In this document: positions 1 through 64,000 of the stretch, one piece after another
Layout: the number at the start of each line of letters is the position of its first letter
Numbering within the stretch: position 1 is the first letter of the stretch
NCBI GenBank assembly: GCA_022316685.1
Contig: JAKJHU010000614.1
Location: forward strand, 62,001 to 126,000
Direction of reading: 5' to 3'
Length of the DNA: 64,000 bases
Source of the DNA: Progne subis subis
Lineage: Eukaryota > Chordata > Aves > Passeriformes > Hirundinidae
Translations under genes and position numbers: made by a program
Notes under the pieces: model-generated
What the model was told of the DNA's origin: nothing
Database searches by the model: none
What the model saw: the letters and a program-made list of their open reading frames with translations, nothing else

Positions 1-462
1 GATCTCAGCTGTTATTTCTGTGCTTACACATGTGGCCTTTGCTTTTCGAGGCCCTTGCTGAGGAGGATGGTCACAGCACGGACATGCAGCAGGACAGTGA
101 CCAAACTGCCCCAGCACTCCGGCCTTGCACCCACAGAAGGGCTGGGAAGGGCAGTGTGGAGCTGGGAAGAGCAGATGTGGAAAGAGCCAGGGCCATTGTC
201 CCTTTCTCTGCTGGCTCTGCTGCAAGCCCCTTTCCTTCCCATCTGCAAAAGATCATTATTTTATTCAGAGCCATAGGGAACAAGGCTTTTGAAAGTCATT
301 GAGATACTGAATAATGGCAGATACTCATGTAGAAATACTGTGAGTAGTGATACTTGTTTGTGGAAAACATAACAGTAGGAATGTATTAAAAAAATTGCAA
401 AAATGGGAAAAAAAGGACACAAACATTGATATAGAAATAAGTTATATTCAGAAGGTTCTGCA
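1..462. other. unassigned flank, no gene seen
   Basis: I see no coding region, RNA gene or recognisable repeat here. Short open frames on both strands lack any family motif. Confidence 0.5.
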
Positions 463-715
463 GAAGAAAAGAGGCAGGTTTTTTCTTCTGAAATCCAGCC
501 AGCAGTTTCCTCATGGACTCCATGAGTCCCTTATTCCTCAGGCTGGAGATGAGAGGGTTCAGGGCTGGAGGCACTAGCGAGTACAGAACTGACAGGGCCA
601 GATCCAGGGATGGGGAGGAGATGGAGGGGGGCTTCAGGTGGGCAAATAAACCACTGCTGACAAACAAGGACACCACAGCCAGGCGAGGGAGGCACGTGGA
701 AAAGGTTTTGTGTCC
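463..715 (-). pseudogene. olfactory receptor fragment (TM6-TM7 end)
   Basis: The minus-strand translation holds the C-terminal part of an olfactory receptor: the end of TM6 (KTFSTCLPRLAVVSLFVSSG), the extracellular loop 3 text HLKPPS, and TM7 with PALNPLISSLRNK, the family's PxLNPxIYSLRN signature with Tyr changed to Ser. Roughly the first 230 residues of a normal ~310-residue receptor are missing; upstream the frame runs into repeat sequence at about 745. The tail after TM7 runs on in frame for about 40 residues with no normal end. Family: rhodopsin-like GPCR of olfactory sensory membranes, probably the expanded avian class. Broken 5' end and altered TM7 motif make it a pseudogene fragment. 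Confidence 0.8.
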
Positions 716-744
716 TAGGAGGCCCCACTTTGCCCAAGTAGAGC

Positions 745-957
745 CTTGCATCCATGAGATTCCCTGTTGTCACAATGCTCTGCTGGGTTCCATGGGGCTG
801 TGCTGTGTCACAGTGGACACTGAGCTCCACGTGCCCTGGCACTATCCAAGTGGCACCTGGCTTCCATGAGGCCCTGCTGTGTTTGCAGTGGACACTTGGT
901 TCCCCAAGATGTCCTTGTGTCACAGAGCTCTCCTGGTGCCATGCGGCCCAGCTGTGT
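745..957. repeat. degenerate tandem repeat, ~75-bp period
   Basis: About three imperfect copies of a unit containing TTCCATGNGG..CTGTGTCACAGTGGACAC recur near 788, 862 and 938. The array sits between the olfactory receptor fragment and an antisense LTR. Confidence 0.5.
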
Positions 958-1562
958 TGATGCCTTCAGGAATCCAGAAATAAAGTAACAGCCTTGGAGA
1001 TAATATTATAGAGGAGGTAATAGAAAGGCTGATCTTTATTAGAGGCCTCCAAGGGGCAGATATGGAAAATGTCCACAAAACGCCCAGCCCCCGCAAAGGG
1101 CGAATACAGTTTTATAAATGTAGCAGATTAGCATATTTGACAAAAATCACCAGTTAGGAGCACAGGTGGTGAGGCATGACAAAGTTCCTTGCAAGAGTCA
1201 CTCTGTCCATGACTGGACACTTCAGGCACAGCAAGGAAGGAAAGCAACAACAGAACCAAACAAAATCCAGGCAATCAAACCAGAAACGAACCGAGGACTG
1301 TCCCAGTGTGTGTGACAAGAGGACAGTGAGGGCAAGGATAAAAGGAACACGGCCAAAAAGCGTCACAGAGCTCCAACTTAACAGGACTTGACTTATACCC
1401 GAACCTGAACTTACACCTACAACTTCACAATTTAGCAAAAGAACAGCACTTGACAGTATTCACCTGAACTTAGAAACTATGACTCAACCATTTGCAGAGG
1501 AATAGTGATTAACTTAGTTTATAACTTTCATTAAACCTGGAATTATGGTAAGGCACTTCACA
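958..1562 (-). mobile_element. antisense ERV LTR, limits approximate
   Basis: Read on the minus strand the segment has LTR layout: a TATA-like TTTATAAAAC (1111-1120), then a poly(A) signal AATAAA about 75 bases later (1035-1040), and an end in AAGGCATCA at 958. The plus-strand start TGATGCCTT is close to the terminal inverted repeat of the LTR at 8839-9293. The other end is placed near 1562 from a loose TIR match; no target duplication was found. No internal ERV genes adjoin it. Confidence 0.55.
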
Positions 1563-2388
1563 AAGCACTGACTCAGAAAACTAAACCCTACAACTTCAAG
1601 TTTTCCAGATTTTGAGAAGAGGAAGTCAGGAGAAGAGAGAGAGAGAGAGAGATGCACAAGTCAGGGCCTTGGATCCAGCGCCATCTGAGCTGCTGTGAGC
1701 TCCAGGGCCATGGGACGTGTCAGTGTCACAGCCGTGTCACAGCCTCACCTGCTCTGGCCCCTCTCACAGGTGGGGTTTTCAGGGTGCCAGGGGCTTGGCA
1801 GGCACTTTGGGGCTGGACCAGAAGCTGCAGTGGCTGGGACTGGGGCAGTGACCATCCCCAAACCACCTTAGAAACCTGGGATGCACAAAATCCCTTCAAG
1901 AACGTGGAATACCCAAAAACTCACTCAAGAACGGGTTCCCCCTCCCTTCATCATCCCAAACCTTTGGTTGTCTCATTCCAGACTTCACCATACCCTCCCA
2001 ATCCCCACCCAAACCCATCCCAGCTCTCCTGGACATCAAGAACCTCTTCCAAAGCCCTATTTCTCCCATCCCACCCCTCCCAATCCCCATCCCACCCATC
2101 CTGCCCCACCCAATGCTCACCTCACCCCTCCTGATCTGCATTCCACTTTGCCCAACCCCTTTCCAACCCCATTCCATGCTGAGGGGCTGAGGAATTCAGT
2201 AATTTGGGGGTGGGATTGAGTAGTTTTTAGTGGCAATGAGTGTATTTGAGGTGACAGATCAAACCCTCTTGTCTCTTTGAGCGATAAGAAATGGAGACAA
2301 CCACACCAAATCCCCCCAAATCCTCCCAAGTATCATCTGGAATCCCAGATTCTCTTGAAACACAAGGAAAATTGAGGCTTCAGATGCC
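1563..2388. other. C-rich low-complexity flank of ZNF1
   Basis: Contains a (GA)n run at about 1636-1653 and from about 1930 to 2180 a CCCA/CCCC-rich stretch that keeps Pro-rich frames open by chance. No gene seen. Confidence 0.5.
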
Positions 2389-2394
2389 TTTAAT
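2389..2394 (-). promoter_or_regulatory. possible poly(A) signal of ZNF1 (ATTAAA)
   Basis: ATTAAA on the minus strand about 190 bases past the ZNF1 stop. The aligned place downstream of the ZNF2 paralogue (23662-23667) has AATAAA, which supports the assignment. Confidence 0.5.
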
Positions 2395-2490
2395 GAATTT
2401 GTTGATTTTCAGTCCAATTTTGCTGGTTTTAAAGGGATGAAGATGAACCAAAAGAATAATAGGAACCACCAAACTAAAGGACCACCAGCC

Positions 2491-2583
2491 CAGTGTCTTC
2501 CCAATGTGGGTCCCCTGATGGGGAATAGAGTTGGAGCACTGCAGGAAGCTTTCCCCACAGTCGGGGCACTCACAGGGCTTCCC
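2491..2583 (-). pseudogene. vestigial 14th zinc finger beyond the ZNF1 stop
   Basis: Directly after the TAA stop of ZNF1, in the same frame, the sequence still reads as a C2H2 finger: GKP linker, Cys-x2-Cys (CPDC), then His-x3-His (HQGTH). The hydrophobic Leu before the first His is changed. The paralogue ZNF2 has the same TAA in the same linker (31016-31018) followed by the same finger remnant. Confidence 0.75.
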
Positions 2584-4165
2584 TTACCGGTGCCTCCGTT
2601 GGTGTTTGGTCAAGTGAGAGCTGTCTGAGAAGCTCTTCCCACACTGGGGACACTCGTAGGGCCTCTCCCCAGTGTGGATGCGCCGGTGGGTGATGAGGTT
2701 GGAGTTGTGCTTGAAGCCCTTCCTGCAGTCAGGGCAGCAGAAGGGCCTCTCGTCTGTGTGAATCCGCTGGTGCAGGAGGAGAACTGAGCTGGTCTGAAAC
2801 CTCTTCCCACACTCAGTACACTCGTAGGGCCTCTCCCCAGTGTGGATCATCTGGTGGACGATCAGCTGGGACCTCCGGTTGAAGCCCTTCCCACATTCCC
2901 CACACTTGTATGGCCTTTCCTCAGCGTGGATGGTCCGGTGGCAGATCAAGTGGGAGCGTTGGCTGAAGCTCTTTCCACATTGCTCACACTCGTAGGGCCG
3001 TTCCTTGGTGTGGATCCTCTGGTGGCAGATCAGGAGGGAGCTCTGTTTGAAGCTCATCCCACATTCCCCACATTTGTAGGGCCTCTCCCCAGTGTGGATG
3101 CGCTGGTGCCTGATGAGGGTGGAGTTGTGCTTGAAGCCCTTCCTGCAGTCGGGGCAGCGGAAGGGCCTCTCCTCTGTGTGAATCTGCTGGTGCTGGAGGA
3201 GAGTGGAGCTTCTCTGAAACCTCTTCTGACACTTGGGACACTCGTAGGGCCTCTCCCCAGTGTGGAGCATTTGGTGAATGATCAACAGGGACCTCTGATT
3301 GAAGCCCTTCCCACATTCCCCACACTTGTATGGCCTTTCCTCAGCGTGGATGTTCTGGTGGCGGCTCAAGTGGGAGCGCTGGATGAAGCTCTTCCCACAT
3401 TGGTCACACTGGTAGGGCCGTTCCTTGGTGTGGATCCTCTGGTGGCGGATCAGGAGGGAGCCATGGCTGAAGCTCATCCCACATTCCCTACACTCGTAGG
3501 GCCGCTCCCCAGTGTGGATGCGCCGGTGCCTGATGAGGTGGGAGTTTTGCTTGAAGCCCTTCCCGCAGTCAGGGCAGCAGAAGAGCCTCCCCTCTGTGTG
3601 AATCCGCTGGTGTTTGATCAGGAGGGAGTTCCACCTGAAGCTCTTCCCACACTCCAAGCACTTGTAGGGCTTCTCCCTGTCATGATGCTGCTCATGGACC
3701 ACCAGCTCCGAGCCCTGGCTGAAGCTCTGGCCACCTTCCTGGCACAGGGTGGGTCTTTCCTCCTTGGAGTACCCTGGAATGGGTTTGGAGCCCCTCCTCC
3801 TGCAGGATCGCTGGGGCTTTTCCTCCCCATTGGATTCGTGTCCTCTGGAACTGCTCAAAACGGCCTCTTCCACGAGGTTCTGCAGTGGGGATTTGTTCTC
3901 CCTGGTCTCCATCCTCAGCTCCTTGTCTGGGGGAGGAAGGACAAGGAGAGGATGGGATTTGCCTCCCTGCCACAGAGAAGGGGAAGGAGATTTCCCTCAA
4001 TGCATCCCGGGCAGGACGGCATCAGCAGCGGGGTTGTCCTGCAGCCAGAGGCCATGCTGGGCTGGGAGATGGAGCAGGAGAGAGGGGGAAAGGGGCACTG
4101 ACTTCCTCCTCACCTGCCTGGCTGTCCTGGGGCATCTTCCTCTTCATCGCAGCCTCCTCCTCCAT
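2584..4165 (-). CDS. C2H2 zinc-finger protein, 13 fingers (ZNF1)
   Basis: Probable DNA-binding nuclear regulator. Two coding exons: 4165-4114 (17 codons plus one base; starts [10 protein letters not shown]) and 3926-2584. The donor GCAG/GTGAGG and acceptor CCCAG/AC keep frame through a split Asp codon, giving about 464 residues. The N-terminal ~100 residues are charged, with no KRAB, SCAN or BTB motif; one degenerate finger lacking a Cys precedes 13 intact C2H2 fingers (Cys-x2-Cys...His-x3-His, 28-residue spacing) running to the C-terminus. Linkers are HTGERP, HTKERP, HAEERP and HTEERP. Fingers 2-6 and 7-11 are two copies of one five-finger block. Residues at helix positions -1/3/6 include Q/H/R, H/L/R, Q/L/I, R/T/Q, R/Q/V and T/V/L. 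A paralogue with the same exon layout lies at 31016-32386. Target DNA unknown. Confidence 0.88.
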
Positions 4166-4800
4166 CCAGCCAAGGTTTGGAAATGAGAAATCCTGATTTT
4201 GGTTAAAACAAGGGATGAGCCCGTTGAGTTTGAAGGTCCCCTGCCCAAGTCCATCTCTAGAAGTCACTGGGAATCTGGGGTACATAAAAACCTCCCAACA
4301 AAATGTTTCAGCCCTGAAAATGCCTCCCAGGAATTCTCTGTCTCTGGTCTTCCCCCTTTGGTCTTCAGGGGTTCTCCCTGTCCCAGCTGCTGGGGGTCAC
4401 ACTCGTACTGGGGGTCCTGCATCTATTTGGTCCCGTCCCTCCCCAGGCTGCTGGGAGTCCCAGGAATACAAAGTTTCCCCCTTTTCCACCTCCCCACTCA
4501 GGGATACTGGGGTTTGGAGGTCCCTTGGGTCCCTTCTCCCCTCATTCTCTGCTTCGGGGTGCAGGGGCTCCAAGGAGTCCCCCCCTGCCCCTCTCCAGGC
4601 TGGTGAGGGTCCCGCCAATCGCGGCACTCCCCCCTCTCTGGGCTCCCCACTTTGGGCTCCTGGGGGACACAGGGCTCTGCTCCTCCAGCCTTGCTGGGGA
4701 CCCTGGCTGGGGACTTCCAGCCCTTGGGGCTCCTCTCGGCAGATTTGGGCTGGGGGGAACCCAGTGAGGGCTGGAGGATCCCAGGAGTGGCATCACTGGC
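4166..4800. other. 5' flank of ZNF1
   Basis: The first few hundred bases (for example AAGTCCATCTCTAGAAGTCA) match the flank of ZNF2 at about 32,460-32,640, so the duplication that made the two genes includes upstream DNA. No further exon is recognised; a 5' untranslated exon is possible. Confidence 0.55.
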
Positions 4801-6945
4801 AGTGACTGGTTTGTACTGAGCTAACTGGAGCCTTACTGGGGCAACTGGAACTGACTGGGAATGGCTGTGAGCATGCTGAGGGCAACTGGGATATTCTGGA
4901 GAGTGTCTGTGCCCATAACAGGGGGACTGGAACCACACTGGGAACAGCTGGGACCATGCTGGGGAGAACTGGGACCCCACGCTGGGGGCAACTGGGAGTG
5001 AGTGGGAGTGACTGGGTCTACACTGAGGGCAACTGGGCAGGACTGGGAGGGACTGGGATCATCTGTGGAGTGACTAGGACTATACTAGGGGCAACTGAGT
5101 GCAGCTGGAACCATGCTGGGGCCAACTGGGATCCTATTGGGATCACTGTGGGAGAGGCTAGGTCCTGCTTGGGGACACTGGGATCATACACAATCATACT
5201 TGGAGCAACTGGGACTGCACTGAGGGTAACTGGGAGTGGCTGGGAGTAACTGGGATCAGGCTGGAAGCAACTCAGTACAACTGGGAGTGACTGGGAACAT
5301 GCTGGGTGCAACTGGGATACACTGGGAGAGACTGAAACCACAGTGGGGGTAAATGGGAACAACTGGAACCATGCTAGATGATAATGGGAGTAGCTGTGCC
5401 CATGCTGGGGACCTAGTGGGAACCAGACTGGGAGTGACTGGAAAGGTGCTGGCTGTGACTGGAACCATGCTGGAGGTGACTGGGAGCAACTGGGCCCATA
5501 CTGGGAGTGACAGGGAGTCACTCTGGGCATGACTGGAATAACACTGGGAGCATCTGGGACAGACTGGAGTCATATTGGGGGTGACTGGAATGAAACTGGA
5601 GGTGACTGGGTCCTACTGGGATCATCCTGGGAGCCACTGGGATTACAGCAAGTGTGAATGGATCCTGGCTGGAGGTTACTGGGAGTTACTGGGCCCATGT
5701 TGGGAGGAAAATGTGGACACATTGGGAGCAACTGGGATCAACTGGAAGGTGCTGGAACCATGCTGAGAGGACTGAGACCACAACTGGGATCATACTGGGA
5801 GCAACTGGGACCACGCTTTGGGCAGCTGCCAGAAATTGGGATCATGCTGGAGGCAACTGGGAATTATGGGGATTGTTCTGAGATAACCAGAACCTTACTG
5901 GGGTAACTGGGATATACTGGGAGTGTCTGGAACCATACTGGGGGAACTGGAACCACACTGGGAACAGGCGGGACCACGCTGGGGACAACTGGGAGTGAGC
6001 GGGACCATGCTGAGAGGGACTGCGACTATTCTAGGGACAACTGGGATCATACTGGGAGGAACTGGGAACAACTGGAATTATTCTGGCAGCAACCGGGATT
6101 ATACTGGGATCACAGTGGGAGCAGCTGGGTCCATGCTGGGTGAGACTGAGGGTGAGTGGACTCATACTGGGATTGACTGGGAGTGGCTGTGAGCAACTGG
6201 AACCACCCTGAAAGCAACTTGAAAAAACTGTAGTGACTGGGAGCATGCTGGGGGTGACTGGGTTATACTGTGAGAGACAGGGAGCCGTAAGGATCATACT
6301 GGAGGCTGCTGGGGTCATCCTGGCATTGACAGGGAACAACTGGGATCACACTGGGGGGCACTGGCATCATACTGGGAGTGGCTGCAGTCATACTGGGATT
6401 ATAGTGGGTGTGAATGGACCCTGACTGGGGGTTACTGGGAGCTACCAGGCCCATGCTGGGAGCCAACTTGCTCACACTGGGAGAAACTGGGAGCAACTGA
6501 GAATGACAGGATGTATGCTGGTGACAGCTGGGATGTACTAGCAGTGACTGGGATAAAACTGGGGGCAACTGAACCACGCTGAGGTAACTGGGAAAGCCTG
6601 GCAATGACTATGAGAATGTTCAGGGCAACTGGGATATACTGGGAGAGCCTGAGACCATGCAGGTGGTGACTGGGACCACACTGGGAGCCACTGGGAATGT
6701 GCTGGGGGCAACTGGGGACAATTGTGAGTGATTGAGGCTCTGCTGGGACAGACTGCCATCATACTGGGAGTGACTGGGGCTATACTAGGGACAACTAGGA
6801 GAACTGGGAAAATATTGAATAAAAGTGGGTGCAACTGGGAGAAACTGGGACTGTGCTGGGGGTAAATTGCATCATAATGGGGAATGACTGGCAGTGACTG
6901 GGCTCACACTGGGAGTGCCCAGGCAACTGGAACCACACAGGGGTG
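4801..6945 (+). repeat. CTGGGA minisatellite array, 2.1 kb
   Basis: Degenerate tandem array built on a 10-12 base unit of the form ACTGGGANYA (ACTGGGATCAT, ACTGGGAGCA, ACTGGGAGTG). CTGGGA is on the plus strand here and on the minus strand in the arrays at 12,660-13,735 and 21,886-22,540. Open frames inside it are by-products. Confidence 0.9.
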
Positions 6946-6950
6946 CGGGG

Positions 6951-7205
6951 TTTAGGAGTGATTACTAACAAACCCCCTTCCCAAAAAAAACAAAAACAAA
7001 AACAAACCCAAAAAAACCCAAAACACAACAAAACAAACAAACAACCAACCCAAAAAACAAAGACACCCCAAAAAACAACCCCCCCACCCCCAAGAAAACC
7101 AAAACAAACAAAAAAACCCCAACAAACCAAACAACCACAACAACAGAAAGCCAAACATCACAGCCAATCAAAGAAAAAAAAACACCAAAAAACCAAATCA
7201 AAACA
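6951..7205. repeat. A/C-rich low-complexity tract
   Basis: CAAAA/CCAAAA-type simple sequence with almost no G or T on the plus strand; it directly follows the CTGGGA array. Confidence 0.9.
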
Positions 7206-7640
7206 CTTTGGTGACACAAGTATTGCTATACAGCATTTACTTCTACTATGTGTTAACCTGATTCCTTAAAATCGTCCCCTTCTTTTCCTAGAAATAGCTC
7301 AGAGAACACAAACCTCTCCTCCTCTGTACTCCATTTCATAATTCGGATGAGTTAACAGGATTAAGGATTTATTGTCTTCGCTTTTACTCAAAGATACCAA
7401 AGCAGAGAAAAATATGAAAATTAAATTCTACTTATTTCTAATTAAAACCTACTAATTAAAAATGCTATAGAATTTTTAATTCTGACACATTTAATGATTT
7501 TTATTTTCATTTATCCCCAACATTCTGAAAATCACTCTTCTCAGGTGAAGCCTAAGGGAAACAGTTTCTGAAAATTTGCTCGTAATGATATTCGTCCACC
7601 TCACAATCCTTGTTATGCACAAGGAGGCGACAACTGGGCT
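7206..7640. other. unassigned AT-rich stretch
   Basis: No gene or repeat recognised. It separates the low-complexity tract from the GC-rich block upstream of the MHC class I remnant. Confidence 0.4.
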
Positions 7641-8125
7641 CATCCTGGGAGCAGCCACTTCCAGCACCAGGACCCCCCAAAAACACCTCCCGGGGAGCCC
7701 CCGATGTCCCCCCGAGGGGCATCTGCGCCTCGGCTTTGGAGCCCTACAAGCTCCAAACATCCCCCCAAGAAAAAACCCCCAAACCCAGGGACCCCCGGGA
7801 TATTTGGGGCGAGCTCCCCCTCGCCGGGCACCTGTGGGATGAGGGACAAGGGTCCCGGGGGTTCCGCGGCTTCAGGGAGCACTGGAGCCGCCCGCTCCCT
7901 CCTCTCCTCTTCTTCCGGCTGCTTCCTGCTGCCGCTCCGCCTCTTCCTCCCTCCCTCCTCCTCCTCCCCCGTTCCCTGAACCCCTGGCAGCCCGCGGGAG
8001 CAGCGGGGATGGAGCCGAGACAGGTTGGAATGAGAGAGGGGTGAGGGGGGATGCCAGCAGTGGGAGCGACTGGGCTGTACTGGGATCATACTGGGATCAT
8101 ACTGGGATCGTGTGGGAGCAGCGCC
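7641..8125 (+). promoter_or_regulatory. GC-rich block upstream of MHC class I leader
   Basis: GC-rich sequence with a long CTCC/CTTCC pyrimidine tract (7885-7975) leads to the putative class I start codon. A short CTGGGATCATA array (about 8060-8115) abuts the start. Position suggests the old promoter and 5' UTR; I could not pick out S, X or Y boxes, so this is inference from place only. Confidence 0.35.
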
Positions 8126-8172
8126 ATGGCTCCAGCGCTGGGGCTGGGGGCGCTCCTGGGGGGGCGAGGGGG
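8126..8172 (+). pseudogene. MHC class I leader exon remnant
   Basis: GCCATGG start context followed by MAPALGLGALLG, which fits the signal-peptide start of avian class I heavy chains. After GALLG the sequence turns into a G-run and the rest of the leader is not recognisable. It lies on the same strand as, and 1.3 kb before, the alpha-1 exon remnant. Confidence 0.5.
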
Positions 8173-8838
8173 GAGTGGGTCCCCCCGGCACCGGGACCCT
8201 GAACCGCCATTCCCGGCACCGGGACCCCCCTGCTCCCTTTTTCCTGCACAGATACAACCCACCCCCCACCCCACCCCACCCCCCCCGCCAATCCCTATTT
8301 CCAGACATCAGAACCCCCCCGCTCCCCTATTCTCGGCCATCCAATGGCTCCCAGCCTCCAGTCTTCCCGTGTGCTTCACCCTGCGATGCCCTGGAATGCC
8401 TTGGAACCCCATTCCTGCCGTTTCTAGCCCCCAGCCCCACCTTTCTTCAAAACCACAGACCCCCCCAAACTCCCCCTTCCCAAATATTCCAAGTCTCCCC
8501 ACCCTGGTCCCCCCTTCTTGGGAAACCCTGGAATCCCCTTTCTTGGCGTCAAGGACCCCCTGGAACTCCCTTCTACCTCTCCCAAGTCCCTGCCCCCCCC
8601 ATTTCCCTGACCCTGAGACGTCCCTGCACCCCCATTCCTGAGAGCCGAGATGCTTTTTTACCCCTTTGCCCGGCACTGAGATCCCCCTGCACCCCCTTAT
8701 CCGGCACCAACACAACCTATTCCCAGTCACCCCACCTCTCCCAGCCCCCAGACCCACCCTTTTCCCTGACCCTGGGACCCCTGGGCCCCCATTCCTGCAT
8801 TTCCCAGCTCTTCCTTTCCTCACTCTGAGGAGCCCTTG
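8173..8838. repeat. C-rich degenerate repeat in MHC I intron 1
   Basis: Repeated CACCCCCATTCC / CTGGGACCCCC text with a loose 45-60 base period; the same style continues at 9294-9480 on the other side of the LTR, so the LTR inserted into it. No exon seen. Confidence 0.6.
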
Positions 8839-9293
8839 TGTTGCCTTAAGTTTTAGCTTTCATATTTTTCAGGTTCTGTGCTGCCTTGGTGTGGAACTCT
8901 GAGCTTCCTATTCAGTAAGTTCTCTTCACAGGGCAGGTAGACAAAACAAATCCTTCTCCAGCTTGAGACCAAGGACAACCCTTACAAGCTTCAGGCCCAA
9001 AAAGGAGACAATGGGGAACTGAAGAGAACAAACAAGGAGGATGAGACTTCAGACCCTGAAGCTGAAATTGGACAATTAACCCTGATATGAAAATGGACCA
9101 AAAACTTATCAAAGTGTGAAACCTCGTGACTGGTCATCCATTTTGTGACCATTTTGGGTTCATCTTGGGTGTAGCCCTGGCCAGACTCTTGCTCTGCCCA
9201 AGGTGTATCCTTTTAAGGCCATTTAATGAATAACTACTTTATTCTTTTAGCTCTGTCTAGTCTCTGTTCCAGGTCAGCCTCCTCAAGGCATCA
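8839..9293 (+). mobile_element. solo LTR in MHC I intron 1
   Basis: Starts TGTTGCCTTAAG and ends CTCAAGGCATCA, a matching terminal inverted repeat of about 12 bases. Near the right end lies TTTTAAGGCC, then ACTTTATTC, in promoter/polyadenylation order for the plus strand. Flanks CTTG and CTGG match at three of four bases, so no clean target duplication. No ERV genes adjoin. Confidence 0.65.
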
Positions 9294-9507
9294 CTGGCAC
9301 CCCCTTTCCTGGGTACAGGATTCCCTGGACACCCCATCCCCCCTCTCCCAGTCCCTGCACCCCCTTTTCTTGACTCTGAGCCCCTGAACCTCCTTCCCAG
9401 CTCAGCCAGTTCTTCCAGTCCTCCCTTTCCTTGACCAGTAACCCTCCTGGATCCCCCAACTCCCACTTTCAGTCCCCCAGCTCCCCCAAATCACCATGTC
9501 CCCGCAG

Positions 9508-9673
9508 TTCTCCACTCCCTGCAGTCCTTGGAAGTGGTGGTGTTGGAGCCCAGCCTGGGGGTCCCCCAGTCCTTGATTGTGGGGACGTGGACGGGATCCC
9601 CTGTGAGTGCTGGGACAGCGAGCGGGGCCAGATGGAGCCACAGACACCGGGGATGGCAGCGGGAGCTGAGCCA
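9508..9673 (+). pseudogene. MHC class I alpha-1 exon, 5' part
   Basis: Acceptor CCCCGCAG precedes an exon reading LHSL...EP-LGVPQ and then, after a one-base frameshift near 9583, VDGIP and DSERGQMEPQTPGMAAGAEP, the conserved text of the class I alpha-1 strand and helix. The exon breaks off at GYWDRQ, where the 23-bp array starts. The exon's end reappears beyond the array and LTR (QTQ at about 10,700-10,709; LKERNQ at about 11,408-11,425). Family: peptide-binding domain of MHC class I. Confidence 0.85.
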
Positions 9674-10723
9674 GGATATTGGGACAGGCAGAGCTGGGAT
9701 ATTGGGACAGGCAGAGCTGGGATATTGGGACAGGCAGAGCTGGGACATTGGGACAGGCAGAGCTGGGACATTGGGATAGCCAGAGCTGGGACATTGGGAT
9801 AGCCAGAGCTGGGATATTGGGATAGGCAGAGCTGGGACATTGGGACAGCCAGAGCTGGGACATTGGGACAGCCAGAGCTGGGATATTGGGATAGGCAGAG
9901 CTAGGACATTGGGACAGCCAGAGCTGGGATATTGGGATAGGCAGAGCTGGGATATTGGGATAGGCAGAGCTGGGGCATTGGGATAGACAGAGCTGGGACA
10001 TTGAGATAGGCAGAGCTGGGACATTGGGATAGGCAGAGCTGGGATATTGGGACAGGCAGAGCTGGGATATTGGAATAGGCAGAGCTGGGACATTGGGACA
10101 GGCAGAGCTGGGATATTGAGATAGGCAGAGCTGGGACATTGGGATAGGCAGAGCTGGGATATTGGGATAGGCAGAGCTGGGATATTGGGACAGGCAGAGC
10201 TGGGATATTGGGATAGGCAGAGCTGGGATATTGGGACAGGCAGAGCTGGGATATTGGGATAGGCAGAGCTGGAATATTGGGACAGGCAGAGCTGGGATAT
10301 TGGGACAGGCAGAGCTGGGATATTGGGACAGGCAGAGCTGGGATATTGGGACAGCCAGAGCTGGGATATTGGGACTAGCCAGAGCTGGGACATTGGGACA
10401 GCCAGAGCTGGGACATTGGGACAGCCAGAGCTGGGATATTGGGATAGGCAGAGCTGGGATACTGGGACAGCCAGAGCTGGGACATTGGGACAGCCAGAGC
10501 TGGGACATTGGGACAGCCAGAGCTGGGACATTGGGACAGCCAGAGCTGGAATATTGGGACAGCCAGAGCTGGGATATTGGGACAGGCAGAGCTGGAATAT
10601 TGGGACAGGCAGAGCTGGGACATTGGGACAGCCAGAGCTGGGATATTGGGACAGCCAGAGCTGGGACATTGGGATAGCCAGAGCTGGAATATTGGGACAG
10701 GCAGACCCAGGATATTGAGATAG
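9674..10723 (+). repeat. 23-bp minisatellite, 45 copies, derived from MHC I exon
   Basis: Unit GGATATTGGGACAGGCAGAG plus CTG, 45 units and one partial, with a single extra base near 10,370. Variants alternate at a few sites (GATATT/GACATT, GGGACA/GGGATA, GGCAGAG/GCCAGAG). The unit encodes GYWDRQS in one frame, which is the alpha-1 text just before the array, and the last full unit reads ...GGCAGACCCAG as in a normal exon. As 23 is not a multiple of three, every frame cycles and long open frames on both strands are artefacts. Confidence 0.95.
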
Positions 10724-11393
10724 TGTCCTAGGGTGATTTTATGATGCTTGTATCCTGAGTCCTTTGTTCTGTTTGTGCTGTATATTGAGTTCTGTGCTTT
10801 TAAGACTGGTTCTAAGAGCAAGGAGAATCGCGGAATTTGTTTTGAGAGAATTGCCTGACTCCTCCACATTCTTCTCTGGACAGGGTGTTCAGTGGAGGCT
10901 TGGAGAGACTGCAGGAGAGATCTTTTTGCTTTTACTTAGTTTCAGCTAGCTAGGGCAGAGAAGTTCCCTGGACTGTATTTTTTTTTTTTTTTTTTTTTTT
11001 TTTCTCCTGGGACTGTTTAAACCTGCTCTGGACTGAAAAAACCCAGGGAAGCACTGGGGGCTGCACCTGTGGCCCACCGGGGCCTGGAGCTCGGCATTTT
11101 CCAGCAGCGCCAGAGAGACTGGGACTGATGAGAGACTGAGAGAGAGCTGAGCTCCACCCATGGCAAGAACTTTCTCAATTTGCCATCTCACTCCAGAACG
11201 AGAGGTTTTATTGTTTCATATTATTCATTCTTTGTACTTGTATGCACTTTGTTTGTTAAGTAAAATAGTTTTTTTCCATTTTTCTCCAAGGAAGTTCTTT
11301 ACTGGAGTGGTTGGGGGGAGGGGCCATTTGGGTTTGCTTCCCAGAGGGATCCCATTCAGGGGTTTTCTCCCAAATTTGCCCTAAACCAGGATA
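10724..11393. mobile_element. solo LTR with 5-bp target duplication GATAG
   Basis: 670 bases, TGTCCT...AGGATA (terminal inverted repeat, final CA changed to TA), flanked by GATAG at 10,719-10,723 and 11,394-11,398. It contains a T-run at about 10,978-11,003. A 5-base duplication fits ERVL-like elements. It sits in the last partial 23-bp unit, so it arrived after or during array growth. Orientation uncertain. Confidence 0.88.
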
Positions 11394-11429
11394 GATAGCC
11401 ACACCCGACTCAAGGAGAGGAACCAGTAC
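11394..11429 (+). pseudogene. MHC class I alpha-1 exon, 3' tail
   Basis: After the target duplication the sequence reads LKERNQ in one frame, like the LRERYNQ end of class I alpha-1, followed by GTGGCTGG as a possible donor at 11,430. Short, so supported mainly by its place 225 bases before the alpha-2 exon. Confidence 0.5.
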
Positions 11430-11654
11430 GTGGCTGGCAGTGACCTGGAGATGGGGCCGGTACACGCAGAAGAGGGGGGAGTGGAGGGAGCTGGGGGCTG
11501 GGATCTGTGGGAATGGAGGACTCTAAGGGGCTGGGATGGGATCTCTAGGGATTGGGGGGGGGATCTGTGGGGCTGGAATGGGAATCCAGGGAACTCCCAG
11601 AGGCTCTGTGGGACTGGGACACGACTCCTGGGTTCCTTCTCTCCTCATTTCCAG

Positions 11655-11932
11655 GTCTCCACATGGTGCAGGTGGTTTCCAGCTGTGACCTCCTGTCCAA
11701 CGGAGAATCCATGGATCCCATGGATCCCTGTGGCTATGACAGGTGGGATTTCATCTCCTTCCAGCTGCGATCCAGGAGCTTTGCAGTGTCTGATGGTTCA
11801 ACTGGATCACCTTGAGGTGTTGGGAATCCAAAGGGATCATGGTGGAGCAGATGAAGTATTACCTGGGACACACCTGTGTGAAAGAGCTCCCAAAATACAT
11901 CAGATATGGTTGGGATGCTGTGGAGCACAAAG
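11655..11932 (+). pseudogene. MHC class I alpha-2 exon
   Basis: Acceptor CTCATTTCCAG precedes 278 bases matching class I alpha-2: GLH...CDLLSNG, then CGYDRWDFISF, and after a one-base-type frameshift near 11,804 RCWE, then VEQMKYYLGHTCVKELPKYI and EHK. Both Cys of the alpha-2 disulphide (in CDLL and TCVK) are kept. The donor expected after GAGCACAAAG reads ATGGGTG instead of GTGGGTG, so splicing to an alpha-3 exon is lost. Length close to the usual ~276 bases. Confidence 0.85.
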
Positions 11933-12659
11933 ATGGGTGTGGGAGGGGAATTTCTATGGGAATGTGGGATTCAGAAATGGGGGGACTTGGGAAGGCCGGA
12001 ATTCCCATGGGATTTCCATGGCTGGATCTCACTCTTACCTCAGTCAGGTGAGAATTCCATGGATGGCTCTCCCCACTACCAACTGCCATGGGAATTCCAT
12101 GGGGAAATGATTTGAATCGATGACCAATCCAATGAGAGCAGTGAAATGAGAAGCAATCCCTGCTGGGATTGCATGGGACACAAACGCCACTCCTTTCCCC
12201 AGGCTGGCTCTGTTGTGCCCGTGGCAGCACCAGGGGAGTGCCCTGTCCCTGCCCTGAGCCCAGCACGAGCCTTTCCTCAGGTGTTCCCTGCCCTGCCCGG
12301 GGCAGGAGGGCACTGCCGGAGCGGCTTTGGTGGCCCCGGGCACCCAGATGGCTCCAGCCACTGCAGGTGGCTCCTTGGGAATGTTCCAGAACAAAGCTTC
12401 AAGCAAACAACACTTTGTGGAGGGGATTCTCCCCCCTTGGCCTGTGCTGGGAGCCCAAGGGCAACAGCCTGGGCACAACAGCCCAAAGTGCTGGAGCTCA
12501 GTGTCCCTGGGCCAGGCCGTGTTCCCTGGCTGTGCCCTGTCCCTCGGCTGTGCCCTGTCCCTTGCTCTGTGGGGCCGGGGGTGACAGCAGGACCCGGGGC
12601 AGCCATGGGGGAGAACAACCCTGAGCCCCAGCTGGGCCAGTCCCCCCAGTTCCCCCTGG
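11933..12659. other. unassigned, downstream of MHC I remnant
   Basis: No alpha-3 or transmembrane exon recognised. Contains GC-rich text with a small internal repeat (CGGCTGTGCCCTGTCC, about 12,533-12,570). Confidence 0.45.
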
Positions 12660-13735
12660 GTGGCCCAGATCACTCCCAACATGGGCCCTGTGGCTCCCAG
12701 TCACCCCCAGTATGATCCCATTCACTCCCACTATGGCTCCAGTCCTTCCCAGTTTGATTCCAGTGTGAACCCAGTCACTCCTAATATGGTGCCATTTGTC
12801 CCCAGCATGGTCCCAGTTGCACCTAGTCACCCAGTAAGGTTCCAATCACTCCCAGATACTCCCAGTATTATTCCTGTAACTGCCTTTATGGTTCCTCTGT
12901 GATCCCAGTCACTCCTGGTCTCTGCCAGGAAATCCCAGTTTATTTTCACTGACTCCCATTTGCTCCTAGTAGCTTCCAACATGATTTCCTGCTCAGAGCC
13001 ACTCCCAGTCAAGTCCAGCATGATTCCAGTCCCTCCTTGTATATCCCAGTTTCCTTTTCCTCAACATTGCCCTCAGCCTGCTCCCAGTCACTCCCAGTAT
13101 GATCCCAGAATGACCCCAGTCACCCTCAGTGTGCTGCCAGTTGCTCCCAGTATGATCCCAGTTGTCCCCAGCAAGGTCCCATTTCCTCCCAGTGTAATCC
13201 CAGTTGCACGGATCCAGTCACTCCCAGTATGATGTTATTCTGAAGCCATCATGGTCCCAGCTGCCCCCAGTATTGTCTCAGTAGCTCCCAGTTCCTCCCA
13301 GTCTGGTCCCAGTTGCTCTCAGTGTCCCTAACATAGACCCAGTCATTTCAAGTATGATCCCAGTATGAGTCACTATGATCCCAGTCTCCACCAGCATGGT
13401 CCCAGTCAAACCCAGTTGCCTCCAATATAGACCCAGTCACTTCCAGTCCCTCTCAGTGTGTTCCCAGTCACCCCAATATAGTCACAGACATTCCCAGTAT
13501 ATCCCAGTTGCCCTCAGCATACTCATAGTCATTCCCAGTCACATCCACTTGTCCCAGTAAGGTTCCAGTTTCCACCAGTATGATCCCAGTCACTCTCAGT
13601 CCAATCCCAGCATATCCCAGTTGGTCCCACATTGATCCCTGTTCCCCAGTTCTGATCCTGCTGTGTCCCAGTGTGCTCTGATCCTGCTCCCAGTGCACGC
13701 CAGTACCGGGCCCGGTGTACCTCGGTGTATCCAGT
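12660..13735 (-). repeat. CTGGGA minisatellite, inverted orientation
   Basis: Same family as 4801-6945 but read as TCCCAGT on the plus strand (TCCCAGTATGATCCCAGTCACTCC...). About 1.1 kb, degenerate. Open frames inside are by-products. Confidence 0.9.
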
Positions 13736-15840
13736 AGGATTCCTGCCCGACCCAAGCACTGCACTTATGGCTCCAGCATTGCTTTCCAACAAAAACAGAG
13801 GAAGGCAAACTGTGTGTAGCTCATGGTGTTTTACAGTGTCCAAAACTTGCCAAGTCATGGATATTAGAGATAAGATCCATCTGGAATTAATGGGAAGGAG
13901 AAGTAGTGCAAGATGGAAAAGGGTAGCATAGAAATAAACAGAGGGAAACATTTTGGTTTATTTCTTTTCATTTTCATTTCACTTCTGGAAAGCTGTTTCA
14001 GTTTTCCAGGAATCTTCTCCACAGTCCTGTCTGCTCTTTTCAAGAACCTTTCCTGGAGAATGAGATGCAGCTTCTGTCACAAGATGTGCCACCAACTGCA
14101 GCTTCTCTTGGCTTGCCACACCGTGTGTGCAGCACAACTCTTGCAGCAAAGCAAGATAAATGTATGGAGAACTTTACAACTTGTTCTTTCTTTTCCTGGT
14201 GGACTGGGGAGTTGTGCCATTGGTAAGGTTTTCATTACTACTGTTCTACCCTAAGAAAACATGATGGGGTACCAGGAATTGTTAGGGAATACAAGCCTGG
14301 CTGAATGCAGAGAAAGAATCTCCAGACGCTGCAGCCTGGAGTGGAGTTGTGTGAAAATCATTCCAACATTTCCATGGGCGCCTGGAAAGTGATCTAGAGA
14401 ATGAAAATGGGCTGACAGAGAGAGTTTGTTTCTGTGTTCAGTTTAGATGATTCTACATCTCTTGCATTGATATAAATCAAGAGTACAATCAGTTCATGAG
14501 AAGCACCAGAACAAGCTGAACCTCTCCAAGGAGGTGACTGAAAGAATCCGAAAAGGAAAAATGCAGGGAATGACTGGGTGAACTTGGTCTGTAAGAATGG
14601 TTATTTTTTCTAATAATTTCTAATCCATTCCCTCTGCTTTTGTCTTTCTGCAAAAGGCCATGTTCATCCCCGACGCCTCATGAAATGAGAAGCCTGAGCT
14701 TGTGGAACTGCCTGAAAGATGCCCTGTTCCTCTGCAGGGACACTCAGTCTGAAACAGGAGTCTGAGCTCTCTCTGGGGAAGCCTCCTATGAGCTGGAATT
14801 TGTTTCATGCTGGGAGAGAAGGAGGTGAGGGAGAAGGATGAGTGCTGTGTGGCAGGAGGCAATTTCTGTGATGGTCTCTTTTCAGTTGATTCTATTTCAG
14901 CAGCAGCAACAGGGCTGTGTTTGAGTGCTGCAAATGTGGCCTGTGTGGTTTTAATTCTCCTCTACTTTGTGCTCTGGGACTTGTGAACATTTGGGGATCT
15001 GCTACTCATGATACCAGAGTTTCCCATCATGAAAGCACTCTGGGTGGCACTGATCAGAAAAGGCAATTGCAGTTTTACAGATAAAAGTCAAATGGCAACC
15101 AGAGGAGGGACAAGAGCAGCCAGGATCTACAATTCTCAAGGCAAAGGTAGCAGCAGCCTCCTGCTGTTTCCACAGAGTGAGTAAAACAGTGCTGAAAACA
15201 GCGCTGGAACCCGATCCTTTCTTTCTCTGGAGGCTGGGTCAGGGCAGCACAGGCGGGCCCTGAGGAATCAGGGCTGTTTGTGGGTGATTGTTGCTCCACT
15301 CCAGCATTCAGCTGGAAAAAGCCCTTGGAAGCCAAGGCAGGAGCAGGTGGGAAGGGGCCGGCGCTGCTGCTGCTCCTGCCCGGGAGCCCCGGCTGGGCCG
15401 GGCCGGCGCCCGCTGCGCTGCGGCTCCTGCTGCTGCCAGAGCCGGGCGGGACTCGGGCACAGGGAATGGACACGGGGGGACAGCAAAGGCCTGGGCGGCT
15501 GCAGGGATGTTCGCGCTGGGGCCAGCGCCAGCACACAGCTTCAGCCGCAATGAACCCCGAGGGGAACGCTGGGGAAAGGCTCCATTTCAGCCTTTCTTAA
15601 CTCATGGCTGTGAAGGGACCGAAATGAAAGGAGAACAAGCAGGGCCCGACCCCTTCTCCTTTGGGAGGAGCCCCGTGCCTGGGGCTGTGAGGGGCCTTGA
15701 GTTATGAGGGACCATGAAGGAGCGTGGAGGTTGTAAGGACAAGTGAGGGGGCAGGAAAGACTGTGAGAGGCTAAGAGGAACCATGAGGGCTGTGAGACAC
15801 CATGAGGGCTGTGAGGGTAAATGAAGAGCCATGAAGGCCC
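13736..15840. other. unassigned single-copy-looking DNA
   Basis: No recognised exon or repeat. The piece at about 15,340-15,560 is GC- and CpG-rich with a Leu-rich frame, so it might be a promoter or first exon, but nothing identifies a gene. Confidence 0.4.
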
Positions 15841-16210
15841 ATGAGGGGCCAGAGGAGCCAGCAGAGGTTCTGTGGGGCCATGAAGGGCTGTGAGGGGCCA
15901 TGAGGAGCCAGCAGAGGTTCTGTGGGGCCATAAAGGGTTGTGAGGGGCCATGAGGAGCCAGCAGAGGTTCTGTGGGGCCATGAAGGGCTGTGAGGGGCCA
16001 TGAGGAGCCAGCAGAGGTTCTGTGGGGCCATGAAGGGCTGTGAGGGGCCATGAGGAGCCAGCAGAGGTTCTGTGGGGCCATGAAGGGCTGTGAGGGGCCA
16101 TGAGGAGCCAGCAGAGGTTCTGTGGGGCCATGAAGGGCTGTGAGGGGCCATGAGGAGCCAGCAGAGGTTCTGTGGGGCCATGAAGGGCTGTGGGGGGCCA
16201 TGAGGAGCCT
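15841..16210. repeat. 50-bp tandem array, 7 copies
   Basis: GCAGAGGTTC recurs at 15,861 and then every 50 bases to 16,161. Each unit splits into five related 10-mers (TGAGGGGCCA, TGAGGAGCCA, GCAGAGGTTC, TGTGGGGCCA, TGAAGGGCTG). Degenerate 10-mer text extends left to about 15,700 and right to about 16,275. Confidence 0.95.
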
Positions 16211-16275
16211 CAGCCCTGTCAGGAGTTGGGTCCCACCATGTCCCCAGCGCAGGGCAGCCGTGAGGGGCCGTGAGT

Positions 16276-18836
16276 GCAGACGTGGCAGCAGAGAGAGCTT
16301 GGGGCACCAACGGGAGGGGATGAGACTCTTCTCCAGCTCCAAACCACACCAAACCCATCATTAACAGGATTTTCCATCTTTAGAATCCACTGGCAACTTG
16401 GAATCAACTGCACAGTTTAATCCTGGTGGGAAAAGCAAGGGAATTTTCCAGTGAGTGAAATCCAGCCATTGTTAATAATGTCTAAGATTTCAAAGTCTTG
16501 CCAATGAAAAGTAATACTAATAAATAACAAGAACAAGAACAAGAAATAAACTCCCAAATCCCAACACCCAGCACCACACCATAATGACAAACCTCATTTT
16601 TCTTTGCTATCATAAGGTTCATGAAAACAAATCCTATTAACTTTCTCCACTTCACATCTTCCCCACCAGATAAATGAGGCCTTTTGCAGTGTTTAATACA
16701 GGTTACAGTTGAGGGCTGGAGGGAAGAACGGGGAGACACTACCAATTTCCATGTCATACCCAGCAGGCCAGCTCCAAAGTAGAGAGAATAAAATGGAATA
16801 GGGACGGGGGCTGGTCAGATGTTCCCCTAAAGGATCGCAAAATCAGCTCCAAGTGAACAGGAGGGGAAAATAAATCCCTATAAACCACCCTGTGTGTTCA
16901 GGGACTCAGCTGTGAGGAGCTGGACATGGACAGAGGCATCTGGAACAGTTCTTTCCTCAGGCTGAGCTCTCCAGTCAGGCCCTGAAGTCAATCAAGTGCT
17001 TTCCCAGAGGATTCCATGGTTGCCAACCACCCCTCCAGATGTGGCTCACAGGAGCACAGAACCTTTTTCAAGGTCAGGAGAGCAGAAAAAATGACAAGAG
17101 ATGTCCAATTCAGAGCTCTGTTTAAAAACCTGAAAAATTAAAAGTCAGTTGAACTCTGAAGCCCAGCTCTGGGCCCTGGAATCCAAAGGAAAACTGCAAA
17201 GGCTTTTTACAGGGACTGACACTGAAGAGCTAACAGATGAATGTGTGTGGCATTTTGAGAGGCTCCCAATTTTCTACATTTTTCCTTGAACTGTTGAACT
17301 TGACCCTATCTTTGCCTCCTCTTGCACTAAAGGAGGAGCCTCATTTCACCAGCCAGGAAGGGAAAGCTCATTCCTGGCCCTGGCTGCTGCTGTCCATGCA
17401 GCTTTTCCATCCCTCCCTTGGCCTCTTCCCTCAGGGTCCCCAGCAGCAGCTGCTGGAGCAGCACATGGGAGCTGCAGATGGATCTCCTGCCCACTCCAGC
17501 CTGAAGCTACAAAAGCATCCTGCTGACAGGAACCCCAATATTCCCTCCCAGGGGCCCTGGAAACACCTCCCCATCTGTTCTGTCTGCTTCGTGCAGACAT
17601 TGCAGGGAACATCCTATCTCTCCTTTGGGGCAAGGCCAGGATCCCAAATTCACACTCAAAAATGCCGGATTCTGGCCCGTTTCTGCATCTGGTGAGATGG
17701 GGCTGCAGCATTATCCAGAGAAAGTCACTGTACTTCATACTCCAGCTTGAAAACCCAACCCTTGGAAAGGGTTTTTATAAGGACCATGACTGATCGTCCA
17801 AATAAGATTAATTTTAAACTGTTACCCTTCATTCTCTGTGGCAGATTCTTCTGTGCCATGAAACACATCTTCAGTGAGACTGCAAGTACTGGGTCTGAAG
17901 CCTGCAGTAACAGAACAAAACAAAGCCAGACAGATTTCCTTATGAAAACTGAACAACATAAAAATAGTAGATGTGTTTTTCTCTTCAAGATGTTTTTGAG
18001 GGAAACATAACACATAAGACAAATTCACACTATGTGAGCGTTTTGAAAAATGGCAAGCAGGGGTTATTTTTTGAGGAATGAATAATTCTACTCGAAGTTG
18101 AAGATTAATTAAACTTAGCATTAAAACCTGTCCATGGTGCCTGCACAGGCTCTTTGCCGGCTCCTTGTGGCCTGCAAGGAGCAGCTGGAGTGCAAGAGCT
18201 GTCACAGAGGATACAGGACATGTGGGTGCAGAAGAGATGCAGCACTTGAGGACAGCTGTTTGTTGTGCTACTTGGAATTTTTTGAATAAAAACTCTATTG
18301 AACCTCAACTCCCTTGCAAGTTTCCCTTCTTTACAGGTGTGATTCAGGTGCCTGGAGCAATGTGATGGGGAGCGGACTCAGCGTGGCCAAGAGCTGAGCC
18401 CCAGCAGAGCCCTGGCAGAGCCCAGAGCAGCCTCAGCACCCCCAGAGCCCGGCTGGAAGGAGGCACTTGGAGCAGGAAGTGGCAGCAGCCCAGCCCTGGG
18501 TGCCTCTTCCTGGGACAGGACCCATCAGCCCATCCCGGAGCCAAACTGGGCCTGGGCTGCTCCCGAGGGGAATGGTGGCCCTGCTGTGGAATGCGCAGCC
18601 TGGGGGGATTTGGCCATCCTGAGTCTGGGCAGGAGCAGAGCAGGGAGAACAGTGCAGTGGTGGTGTCACTGCTGAGGACGCCTGTCCTTCTGCCAGCCCT
18701 CTTGTGGCTCCTGGGGGAGCTCAGAGTGCTGCACCCCTGTGGGCAGAGGGGCAGAGAGCCACGCTGCTCCACAGCCTGTGGACATCCTTTAAATAACACA
18801 GCAACTGAAAAATCTGTCCAGGGTGTGAGCAGCTTC
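16276..18836. other. unassigned stretch, no gene seen
   Basis: About 2.5 kb without a recognised exon or repeat. A plus-strand AATAAA (18,285-18,290) follows a short open frame at 18,165, but no family match was seen. Confidence 0.4.
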
Positions 18837-18842
18837 AGTTCA

Positions 18843-19520
18843 TGTGTCTGGTTTGTCCCCACTCCGGGCGGGAGAGGACCTCTGGCTAGCTCGGTCAACA
18901 CAGATACAGATGTATTTCGGCTTCTCGGCTTAGCAGCTGGACCCCGTATGTCGAGACAGTCAACAGCAGCAGAAGAGAAAAGGCTGGCTCTCAGCTTAGC
19001 AGGTTAAAAGATGTTTATTAGCTCCAGAGTTGAGAAGCAGAGAGCTCCAAGCTCAGAGGCGAGAGCTCAGAGGCTGGGAGCTGAGCAGCTGAGAGCGAGG
19101 TAGCTGAGCGAAGAGGACTTTGAATCTCGCCCTCTACCTTATAAGCGGGGGAGGGGTTCCAGGGAGGATACAATAAGACAACAAATCAGGGGATTCAGGG
19201 GGTAACAAGGTGTGCCCACCCCCAAGCCTCTGACCAACCACCTCCAGAGGAAAAGAATTCCCCCCAGGCTACCTATCCACCCAAAGCCCTCTCCCTGAGG
19301 TTTCGCAATCTGGGAGGGACCCCTGGAGTGATAGACAGGCTGCCCCAGAGTGAGGGAGGCAGAGGGGATGTTACATGCCATGTGAGGGGTGGGATGATTG
19401 ACACAAAACACCTTATTATACAGACGACACAAAAGGGATACAAAATTTGGGGATACAGTGAAATGAACCATAACATAAACTTCTTACAAAAACCTAATAA
19501 AACAGTTCTGCACCACCACA
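18843..19520 (-). mobile_element. solo LTR with 6-bp target duplication AGTTCA
   Basis: 678 bases, plus-strand ends TGTGTCTGG and CCACCACCACA, flanked by AGTTCA at 18,837-18,842 and 19,521-19,526. On the minus strand a TATA-like CTTATAAGG (near 19,140) precedes AATAAA (near 19,015), giving the orientation. A 6-base duplication fits beta/alpha-type (ERVK-like) retroviruses. Confidence 0.9.
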
Positions 19521-19526
19521 AGTTCA

Positions 19527-20150
19527 GAAACATGATTTTGTTTGTAATAATAGAGTAGTGCTAAACACATAAATGAAATAGATTTCATTTGTAATTCAGG
19601 TATGTTTCATCCTTTTCCCAGGTTCTAAATCCCCTTCATCCAGGCAAATTCCCTTTATTCACACACTCTCTAATAGTTAGAAGGGAGTTATGCACACCAG
19701 AAAAGGCAACAGCTCCTGTTTCAAAGGGAAGCAGCCACCACTCCAGGGAACCTGAACTGGCCCCAGGCACATGTGTGCATTTGAAGGGTGAGCTCACACA
19801 ACTGCTAAGGCTGTGACAAACCCAGAGGTGGCAAAGTTTCATTTTGGGTCAACTCCTACTGAAATTCCATTCCCCACACCCTTAGAAAGGGCTGAGCTCT
19901 GGCAGGGTTCAGTTTTGAGTGCCTTGTGCTCCCTGGTGTGTAAGTGATCATATGAAATCTCATACGGATCGATAGGGGTATGGCTGCTGAAGGAGGAGGG
20001 GGAATCTCAGGAGACAGGAAAGTCTCTTCTCCTTTCTCCCTCCAGAATCCCCTCTTCAAAGAGAAATGTCTGTGCTGGGTTTACATGGGACCCCTTCCCT
20101 CAGCCCAGTGTCTGACCCACTGTGTGCTCTGTAGGAGCCAAACCCAGAGG
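19527..20150. other. unassigned stretch
   Basis: No gene or repeat recognised. Confidence 0.4.
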
Positions 20151-20154
20151 GGTC

Positions 20155-20545
20155 CCAATATCAGCCTTGCCTTTCACTGCCTACCTCCCCCTTACCTTGC
20201 CTTGCAGACCCATCCCTTGCCTTGCCTATCCCTTCCTCTCCCCTGCCTTGCCTACCTCTCCCTTCTCTTCCCTTGCAGACCCTCCTTTTCTTTGCCCCCA
20301 CTGACTTCCTTGTCCTTCCTACCCCTTCCTCTCCTTGCCTGCTCTACCCAAACCTGGCCTGGCCTTGCCTTCCTCTCCTTTGCCTTGCCTGGCATGACCC
20401 TGCCTTGTTGTGCCTTGTGCACACCTCCCTTGCCCTGCCTTGCCTGTCCCTCCCTTGCCTTGACTTCTCTGCCTGTTCCTGCCTGCCCCTCGTTTGCCAT
20501 GCCTTGCACTGCCTCCCCCTCCCTTGCCTCACCTGCCCCTCACAC
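20155..20545. repeat. CCTTGCC-type pyrimidine simple repeat
   Basis: Degenerate run of CCTTGCCT/TCCCTTGCC units; long Pro/Leu/Ser frames through it are by-products. Confidence 0.8.
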
Positions 20546-20922
20546 CCTCCCACGGATAACTGTCAAAGTTGTGTTGCCTTGTTCCTGGAGTTCCTGGTAG
20601 GATTGATGAGTTAGGATGGTGAACCAGCTGATGGACTGTGTCCTGCTGCAGGATTTATCTCTGCTGTTGCTAAACTGCCTTTTTCCCTTGCTTGACATCT
20701 CCTTCCCTTGCTTCCCCTGCTTGACATCTCCTTTTTCAGGGATGTGCCTTTCTCATTCAGACTGTGCAGATTCCAAGGACTGTTTGGCCTCAAAGAAATG
20801 TCTCTCCATTTGATTCTGTTTGCATTGACAAGTAACCTGGGAACAAGACTCAGCTGGAGTCTTTTCCATGAGGTGATTTAGCTGTGCACATTGATCTCCA
20901 TGCCACTCTTCTCTTCTCTGAG

Positions 20923-21025
20923 CTACCTTGTCCTTGAGGAACTGTGGCTGGTTATGGAATACATGGACAGAGGCACTTTAGAAGATGTTGTGGCTGAAGG
21001 AGAGATGGCAGCTGTTAGTTGGGCA
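20923..21025 (+). pseudogene. PAK-like kinase pseudogene, hinge exon
   Basis: Reads SYLV-EELWLVMEYMDRGTLEDVV followed by AEGEMAAVS, matching the p21-activated kinase hinge region (ELWVVMEYL..G-L-DVV) with a deletion of about five residues after DVV. It ends at a donor-like GCA/GTGAGG in the place where PAK genes split. The next PAK exon follows 270 bases on (21,295), so introns are kept and this is not a processed copy. Songbirds have a published expansion of PAK3-like kinases; this may be a dead member. Ends approximate. Confidence 0.7.
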
Positions 21026-21294
21026 GTGAGGGATCTCTCTGGTGCTTCCCATGCCATGGGCACGCTGGCCCTGGTAAACAGGTGATAAGAACAAAAAAAA
21101 ACCCTAAACTGCCTTCACTTAGAAAGATGCTACTCCAATGGTGTTGGAGCAGCAGCTCTTCCTCTTGGCTGCACCATGTTCTGTTTTTAGTCACCATTCC
21201 CCAAGACAGGAAATCTTTTGGAACCATTTCCTTTCTTTGTGGGATGAATTCAGGTCTTTAATTTTGACCCTTGTATTTCTTTTTCCTCTATCAG

Positions 21295-21394
21295 AACCTG
21301 CAGGCCATGGATTTCCCTCATTCCAGCCAGGTCATTCCCAGGGAGGTCAAAAGCTCCAGCATCCTCCTGGCCATGGATGGATCTGTCAGGTTGG
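21295..21394 (+). pseudogene. PAK-like kinase pseudogene, catalytic-loop exon
   Basis: Acceptor TCTATCAG, then NLQAMDFPHSSQVIPREVKS followed by SSILLAMDGSVRL, aligned with the PAK catalytic-loop exon. The catalytic HRD triplet has become PRE, the metal-binding Asn after it is Ser, and the DFG motif is not present before the GGTGGG donor-like end. It could not be an active kinase. No further PAK exon was found downstream. Confidence 0.75.
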
Positions 21395-21885
21395 GTGGGT
21401 GTTTTTGGTCAGGGGCAGCGTTCCCGGGCTGTGGGGTCTGGGGCTGCTTCTGCATGGTGCCAGTTCCCCAGGAGTGGTGCTTGTGGGAGTGCACGGAGCC
21501 CTGCTGTGAGCTGAGAGCAGCTGCCCCGTGCCGAGAGGGCCAGAGAGGGGTGTCAGGAGGGGCTTTGGTATGTGTGTGTCCCTTCCAGAGGGACGGAGTT
21601 CTGATCGAAAACTTCCAGTGAATAAACAAAAGCCACTGCATGAAACTTGAGGGTTTCTTTAAGGGGCCACTTCCATCTTTGCTTGACTACAGCATTGAGG
21701 AAACAGAGCTCCTGAGCCAGGGGCTCTGCTCTGCTGCACTGGGCACCCCGGGGCTCCTGGAACACCCCACGGGCAGGGCGGGCACAGAGTGTCACAATGT
21801 CCCCTTGGTTCCAGCAGGCCCCGCAGTGTCATAGAGCTCCCTATACACCCTGAGGCCCCACAGCACCCAGCCCAGGCCATTGCCA
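21395..21885. other. unassigned stretch after PAK-like exons
   Basis: No further kinase exon or repeat recognised before the CTGGGA array. Confidence 0.4.
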
Positions 21886-22540
21886 TGGTTCCAGTCACTC
21901 CCAGCATGGTCCCAGTGACTGCCAGTCTCTCTCAGTATATTCCAGTTGCCCTCAGCATGCTCCCAGTCACTCCCACTTCCTCCCAGTTGCTCCCAGCATG
22001 ATTCCAGTTGTGCACAGCCACTCCAACTCTCCCTCAGTGCAGTTCCAGTTGCTCTCAGTATATCCCAGTTGCCCCCGTCATGGTCCAAAGTGCCCTCAGC
22101 ATGCTCCTGGTCATTCCCAGTACGATCCCAGTCCCCCTTTAGTGTCATCCTAGTTCCACCCTGTGTGATACCCGTTGCACCCAATTGCCCCTAGTACAGT
22201 CCCACTCACTGCCAGTATGATCTCAGTGGCCCCCTGTACAGACACAGTCACCCCTCGTTGCTCCCAGTTGCCCCCAACATGGTCCCAGTTGTTCCCAGTG
22301 GTGTCCCCTCCTGAATCAGTCCATACATTCCCAGTATATCCCAGTTACCCCCAGCAAGCTCATTCCCAGTCACCCCACAGTCCCCAGTATGGTTCCAGTT
22401 GCTCCCACCATGATCTCACTCATTCCCAGTACAACCCAGTTGTCCCCAGAAGGCACCAGTCATTCCCAGTTGCTCCCAGTAGCTCCCAGTACCCCTCAGG
22501 GTGGTTCCAGTCACTCCCAGTATTTCCATGTCTGTGCTCC
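21886..22540 (-). repeat. CTGGGA minisatellite, inverted orientation (second)
   Basis: TCCCAGT-rich degenerate array on the plus strand, same family as 12,660-13,735. It lies next to MHC class II-like exons. Confidence 0.9.
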
Positions 22541-22918
22541 AGGTGCTGCTCCCAGCCCTGATCCGTGGGGATGGGAATGTCCCGCTCCCTTCCTGGGGCA
22601 GGGTCACACCTGAGCCAGGTGTGCAGGGCAGGACCTTGCCCTGAGCCCAAGCCCTGTCCCATCTGCAGGATCTGCTTCCCCTCGGCCTCTTCCTCCTGCG
22701 GCCCTAAGCCCAGCTTGGTGCTAAACAAAGGGGCTGGGGCGGGGTCATCCCCCGGCGGGGGCTGCGCACCCCCTCTGCCCCCTCCCCAAATTCCCTCCCG
22801 GGGGCAGCAGGAGCTGGGGCAGGAGTCCTGTGGGGAGGGAAAAGGGGGAGACACTGGGATGGGGGGGGGTCACACACACTCTGGGGGGACACACACGGCC
22901 CCTAGGGACCCCCCTCAC

Positions 22919-23010
22919 CTTCTCCTGCAGCACCAGGAGGATGAACCCCAACATGGAGCCCCCAAACCACAGCAGCATCTTTGGGGCAGGGTCTGGTGTC
23001 AGCTTTGGGG
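22919..23010 (-). pseudogene. possible MHC class II beta transmembrane exon
   Basis: On the minus strand the text DPAPKMLLWFGGSMLGFILL fits the connecting peptide and membrane segment of a class II beta chain (typical PPDAARSKMLxGxGGFVLGL), and it ends at a good donor GAGAAG/GTGAGG. Short and diverged; no extracellular exon on this strand was found near it. Confidence 0.45.
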
Positions 23011-23340
23011 ATATGGGGGAGTCACAACTGCCCCAAAATGCTTTTCCAGCCCTACAGCCACTTCCAGACCCCTTAAACCAACCCATAGCTCCTGCTCAGG
23101 ACACCCCCAACCACTCCCAAAAACATAAATGCTCCCAAAACCCACAAAACCCACTTCCCATCTCCCCCAAGACCCACCCAAATTCTTAAGTCACACAGCC
23201 CTGCCAGGACCCCAGAACTCCCTCAACAAACCCTCCCAGAAGGCCTCCAAGCCCCCTCCCAGAACAACAAATGCCCCCAAGAGCCACAAAAGCCTCTCTC
23301 AGTGCCCCCAGGAGTCCCTAAAACCCCTCCCATCCCCCCA
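23011..23340. other. C/A-rich spacer between class II-like exons
   Basis: CCCCAAAACC-type sequence with no exon recognised. Confidence 0.4.
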
Positions 23341-23560
23341 TGGCACTGAGCAGGAGAGGCTGGTGGACAGGAACATCCACAGCCAGGAACAGCTTGGGCA
23401 CTTCAGAAGAGATTTGGGCACTTTGGGGTGGACACCCCGGATGGGGAGATCCAGGCCTGGAACTGGGACAGACAACCGGAATGCCTGAAGAACAGACGGG
23501 CTCAGGTGGACACGTTCTGCTGCAACAACTACGAGATCATGGCCACGTCCCTTGGCTTGG
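23341..23560 (+). pseudogene. MHC class II beta-1 exon fragment
   Basis: Reads GTEQERLVDRNIHSQEQLGH in one frame and, after a frameshift near 23,425, TPDGEIQAWNWD, NRRAQVDTFC and NNYE in another: the conserved text of the class II beta-1 domain (GTERVR..., REQ...HF, TP-GE..A..WN, RRA-VD-FC--NYE). The first ~15 residues with the first Cys are absent and the end runs into unrelated sequence, so neither splice site is kept. Peptide-binding domain of an antigen-presenting molecule; not functional here. Confidence 0.8.
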
Positions 23561-23649
23561 GTGGTCCCAGAACACCTAAATTCTCCTGAATATTCCCTGA
23601 ACCCAAAATTCACACTCAAATCCCCAAAAAACAATGCAGCTTTAGATGT

Positions 23650-24005
23650 CTGCTTGGTTTCTTTATTTTTACCCCAATTCTGGGTGTTTTGATGGGATAA
23701 GCATGGGAATAATTCAAGTAGAAAAAGATCTCCAAGATTATCCAGCATTGCTTGATGCCACGAAAAGAAACAACTGGGTAGAGCAGATCACATTTTTGGG
23801 CTGTAAAGTCAACAAATCATCTCTTCACAATTAATTTCCAATGTCAGTTAGAGTCACGATGGATGTTCCTGCCCCTGCATCCATCCAGGTGCCTGTGGGG
23901 ACCCAGGAGGACGTAGAGGCCACCAGCCAGATGTCTTCTCAACCTGGATCATCAGGAATGTGGGTCACCAGGGGGGTGACCAACGTGGGTCCTCTGATGG
24001 GGATG
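23650..24005 (-). pseudogene. ZNF2 3' end, cut off by ERV-A
   Basis: Sequence homologous to the ZNF1 3' flank (GTGGGTCCTCTGATGGGG at 23,985-24,002; compare 2506-2523) stands left of ERV-A, whose other side resumes in the same ZNF text at 30,953. The piece includes AATAAA on the minus strand at 23,662-23,667, aligned with ATTAAA of ZNF1. Confidence 0.65.
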
Positions 24006-24410
24006 TGTCACCGAGATACACAAATCAATCACGCGCAGACATAAATAATTCACAAGCAGAGAACCCTCTGATTCCAGCTCACCACCTTGAGAACGGAGAG
24101 AGCAGGAAAAAGAAGGCCTCCTTGTTTATTCTTTACTTTTTCATACATTAGTGGATCTGGCAGAAGATTGGCTTTTTTTGGGTTTCCACCCCTCAGCCTC
24201 AGTGCTCAAACCCACTGTCAGTTACAGTTGTTTTTTCAGGTTAGAAATATGCAAACAAAGGACAAAGAATGAGAAACAAAGGGTTTGTTTATGTTACATC
24301 TATGGGAAAGGTAGAAAACTGCTCCTAATATTGTACAGTGACTAAAAGATCTGACTCCATTATGAATTTCAAGAAGGCTAATAAGAAAGCTCAGAAAAAC
24401 CAGGGTAATA
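24006..24410 (-). mobile_element. ERV-A 3' LTR
   Basis: 405 bases, TGTCACCG...GGGTAATA in plus orientation (last CA changed to TA). A purine-rich tract AAAAGGGTGAGA on the minus strand adjoins at 24,411-24,422. Confidence 0.9.
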
Positions 24411-24487
24411 TCTCACCCTTTTAACTTTAAAAAAAGAAAAAACAGAAAAGAAAAATGAACAAATTCACAAAGGGAATATATACAAAT

Positions 24488-27231
24488 TCAATCACTGTCT
24501 GTGGAGGAATCATCAGAGTGATCACTCGAGGATTCATCCACTTGGTGGTTTTCAAGTTGATCACGGCTTCCACCTTGCCTGTCAGCTGAATTCTGCCTCT
24601 GTGGTCGCAGGTCAGGACGGACACACTTTGAAGGTAGCCAGCGTGTCCCAGTGTCCGTGGACACACACGCATACCCTCGCCCCATAGCGATCAGGTCATA
24701 AGGTCCTTCCCATTGCTTGGTGACTAAATTTCGGACCCGTACCTTCGCTCAAGGTTGTTGCTCACCATCCGAAGCCTGCAACGAGAGATGATGGTTCAAA
24801 AAAACAGGATTATTTGAGTTCTGTGGCACCGTAAGGTGATTGATGGTGTACAAAGCCTTTGCCAACCGACTGTGTGGGGTTTCACCCTGTATTCCCCGTT
24901 TCTGCTTCTGAAGAACACGCTTGAGTGTACCATGATTGCGTTCTACAATCGCCTGTCCCGTTGGAGAATGAGGGATGCCAAAGTTATGTGACACACCCCA
25001 TGACTGTAGGAACTGCCGTACCTGCTGCGAGGCATAAGCAGGACCATTGTCGGTCTTCACAGCAGAAGGTATGCCAAGAACAGCAAAGGCCTGCCTCCAG
25101 TGGGCAATGACATCACGGGCTTTCTCTCCTGTGTGAGCAGAAGCCCACATCGCAGAGGAGAACGTGTCCACCATGACATGCACATACTTGAGCCGGCCAA
25201 ACTCGGCGACCTGGGTAACATCGGTCTGCCAAAGCTCCAAGGCTTTAACGCCTCTGGGGTTAACCCCTGCTGGCAATGGCGCACCAAGGGCATGACAATC
25301 GTCACACAACTCGACAATTTCATTGGCCTCAGTGGCTGTCAGTTGAAACTGCTTCTGCAGCGTATGAGCGTTTTGGTGGAAAAACCCATGTGATGCCTTG
25401 GCCTGTGCAAGCACATCAGGCTGGGGGGCTACCCACGCTGGGTTAGCCAACTTGTCAGCCCTTGCGTTACCTTCCGCCACAAATCCTGGCAAATTAGTGT
25501 GACTCCGTACATGCAGAACATAATATGGATGAACTCTGGCCTGAATTGCACACCACAGGGTCTTCAGTAAATTAAACAAGGCAGGGTTACTGACCTCCTT
25601 CATCACTGAACAACCCAATTGCTGCGCGATGTCGGCAACATAGGCGGAGTCCGTGATCAAATTGAAAGGTTCCTGGGAAAATTTCTCAAATGCCATGACA
25701 GCAGCCTTTAATTCAACCAGCTGGGCTGACCCATCCTCATGGCCTTCCAAAACCTTCCACTCAGATCCATCCTGCCAGGTAACAATGGCTTTTCCTGTTT
25801 TGCCCGAACCGTCAGTGAAGACGGTGGGACCTTGCACTGGCTCTTGGCTATTTTTGGGTCGTAGAGAAAATTGAGTATTTTTGGCTACTTGCAATAACTT
25901 GTGGCTAGGCAGATGATAAGTAATCTGCCCTGAAAAACCCTCGAGAGCACTTTGCAGCGAAACATTGTTCGCATAGCTCCAATCAAATTCCTCCCTCTGA
26001 ACCGGGAGTATGATCTTTGAGGGATCTGCACCCATCAATTGCAAACAGCGTTGCCGGCACTTGATTATCAAGCACGCAATCAATTCAAACAGCGCCGTCG
26101 CCGTCTTATGCAGCTGATGAGGCAGGAAGACCCATTCCAAGATGTGCAGATGATCAGTCCAATCATCATTCCATGGCCGATGATACCTGTAGGATGTAAA
26201 TCAGGAGTGGTAATGAACACAGTGACATCAATGGAAGGTTCAATGCGGTACACCTGGCAAGCCAAAACAGCTTGCTGAACCTCCTCCAGCACTTTTCGTG
26301 CCTCAGGGGTTAATTCACGAGGTGACTTTAAATCAGTATCCCCTTTCAACAAATCAAACAAGGGAGACAGTTGTGCTGTGGTCAGTCCCAAGTAAGGACG
26401 TAACCAAGTGATAACACCTACCAGCTTCTGAGCATCATTCAGTGTCTTCACCGATTGCACAAATTGCACCTCCTGGTGATGGATTGTCCGTTCCAGAATT
26501 TTGACCCCCAAATATTTCCAGGGAGGTTGTTGTTGTACCTTTTCTGGAGCTACCTGCAGTCCATGTGAATGCAGAGCATTCAACAACTGAGGCTGTATCC
26601 TCAGCAGCTCATCCTGGGTGGGCGCAGCCACCAAAATGTCGTCCATATAATGATAGACATGAGCTTCAGGAAACTGCTTGCGAACTCCAGACAAGGCACA
26701 GGCTACATACCATTGGCACAACATTGGCGAATTGCGCATTCCTTGAGGAAGAACTCTCCATTGATACCGCTGTGCGGGCTCTGCATTGTTTATTGTTGGT
26801 ACCGTGAAGGCAAATTTTGGTCTGTCATCGGGATGCAAAGGGATCGTAAGAAAACAATCCTTCAGATCCACGATGAGGACCGGCCAGTCTGCAGGAAGCA
26901 TGGTAGGCGATGGCATACCAGCCTGCAATATTCCCATGCCTTCCATCACGGCATTGATCTTTCGGAGGTCTTGTAGCAACCTCCATTTCCCAGACTTCTT
27001 TTTGATACAAAAGACAGGAGTGTTCCAGGGACTGGTAGATGGTTCCAAATGCCCCTGATCCAACTGCTCCTGTACGAGTTCACGAAGGGCGATTAGCTTG
27101 TCATGAGGGAGGGGCCACTGGTTCTCCCAGATGGGTCTGTCCACCAGCCACCGTAAAGGAGGCGTGGGACACTCTGTGCCCTTCATCACAGTGGCCCCAA
27201 TCAAAAATCCGTTCCCAATCGCACCCCCCAT
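24488..27231 (-). pseudogene. pol: ERV-A pol (RT, RNase H, integrase), broken
   Basis: Reverse transcriptase occupies 27,231-26,180 with the catalytic YMDD; RNase H follows with its acidic residues in TDGSGK, ELKAA, TDSAYV and ADKLAN; integrase has an N-terminal HHCC zinc site (ending CDDC) and the DDE triad in WQTDV, KTDNGPAYAS and VERNHG. A one-base frame change near 26,170 separates RT from RNase H-integrase. An in-frame TGA at 24,749-24,751 cuts off the integrase C-terminal domain, after which the same frame stays open to 24,488. Role in life: copying viral RNA and inserting the DNA. Confidence 0.9.
27204..27210 (-). promoter_or_regulatory. pro-pol -1 slippery site GGATTTT
   Basis: G GAT TTT is in the protease end frame and directly before its TGA stop (27,201-27,203); a -1 slip leads into the RT frame. 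It resembles the MMTV pro-pol site G GAU UUA. Confidence 0.7.
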
Positions 27232-27852
27232 GCAGCCAAAACATCCCTCCCCCAGAGGTTCTGAGCAATCTCAGCAACATGAGGCCAAATTATGGCTGTC
27301 TGTCCCTCCGGGTTCGAAACGGCCACGGGATTCTGGCTCACGTAGCATTGCTTCGTTCCTCCAAAGCCCGTGATTGGTGTCTTTCCAGGGTCAAAGGCCA
27401 CTGCGGGGGCCAAGCAGCCAGGGAGAGAATGCTCACGTCAGCTCCCGTATCTAGGAGGCCACGAAGGTGAATCTCGGATGGCGTGGCACCAACCATGGAC
27501 ACGTTACACAGCGTCTCAGGATGGTCTTTGGTCAGGACAGCAGTGCAGTGCACCTGAGGTGGCCCTGTAGAGCCGAAGCCACCATCTCCTCGTGACCGGT
27601 CCTCGGTTCTGGAAACAGAAGACTTGAAAGGAACAAGTTGAGCAATTCGTGTGCCTTTTGGAATAGTCAGAGGGGGGGTGGGTGTGGAGACCATTGCGTG
27701 AATCTGTCCTGAAAAATCCGCATCAATCAGTCCCAGATGCACTATGATACCCTGAATGGTGGCACTGGACCTACCCATCAAAAACGCGCTCATGCCATCA
27801 CCCAAGGGACCAAAGGCATCCAGGGGAACCTTGTGTATTTTGTCCGAATCAA

Positions 27853-30483
27853 TCACGACAGACTCGGCTGTGCAGACATCAACACCTGCTGAACCGCGGG
27901 TGCTGGCTGCAAGCCTACAGAGCAGATCTCCATTGGTTGGGGCTGAGGCAGAGACATTTGTTTCGGCACGCGTCTCGCCTTCGCGCTCTGCGTCGCGTTT
28001 CCCCAACTGCCCAACAGCTGACCATTCACATGCACTGTCGCCTTACACGCATTTGCAGCGTGATTTGGCCTTCCACATCGTGCACAATAAAACAAGACAG
28101 CCGTAGACTCCAGTGCCTTTCCACCCTGTTTCTTCCTGGTCCGAGCACCCCACTGCTGCTGTTGCACCCCCTGGGGAACGACCCAAGCAGGCTGCACAGC
28201 AGCAGCCACGGTTGGTTGTACGGCCACAGGCACGGTCGGCTGGACCGCCGTAGCCACCGTCGGTTGAACAATCGTAGCCACAGCTGACTGCACAGCTGTA
28301 GGCACGGCAACCACCTCTTGGCTGGAAGGTGATACCTTTGCACAGGCCCCAACCATGTCCGACATGGATGGTTCCCCGGGAAGCGCTTCAATTATCCTCT
28401 TGCAAACTGCATTGCAGTTGCCCTGGGCAAGGGGCTGAATCATGAGCTTCCTTGTTGTAGGATCACTCACCTGCTTCTCCACAGCAGCCGTCAGCCATCC
28501 TGCAAAATGCAGGAAGGGCTCATCAGCTCCCTGGACGATCGTTGCATAGGGCTGCTGTGGAGTAGCCAGCTGTAAGGTCTGAACCAGGGCTGCCATGCCT
28601 GTTTGTTGGCACTGCTCCTGGACCAAGGGATCATAACCAGCCTGCCCTTCGGCCCTGGTATAATTGCCTGTTCCCATTAGCATATCGATATTAACCATAC
28701 GCCTAGGATCACCCTGACCTAGTGCCCTATTCCGTTCCACCGCTCTGGTTGCCAGCTTAGTCCATGTGCTCTCAAAGAAGTCATATTCAACCGGTGGGAG
28801 AAGGGCTCGAGCCAAGGTCCAAATGTCAAAGGGTGTCAAAGGACTGGCATTAAAACTATGGAGAACCTGCATCACCTCAGCTGAGCCCAGACCATACTTC
28901 CCGACTGCATCACGCAGTTCTGTCAAAGCCTGCCAAACAAAGGGTTGATAGGTGTTATGAGTAGCACCCTGAAGGACAGGAAAGGCCTGAAGACCCTCAG
29001 ATGAAGCAGTAGCACCTGCCTTATCCTGCCCTGTAGACCCCACAGGGTCAGATGCAGGCACTACAGGTCCCGCACTAGCACTCAATCCTTCAACCTTAGC
29101 CTTTACTTCATCCCAGAACTGGCCGCAGTCTCTCGGCCTTACGGTCACCTGACAGGGGGGGAGTGTCCAAGCTGTTGACGACGCGCCAACAGCGCGGGAA
29201 CTTTTGCTCTTATCAAAGACCGGCCGCTTTCCAGCCGTGTCCCCGCTCGCGCTGAACTTAACCACCTCGCGGCCCGTAGCCGCCGCAACGCTCGCAGCGT
29301 GAAGCGGGGGCGGCGTCGGACTTGCCGCTGGTGTCGGGCCCGCCGCATCCACAGCAGAGCTGGAGCCCGCACCGGCTGCCAGAGACCGGTCAGATGCCTC
29401 TGCGGCAGGCACGACTGCTAGGAGGGTCGTGTCGCGTCTAATCGGAGGCGGAGATCGCGCCTCCTTCCCTGGCGGGGCTGCGTCGGTCCCTGCCGGCTGT
29501 CTATTAGAGCTGGTTGCCTCAGAGCCTCTTCCCACCCCGCGAGCACCGCCTGCAGCCCATGGGACTGGCGCGGGAGGCGGACTGTCCGGAACCCCCCCGA
29601 TAAGGGGTCCCTCGGGGGCCCAGGAGCCCGCGGCCCCCCCCAGCCAGAGCGGGGTGAAGCTGTCAGCCCGCGCAGGGGCACAGCGCCCGCCGGGGGACTG
29701 ACCGGGGCCCTGCCTCCGGCAGCATCCCGCAGCGGTGCTGGGGCAGAGGTGGCCAATGCAGCCGCCTCTGGGCCCGGGCTGGGTGGCAGGGCGGGCAGCG
29801 CAACGTCACCCGACTCCCACGTATCACTCCCACGGATACGTGACGGTCGTGCGACAAAGGAGGCAATGTATAGTAACCGAATTCTCGCCAAACGAAAGCG
29901 GAGCCCGCTTCTCCAGGCCGCCCCCCCCCATCAAAGCCGGAAAGGCATGGAGGGGAGGCGACTCCGCCCCGCTCCGGCTGCCCTGCAGAGCGGGGGTCGG
30001 CGAGACCGGCCCCGGACTCGGGGGGGCTCCGCCCCCCCTCTGCCCGAGACCAGTGCCGGAACCCGAGGGGGGAAAACCCCCCCGCGCAGGAACAGGGGAT
30101 GGAGGGGAAGAATCGCAGAGAATCTCAAGTTCAGATCCCGGATCTGAAACAATGACCCTGCCTCCTTCCAGCTCTCCGTCCCGCTTTGGAACGGGGCTCC
30201 CAGCCATCGAGCTGTAAGGGGTCGACTTAAAAACCGCTTTCTCAAATAATCTCCATTGCAAAATTAATTCTGCAATTTCTTCCTCATGTTCTATATCAAT
30301 GCAGTCTAACATACAATCCTTCATGAGATACCACTCTCGACGATTTATCACGGACCCTGGAGTGGGAAAGAACCCATGTCTCCTGCCCCATGCAAATAGA
30401 TTCTGAAGCCCGTCTTGGGATATCTGAGCATCCTTCCGCTGCAAGATATCCTCCCAAAGTTCCCAGACTAAAGAATCCTTCAT
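27853..30483 (-). pseudogene. gag: ERV-A gag, broken
   Basis: Starts at 30,483 (MKDSLVWELW), 47 bases from the primer site. The matrix-like first part ends at a TGA at 29,824; a middle Pro/Ala-rich part reads best in another frame (about 29,890-29,540); from 29,535 the first frame is open again to 27,853. That last part holds capsid with a major-homology-like region (ending about 28,440) and one Cys-His box CARCGRPNHAANAC. A VQPTVA-type repeat lies between capsid and the Cys-His box. Structural precursor of the virus core; at least two frame breaks. Confidence 0.85.
27997..28003 (-). promoter_or_regulatory. gag-pro -1 slippery site GGGAAAC
   Basis: G GGA AAC lies in the gag frame; a -1 slip enters the dUTPase-protease frame exactly where that frame opens. 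Same heptamer as the Mason-Pfizer type gag-pro site. Confidence 0.8.
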
Positions 30484-30529
30484 GATAAACAGAAACCAGA
30501 CAGAGGGGAAAGAAAACCTCACCAAAACG

Positions 30530-30547
30530 CTCCACACGGGGTCACCA
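30530..30547 (-). other. ERV-A primer-binding site, tRNA-Trp-like
   Basis: TGGTGACCCCGTGTGGAG two bases inside the 5' LTR. Its first 11 bases equal the tRNA-Trp site used by avian sarcoma-leukosis viruses; the rest has diverged. Confidence 0.7.
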
Positions 30548-30549
30548 GA

Positions 30550-30952
30550 TGTCACCGAGATACACAAATCAATCACGCGCAGACATAAATAATTCACAAG
30601 CAGAGAACCCTCTGATTCCAGCTCACCACCTTGAGAACGGAGAGAGCAGGAAAAAGAAGGCCTCCTTGTTTATTCTTTACTTTTTTATACATTAGTGGAT
30701 CTGGCAGAAGATTGGCTTTTTTGGGTTTCCACCCCTCAGCCTCAGTGGTCAGACCCACTGTCAGTTACAGTTGTTTTTCAGGTTAGAAATATGCAAACAA
30801 AGGACAAAGAATGAGAAACAAAGGGTTTGTTTATGTTACATCTATGGGAAAGGTAGAAAACTGCTCCTAATATTGTACAGTGACTAAAAGATCTGACTCC
30901 ATTATGAATTTCAAGAAGGCTAATAAGAAAGCTCAGAAAAAACCAGGGTAAC
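30550..30952 (-). mobile_element. ERV-A 5' LTR
   Basis: 403 bases, plus-orientation ends TGTCACCG and GGGTAACA. Followed by GGGATG (target duplication) and ZNF2 sequence. Confidence 0.93.
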
Positions 30953-31015
30953 AGGGATGGAGTTGGAGCAATGCACAAAGCTCTTCCCACATTTAGGGCA
31001 CTCGCAGGTCTTCCC

Positions 31016-32386
<1,371 letters not shown>

Positions 32387-32899
32387 CCAACCAAGGTTTG
32401 GGAATGTGAGATCCGGGTTTGGGGAAAAATAGAATGTATGGGCACATTGGGTTAGGGGGTCCCTCCTGCCCAAGTCCATCTCTAGAAGTCACTAGGCATC
32501 TGGTGCCCATAAAAACCTCCAAAACACCAAGATTCAATACATCAAAATACACTAATGACCAAGATTCAGCAAAAACACCCAACCATGAGTCTTCCCTCTC
32601 TGGTCCCTCTACTTTGGAGTCCTAAAGACCCCTCTGTCTGGGTTGCTGCAAATCAAGTTTGTATTGGTGTTCTCCCCCTCTGGGCTGCTGTGCCTTCAGG
32701 AAATCCAGGAGGTTCCTCTTCACTGGGATCACCAGTTTGGCATCACAGGCATCCCAGGGGTCAGCAATATCTGGGGTCCCTCTTTCAGGGGCCTGGGGTA
32801 TCCATAGGTCCCCTTTGTCCACGCTCCCAACATCTCCAGGCTTCTGGAACACCCCCAGCTCTCCTACTGCCTGTTTCTGCTCCCCCCATTCTCGGGTTT

Positions 32900-33480
32900 C
32901 CCCCCCAGCCCTGCTGGTACCAGCCCCTGAGGCGGGCAGAGCCAGCCCCAGCACGGGGGGACCCTGCATCCTGCGCTCCCTGGGCAGCCGCGCCCAGCCC
33001 CGGGCACAGAGCTCCGTCAGCCGCCGCCGCCCCCTCCCCAGGGCCCCCGGGGACCCCCACAGCCGGAGCTGGCTCTGAGCGAGGCGGCCCCCCGAGCCCG
33101 GCTGCGTGGCCAGGGGGGCACGGGGAGCCCGGGGCCTCTGTGCCAACGCTTCCCCTGCTCTCCCTCAGCCTTTGCCCGGCCCGGCCCGGCCCCCCGAGCC
33201 CCGCCAGGCCCCCGCACAGCCACGGCCGGGCTGAGCCGCTCCCCTCGGAGCCCAGCCACACGGAGCTGCCTGCGCTGGGGGCCCACGGGCCGCCGAGCGC
33301 TCCCCGGGCCCGCCCGGGCCTCGGCCGGGCACAGAGCTCTGCCCGGGGGGCTCCCGGCCCAAGGCGGCGGCTCCGGGCCCGGGCGGTCGCTCCCGGCTCC
33401 CACAGCCCGCCCGGGGCCGCCCCGCCCGTGCCGGGGCTGCGCCAGCGCTCCCTGCACCCGCGGAGCTTCAAACACATGGG
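32900..33480 (-). promoter_or_regulatory. CpG-rich block upstream of ZNF2
   Basis: Very GC- and CpG-rich sequence (GGGCCCGCCCGGG-type) beginning about 500 bases before ZNF2 exon 1. Likely the old ZNF2 promoter, perhaps shared with something to the right. Long open frames here on both strands reflect base composition. Confidence 0.55.
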
Positions 33481-34840
33481 GGCATCGCACAGATAAATCA
33501 TTCCCCCCATCCTCTCCAAAAACCACTAAAATCTCAACCAGGCATCACCCCCCACCACCACAAAAAACAAAAACAAAAACAAAAAAAAAAAAACAAAACA
33601 AAAAAAAAAATTCCAAACCACAAAACCAGAAACCAACCACTTCCACCCTGTCCTCGTGCACCTTCCCAGGGACCCCAGCCCCGTGGGAATGCCCCTGGAT
33701 CTGGACAAAAAGCTGCTCCCCTGCAGGCACTTGGAACACCCACCAGCGGCCCGGCCCGGGCACACGGCACCCGGCAGCTGCCCCGCTGGCGCAGGCGGGG
33801 CTTTGGAGCAGGGAGGCTCTGCGGGACCCCCCGGGCTCTGCCCCCTCCCAGTCTGTGCCCACCTCAGGGCTGACCTTCAGCCCGGGCTCTCTCGCTGTGC
33901 CCGGCTCCTGCACAGTCCCCGCTCTCAGTTCCTTGGCCCCCTGGGCTCTCCCCTGGGGCTCGGAGAACACCTGGCAATGGAACTTTGCCTTGAAAAGGAA
34001 CCATTTTGGTGCTGCCTAGCTAGGCCAGAACTGAAACTTTGTTCCTTTTGCCTCCCTGCAGAGACCCCCAGGGCATTTTCTGCGCAGAGTTCCAGCCCCC
34101 AGTGTTTGCTGAAGACTCTCTCTGCAAATGTCACACTGCCAGGACCCTGTCTTTGCTGTCACCTGCTGTGGCTGGGCATGAACAGAGCTCCTGCACTTGC
34201 ATTTCCAGCTGCTGTGCAACCAAAGCTGAGGGAGCTGGAGCTGCCTGAATGCAACAACTGGAATATGAGCCTCTCTCGAGGGGGAAATCTCCCCCTCCTG
34301 TGCCAGCCCGTGGCAATGCTGCCATTCTCTGCTGCTGCTGGGGCACTCGGGGCTCTGGCTGAGCAGGAAAGGTGACCCTGAGCCAGGAGCTTTCCTTGGC
34401 TGCAGCAAAGCCTTGGCACACAAAGACCTTCCTGGTGCTGTGCCCTGGGCCAGGAGGGATTGTGCCACCAGAGATGAGCCTAAATTTCTTCTTCCAGGCA
34501 GCTTTAGGGCACAGAACATGGAGAAGGCAGAGCTGATCCTCAGCTTTCTGCAGTCCTCAAGAAGAATCCTGTGTGGGAAGCAGTCTGGGCAGAGGGTTCA
34601 TGTGTCAGGAGAAGGGAATCCAGAGCCCTTTTCCCCCAGTGGACTGAGGGTCTGCATTTCCAATGGCCCTGCCGCTGCCAAAGGGGCCTTTTTCACTCAA
34701 CTGAGAACAGTTCTGCTGAAAGCCTGTCCTAAACCTGCTTTTCCTGCAAATGCACCCAATGAGTCCTCATTTTTTGCAGCCCCATGTCTTGTGTGCCTGC
34801 AAGTGTGAGAACTGAGAGATGGAACAGCTCTGCTGGGGGG
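33481..34840. other. unassigned, with A-rich tract
   Basis: A CAAAA/A-rich simple tract lies at about 33,548-33,626. The rest is moderately GC-rich with no exon I can name. Confidence 0.4.
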
Positions 34841-34984
34841 AAGTTCTCTTTTTCTTGTTTGTTTTCTTTTGGGGTTTTCTTTGGGGTTTTTTGGTTGGTT
34901 TGGATTATTTTCCTGTTCTTTTGTTTTGATTGGTTTTGTTGATGTGGAGGAGAGGTCTTTTTTTTTCTTTTTTTTTTTTCCCTT

Positions 34985-35020
<36 letters not shown>

Positions 35021-35200
35021 TTTTAGTGGGAATTTTTGGTGTTGTATGAGATTTTTTCCTTTTTTTTTTTTTTGGTGTGTTTTTGTTTTGTTTTGGTTTT
35101 TTTGGGTTTTTTTTGGTTATTTTGGGTTTTTTTTGGTTTGGTTTGGTTTGGTTTGGTTTGGTTTGGGTTTTTTTTTGTGTTTTTTCATTTTTTATTTCAC
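34841..35200. repeat. T-rich low-complexity tract with (GGTTT)n
   Basis: T-runs (about 34,988-35,018) and a GGTTT pentanucleotide run at about 35,134-35,166. Phe/Trp-rich open frames here are artefacts. Confidence 0.9.
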
Positions 35201-36230
35201 TCTCCCTGTCAGCCCTGGGCAGAGCTCTGTAAGTTTATGTGCCACTTGCCTGTGGCACTGTGGAGGTGGCCAGGGGGACCTTCCCCGAGCTGTGTGCACA
35301 GGAATGCACATCAGCCCAGGCCGGGGGTGCTCAGTGCCCGGTCAGTTTTGCTGTCTGGCTGTGGCTCTGGACGCTTCCCTTGGAGCGTCTCCAGGCAGGG
35401 AACGTTGGAGCTGTCCCCACCGTGGTGTCACAGAGAGGGGAACGCTGGGGCTGTCCCGCTCCTGCCCCGGCCCCAAGAGCTCTGCCAGTGCCTGGAGGAG
35501 ACACAAAGGCTGAGCCCAAGGGTGAGAACTGCAGAAGGGGCTGAGCTGGGAGGGAGGCAGCGGGATCATGGTGTCCAGGCCCTGGCCCTGCACAGACAGC
35601 CCAACAGTGGCAGCCTGGGCATTCCTGGGAGCAGTGTCCAAAGGCTCCTGGAGCTGTGGCAGCCTCAAAGCTGTGACCATTCCCTGGGGAGCCTGGTGAG
35701 TGGTCAAGGCCCCTGCAGGGGAAGAAGCTTTTGCTGGTCTCCAGCCCGCAGCTGGCCTGGCCCAGCCCCAGCCGTTCCCTGGGGTGCATTCCCTGCTGCC
35801 CCAGGGCAGAAGTCTCAGCTGCCCCTGCTGCTGTCCCTGGGCAGGAGGCGCAGCCTCCGGGGAGCTCTGAGCTCCGTCTGCTGCTGGGCTGCGGCCGAAG
35901 CGAGCCAGTGCCGGCAGAGCTCTGGGGAAAGGTCCCTGGCCCTGGCTTGGGGCTGGGCCAGAGCCCAGGGAGCAAATCAACTTGCAGCTGCTGCCCCAGA
36001 GCAGGGAAGAGCAGGAATGGCTGGCTGGGAGAGACTCTTGCCAAGGGCCTGCAGCACCAGGACACAGGCCATGGCTGGACACTGCTTGGGGCCAGGGTGA
36101 GCTGGGATGTGGGGATGGACTTGTTCCCTGGAAGGGCGGTGGGGCCCTGGCACAGAGTGGGAGGAAAAACTGCGGCTGTCCTGGAATGGCTGGAAGTGTG
36201 CAAGGGCTGGTTGGGGGGGACTTCCTGCCC
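35201..36230. other. unassigned GC-rich stretch
   Basis: No exon recognised in six frames despite long open frames on both strands. Confidence 0.4.
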
Positions 36231-36305
36231 AGAAGGGATGGGATGGGATGGGATGGGATGGGATGGGATGGATGGGATGGGATGGGATGGGATGGGATGG
36301 GATGG
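36231..36305 (+). repeat. (GGGAT)n microsatellite
   Basis: About 15 tandem GGGAT units with one shortened unit near 36,270. Confidence 0.95.
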
Positions 36306-36579
36306 ATCAGTGTAATGTGGGGATTGCAGTGTGGGGGTGGCAGGAAAGTTGGGAGGGGTAGGGATTGCAGTGGGGGGATGGGGTGGTTTGGGCTCTTGGA
36401 GTAGGGGAGTAGAGGGAGGGAAATCAAGAAGCAGTTTTAAAGGCTGCTGGTGCAATAAGAAATTTTGGGGCCTGGAAGTGTCTTGTGGGAGGTTGCTGTG
36501 AAATTGGGAAGTCTGAGTTTAAGGTGCTGTGCTGTGCAGGGCTGAGGTGGAGTGGAAATGATTTTGGGAATGCTCCCAA

Positions 36580-36681
36580 GAAAGAAAGGAAGAAAGAAAG
36601 AAATGAGAGAGAAGGGAAGGATGGAAGGATGGAAGGATGGGAGGATGGAAGGATGGAAGGAAGGAAGGAAGGAAGGAAGGG
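36580..36681 (+). repeat. GAAA / GGAAGGAT / GGAA microsatellite
   Basis: Purine tract of AGAAA units, then GGATGGAA units, then GGAA units, immediately left of the ERV-D 3' LTR. Confidence 0.9.
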
Positions 36682-36683
36682 TT

Positions 36684-37524
36684 TTAAATGAAGCTCTATA
36701 TGTCTAATTTAATAAGCAACAAAGTTGAATTTAGCGGCCATGCAATTTTATTTAAGTAGCATTTTATAATCAAGCATATGCAAAAAATTTGACAGTGATT
36801 AATTAAAGATAAGTACTCTTTGGATAAAGCATAAGCAAAACCGACTGGGGTATGGAGGGGGGTTTCCCACCCTACCTCACGTGCAAAACAAAGTAATCCA
36901 ACTTAAACTCATATACTGTATGCTAATATATATTCATTAATATTTCTAGTAAATCTCCTATTTTTAATTCATAAAATCTACGTCACTATACTACATAATG
37001 CATGCTCCACTTGTTGTTAGGGGGTCTTCTTGGCTTTTGGTGGTCTTCTTCAGATGAAGGCTCATCATCTTCCTCTCGTCCTATGAATAACCTTGCTGGC
37101 TGCATGTACGCTCTAAGTTTTGTGTTATACATAACGAAGCATTATGTTCCAAAAAGTAATTATTTCATGGATCAAACCACCACCCAAACTCCCTACCTTG
37201 GAATAGTCCCAGCTTTGTCCATCTCAAGGCCAGTTCTATCTTAAGACATCCTGTATCCCATATCCCTGCAAAGGGCCCATCTCCCTACCTTGGAGTAGTC
37301 CCAGCTTTGGCCAATCCAGCTTTGAAATTCTTACTTATCTCAAACTGCATCCTGTATCTCATTTTTCTTATATAGGATCTGCCAAAGGTCCCATCTGCTT
37401 TGTAACACAATCACATCTACTTTTCCCTTTACTACTTTATCACAAATATTTTCTAAAATATATATTTCTAAAATATTAATATAGTTAAAATTAGCATGAA
37501 TCATTTTCATTTATTACAATTTCA
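36684..37524 (-). mobile_element. ERV-D 3' LTR
   Basis: Matches 55,986-56,743 from its left end; the right limit (CA at 37,524) is set by a purine tract AAAAAGAGAAATAGG on the minus strand beside it. The left end has GGTTTTAAATG where the other LTR has TGTTATAAATG. Confidence 0.75.
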
Positions 37525-37581
37525 CCTATTTCTCTTTTTAATCCTATTGATTAATTTTTAATTTTTAATTAAAACTGAATC

Positions 37582-38530
37582 TCAATTTCTTCTGTATTCC
37601 CAATAATCCAGGTTTTCATGCTCTCTCATTTCAGCCTCTAATTTTTCTAACATCTCCCATGCTGCATCAAGGTTTTCACATTCCTTCTCAAATTTGGTTA
37701 ACATCTCTTGTGCTACAGTCATCTCTTTATGTTCAGTCAACATCTCTACGGGTCCCTTCTTTTGAGTGCAAGTAGGTCTAGCTTTTAATATCATCAAAGA
37801 ATCTGGTTTCCCTTTTGCTGCCAATTCTGGATCAATGGGCATTGCTGTAATTTGCATTCCTTGTATCACTGGGTGGATTAGTCTAATAAGACATGGAATC
37901 ATGCATGGTAAGAATAACAATCCTAATCCAGAACATGATGGCATAAATCCCATCTTCTTCCACCAGGCTCCTCCAAAGAGGTTATCCCACCAATCCGTTT
38001 TTAGAATAGAATTCCACTTTTGAACAGGTATGTATGCCACCCTTTTAATTTCTTCAGCAAGTTTTGTGATGGCTTCCCCATGATCATCTCTCTCCACACA
38101 GCACTCAGATTCCTTAAATCTTCCTCAAACTCCCCCTTCTTCAGCCAACAGATAATCTAGGGCAATTCTGGTTTGATATACAAACGCTCACATTTGTGAA
38201 TGCTGCTTGGCCAGTAACTTCAGGGCATCAGAAGTATGGTTTGATACAATCTCCACTACTGCCTGGAGTCTCCTCAATCGATTCAATAGATAAATTGGGG
38301 TCCTATAACCCCAAGATCCACCCTCAGCCCGAGTTGCTGGGTCATAATATGCTATGATTCTTTCTGCAGGCCATTTGTCTTCCCCCCATTCCTGGTTTCC
38401 CCCTGCCTTTGGGAAGTTGAGGTTTAAAACTCTTTTATTCCTTTCTAGAGTCTCATCAAGTGGTGTTCCCAGCATATTGCTCCTAGACCTTTGTATGATG
38501 AAGAAAGAGGGTCGTATAACTCCTAAGGTA
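37582..38530 (-). pseudogene. env: ERV-D env, TM subunit, broken
   Basis: Two open pieces (38,475-38,188 and 38,097-37,582) read a gamma-type transmembrane subunit: a heptad-rich segment, a CX6CC-type disulphide motif whose first Cys codon is now TGA (near 38,120), and a membrane anchor GLGLLFLPCMIPCLIRLI before a charged tail. Normal role: membrane fusion on entry. The SU part lies beyond the nested insertions at 48,400-49,420. Confidence 0.75.
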
Positions 38531-38999
38531 CAGGATTCCTCACACTTTTCAGGTAATTCACTCTATGCTCATTGCCCACAAATGCAATATATTCCATCAG
38601 GGGCTTTCCATTTATTCTCTGTTCTTTCTGGTTGTTCCCAGTAGGATTTTAGGTCTTTGTGGATTTGTAGGGGTTTGCTCCAGGACTTTTATGCCAGCAA
38701 AAACCAGTTTGATTTTTCCACTCACAATTCATTTCCTTTGTTATTCCCCAATACCCAGTTGTCGCTGTGACGCACAAAGCAATAACGCACAGACATAAAT
38801 AATTCACAGGCAGAGGTTCTTCAAGCTTCTCCTCAGCCAGCGGAGAGCGAAGGAAACCCCCCTTTGTTTATTCTTTACTTTTTTATACATTTGTGGATCT
38901 GGCAGAAGATTGGCTTTTTGGGTTTCCACCCCTCATCCTCAGTGGCCAGACCCACTGTCAGTTACAGTTGTTTTTCAGGTTAGAAACATGCAAACAAAG

Positions 39000-39609
39000 T
39001 GTTCTGGAAAAAAATAATAGAGAGTCAGAGACTTGCTGGTTTTGTATGTTTCTTTATTATCAAGCTTGGCCTTGGGGGAGAGCTTGCTTGCTCCCTTGGC
39101 AACGTGGAGGAGGAGGTACACACAGCTTCGCTTCACAGCAAAGCTGGGGACTCCCACCCCCCTCACAGCTTTTTCCCTTGCTGGGGAGTCCGTTTCGCGT
39201 CGCTGATCAGGGGTCATCCAGCGATGGGGGACTCCTTCTCAGGTCACGGCGACTAAATGAAGCTGCTTCGGCGGACCCCCGTACTTCTTGCACTAGTCTA
39301 AAATGTGACTACAGTCCTGGATTTTACTTTGGTTCCCTGCTTTTCAGAGTCTCTTGTTCTTGGGTTGTTCCCAGAATTCCAGCGTTCTTTTTATTTGCAT
39401 ATTCAGACACTATCCGGCAAATGGGAGCAGAGATACAGGTAATAAGGTGAATTCTTAATTAACAAACAAGTAAATAAGGTAATAAATCAGTATTAAAACA
39501 GGAATAAGGCAAATTCTTTATACAGAAATAGCATTAACAATCTTAATGGAATTACTTAACAATTAAGTAACTAAAACATAGATTTCTTGAATAGAATTTA
39601 TTTATAACA
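39000..39609 (-). mobile_element. ERV-C 3' LTR
   Basis: 610 bases, plus-orientation ends TGTTCTGG and TTTATAACA. The minus-strand purine tract AGAGGGGGGAG adjoins at 39,610-39,622. Confidence 0.92.
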
Positions 39610-39622
39610 ACTCCCCCCTCTA

Positions 39623-39939
39623 TTTCTTTGATCGAGCTTTAGCTCGCATCAATTTGTCAAAGCATAACCCAGTATCTCCTATAGGACATTCCCCAAACAG
39701 GCGCTGTGCATAACTAGCTGTGTTTTTGTGGTCTAATAAACTTTTCCATCCTCTTGGCAAGTATTCAACTGGGAGTGGTCAAAGCAGTTTGGGTTCACGT
39801 TAGTATGGACCCTGAATAAGGATCTGAGATCCTCTCCATCGTACACTGGATGGTAGCAGTTAGCACAGGCTTTTGTTTCGTAGGTGTGCTTTATGAACAT
39901 CACCAGTACGATCCCTCCCAAGAGTCCGGTATGGGCCAT
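39623..39939 (-). pseudogene. env: ERV-C env remnant (signal peptide and SU start)
   Basis: Open frame 39,939-39,733 starts with a hydrophobic signal peptide (LLGGIVLVMF) and continues CANC, RVHTNVNPNC and CQEDGKVY, similar in layout to the SU start of ERV-D env at 48,929-49,183. A TAG follows, and the remaining ~100 bases to the purine tract read in other frames. The body of SU and all of TM are gone. Confidence 0.6.
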
Positions 39940-40074
39940 CCTTCCTGGATCTCTTGCTCCACCCGGCCTTGCCTCTTGGAGTGGAGAGGTCTCCTACAGA
40001 ACCCACTTACATGCTTCCACTTCCCTTCCCTATTAATTTAGTTGCCCTTAGAGAATGTTCTGTAGGAGATTTAC

Positions 40075-40505
40075 TCTCTTTTTTTTTCTAAAAAAAAACT
40101 TTACACTCTTTTAATTTTTCTATTACTTAAATTTGTTCAAACTGCTACTTATAGAACTTAACAACTTTTAAAATTAACAAAGAAAAAATCTTAAACTTAT
40201 TTAAATCACTATTTATAAAACCTAAACAATATTTAAACTTAATAAAAAACCCTGATTCTTTTTTTCTATTACTTAAACTTATTTAAATTGCTATTCATAA
40301 AACTTACAATTTAAAAATTATTATTAAAAAAAAACCCCTTTAAACTTACTTAAATTCTTACTTATAAAAAAAACCTTAAACTATATGTAAAATTAATACA
40401 AAAAAGAACTTATACCCCTTTTTTAATATAACTATTACTTAAACATATCTAAAATGGCTATTTACAAAAACTGACTTAGGTTTACAGAAATTAACCCTTA
40501 TTGTG
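40075..40505. repeat. AT-rich degenerate tandem repeat in place of env
   Basis: Repeated ACTTAAACTTATTTAAAT, CTATTTATAAAAC text with a loose period of about 65-80 bases, about six copies, ending in a run of 13-14 C before TTTTTT (40,506-40,525). It lies between the integrase stop and the env start. Confidence 0.65.
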
Positions 40506-40585
40506 CCCCCCCCCCCCCTTTTTTGAGTTCGTTGAATATGGGAGAGGCAACTGAAACAAAAGGTTTTCACAGTCTCTGTTATCTC

Positions 40586-43500
40586 TTATTTCTTTTTAAA
40601 GGTTAATTTCAAGTCTTTCGGGTGTGGTGTTACTGTCCACTCGGTTTCATCCGGTGAGGGTGCTGAACTCGGGTTCTCTCCAGGAGGGGGTACTGGCCCT
40701 TTAACTCTGGTGATGTGGGTCCATCCTTTTTCCTTAGTGCGCACTGCTGTGTGAGTTGTTAACAGTACTTGGTAGGGACCTTCAAACTTCGGGGTCAGCG
40801 GGGTATTAGTCCACGTTTTGATCAATACCCAGTCTCCAGGATTGATATTATGCACATTTGCATCCAAAGGGGAAGTTTGAGGAAGATAGCCTTTCTTTCT
40901 GAGATTTTCTAAGGTTTGTCCAATGGTTTTTAGATATTTTCTAGTGATTTCCTTTCCTTCCAGGTAGTCTTTAGAACTATAAGGAGATAACAAAAAGGGA
41001 AGCCCAAATAACATTTCATATGGTGACACTCCTAGATCTGCTCGTGGCTGTGTTCTGATTCGTAGTAATGCTAGGGGTAAGCATTTAAGCCAATTTAGTT
41101 GAGTTTCTGCTATTAGTTTAGTCAGTACATTTTTAATGGTTTTGTTCATCCTTTCTACTCTGCCTGAGCTTTGGGGATGCCATGGGGTGTGTAACCTCCA
41201 TTTTATCCCTAAGGCTTGTGTTACCTGTTGTAGAATTTGTGCTGTGAAATGTGGCCCTCTGTCTGAATCAATATTATTTATCAGCCCATACCGAGGGAGG
41301 ATATCTTCTAATATGATTTTTGTTACTACTTCTGCTGTTTCTCTTTTTGTAGGAAATGCCTCTACCCAATGGGTAAGGTGATCTATGATCACCTAACAAG
41401 TGTTTGTACCCTTGAACAGGGGGCATCTCAGTAAAATCAATTTGCACGTTCTGGAAGGGCCTTAAGGCTAACTCCCTCCCTCCAGGCTCAGTTTTTCTCA
41501 TAACTTTTTGATTTATTTTCTGACATATTATACATCCCTGAGTAACTGCTTTTGCTAATTCGTGTACTCCAATACATAGGTTTTCCCTTAGAAAATGGTC
41601 ACATAATCCCTGGGTTCCCCAGTGGGTTAAATTATGTATTTCTGTAAGTATTTTTCTGGCTAGGGCTTTATTTAAAAATTTCCGTCCGTCAGCTGTTAAC
41701 CACACTCCGTGTTCCCCCTGGTGTAATCCTAATTCTTTTATTGCTTTCTGCTCTTTTTACTGAATACCTGCTCTATCCTTTCTTCTTCTTTTTTTGGCAT
41801 TTTCTCTAATTTGAGGATTTTTACTGGTTCTCCTGGTTCTAAAGCTGCTTCTCTGGCTGTTTTATCAGCTAACTGGTTTCCCCTTATCTCGGGCATATCT
41901 CCCTTTTGATGTCCCTTTTATGTGAACTACTGCAATTTCTACTGGTTTTTGTAAAGATTTTAACACTGACTTTATTAATTCTGTGTGTATTAAGTTTTTC
42001 CCTTTTGAATTTAAATATCCCCGTCCTTCCCAAATTTTCCCAAATGTGTGCACGATACCAAAGGCATATCTAGAGTCTGTGTAAATGGTCCCTCGGTCAT
42101 CTTTAAGTAAGTCTAGCCCTCTCTTTAGTGCATATATTTCACAGCACTGTGCTGACCAATTACTTGGTAACTTTCCCTTTTCTAAAACTTTCATTTTCTC
42201 TCCCTCAATCACAGAGTATCCTGATAGTTCTTTTCCCTTCCACCACTCGGGATGACCCATCTGTGAACAACACTCTCCCATATGGAAGGGGTGTATCCTC
42301 TAAATCTTCCCTTACTTTTGTCTGCATATCAATGAGTTCTAGGCAATGGTGTTCTATTCTTCAGTGGGCTCACCAGAGAGAAATTGAGCTGGATTTAAGC
42401 TTTTTGATGTTGTTAGTTCTAGGTTATCTGTAATTTATCAGTATAATTTCATATTTTAGGATTCTAGAATCTGTGAGCCACTTTTGAGCTCTTTGACTTA
42501 AGATTGTTTTCAAATCATGTGGAGTATGTATCTTTATCTTTCCCTGTAATGTTAACTTTTGAGCTTCTTCTATTAGAATAGCTGCAGCTGCAACTGCTTG
42601 GAGACAAGCCGGCCATCCCCTAGCAACTGGATCTAACAGTTTTGATAAAAATGCTACAGGTTTTCGGTATCCTCCCCATTCTTGGGTTAAAACTCCGTAT
42701 GCTATCCCTTCTTCAGTGTTTACAAATAAATCAAACTCCTTTTTAAGATCTGGTAAGCTTAAAACTGGTGCTGAGGATAATTTCTCTTTTAGATCTTGCA
42801 GCTGCCTCTCGTCACTCTCTGTCCAATTCATTGGTTCCTGGTCTATTAATTTATCATAAAGAAATTTGACCCCTTGAGTGTACTTATCTATCCAGTGCTT
42901 GCAGTATCCAAACAGGCCTAGAAGTTTCCTTATGTCTCTCTTAGTTTTTGGAGGTGATATAGACACTATTCCTGAAATTCTTGCAGGGCTTAACCTTTTA
43001 CTCCCCTTTCCGATTATGTGTCCTAAATAAGTGACTTCAGTTTCTACAAACTGTAGTTTACTCTGAGATACCTTTAACCCCTTTTCTCCAAGAAAGTTTA
43101 GAAGTTGTATACTTACATCTTTAACTTCTTTTTCTGTCTCCCCTGATATTAATAAATCATCCACGTATTGCAAAATTTGAACTCCTTCTTTGGGACTAAA
43201 CTGTTCTAATAATGTTTCTAGGGCCTGTCCGAAGATATTTGGCGATTCCGTATACCCCTGTGGTAACCGGGTCCACCTTAGCTGTTGTTTCCTTCCCCTG
43301 TCTGGATGTTCCCATTCAAAGGCGAACCAATCCCTACACTCTTCTGCTAGGGGACATGCCCAAAAAGCATCCTTTAAGTCTATCACTGTGAACCAGGTAT
43401 GCTCTCTTGGAATTTTACTCAGCAAGGTATAGGGATTAGGTACTACTGGGTGTTGAGCAATAGTTCTTTTATTTATTTCTCTCAAATCCTGGACTAATCT

Positions 43501-43824
43501 AAACTTTCCCTCATCTTTCTTTATGGCTAATATAGGGGTGTTATGAGGGGACATACATGGTTCTAAGATATTTTCCTTTAAAAGATGCTCAATTACTGAA
43601 GCTAGCCCTTTCTTTCCTTCTGGTGACATTGGGTATTGCTTAACTCTGATGGCGGGGGTATCTTTTTGCATTTCTATCTTAATGGGAGGGATATCTAAAC
43701 ACCCATATTTTCCCTCTGTAGCCCACACTTCTGGATTTATCTCTTGTATATCCCCTTGGGTCAGTTTCATGATATGCACAACCATTTTTCCATCTTTTGG
43801 GATAACTCCTACCCCGAGCTGCAC
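40586..43824 (-). pseudogene. pol: ERV-C pol, broken
   Basis: RT and connection are intact for 467 codons (43,824-42,424) with YVDD active site and the LPQGYTESP motif. RNase H continues 42,281-41,865 (YTDSRYAFG) in a separate piece. Integrase zinc domain (HWGTQGLCDHFL...CIIC) and first catalytic Asp (QIDFTEMP) are in 41,705-41,400; the rest (SDRGPHFT, VERMNK) is in 41,392-40,586 after a frame change near 41,393. The integrase end WTHITRVKGP and tail are kept. Gammaretrovirus-type enzyme set. Confidence 0.9.
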
Positions 43825-44141
43825 TTGTAAGGTCTCTGCCTAGTAAATTGGTTTCTGTATGTGGTAAATAAAGAAAATCAGCTACACAGTGCTTTGAGTT
43901 CCCTTTAATCTCTACTCCTTCAACTATTAATGCTCGAAAGGGCCTCCCTTCAGCCCCTAACACTTCACAAGTTTTTGTCCCGATTGTCACCCCTGTTGGT
44001 AATTTCCTTAAACTCGATCTAGTCAGCTCCTGTGTCTACTAAGAATTCATATTCTTCACTTTGGGGACCCACATCAAAGTTTACTAGAGGCTCATCTTGT
44101 TGTTCTATTGGGTCCCCTATTTTATAGAGCCTCTGACACCC
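43679..44141 (-). pseudogene. pro: ERV-C protease, broken
   Basis: Follows the gag TAG. Active site VDTGAD is at about 44,020-44,035; a frame change right after it moves the rest (ALIVEGVEI, NLLGRDL) into the frame open at 43,990-43,679, and another near 43,835 leads into the RT frame. Aspartic protease that would cut Gag and Pol. Confidence 0.8.
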
Positions 44142-46077
44142 CTAATCCTCCCCTTTCAGCACCCTCTCCAGGGCATCTTGCTCCCTTGCAATAGCTTCAT
44201 CAAGTGATAATTTCTTACAATCCCTTTTTAAATGCCCTATTTCACCACAGTAATAACAAGTTCTATTCTCTCCTGGGTTACTTCTTTTTCAAATTTACCC
44301 ACGGTGGTACTATGGGTGACTTTGGTTCTTTAAATGAGGGTCTTGGTCCTCCCTCACTAGATTTCCAGGGGGAGTTTTTCTGGTTTTCTGCTACTCCAGT
44401 ACTTTCTCTTGCTACAGCTACCATAATGCGAGCCTTGGCTCTAGCTTTTTCTTCTTCTCTCCTCAGGTAAACTCTTAAGGCTTCTTTTAATAATTCATTA
44501 ATACTTTTCTCCTGCCAATCTTCAATTTTTTCTAATTTTCTCCGTATATCTGGCCATGACTTTGTTACAAACTGCACTTTTAGAATTACTTGTCCCTCAG
44601 GACTATCAGGGTCTATGCTTGAATATAATTGAAAATTTCTTTTTAATCGATTTAGCCAAGTGGCAGGAGTCTCATCTTTTTCTTGGGACCCATCAAAAGC
44701 TAATTTAGTATTATTTCCTCTGGGGACAGATTCTCTTATACCTCTTACTATCAAGGACCTATAGTCTCTCATATTTTGTCTTTCCTCTTCTCGATTTGGG
44801 TCCCACCCTGGGTCAGTTATCGGTAATTTATGATCTCCAGGTGGCCCCAACCTATTTTCCCTTTCCCAGATTCTGATACTTGCTGTTCTAATCATTCGTA
44901 TTTCCTCAGGGGAGAACAAGATGTTTAATATAGAATTTAACTCTCCCCATGTATAAACATTGGGTCCAAGGAATTGGTCTACCTGTGTGGCAATACCTAT
45001 GGGATCTTCAACTAAATTTCCTAGCTCTTTCTTAAATCCTCTTACTTCAGAGGCTGTTAATGGGGCATTTACAAATCCCACTCCTCCAATTACTCCTCCC
45101 ATAGGCACTTCCCTGAGGGGAAAAAGTTTTTCTGGCTTTAAGGCTTTTGACCTTGTGTTACAATAGGGTCCTTCACTTACATTATTAACTGATAACACTG
45201 GCTGAGTTACAAATTCCTGGGGAATTCCAGGAGAACGGGATGACTCACAGGAGTCTGTAGGGGTTTTGGTTAACTCCCAATTAGGGGGTGGCAGGGGAAT
45301 TACTGTAGGTGAGGGGGAGGTAGTAAAATCTGTAGGGGGAGAAACAGAGGATAGTACTGTGGGAGAAAGGGGGGCTAGGGAAGAGGTTGTGTTTTGGGAA
45401 ACTGCAGGGGTTATAACTGGGGCTAAAGAACTTTGACTATTGGAAGGAGGTGGCAAAGGGGCTGTTGGGAGAGAAGGGGGAGAAGGTACTAAGGACTGGG
45501 GAGGAGAGGTGTTAAGGGGGGGTGATGATGGAACCACTGGGGGAAGAGGAGGAGAGGGTTCTGAAGGAGTTTGACTCGGGGAAGTTAGTAGGGGAACTGG
45601 GACAGGATTTTGAGGGACTTGGGGCACCTCTGGGTAAATTGGAGGGGGTAAATGGTCTAAAGGGTCCCATCTTTGATTAGTTTCTGTTCTTTCCTCTTTC
45701 TGTTCTTTTCTTTCACACTTTTCTTTTTCTTTTAATTTGCAGACTTTTATATTCTCTTTACTCGTGGCTCTCTTTTGCCAACAAGCAGCATAAGCTAACT
45801 GGTTTACGTCTGGATCTTCCTGAGTTCTTAGGTAGTGGTTTAACTGATAGCACATCCACTCATCATGTGTTCCAAACCATGGCCACTCTCCTGGTAATTT
45901 TAATTTTGGCCAGACTTCTGTGCAATAAAACACCATTTTAACCTGATCTAGTCCTTTTGTGGCCTCTAAAGAATCCCATTTAGTTAAAAGTTGTTCTAAG
46001 GGACTACCGGGTGGAATACTCTTTACTTTGTTATTCTCTTTTTGGGATTTCTTTTTCTTACTAGTCCATTGTCCCAT
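44142..46077 (-). pseudogene. gag: ERV-C gag, nearly intact, end frameshifted
   Basis: Starts MGQWTSKKKK, with a Gly-2 for myristoylation. Matrix is followed by a Pro/Ser-rich p12-like segment containing the late-domain motif PPIY, then capsid (FLGPNVYTWGELNS...). A one-base change at about 44,288 (by an A-run) puts a TAA at 44,278; in the shifted frame the nucleocapsid Cys-His box CYYCGEIGHLKRDC follows and the gene ends GAT TAG GGG at 44,142-44,144, the UAG-G context used by gammaretroviruses for readthrough into pro-pol. Virus core precursor. Confidence 0.9.
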
Positions 46078-46144
46078 TTTCTTTAAACTGAAAATAATTT
46101 CAAAGGTGCCCTTTACTAACTGGCAACACAGGTTTTTTTGGTTT

Positions 46145-46190
46145 TTTTGGTTTTTTTTTTTTTTTTTTTAAGAAAAAAAAAAAAAAAAAA
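46145..46190. repeat. T-run followed by A-run in ERV-C leader
   Basis: About 19 T then AAG then about 18 A, preceded by GGTTTTTTT units; 70 bases upstream of the gag start. Confidence 0.85.
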
Positions 46191-47545
46191 TTCTTCAGCT
46201 TTTCTCCCTTTACTTCAAATCTCCTGACTTAATTCTTGAACACTTCAACATAAAACTCCTAAACTTTATGCTTTTCTACTCTTTCCTACACTTTTGCTTT
46301 CATTAGGGAACAAATTCTCCCTCTTTCTACTCACTTTCTCTAACCTTCTTCACTTCCTTGGACGCTCACACTTTACTTACACCAGGGGCTCAGACTCTCT
46401 TCTGACCCCTTTGAGGTGAGTCCTAATGACCTCACCCCCTATGTACCCCCGCGCCTTGCCTCACCCCTGAGACTCTGGACACGCTTTGCGGCGCACGACA
46501 GGGTCCCTAGTACTGGCATCCCCTTCCGGGCCCCAGGGCCTTCCCACGCCTTAGCCCCCGCCGGGCCGGACACCTTCAGTCCGAACCCCGGACTAGACTG
46601 CCCTGTCACTAGTACCGTTCCCCCTCTTCACTTTTTGAAACGGAGGTAAGAGGTCAAGACTCCGCACGGGTTACCTGGGGGGGTATCCCTTCCTTGTTTC
46701 CAAGGATCAACCCCAGCAGGGCCCGACCCCTTTGCCTTCCACCAGGACTGGCTTGACTACTTCTCCCCAACGAAGCAGCCTCGGCAAGAGGGATGAGTGT
46801 GTGTGTGCAGGATGCCCGCCTTGCCTCTACATTGACTCCCCACCCCGGTGTCCTCGGGCTATGGGTTTACGGCCTCCTCCCTGAGACCGCGGCAGCACAC
46901 CCTCTCCGGTGCGTCTGGCTCAGTCCTGGGAAGCAGGGACTCTCATGAGCTCTCGGCACCCGCAGTGTTTGGGGACACCCTGTCAACCCTGGTACGGTTT
47001 TCCCGCCCCTCCAGGGACTCTAAACCCTCCTAGGCTACTCTAGCCTTTAAGGGGGGGGACCTGCCCCCAATGCGTGCCACTCACACTTTGTTTTCCCCTG
47101 CACGCCCAGGGGGGGGTCTTTCTGCCCCTAATGCGTGCCACTCACACTCTGTTTTCCCCTGCACGCCCAGGGGGGGGTCTTTCTGCCCCTAATGCGTGCC
47201 ACTCACACTCTGTTTTCCCCTGCACGCCCAGGGGGGGTCTTTCTGCCCCTAAGGAGACACCTCACTCATTATTCTCTCGCTTCCCCCTTTTCCTGGCCGG
47301 CCCCCTCACGGGGGTCCGAAACCGCAGTACCGAGGGGTCCACACTCAGTTCCGGGGGTCCGAGCTGCCGGCCCCCGACTCTTTCACACTCGCACTCGCAC
47401 GTCTCCTTTACCCGCCGCCGGAATGCTCACCCTCCGGCGCTCCTCCTCGTTGCCGGTCCCAGGCTGCTCCCGCTTGTCCAGCTGTCCCGGAGGTCCGAAG
47501 GGCGAGCGGCCGTCCTGTCCTCGGTCCCTCTTCAGGCGTGGCCAA
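46191..47545 (-). other. ERV-C leader, GC-rich
   Basis: About 1.3 kb between primer site and gag, richer in GC than the genes. It holds the 61-bp repeat at 47,069-47,252. No long minus-strand open frame was seen. Confidence 0.6.
47069..47252. repeat. 61-bp tandem repeat, 3 copies, in ERV-C leader
   Basis: TGCGTGCCACTCACAC recurs at 47,071, 47,132 and 47,193; each unit includes a GGGGGGG run after CACGCCCA. Confidence 0.95.
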
Positions 47546-47565
47546 ATCCCGTGGACGAGCCCCCA
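47546..47565 (-). other. ERV-C primer-binding site, tRNA-Pro type
   Basis: TGGGGGCTCGTCC then ACGGGAT on the minus strand, five bases inside the 5' LTR. The first 13 bases equal the tRNA-Pro site of gammaretroviruses (TGGGGGCTCGTCCGGGAT); two bases are inserted after that. Confidence 0.85.
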
Positions 47566-47570
47566 AAAAT

Positions 47571-48182
47571 TGTTCTGGAAAAAAAATAATAGAGAGTCAG
47601 AGACTTTCTGGTTTTGTATGTTTCTTTATTATCAAGCTTGGCCTTGGGGGAGAGCTTGCTTGCTCCCTTGGCAACGTGGAGGAGGAGGTACACACAGCTT
47701 CGCTTCACAGCAAAGCTGGGGACTCCCACCCCCCTCGCGGGCTTTTTCCCTTGCCGGGGAGTCCCTTTCGCGTCGCTGATCAGGGGTCGTCCAGCGATGG
47801 GGGACTCCTTCTCAGGTCATGGCGACTAAATGAAGCTGCTTCGGCGGACCCCCGTATTTCTTGCACTAGTCTAAAATGCGACTACAGTCCTGGATTTTAC
47901 TTTGGTTCCCTGCTTTTAAGAGTCTCTTGTTCTTGGGTTGTTCCCAGAATTCCAGCGTTCTTTTTATTTGCATATTCAGACACTATCCGGCAAATGGGAG
48001 CAGAGATACAGGTAATAAGGTGAATTCTTAATTAACAAACAAGTAAATAAGGTAATAAATCAGTATTAAAACAGGAATAAGGCAAATTCTTTATACAGAA
48101 ATAGCATTAACAATCTTAATGGAATTACTTAACAATTAAGTAACTAAAACATAGATTTCTTGAATAGAATTTATTTATAACA
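47571..48182 (-). mobile_element. ERV-C 5' LTR
   Basis: 612 bases, same ends as the 3' LTR; followed by AAAG and the right half of the ERV-A-type LTR. Confidence 0.92.
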
Positions 48183-48399
48183 AAAGGATAAAGAATGAGA
48201 AACAAAGGGTTTGTTTATGTTACATCTATGGGAAAGGTAGAAAACTGCTCCTAATATTGTACAGTGACTAAAAGATCTGACTCCATTATGAATTTCAAGA
48301 AGGCTAATAAGAAAGCTCAGAAAAACCAGGGTAACACCCAGTAAAAGTTTTTGGTCACCAGGTCTTAGTTTTATTATCTGAATTAACTAAAGTAGATAT

Positions 48400-49420
48400 A
48401 CAAGTAGTATATCCAACTACTTCATTATATTTCCTTTCTTCTCAAGGTATACAAACTGTTTCAATTACTTGATGACTCAAAATCCATCCTTCAGGTCGTT
48501 TTAATGTCTTGGAAATTTGAGCATGATTCCGTTTGAAAAATTGTTCTGGAGCTAGACTCTCGTCTCTCCATAGCTGTCTTTCAGCCATTCTAAGTCCCCC
48601 ACAGATACAGCATTTGGATAATCCTAATTCCGTAGCAATTTCTTGCATCAAATATACAAAAAGGTTCTTAGCTGAGGTTGTCAAATCCCAGTCACTATAC
48701 TGCTGTTTGAATTGTTCATACAGCTTATCCAGTTCCTTTAATTCTTTCCCTATGGCATTTTTACACCTTTCGTTTGTTTCTTTTAGTTTTTCTTCTTTTT
48801 TTTTTTTTTTCCTTAGTGCTATACCTCCTATACCTATACTTGGATCATTTCCATTCTCATCTTTCTCAAAGCAACAACAAAAAGTTTTCATATTGAAGAC
48901 AAATTTGATCACTGTAAGGATAAGGAGCTCATCCATTAAATCCTAAATTTTTCCCTACCCAATACATTTTTCTATTTTTAACACAAACGTCTATAAAATT
49001 TCTGTGATCGTAGCAGGCAGCACTAACATGTGGGTGTGCTATGAAAACAAATTCCATCTGGCCCTTGATCCACATGGAGTGCTTGCATTTATTACAGGGA
49101 CTATTGGGACTTTGTTTTTGCATAGATTGTTCTCTCATTGCCCACTCTTGTGCTGCTTGTTTTATTATTGTTTGTTCCTGCATTGCTCATTCCCTTCTCT
49201 CATGGACTCTGTCCAGAGTGACTCCATAGTTTTGGCCAGTTGCCAAGGGCATTATGACAAACACAGTGAAAATAATCCTCAGGAGTTTTGACTTTCTACC
49301 ATCCTCAAAGCCCTTTGGGTTGCAGCCAAGGGCCAAGATGTCAGGATTCTTGGCAGCAAAGTTTATATCCTGGGATCTAGTCACTGGTGCCTTTGGTCTC
49401 ACTGGTACCCTTGGCCTCAT
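48400..49420 (-). pseudogene. env: ERV-D env, leader and SU subunit, broken
   Basis: Leader and signal peptide at 49,420-49,187 (KLLRIIFTVFVIMPLATG); SU start at 49,183-48,929 (CNKCKHSMW, FIAHPHVSAACYDH); then 48,936-48,442 with a long charged helix and CCICGG, LAPEQFFKRNHA and RPEGWILSHQVI. The pieces are separated by stops or frame changes. The frame runs up to the CCCAGT insertion point at 48,342 and continues at 38,753 on the far side of the nested elements. Confidence 0.7.
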
Positions 49421-49689
49421 GTTTGTTTCAAGGATGGCACAGATTACTCACAGCTCTCGCAGCACTGCCCTCTCCCTCTCTCTCTCTCTGGGTTAGTCAG
49501 CTACTTCCTCTTTTAGTCTAAACCAAAGCTCTGGAGATGTGCCAACCACAATAAGATTTGCTTTTTCACTACTTCAGTTAACAACCTGATTTGCTGTTCA
49601 CTTTTTGCTCCAATGTTGGGGATTATTATTAAGTCTTCATCGCCACCAATAGGCACATTCGCAATGCCAATTCACGTAAGAAATGTGTC

Positions 49690-50300
49690 AATAGCGTGGC
49701 ACACAAATTTCTTCTCCACAGCAACTGTTAATTATGATACACTGGTCTATAATATTATGAATCGTTTCCTCTCTCACCTGCTCAAAAGCTAATATAGTAA
49801 AAACTCATTGGTCTAAATTTTCTATTCATTGAACCGCTGCATAAAATGTTACATCTTCATATCTCAAAGGTGTTACAAAAAATCACTGGAAAATCTTTTT
49901 AAAGTTAACTGTTTATGCACGCCATCTAAGCAAGTAAAATCAATTGTCTCTCTCTTTCTTCTGCTCTTGTTATTCTCCACCACAAATTAAGGCAAAGCGT
50001 ACAAATAACACAAACCCATGGGTGACACTCTAAGCCATGCTTAGTACACTCCCAGTGTGTTACTTGTTCTTGGACACTTTTAGTAACAGGTGTTTCCAGT
50101 CTCTTTTTCTGGAATTGTAGTTTCTCAATGAAATCTGTTAGTGTTAGTCACTGAGGGCCTCTTAAATGATTTTCAGTTTGTTCAGGCTGTTCCCATTGAT
50201 CAAGGAAGTGTCTAATCCCTTCTCATTGCCATTGTTCTGCCTCCAAACTCAATGGAGTTGCTGTAAACAGCCAATCCAGAATGCCTAATTTTCTAATAAA
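49690..50300 (-). pseudogene. ERV-D second accessory-like frame, decayed
   Basis: Between the 202-codon frame and env leader, one minus-strand frame (50,300 to about 49,885) reads coding-like text with only two TGA stops: FIRKLGILDWLF, HFLDQWEQPEQT, DFIEKLQFQKKRLE, CTKHGLECHPWVC. After a frame change at a T-run near 49,880 it continues TPLRYEDVTF with further TGA codons. The motifs C-x-KHG-x2-C and P-x4-DV-x-F also occur, in that order, in the intact frame at 50,359-50,967. No known family recognised. Confidence 0.45.
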
Positions 50301-50358
50301 TTAAAGTTAGTTGGAATTGCAAAACACAGATCTTTAATGGTTAATTATCGAAGGAGTT

Positions 50359-50967
50359 CTATAGTTTGGACAAGTTAAGCAAGACAATTTTTTTTTTTTT
50401 CCTGTTGTTTCTGGGTATCCTACTATATCCACATTTTACTGCTATTATCTTTTGTTGTTCTTGTAGTATTCTCAAAGCCACTAATCCTTCCACATGATAT
50501 GCTAAATAAATAAATGATCTTTGTACTTGATCTTTTATCCTAAATTGTTCCAAATAAGTATCAATGTTGATCTGTGCTAAAACCCAATTGTACATTCTAA
50601 AGTCTTGCTCTACTCTACTAAAACATTGCATACAATGAATCATAAAAGCTACATCTCTTTGGTCCCAAGGCACAGTTGTTCTGTGCCAATGTCTTTGTCT
50701 CAGCCACTTCATGGTCACTGCTTTACACCGCTCACACTGATGACCGTGTTTGCAGCAACCTTGCTGAAACATGGAAACTTCTCTCTGTGGGATGGCCGCT
50801 TCTGACCTTTCTGTACTAAGGATATCTTGAATATCCTGGGGCTGGGTTATTCTTTCAGTATGTGGGTGGCACACCAAATGTATTGCAGCATTATGTGAAA
50901 TCCACAGCTGAAAATGATTTTCCATATGAGCTGTAGCCTCTGAGCACCAAATACTCTCTTCAGCCAT
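50359..50967 (-). CDS. ERV-D unassigned open frame between pol and env, 202 aa
   Basis: An uninterrupted 202-codon frame starting 68 bases after the pol stop (51,035), inside a provirus whose other genes are all broken. It has no signal peptide or clear membrane segment. It carries a Cys/His cluster (CCKHGHQCERC), a second Cys pair (HCMQC), an amphipathic middle (VEQDFRMYNWVLAQINIDTY) and a Lys-rich end (NRKKKK). I do not recognise a family; it does not look like Gag, Pol or Env. Simple gammaretroviruses have no gene here, so it may be an accessory gene or captured host sequence. Survival of the frame may be chance. Confidence 0.6.
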   Translation of the reverse strand: MAEESIWCSEATAHMENHFQLWISHNAAIHLVCHPHTERITQPQDIQDILSTERSEAAIPQREVSMFQQGCCKHGHQCERCKAVTMKWLRQRHWHRTTVPWDQRDVAFMIHCMQCFSRVEQDFRMYNWVLAQINIDTYLEQFRIKDQVQRSFIYLAYHVEGLVALRILQEQQKIIAVKCGYSRIPRNNRKKKKIVLLNLSKL

Positions 50968-51035
50968 GTCAGGGATTAATTACAGTTTTACTTTAAACTG
51001 TATTTTGGACTTCAGTAAAAAGGTTTAATCAAATT

Positions 51036-52995
51036 TAAGTCTTTTTTAATTTTAATTTCATGTCTCCTGGTGTCAAAATAATTTTCAAATCTTTATTTGG
51101 TATAGGTCCTTTTACCCTTGAAGCATGAGTCTAGCCTTTTTCTGCTGTTCAAACTGTGGTTTTGTCAGGGAGAATCCATTGTCCCTCTTTTAGACTTGCT
51201 CCTAGGTTTTTCATGGCTTCTACTTCTGCTAAAGAAAAGTATGGTGTTTGATTTTGTGTTCCTGCTTCCTGAAAAGTCATAATTACAATGCTGTTTTCCC
51301 TCAGGGCAGCTTTCTTAGCTTTATCATCAGCCAAATTGTTTCTTCTTGTTCTAATGTTTCTCCCCCTCTGGTGGGCTTTCACCTGAACCACTGCTATCTT
51401 TTTTGGACTCTTCAAAGCTTTAAGAATTTGAATTATCAATCCTTGGTGCACTAATCCTTTTCTTTGAGTGTTTATAAGTCCCCTTTCTTTCCAAATTTTT
51501 CTAAATGTGTGTACTACCCCAAAGGCATATTTTGAGTTGGTGTATATGGTCCCTTTTTAATCCTTTAATAACAGCAATGCACAGAATAATGCATAGAGTT
51601 CACAGGCTTGTGCTGACCAGGACGGGCTAAGGGGACCAGATTCTTTTACTTCCAGTTTTTCTCAAAGAATTATGGCATACCTAAATTTCCTTCTTCCATC
51701 TACCACTCGGGATGATCAATCTATAAATATTTTTTCTCCTATTTTTAATTCTTGTTCTCTTTAATCTGGGCATATTTTTGTTTGTAACTCTATGTCCTCC
51801 ATGCAATCATGTATTAATTTTTCCCCTGGGTCTCCATAAAGGAATTGAGTGGGGCTTTGTATATTTGTCACTCTCAGCTCTAATTCAAAGGAGGCTATCA
51901 AGATAGCCTCATAATTTAATATTTTCCTATGTTAAACATGTTTTGGCCTTTTTAGCAAGGATTCCCCTAATATTATGGCGGTGTACACTGCCAGTGGTGC
52001 CCCAAAGCTTACTTTTCGGGCTTCTTCTACTAACACAGCAGTGCCTACCAGAACTTGCAGGCATGTTGGCCGATTTATACTAATTGGATCTAATAATTTG
52101 GAATAATATCCTACTGGCTTTCGGCTTCCTGCCCAATCTTGAGTCAATACTTCATAAACCGTTTGATGAACTGCATAACAAATAATTGAAAATGCTTGTC
52201 TAAATTGGGAAGACAGTACAGGAGATGCAGTAGGGCTTCTTTAACTTGCTCCAAATTTTCCTGATCCCTTTCAGACCAATTCAAGCAATTGGTAGGTAAT
52301 TTCTGATACAGAAAATTTACTTTTCTGCTAAACCCTTCTATCTACTGCCTACAATAACCCAAGGGACACAAAACCAGCTTTATTTCTCTTTTAGACTTTG
52401 GGGGTCTTATGTTCAATATTCCTGAAACCCTTTCAGGGTCTAGCTTTTTCTTTTGCTTACTAATCCAATGACCTAAATACTACACTTCTGACTCTACAAA
52501 CTGCAATTTTGACTTTGATATCTTTAGCCCATTTTCTCCCAGAAAATTTAGGACTTAATAGTACCCTTTCTAATTTCCTCTTCAGTTTCTCTTGCTACTA
52601 ACAAATCTTCTACATACGGTAGCAGCCTAATTTCTTTGGGTAACTCAAAGGACTTCCAACGATTTTCTAACGCCCTCCCAAAAATATTCGGTGCCTCTGT
52701 AAAACCTTGTGGTAGCACCGTTCACCTTAATTGCTCTCTCCTACCTGTATCTGGGTCCTCCTACTCAAAGGCAATCCCTACTGCCCTCATCCAGAGGCCA
52801 AGTTCAAAAGGCATCCTTTAAATCCACGACACTGTACCAAATGTAATTAGGAGGTATCTGGCTTAGCTACTCCTGGAAAGCGGGTAATGGTTCTTTGATT
52901 TACCGCTCTGAGATCCTGGACTGGTCGGTAGCTGCCATCAGGCTTCTTTACCGGCAGGATGGGGGTATGATGTGGTGACACACAGGACTCCAACA
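51036..52995 (-). pseudogene. pol: ERV-D pol, broken, integrase mostly deleted
   Basis: RT text is recognisable but broken by many stops: PHHTPILPVKKPDG (near 52,950), QDLRAVNQRTI, and the active site, which reads YVED instead of YVDD (near 52,610). Connection at 52,147-51,932, RNase H end at 51,451-51,250 (VVQVKAH, NLADDKAKKAA), then an integrase start ending LPDKTTV. From there the sequence jumps within a few bases to the integrase end (THASRVKGP), so roughly 1 kb with the HHCC and DDE core is missing at about 51,149. Confidence 0.8.
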
Positions 52996-53007
52996 CCCCT
53001 GATGTAC

Positions 53008-53529
53008 TCAATTCTCAATTACCGGTTTCAATCCCTTCCAACCTTCCAGTGATATCGGATATTGTTTTACTCGAATGGGGAATTCTGGGTTCTGTATTTC
53101 AACACTAATGGGCTGAATGTTTAATTTTCCTACTTCACCAGCATACCACACAGTGTCGCTAATCTCGAAATTATCTTCTTCAGTTAAAGAATAGATTTTA
53201 AGTTTTCTTTCACAGGGTGTTATTTTAATCCCCAAGGCTATTATTAAATCCCTTCCTAATAAATTATTATCAACCTCTGGTATTAGTACCAAATCATTCA
53301 GTCCAAATTTTTTATCCAATTCAATCTGCACATTTTTAATTACAGGAAGCTGAAAATCTTCTCCTTTAACCCCAATTACTGGGACACGTTCATTACTTAC
53401 TTCACATCCTTGTGGTAGTTTTCTTACTGTGGACCTAGTAGCTTCTGTGTCCACCAAAAATGTGATTTCTTCATTTTGAGGACCTATTTTCAGTTTTATC
53501 AAGGGCTCTTCTAGGTGTTCAGTCCTCAT
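53008..53529 (-). pseudogene. pro: ERV-D protease, open frame but active site changed
   Basis: 173-codon frame with flap and LLGRDL motifs of a retroviral protease and the start of RT (IRVKQYPIS). The active-site triplet region reads FLVDTEAT, that is DTG changed to DTE, so it should be inactive although the frame is open. Confidence 0.8.
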
Positions 53530-53550
53530 TAATTAGAGCTCCTGACCCCC

Positions 53551-55186
53551 CTAGTCTTCTTGAAACATTTTCTCATCTCGCTGCCTCTTTCTACAGGATT
53601 TTTGGAGATGTCCCTTTTTGTGGCAATAAAAACAAGTTGGTCCTGTACTCCTGGAGGTAGGACAAGAAGTTTGTAAGTGTCCTTTCTGGTGACAGGAAAA
53701 ACACGTGGATCTCATATCCCCAGAGGTGGGACCTGCCTTTTTCTGTTGTTTGTTCTTTCCTGAGCACTTCTCTGTATTCATGGTTGTCTGTGTTTCCTTG
53801 ACTGCTGCCAATAAAATCTGTGTTTTTGTCTTTTGCCTCTTGTCATCTCTTCTCACAAGCACTTTCTGTGCTTCTCTTAACAATTCCTGAAGCCCCCTAT
53901 CCTGCCAATTTTCTGCTTTTTCCAACTTCTTCCTGATGTTTCCCCAGGCCTTAGCTACAAATTGTGTTTTCAAAAGGACCTGTCCTGCTGCAGTATCGGG
54001 GTCTACACCTGAATATAACTGCAAGGCTTTTCTTAGTCTTTCTAACCAGTCTGCCAGGGGTTCATCCTTCCCCTGGTGCTCACTTAGAGCTTTCCCTATA
54101 TTCTGCCCCTTGGGCGCTGTTTCCCGGATTCCTCAGATAATCATCCACCAGAGATCGCTCATATTCTGCCTGTGTCTTTCATTCTAATTATTCCAGCCTG
54201 GATCTTGCATAGGCCATTTCTGATCCCCCTGGTCTGGCCCCTGACATCCTCTATCCAAAACCCTCATTCCTGAATGTCTCAGCATTTCTCTTTCTTCCAT
54301 GGTAAACAAGATTCCTAAGATAGACTGCAGTTCCACCCAGGTGTGTATATTCGGCCCCAAGAACTGATCTAATCCCTCTGCCACTCCAACAGGATCCTCT
54401 AGCAGCCTGCCCATCTCCTTCTTAAACTCCCTGACATCCCCTGTGTTCAGGGGAACACTCACATCACCAATAGGTCTCTGTTCTGGGTTTGCCATTGGAA
54501 CTTTTCTAAGCGGGTATAGTCCATCTTCCATTTTTGCTTCCCCATCCCCATCATCACTTCTCCCTGTCCCCCACCTCTAGTTCTTTGTGCTACTGGCTCC
54601 TCCTGAATAGGGGGTGTGTTTGCATTTACAGGAGGACCCTTGGGGGCTTGGGGTTGAACGGGCTGATTAGGTTGCCTATAAGGGGCTGGGAGGTGATCTA
54701 ATGGATCCTAGGGCTTGTGTCTGTCTTTTTTGGCTGCTTGCCTTCTAATTTGTAAAAGATAGAATGGAAAACCCTCGCTTCCCTGCCTTCAAGCAACAAA
54801 TTCACCCTTTCTCCTGGGAAGCCACAGAGCAGCATATTTGCTTTCTTCCTGATTAAAAGGTTCGTTTGAATTCATATTCAAATTCAAATCCAACCTTCAA
54901 AGGATCCAGACTTTGGCCAGTATAAATTATCTTTCCAGATCATTTCCTTTGTCCATTCAAACATACAATAATTAATCATTTTCTGCTTGCTTTTTCCTCT
55001 TCTGGATTCCCATGCATCCCAGTATTGTAACATCATCCCCAGTGGACTGTCCTGAGGGATGCTCCATTTCTGAGAACCCCCCTCACAGTTCCCAGGTATA
55101 GCAGGCTCTTGTGGATTTTCTTCATAGTTCACAGCTCCTGGGTCTAAGGAGTTACTTTTCCTTGGACTCATTTTTGGTGGCAACAA
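53551..55186 (-). pseudogene. gag: ERV-D gag, broken
   Basis: Matrix at 55,186-54,884 (MLQYWDAWE), then a Pro-rich piece with stops, capsid at 54,531-54,184 (FLGPNIHTWVELQS, similar to ERV-C), and capsid end plus nucleocapsid at 54,024-53,551. Nucleocapsid has two Cys-His boxes, CFSCHQKGHLQTSC and CFYCHKKGHLQKSC, against one in ERV-C. Confidence 0.85.
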
Positions 55187-55964
55187 ATCAAGAAACCCCC
55201 GGTACCAGGAGAATCTTGGTCTCCCTCACTCACTTTGTGGTTCAGTCCTCTCAATTATTATTCTGTTGCACTATCTTGTCTTTTACCAACTGTTTGCCTC
55301 ACGCCTAATTCCAATCTTTCTCCCAATCTGTCTTCCTTGACTATATCCTTCAAGCCACTTTCCCTCGCAATCCCTCTTAGTCTATTACTAAAGTTAACAA
55401 CTATTTACTTCTCAAAGAAAATTGAACTTGACTCAGTTGTTCCCCTCCTTATTCACCTCGCCCAGTGATCAGATCGCTCCCTTCTCCTCGAGGACCTTCC
55501 CCTGGGTTCTCGGGCTGGGACCCTCCCTGCCAGTCCCTCCCTGGGATCCTCATTGGTTCTGTCTTTTTGGTTCCCTCCTTTCCCAGCCAGTCTCCTCACA
55601 GAGAGCTGAAAACACAGTACTGGGAGGTTCACATTTGCTTCAGGGGTCTGGGCTACCAGCCCCCATTTTAGATATTCTACACACACAAACATACAGCTGC
55701 CTGCCTGCCCAACCCCATGGTACTTACACAGTCCATTTTCCCACACGGTTCTTGTGCACAAGACGTTTTACAGGCACCTTTACCTTTAGCTGGCATTCCA
55801 ACAGGAGCTTTTATGAATGCCTCCTATTGCTGGCTTGCTTTGCTGATGCATTATCATAATTGGAACTCCTTCTCCAAGGGAGCCTGGTCTAAGCTCAGGA
55901 CCACCTTAAAAGAGCTGGTGGGGAGCTCCTTCCCGAGACTAGCCGTCCTTCCCCAGGTTGAAGT
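55187..55964 (-). other. ERV-D leader region
   Basis: About 780 bases between primer site and gag with no minus-strand gene recognised. Confidence 0.6.
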
Positions 55965-55982
55965 TCAGGGGTTTCAGCACCA
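55965..55982 (-). other. ERV-D primer-binding site, tRNA-Phe-like
   Basis: TGGTGCTGAAACCCCTGA, three bases inside the LTR; 15 of 18 bases match the tRNA-Phe site TGGTGCCGAAACCCGGGA. Confidence 0.65.
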
Positions 55983-55985
55983 AAT

Positions 55986-56743
55986 TGTTATAAATGAAGC
56001 TCTATATGTCTAGTTTAATAAGCAACAAAGTTGAATTTCGCAGCAATGTGATTTTATTTAAGTAGCATTTTATAATCAAGCATATACAAAAATCAGGCAG
56101 TGATTAATTAAGTATAAGTAATGTTCGGATAAAGCATAAGCAAAAACGACCGGGGTACAGAGGGGGGCTTCTCACCCTACCTCACATACAAAACAAAGTA
56201 ATCCAACTTAAACTTATATACTGTATGCTAATACATATTCATTAATATTTCTCGTAAATCTCCTATTTTCAATTCTTAAAATCTATGTCACTATACTACA
56301 TAGCTCTTGCTCCACTTGTTGTTAGGGGGTCTTCTTGGCTTTTCGGTTGTCTTCTTCAGATGAAGGCTCATCATCTCCCTTGTGTCCTCTGAATAACCTT
56401 ACTAGCTGCACATGCACTCTAAATTTTGTGTTATATATAATTAAGCTTTATGTTCCAAAAAGTAATCATTTTATGGATCAAACCACCTCCCAAACTCCCT
56501 ACCTTGGAATAGTCCCAACTTTGTCCATCTCAAGGCCAGTTCTATCTTAAGACATCCTGTCTCCCATCACATCTGCAAAGGGCCCATCTCCCTACCTTGG
56601 AGTAGTCCCAGCTTTGGCCAATCCAACTTTGAAACACTTGCTTATCTCAAACTGCATCCTGTATCTTATTTTTCTCATGTAGAATCTGCCATGGGGCCCA
56701 ACTACTTTGTAACACTAATCACGTCTACTTTTTCCTATACTAC
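55986..56743 (-). mobile_element. ERV-D 5' LTR, truncated by ERV-E
   Basis: Homologous to 36,684-37,437 and starts TGTTATAAATG. The last shared bases are ACTAC at 56,739-56,743, directly followed by the ERV-E LTR; the other LTR continues for about 87 more bases. Confidence 0.85.
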
Positions 56744-57442
56744 TGTCTCGGTTTGAAAAGACAGGTTTCTGCTAAGGAGAGGCAGGCCTCCCTAGGAAAT
56801 GAGGAATTCAAATCCTTCCCTCCGTGTTATTATAATTTGGAAGATTAAAAAAACAAAAACAAAAACAAAAACTTTCCAGTCAGAGCTATGGGGAAAAGGA
56901 ATAACAGTCCTTTACTAGTAAATATAACAGGACAGACAAAAAAAACCAACAGCAATTATAATAATAGTAAAAACAAAACCAAGAATCCCAAGGACAAACG
57001 GTGGAAACTCCGGCGCTGATGGCTGAAAGCCGGGCATGGTAGACTGTCCTCGGGAGGCAGGGGGGTGCCCTGGCAGACGAAGTGGGCAGTGCTGGAGAAG
57101 CTGCAGCGGCTGGATCCGGGCTGACCCAAAATCCAGCAGACAGCGAAGAAACTCTGAATTCCTGGGCACTCCAACAGATGGTAGAATTCCCAGGACCAGA
57201 CTCCTCCATTAACCGTGGACTCCCGGCAGCCAGCAGTCACCCGATCCGTGCTCCCCATAAGACTGAGAGCAGTGAGTCCACACCTCAGCTCTCCAGGAAC
57301 TTTCTCCCTCGCCCAAAACTAAGTGATCAGCTTCTTTTGTCCAGGTTAAGCACTCTGTAACTATCGATATTTAGTCTCCTAGCAACTTGGGGGGGGGGGG
57401 GGGGCGGGGGGGGAAATTCTACAGGAGACTTAAACCTCAACA
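56744..57442 (-). mobile_element. ERV-E 3' LTR
   Basis: Plus-orientation ends TGTCTCGGTTTG and CCTCAACA (minus start TGTTGAGGTTTAAGTCTCC). Contains CAAAAA units at 56,848-56,872 and a G-run of 16 G, C, 8 G at about 57,389-57,413. The minus-strand purine-rich text TTCGGGGTGGATAA adjoins at 57,443-57,456. Confidence 0.8.
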
Positions 57443-57551
57443 TTATCCACCCCGAATTTTTTCCCACACCAACAGATTATATTGAATTTAAACCTTTAAA
57501 TAATATACATATATATACATGTGAATATAAATACAGACACAGTCACAGTGT

Positions 57552-60500
57552 TCACCGAAAAACAAGGTCCCCTTGAGGTATGCAGCGGGTCTCTCCATCC
57601 TTTTGCATCACCCACCATGTGCAGCCAGGTCCCTGAGCAAAAACAACCCCAAGAGTGGGATTGTCTTTGCTGGAGGCAGAATTAATCCAAACAGTTTTTC
57701 CCAGCATTCCTCTCATTTGTACTACTGGAACTTTATCTCCATCTCTTGTTCTCAGGGGCTCAGACTGGGCAGGGCCTGCTCGGTTGGTGGAACCTCGAGT
57801 GTTCACTAACCAGGTGGCCTTTGCTAAATTAATCTCCCAGTTCTTGAAAGTCCCCCCACCCAGTGCCTTCAAAGTGGTTTTAAGCAGGCCATTGCACCGT
57901 TCAACTTTCCCGGCTGCTGGTGCATGATAAGGAATATGGTACACCCACTCAATGCCATGTTCTCTAGCCCAGGTGTTTATAAGGCTGTTCTTGAAATGAG
58001 TCCCGTTGTCAGACGCAATCCTCTCAGGGGTACTATGTCTCCACAGGATTTGCTTTTCAAGGCCCAGGATGGTGTTCCAGGCAGTAGTGTGGGGCACAGG
58101 GTAGGTCTCCAACCATCCAGTGGTGGCTTCCACCATGGTCAGCACATAGCGCTGGCCTTGGCGGGTTTGGGGAAGGGTGATGTAGTCAATCTGCCAGGCT
58201 TCTCCATACTTATACCTGGACCATTCCCCTGCCATACCATAGGGGCTTCACCCGCTTGGCCTGTTTGATGGTAGCACACGTCTCACAGTCATGGATAACC
58301 TGAGAAATACTGTCCATGGTTAGATCCACCCCTCGGTCTCGTGCCCACTTATAGGTGGCATCTCTGCCCTGGTGACCTGAGGCATCATGGGCTCATTGAG
58401 CTAGGAACAACTCTCCCTTGTGTTGCCAATCTAAGTCTATCTTTGACACCTCTATCTTTGCAGCTTGATCTACCTGCTCGTTGTTTCGGTGCTCCTCATT
58501 AGCCCAACTCTTGGGGACATGGGCATCTACATGACGGACTTTGACAGGTAGCTTCTCTACCTGAGTGGCAACGTCCTTCCACTCATCTGCAGCCCAGATT
58601 GGCTTTCCCCTACACTGCCAATTGGCCTTTTTCCACCTGTCCAGCCAACCCCACAGAGCATTGGCCACCATCCACGAAGCAGTGTAGAGGTAGAGCTTTG
58701 GCCTCTTCTCTCTTTCAGCAATGTCCAGGGCCAGTTGAACAGCTTTGAGTTCAGCAAGCTGGCTTGACCCACCTTCTTCTTCAGTGGCTTGTGCAACCTG
58801 TCGTAGTCATATGGGGCTCCATACAGCTGCTTTCCACTTCCGGCTCATCCCTACGATGCAGCAGGAACGGTCAGTGAAAAGAGCATAGCGTGTTTCTTCT
58901 GCTGGCAGTTGGTTGTATGGTGGACCCTCTTCAGCACGTGTCACTTGTTCCTGCTCCTCTTCATCTGTGAGACCAAAGTTTTCACCTTCCGGCCAGTTTG
59001 TAATTATCTCCAAAATCCCAGGGCGATTTGGGTTTCCAATGCGGGCGCGCTGAGTGATGAGGGCAATCCATTTGCTCCACATGGCGTCGGTGGCGTGATG
59101 GGTGGAGGGAAACTTTCCTTTAAACATCCACCCCAGCGCCGGTAGTCGAGGTGCTAGCAGGAGTTGTGCTTCTGTGCCAGTCACCTCTGAGGCAACTTGA
59201 ACTCCTTCATAGGCAGCCAAGATTTCCTTCTCTGTTGGAGTGGAGTTGGCTTCGGACCCTCTCTAGCTTCAGCTCCAGAATCCCAGTGGTCGGCCTCGAG
59301 TCTCCCCAGGCACCTTCTGCCAAAGGCTCCAGGACAGGCCATTGTTCCCGGCTGCTGAGTAGAGCACGTTCTTCACATCTGGTCCCGTCCTGACTAGGCC
59401 AAGGGCTACTGCATTAGTGATCTCCTGCTTGATCTGGGCAAAGGCTTGTTGCTGTTCAGGGCCCCAGTGGAAATCGTTCTTCTTGCGGGTGACCAGGTAG
59501 AGAGGGCTCACAATCTGGCTGTACTCAGGAATGTGCATTCTCCAGAAACCTATGGCGCCTAGGAAAGCTTGTGTTTCCTTTTTGTTGGTTGGTGGACACA
59601 TTGCTGTGATTTTGTTGATGACTCCAGTGGGAATCTGACGCCTTCATCTCCTAGAAACTGGATCTCTCGAGCAGGTCCCTTAACTTTGCTCTTCTTGATA
59701 GCAAAGCCAGCCTTCAGGAGAATCTGGATGATCTTCTCTCCTTTCTCAAACACTTCCATTGCCGTGTTCCTCCACACAATGATGTCATCAATGTACTGTA
59801 GATGTTCTGGAGCCTCACCCTTTTCCAGTGCAGCCTGGATCAGTCCATGGCAGATGGTGGGGCTGTGTTTCCACCCCTGGGGCAGTCAGTTCCAGGTGTA
59901 CTGCACGCCCCTCCAGGTGCAAGCAAACTGAGGCCTGCATTCTGCAGCCAGAGGAATGGAGAAAAATGCGTTAGCAATGTCAATGGTGGCGTACTATTTT
60001 GCTGCCTTGGACTCCAGCTCGTACTGGAGTTCCAGCATGTCCGGCACAGCAGCGCTCAATGGTGGAGTCACTTCGTTCAAGGCACGGTAGTCCACAGTCA
60101 ATCTCCATCCTCCATCAGATTTGCACACAGGCCAGATGGGGCTGTTGAAGGGTGAGTGGATTTTGCTGACCACCTCTTGGGTCTCTAGCTCACAGATCAT
60201 CTTGTGGATGGGGATCACGGCATCTCGAGTTGTTCTGTACTCTCGGCGATGCACTGTTGAAGTGGTAATTAGCACTTGTTGCTCTTCCACCTTCAGAAGA
60301 CCTACAGCAGATGGGTTCTCTGATAGTCCAGGCAAGGTATTCAACTGCTTAACATCCCCTGTCTCTACAGCTGCTATCCCAAATGCCCACCTAAATCCCT
60401 TCAGGTCTTTGAAATACCCATTTCGGAGGAAGTCTATGCCCAAAATGCATAGAGCCTCTGGGCCAGTCACAATAGGGTGTCTCTTCCACTCATTTCCAGT

Positions 60501-60674
60501 CAGGCTCACATCAGCTTCCACCAAAGAAAAATCTTGTGAACCCCCTGTCACCCCAGCAATGGAAACAGATTCTTCTCCCACATGTCTTGATGGGAGTAAT
60601 GTGCACTGTGCACCAGTGTCAACTAAGGCTTCATATTTTTGTGGTTCTGATGTGCCAGGCCAATGAATCCACAC
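57552..60674 (-). pseudogene. pol: ERV-E protease-pol, broken
   Basis: Protease start with active site LVDTGAQCTLL and flap text GIDFLRNG leads straight into RT (VDYRALNEVTPP) in one frame (60,674-59,994). The RT active site reads YIDD at about 59,791-59,802; later RT pieces are at 59,777-59,559 and 59,601-59,269. RNase H pieces lie at 59,220-58,807 and 58,671-58,393. Integrase has CETC of the zinc site (near 58,290) and an open core 58,235-57,552 with IDYITLP, SDNGTHF and KVERCNG. At least four frame breaks. Confidence 0.85.
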
Positions 60675-60896
60675 AGTCCAAAAAACACGGTTTTCCCTAG
60701 CCTCTACCTGGCTAGAGGCAGGGCCCCTCTAAGCCTGATTATCCTTATTTCCCTGGGTAACCGGAGCTGCTTCCTTCTTGCTAGAACTTCCTCTCACAGT
60801 CTTGCCATCCAACAATTCATGCAGCCGTTGTGTCAAAGCATCAGTAGTTTCTCCATCCCATCTTTTCATGTTTTCTCCACAATCATGCAGGAAGGA

Positions 60897-62305
60897 TCAC
60901 AGCTTAGCTCGTGGGATGCCTTTTCCCTCTCTATCTAGGGAACATTTGCGTGTGGTGCCAGAGCCCCTAACTTGTACTGCAGAGATCTGGAGAACATTCT
61001 CCTTGAGTTCTCTGAGATTCTCCTCCATCTTGTCTGCTAATCCCCGCACCTGTGTTTCCAAAGCTGCGATTCTTGCATGTGTTGGACCATGCACGGCATC
61101 TGCATATGTTTGGAGCTTCTTCGCCATGTCCAGCACAGTCTCCTCTGTCTCATCCCGCTTCATTATTGGTAAAGAAGAGGAGTATTCTTGTGGCCCAAGT
61201 CGTACAAGTTTTCGCCACATTACAGGTGTACATGGCACCAAGTCGGGGTTCCTAGTGTTTAGGTCATCTGAGCCACTGCCACTTCTCTCAAGCGCTGAAT
61301 CCCTTGTTCAATGGTTTTCCACTGAGTTTGCTGCAGATAGAGATCGTCGGCACACAGATATCTTTGTGCCACACTTCCCAGGACCTGTTCCCAGAGACTG
61401 CAAGGACTAGCCTCTCTCATCATCTCTTAGTCAGTAACTGGATCATGTGATAGGGATCCAAGATGTCTCGCTTCAGTGCCATCCAGTATTGTAGCCTCGC
61501 CTGCAGCATCCCAAACACGGACTAACCAACTAATTATAGATTCATCATGTCGTCGAGTATAATCCTTTCTTAGGCCACGAAGGTCCTTCAGGGAAAAGGA
61601 CTCAATAGTATCTCCTGATCTTGTAGCAGTTGGTCGGGCTCCTGATCTTGTAGCAGTTGGTTGGGCTCTTGATGTTGTAGCAGTTGGTTGGGCTCCTGAT
61701 CTTGTAGCAGCTGGTTGGGCTTCTGATCGTGTGCTAGTTGGTTGGACTCCTGATCTTGTACTAGTTGGTTGGGCTTCTGATTTTGTATCAGTTGGTTCAG
61801 CTTCTGACTGTGTATTATCAGTTGCTTCAGCTTCTGATTGTGTGTCAGTTGGTTTGACTCCTGACTGGGTGTCAGGAGGCACTGAGGATCCTTTACCTGA
61901 ATCACCGTCTACTGGTCGATCGGTTTTGTCCGTGTGCTTCTTTCCCTTCTTTACTGCAGCAACTGCTGGTGTCTTAGCCTCACTGTCTGGTTTAGCTGCA
62001 GCCTGAATAGCTGTGGGGTTGGCTGCAGCCTGAGTGACTGATTTATCTCCTTGCTCCCTTGCCTCTACCTGATGCCCTACAGTGTTTAGCAGTGTGTGAC
62101 TCATTCTAGAAAAGCTATAAACTATATAGAGGAAAGTCACCAGGTGAAATACCAGGAAGGTGGTGTCTTTAACATTCAGGAGACCCTGAACCTTCCCCAA
62201 AAGAGATGTAACTGACTCAAAAGAGAAGGAAAGGAGAGGCTGAAGAGCCTCATCCCCTACTCCTCCTCTAACAAAAACTGGGTGCAATTGTTGATAAATC
62301 CCCAA
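60897..62305 (-). pseudogene. gag: ERV-E gag, with 9-residue tandem repeat
   Basis: The first piece (62,305-61,427) has a hydrophobic segment (FLVFHLVTFLYIVYSF), a Lys/Ala-rich part, then about ten 9-residue repeats of the type QPTATRSGA, coded by 27-base DNA repeats (61,610-61,880). The second piece (61,241-60,897) is helical and may be a capsid end. No Cys-His box was seen. Family assignment comes mainly from place before pol. Confidence 0.6.
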
Positions 62306-62428
62306 AACATGCTGCTGGAACTAGGACACAGGGTAGGACGAAAAAACCATAAACTGAACATACCCAGAACAAACTCCAGTATCTTTATAAGCTTCTTGTA
62401 AACCATAATCACCGAACCCAGCAAACCC

Positions 62429-62860
62429 TCAATCTCTACCAATAGTGCTGATTGGAGGTGGATCTCTTTCTTTCACAATTGTTTTTAAAACTGACAATAT
62501 CGACATTTGTGCTACCCTGTCATGGGGTTGAATAATCCAATCTTTTTCTATATTGTTTAGCAGATTAACTTCTCCTCGATAATTTGCATCAATTCCTCCT
62601 CCCATGATATGAACACTTTTCAAGGCCCAGCTGCAGAAGCAGTGATCAAACCAAGGTGTCTTGGAGGAACTTGAAATCCTATTCCTTCATTGATAACTCT
62701 CATTTGCTTGTGATTTATCCTAATTAATTCCAATGCATGAAGGTCCAGCCCTGCAGCCTCTGGGGTGGCCCTGTCAGGAGCCATCACACCCAGAACAATT
62801 TCCCAGGAAGTCCAAGTCTCACTGTCCATGGTTGTATTTGCAAACTGGGTGCAGCTGTGC
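62429..62860 (-). pseudogene. ERV-F dUTPase, broken
   Basis: Reads [19 protein letters not shown] (dUTPase motif 1) in the frame ending at 62,620, then [15 protein letters not shown] and [10 protein letters not shown] (motifs 3 and 4) in the frame 62,623-62,429; a frame change near 62,625 separates them. dUTPase removes dUTP during copying. It follows integrase text, as in ERVL pol, so it belongs to a different element from ERV-E. Confidence 0.75.
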
Positions 62861-63060
62861 ACACCCAGAGAGTTTCCATTTCCCCAGTGGGCCCATGTTA
62901 AGGGTATGGAGCACATTGGGGAGATGGGTTCTCCATCAGGACAGGTTCCCATCTCCTCATTTTTTCAACTGCTCTTTTAACAACCCCTTCATCCGTTCAA
63001 TCAATCCTGCAGCTTGTGGATAGTCTAGTACATGAAAAACCCAGCAGCCTTAATCACTGT
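62861..63060 (-). pseudogene. ERV-F integrase end remnant
   Basis: Minus-strand text HVLDYPQAAGLIERMKGLLK contains the integrase third catalytic residue motif (AAGxIER) and is followed by broken text up to the dUTPase. Upstream parts of pol are not recognised. Confidence 0.55.
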
Positions 63061-64000
63061 ATTTTTCATTGTAACAGACAAAGCATTCTGCATCACAGTA
63101 TCAGCAAACCCTTTAAAAAACAGCCAATTTCATCCCTTCCTCCTTTATTCCTATTCTACAATTTGCAAAGTTTACCACTGATATTTGGGTCCTGGCCAGT
63201 CCTCTTCTGTCCGGTATTTAGAGTTACAGAGAGTAGCGTAAGCTAAAAAATTTGTATTGTCAGCATTATTTCATACTATTAATTTGTAATTATATATATA
63301 AATATATATTATTCTGTTGTGTTATATATCTATTATTATTATTCATATTAATATCATTATCATTATTTCACTTGCACAAATGAACCTGAGCTGAAGATTT
63401 AAACCTTCCTCTGTCACTCCATGTGGGAGCATTCCAAAACAAATTCTTCCTTCTGTTGGTGCTGTTTCCAATGTGCTGTTAACAAAATCCATCCTCATCT
63501 TCCCAAACCCACAAGTTCTTTTCCTTTTTCCATATGCAATTTTTAGATGCATTTTACACATCCAGCAGTTCCGCCTCTTTTACCTGACTCCTCCATTCCT
63601 CACTCAGTTCTCCAACCTCAGCCCACTCCAGAGCCAGTGAGCTCTAGGGAAGGGCTTCCCATCCAGGAATTTTGGATAGGACTAATTCCTTATTTACGTT
63701 TAAAAAGTGACATTTTGTGGTGATCTGGTGAGACTTGACCAGTTTTAATTTACCAGTGGGCAGGGTCAGCACCAAAGACAGAAAAACCACCTGAAGGAAT
63801 CAGTGTCATTTACTGTAGTTCAAAGCAGCAAAGGAGCACAAAAGGAGCAGCTCAGCAATGCACCCAACCATCACTACCAAAGATTGCCTGCAGGGATTGA
63901 GAAAGATCCATCACCAGTCACCCTCAGACTTTCCCATCACCCACATGCACACATCAGCTGGGGGAAGCTGTCCCAGCCAAGGGACTGCAGAGCCACTCCC
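63061..64000. other. unassigned right flank
   Basis: AT-rich to about 63,370 (TATATAAATATATATT run at 63,292-63,310), then mixed sequence. No gene recognised. Confidence 0.4.

Follow-up and report, generated by a model that had tools for sequence, protein, structure and literature searches.

The origin of minisatellites has been called "very difficult to study" (PMC3389668, introduction). A 23-bp tandem array lying within an MHC class I gene of Progne subis subis raises this question at a single locus: did the array arise from the exon that surrounds it, or was it brought in from elsewhere? We addressed it in one 64-kb stretch of genomic DNA (64,000 nucleotides, hereafter the window) and in protein records of related birds.

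An array between two arms of a class I exon

According to a unit map, the array consists of 46 head-to-tail units of 23 bp on the plus strand. It comprises 45 whole units (9674-10709, unit 31 having one extra base) and the first 14 bases of unit 46, which together span 9674-10723; the last unit ends at 11399-11407. TRF reported positions 9674-10717, with a period of 23, 45.3 copies and 92% matches. Being made of imperfectly alike, head-to-tail units within the 10-100 bp range, the array is a minisatellite. On its left, the exon text can be seen directly to pass into the array without a break. The left arm of exon 2 (alpha-1), up to the founder codons, occupies 9508-9673 on the plus strand. The end of unit 46 together with the right arm (T-R-L-K-E-R-N-Q-Y-V-A-G-S-D-L-E ...) occupies 11399-11481 on the same strand, with an approximate 3' end. 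The left arm (36 aa) matches residues 29-63 of the PDB chain 7zqi_A (E 3.2e-06, 30.1 bits), with a weak additional match to residues 3-23 (E 0.2). Joined together, the two arms match residues 29-78 of this chain without any gap at 39.1 bits, i.e. 9 bits more than the left arm alone. The right arm alone had no match in PDB, and none of three exon 2 pieces was recognised by Pfam. Furthermore, positions 11455-11481 of the right arm resemble the tail GRYNQNRGS of an Agelaius protein, P0009 (5 mismatches in 27 nt; none of 1000 shuffles as good). These matches on both sides show that the array is flanked by the two arms of a single class I exon 2, in agreement with the sequence-only reading of this DNA, which had placed it inside an alpha-1 exon.

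The unit is the exon segment AGCC(A)GGATATTGGGACAGGCAG, which covers the codons E-P-G-Y-W-D-R-Q. Of all 23-bp segments of the exon, AGCCAGGATATTGGGACAGGCAG and its one-base shifts come closest to the unit in a cyclic comparison. This founder (9669-9691, plus strand, placement free by one base either way) differs from the observed unit by two mismatches, or by one if its CCA was once CCG. Once the founder is removed, the nearest match in the exon has at least 8 mismatches, and the best match among 500 dinucleotide shuffles of the exon has 5. This shows that the unit derives from the exon segment, as had been proposed. Several details of that proposal have to be amended. The unit had been described as the DNA encoding GYWDRQ plus CTG: its exon origin stands, but the CTG is the exon's own Pro codon and not a foreign addition, so that the founder is 23 bp of exon, Pro codon included, rather than 20 bp. 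The sequence GGCAGACCCAG, taken for the exon continuation within the last unit, ends unit 45; one more unit follows and the exon resumes at 11399. Likewise, 10,680-11,430 had been given as the exon side of the array, which is true of the right arm from 11399 onwards and not of 10724-11393, an LTR-like insert. Finally, the 45 copies that had been counted correspond to a real array, with 46 units once the one split by the insert is included.

The difference between founder and unit may reflect the loss of a CpG. The ancestral CCG would have decayed to CTG in the units, whereas the exon kept a copy that decayed to CCA. In GAGCCGGG, the sequence of the unit boundary with its Glu-Pro-Gly codons, a C to T change on one strand would yield the AGCTG of the units, and the same change on the other strand the AGCCA of the exon copy. 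Peptides of relatives suggest this route, since P0009 (Agelaius) and P0011 (Tichodroma) read S-R-D, as expected of an undecayed CGG, where the window and zebra finch read S-W-D (TGG). The present-day array contains no CpG.

The founder is also associated with an imperfect 10-bp direct repeat, whose left member GCTGAGCCAG lies at 9665-9674 (plus strand) and whose partner GCAGACCCAG lies today at 10701-10710 and was 23 bp away in the single-copy exon. In a founder region rebuilt from the exon arm, a single unit and the last bases of unit 45, the best 10-bp match at a lag of 23 is 8/10, a value reached by 276 of 20,000 mononucleotide shuffles. This is a modest indication of a direct repeat one unit apart in the founder, as in minisatellites born at noncontiguous repeats.

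The best explanation of the locus, and in our view a highly probable one, is therefore a tandem duplication of a class I exon 2 segment at an imperfect direct repeat, followed by growth of the array. Slipped-strand mispairing or microhomology repair would have made a tandem copy of the 23-bp segment bounded by the two repeat members. Since 23 is not a multiple of 3, this duplication broke the alpha-1 reading frame, and the dead exon would then have been free to expand. Unequal exchange or slippage could have brought the array to 46 units here and to at least six in the zebra finch copy, and an LTR-like element would have entered the last unit after this growth. Slippage as the first step, and the order of these events, are what we infer from the present arrangement.

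Array-like peptides in other passerines

A 160-aa exon 2-exon 3 query returned 16 proteins and an exon-plus-array query 18, nine of them new. The resulting set includes 25 proteins (P0003-P0027), of which 24 (all except P0016, which bears no source name) come, by their source names, from genera that we take to be passerine. By eye, array-like peptide is present in four of them (P0003, P0009, P0011 and P0014). Fifteen (P0004, P0005, P0008, P0010, P0012, P0013 and P0019-P0027) run on with T-Q, T-E or similar exon sequence, P0006 starts like ordinary exon sequence and then departs from it, and five (P0007 and P0015-P0018) do not show the site. In the zebra finch MHC record P0014, the exon 2 left arm is followed by six units' worth of array peptide, and P0011 (Tichodroma) and, more weakly, P0009 (Agelaius) carry about two. 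Relatives with fewer or no copies, to which the sequence-only reading had looked, are thus found at the protein level. The copy number differs between species, from 46 in the window to at least 6 in zebra finch, the latter being a minimum like those of the other relatives since all are protein records, in part automatic gene models that may splice through the array.

We evaluated whether the array, with the unit variants present in the window allowed, could encode such peptides, using those of nine of the 25 proteins and a truncated version of one of them. For zebra finch, P0014 required 7 mismatches in 138 nt (14 without variants) and P0003 none in 45 nt (3 without variants); for Tichodroma, P0011 required 5 in 57 nt (6 without variants). 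None of 2000 shuffles was as good in any of these three cases. The Agelaius peptide P0009 required 4 mismatches in 45 nt, equalled by 1 of 2000 shuffles (7 mismatches and 8 of 2000 without variants), and the fit of five ordinary class I controls was no better than that of shuffles. An array-only protein query gave one significant protein among 6066 candidates, P0014, and did not return P0003, P0009 or P0011, each of which carries just about two units. Such a query is hence blind to short arrays, misses untranslated ones too, and leaves room for short arrays elsewhere. The zebra finch tail that follows the array resembles the right arm of the window weakly: 12 of 1000 shuffles were as good for DPAQRRELAHG, 94 for AQRRELAHG and 744 for RRELAHG. 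Array-like peptide is present at the matching exon site in these other passerine records, and the array does not seem to be private to the window genome.

Trees were built from short, hand-cut rows and rooted at midpoint only. In the exon 2 left arm tree (21 rows), the window falls into a group together with P0003, P0009 and P0014 (96/92) and Tichodroma joins next (81/76, not starred), so that the five array-bearing rows form one group. In the exon 3 tree (14 rows), the window's lineage of seven rows is separate at 100/99, and P0011 from Tichodroma falls outside it, beside P0015b (99/97), on the ordinary class I side. Taken together, these trees imply either that the duplication predates the separation of two relic lineages or that it happened more than once. 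An array born independently in several class I lineages from fragile exon sequence would account for the position of P0011, which carries array-like exon 2 peptide on the ordinary class I side of a 100/99 split. We regard this as improbable while giving it real weight, since the exon 2 tree unites all five array-bearing rows, at just 81/76, and a T at unit position 12 appears to be implied in the zebra finch and Tichodroma peptides too. P0015 itself, from Hirundo, is one predicted protein whose exon 3 pieces come from two different relic class I lineages, an arrangement suggesting that both lie close together.

Unit variation, the inserted element and other repeats

The 46 units fall into 17 distinct types. 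The type adjoining the exon (units 1-3) ties with one other as the commonest, with nine units each. Variation mainly concerns unit positions 4 (T/C, 28 versus 18), 12 (C/T, 28 versus 18) and 15 (G/C/A, 27, 18 and 1), and units differ pairwise by 9.6% on average. Compared with shuffled orders, neighbouring units resemble each other more at lags 1, 2, 5 and 6 (1, 3, 8 and 1 of 2000 shuffles as good), are borderline at lags 3 and 4 (108 and 86 of 2000), and show no excess at lags 7-10. Such likeness of close neighbours is typical of local slippage or unequal exchange. Assemblies often give tandem arrays the wrong size, so the copy number in the window might be an artefact of expansion or collapse; 17 unit types in a patterned order are unlike simple stuttered assembly, and the array peptide is present in other species too, which makes this very unlikely.

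Units with C at position 15 (10341-10686) account for 13 of the 23 units in the right half of the array and 5 of the 23 in the left half. One 92-nt stretch of such units folds into CAGC/GCTG hairpins on either strand (z -1.95 and -2.16; 5 and 8 of 200 shuffles as good), and one stretch of units with G at this position shows no such folding (z 1.73 and 2.03). Hairpin folding as a driver of expansion was dropped, because the zebra finch units are all of the C type but only six were seen.

Unit 46 is of full length overall, is the most divergent of the array (6 differences from the consensus) and is interrupted by a 670-bp LTR-like insert, TGTCCTAG...CCAGGATA, at 10724-11393 on the plus strand. 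Unit 45 ends in ACCCA, the insert cuts unit 46 after 14 bases (10710-10723), and beyond the insert this unit finishes (11399-11407) and the exon resumes. The insert is bordered by a target-site duplication GATAG (10719-10723 and 11394-11398, plus strand) and has a terminal inverted repeat of 6/8. From these terminal repeats and the target duplication, it can be read as a putative solo LTR; no second copy was found in the window, where it had T-run matches only. Since it splits unit 46, the insert is younger than this unit.

Other repeats lie in the window. On either side of the class I relic, at 4926-6129 and 12695-13323, there are loose tandem arrays of 10-53 bp that share an ACTGGGA core (TCCCAGT on the opposite strand). 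A second minisatellite, at 15828-16209, has a 50-bp unit (7.7 copies, 97% matches) and is more uniform than the 23-bp array. A 61-bp unit is repeated 3.2 times (97%) at 47061-47252, near retroviral-like reading frames. Endogenous retrovirus-like reading frames are located on the minus strand at 24000-30600 and 40500-46100, and a 21-bp tandem element that occurs at both 24018 and 30562 points to a pair of long terminal repeats. A 442-aa open reading frame at 2584-3912, minus strand, looks C2H2 zinc-finger-like by eye.

The consensus of the array unit has 42 matches at up to three mismatches in the window, all of them within the array (mean of 0.00 in 100 dinucleotide shuffles); elsewhere in the window the best cyclic match has 4 mismatches. 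The uniqueness of the array is to be read within the window and the protein records, a search of IMG/VR viral contigs (0 matches) being uninformative for a bird repeat. An alternative is that the class I relic received a minisatellite or satellite already dispersed in the genome, whose likeness to the exon is due to chance. This would be in keeping with the many other short tandem arrays of the window, some with the ACTGGGA core, and is nevertheless hardly credible: the unit consists of codons of the exon itself at their own place, the two exon arms adjoin each other in 7zqi_A, nothing in the window outside the array comes within three mismatches, and the array-only protein search, within its limits, returned the MHC record alone.

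The class I relic and the probable birth of a minisatellite

Alpha-1 and alpha-2 sequences of an MHC class I gene are present at the locus, with Pfam matches for exon 3 only. Upstream, an exon 1 remnant (8126-8158, plus strand) encodes the signal peptide start MAPALGLGALL, the same 11 residues with which P0012 and P0013 (Pseudopipra and Pipra class I) begin. The exon 2 left arm has a one-base frameshift near 9580, where relatives read SLIVGDVDG in a single frame. The exon 3 (alpha-2) relic (11655-11934, plus strand, ends approximate) has a frameshift near 11804 followed by a stop. Its two pieces match PF00129 MHC_I at E 0.00026 and 0.0027, each under the curated cut-off, and the second one matches PDB class I chains with a best E of 2.5e-09. 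No C1-set (alpha-3) domain was reported in the three plus-strand frames of 11650-17600, in a scan of low sensitivity that scored the known exon 3 at just E 0.23 and 0.04 and could hence miss a decayed alpha-3. On the plus strand, 11651-17600 also gave a weak match to a PA domain (E 0.0067, below the curated cut-off), in a frame translated with X at its stops. No intact class I reading frame with alpha-3 and membrane parts was found.

The left arm and array (9508-10723) contain 10, 10 and 6 stops in the three frames. Because of these stops in all frames, of the exon 2 frameshift and of the exon 3 frameshift that runs into a stop, the class I gene is a dead relic. The earlier statement that 45 copies interrupt the peptide-binding domain was therefore overstated for a gene with other lesions; gene death had been missed there, as had the 670-bp insert with its 5-bp target duplication and the array in other species. 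The array might instead be a coding VNTR within a class I-like protein that is expressed, its length altering a secreted or truncated alpha-1 product. This reading could draw on the zebra finch models P0003 and P0014, which pass through the array peptide without a stop, and on the insensitivity of the alpha-3 search. It is rejected as scarcely tenable, since every copy shifts the frame, all three frames over left arm and array hold stops, exons 2 and 3 carry frameshifts, and no C1-set domain was reported in the plus-strand frames of 11650-17600. The array probably has no present function, and none is supported by our data.

In the coding VNTRs of human MUC1 and DRD4, the unit is likewise exon sequence, and these VNTRs keep frame and are expressed, whereas the 23-bp unit described here breaks the frame and sits in a relic. 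The guppy minisatellite is reportedly mitochondrial. Like the present array, it has a long unit founded on single-copy DNA, with an imperfect direct repeat one unit apart (as cited in PMC3389668); the founder here is instead an exon of a nuclear immune gene. Similarly, minisatellites derived from transposable elements such as Alu have a unit that is an internal piece of a recognisable sequence (PMC3389668), whereas the founder here is a protein-coding exon. Passerine class I pseudogenes, such as that of the zebra finch clone TGAC-86I22, are likewise unexpressed class I remnants in the repeat-rich songbird MHC (PMC2907588). The description of that remnant covers a piece of the 3' UTR and a short part of exon 3, and the terms "minisatellite" and "tandem repeat" do not occur in the main text of that paper (PMC2907588). 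In our literature search, whose coverage leaves out most subscription journals, no title or abstract start described an array in an MHC class I exon. A minisatellite founded on local single-copy DNA is of a known kind; this one stands out by how complete its record is and by its location in a gene of antigen presentation.

For annotators, the passerine class I-like gene models P0003, P0009, P0011 and P0014 call for caution, as they hold what look like array translations and not protein. It is conceivable, if rather doubtful, that an ancestral class I gene was inactivated by the 23-bp duplication itself, before the divergence of the main passerine families, and that the relic lineage has been kept since; its descendants and kin would then form a natural series (no array, about 2, at least 6 and 46 units) that records how a single nuclear minisatellite was born, aged by CpG decay and grew. 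The founder, the breakpoints, the homology at the founder and several states of the array all appear to share one homologous exon, so that ordinary comparative sequencing can test how a nuclear minisatellite began and first expanded.
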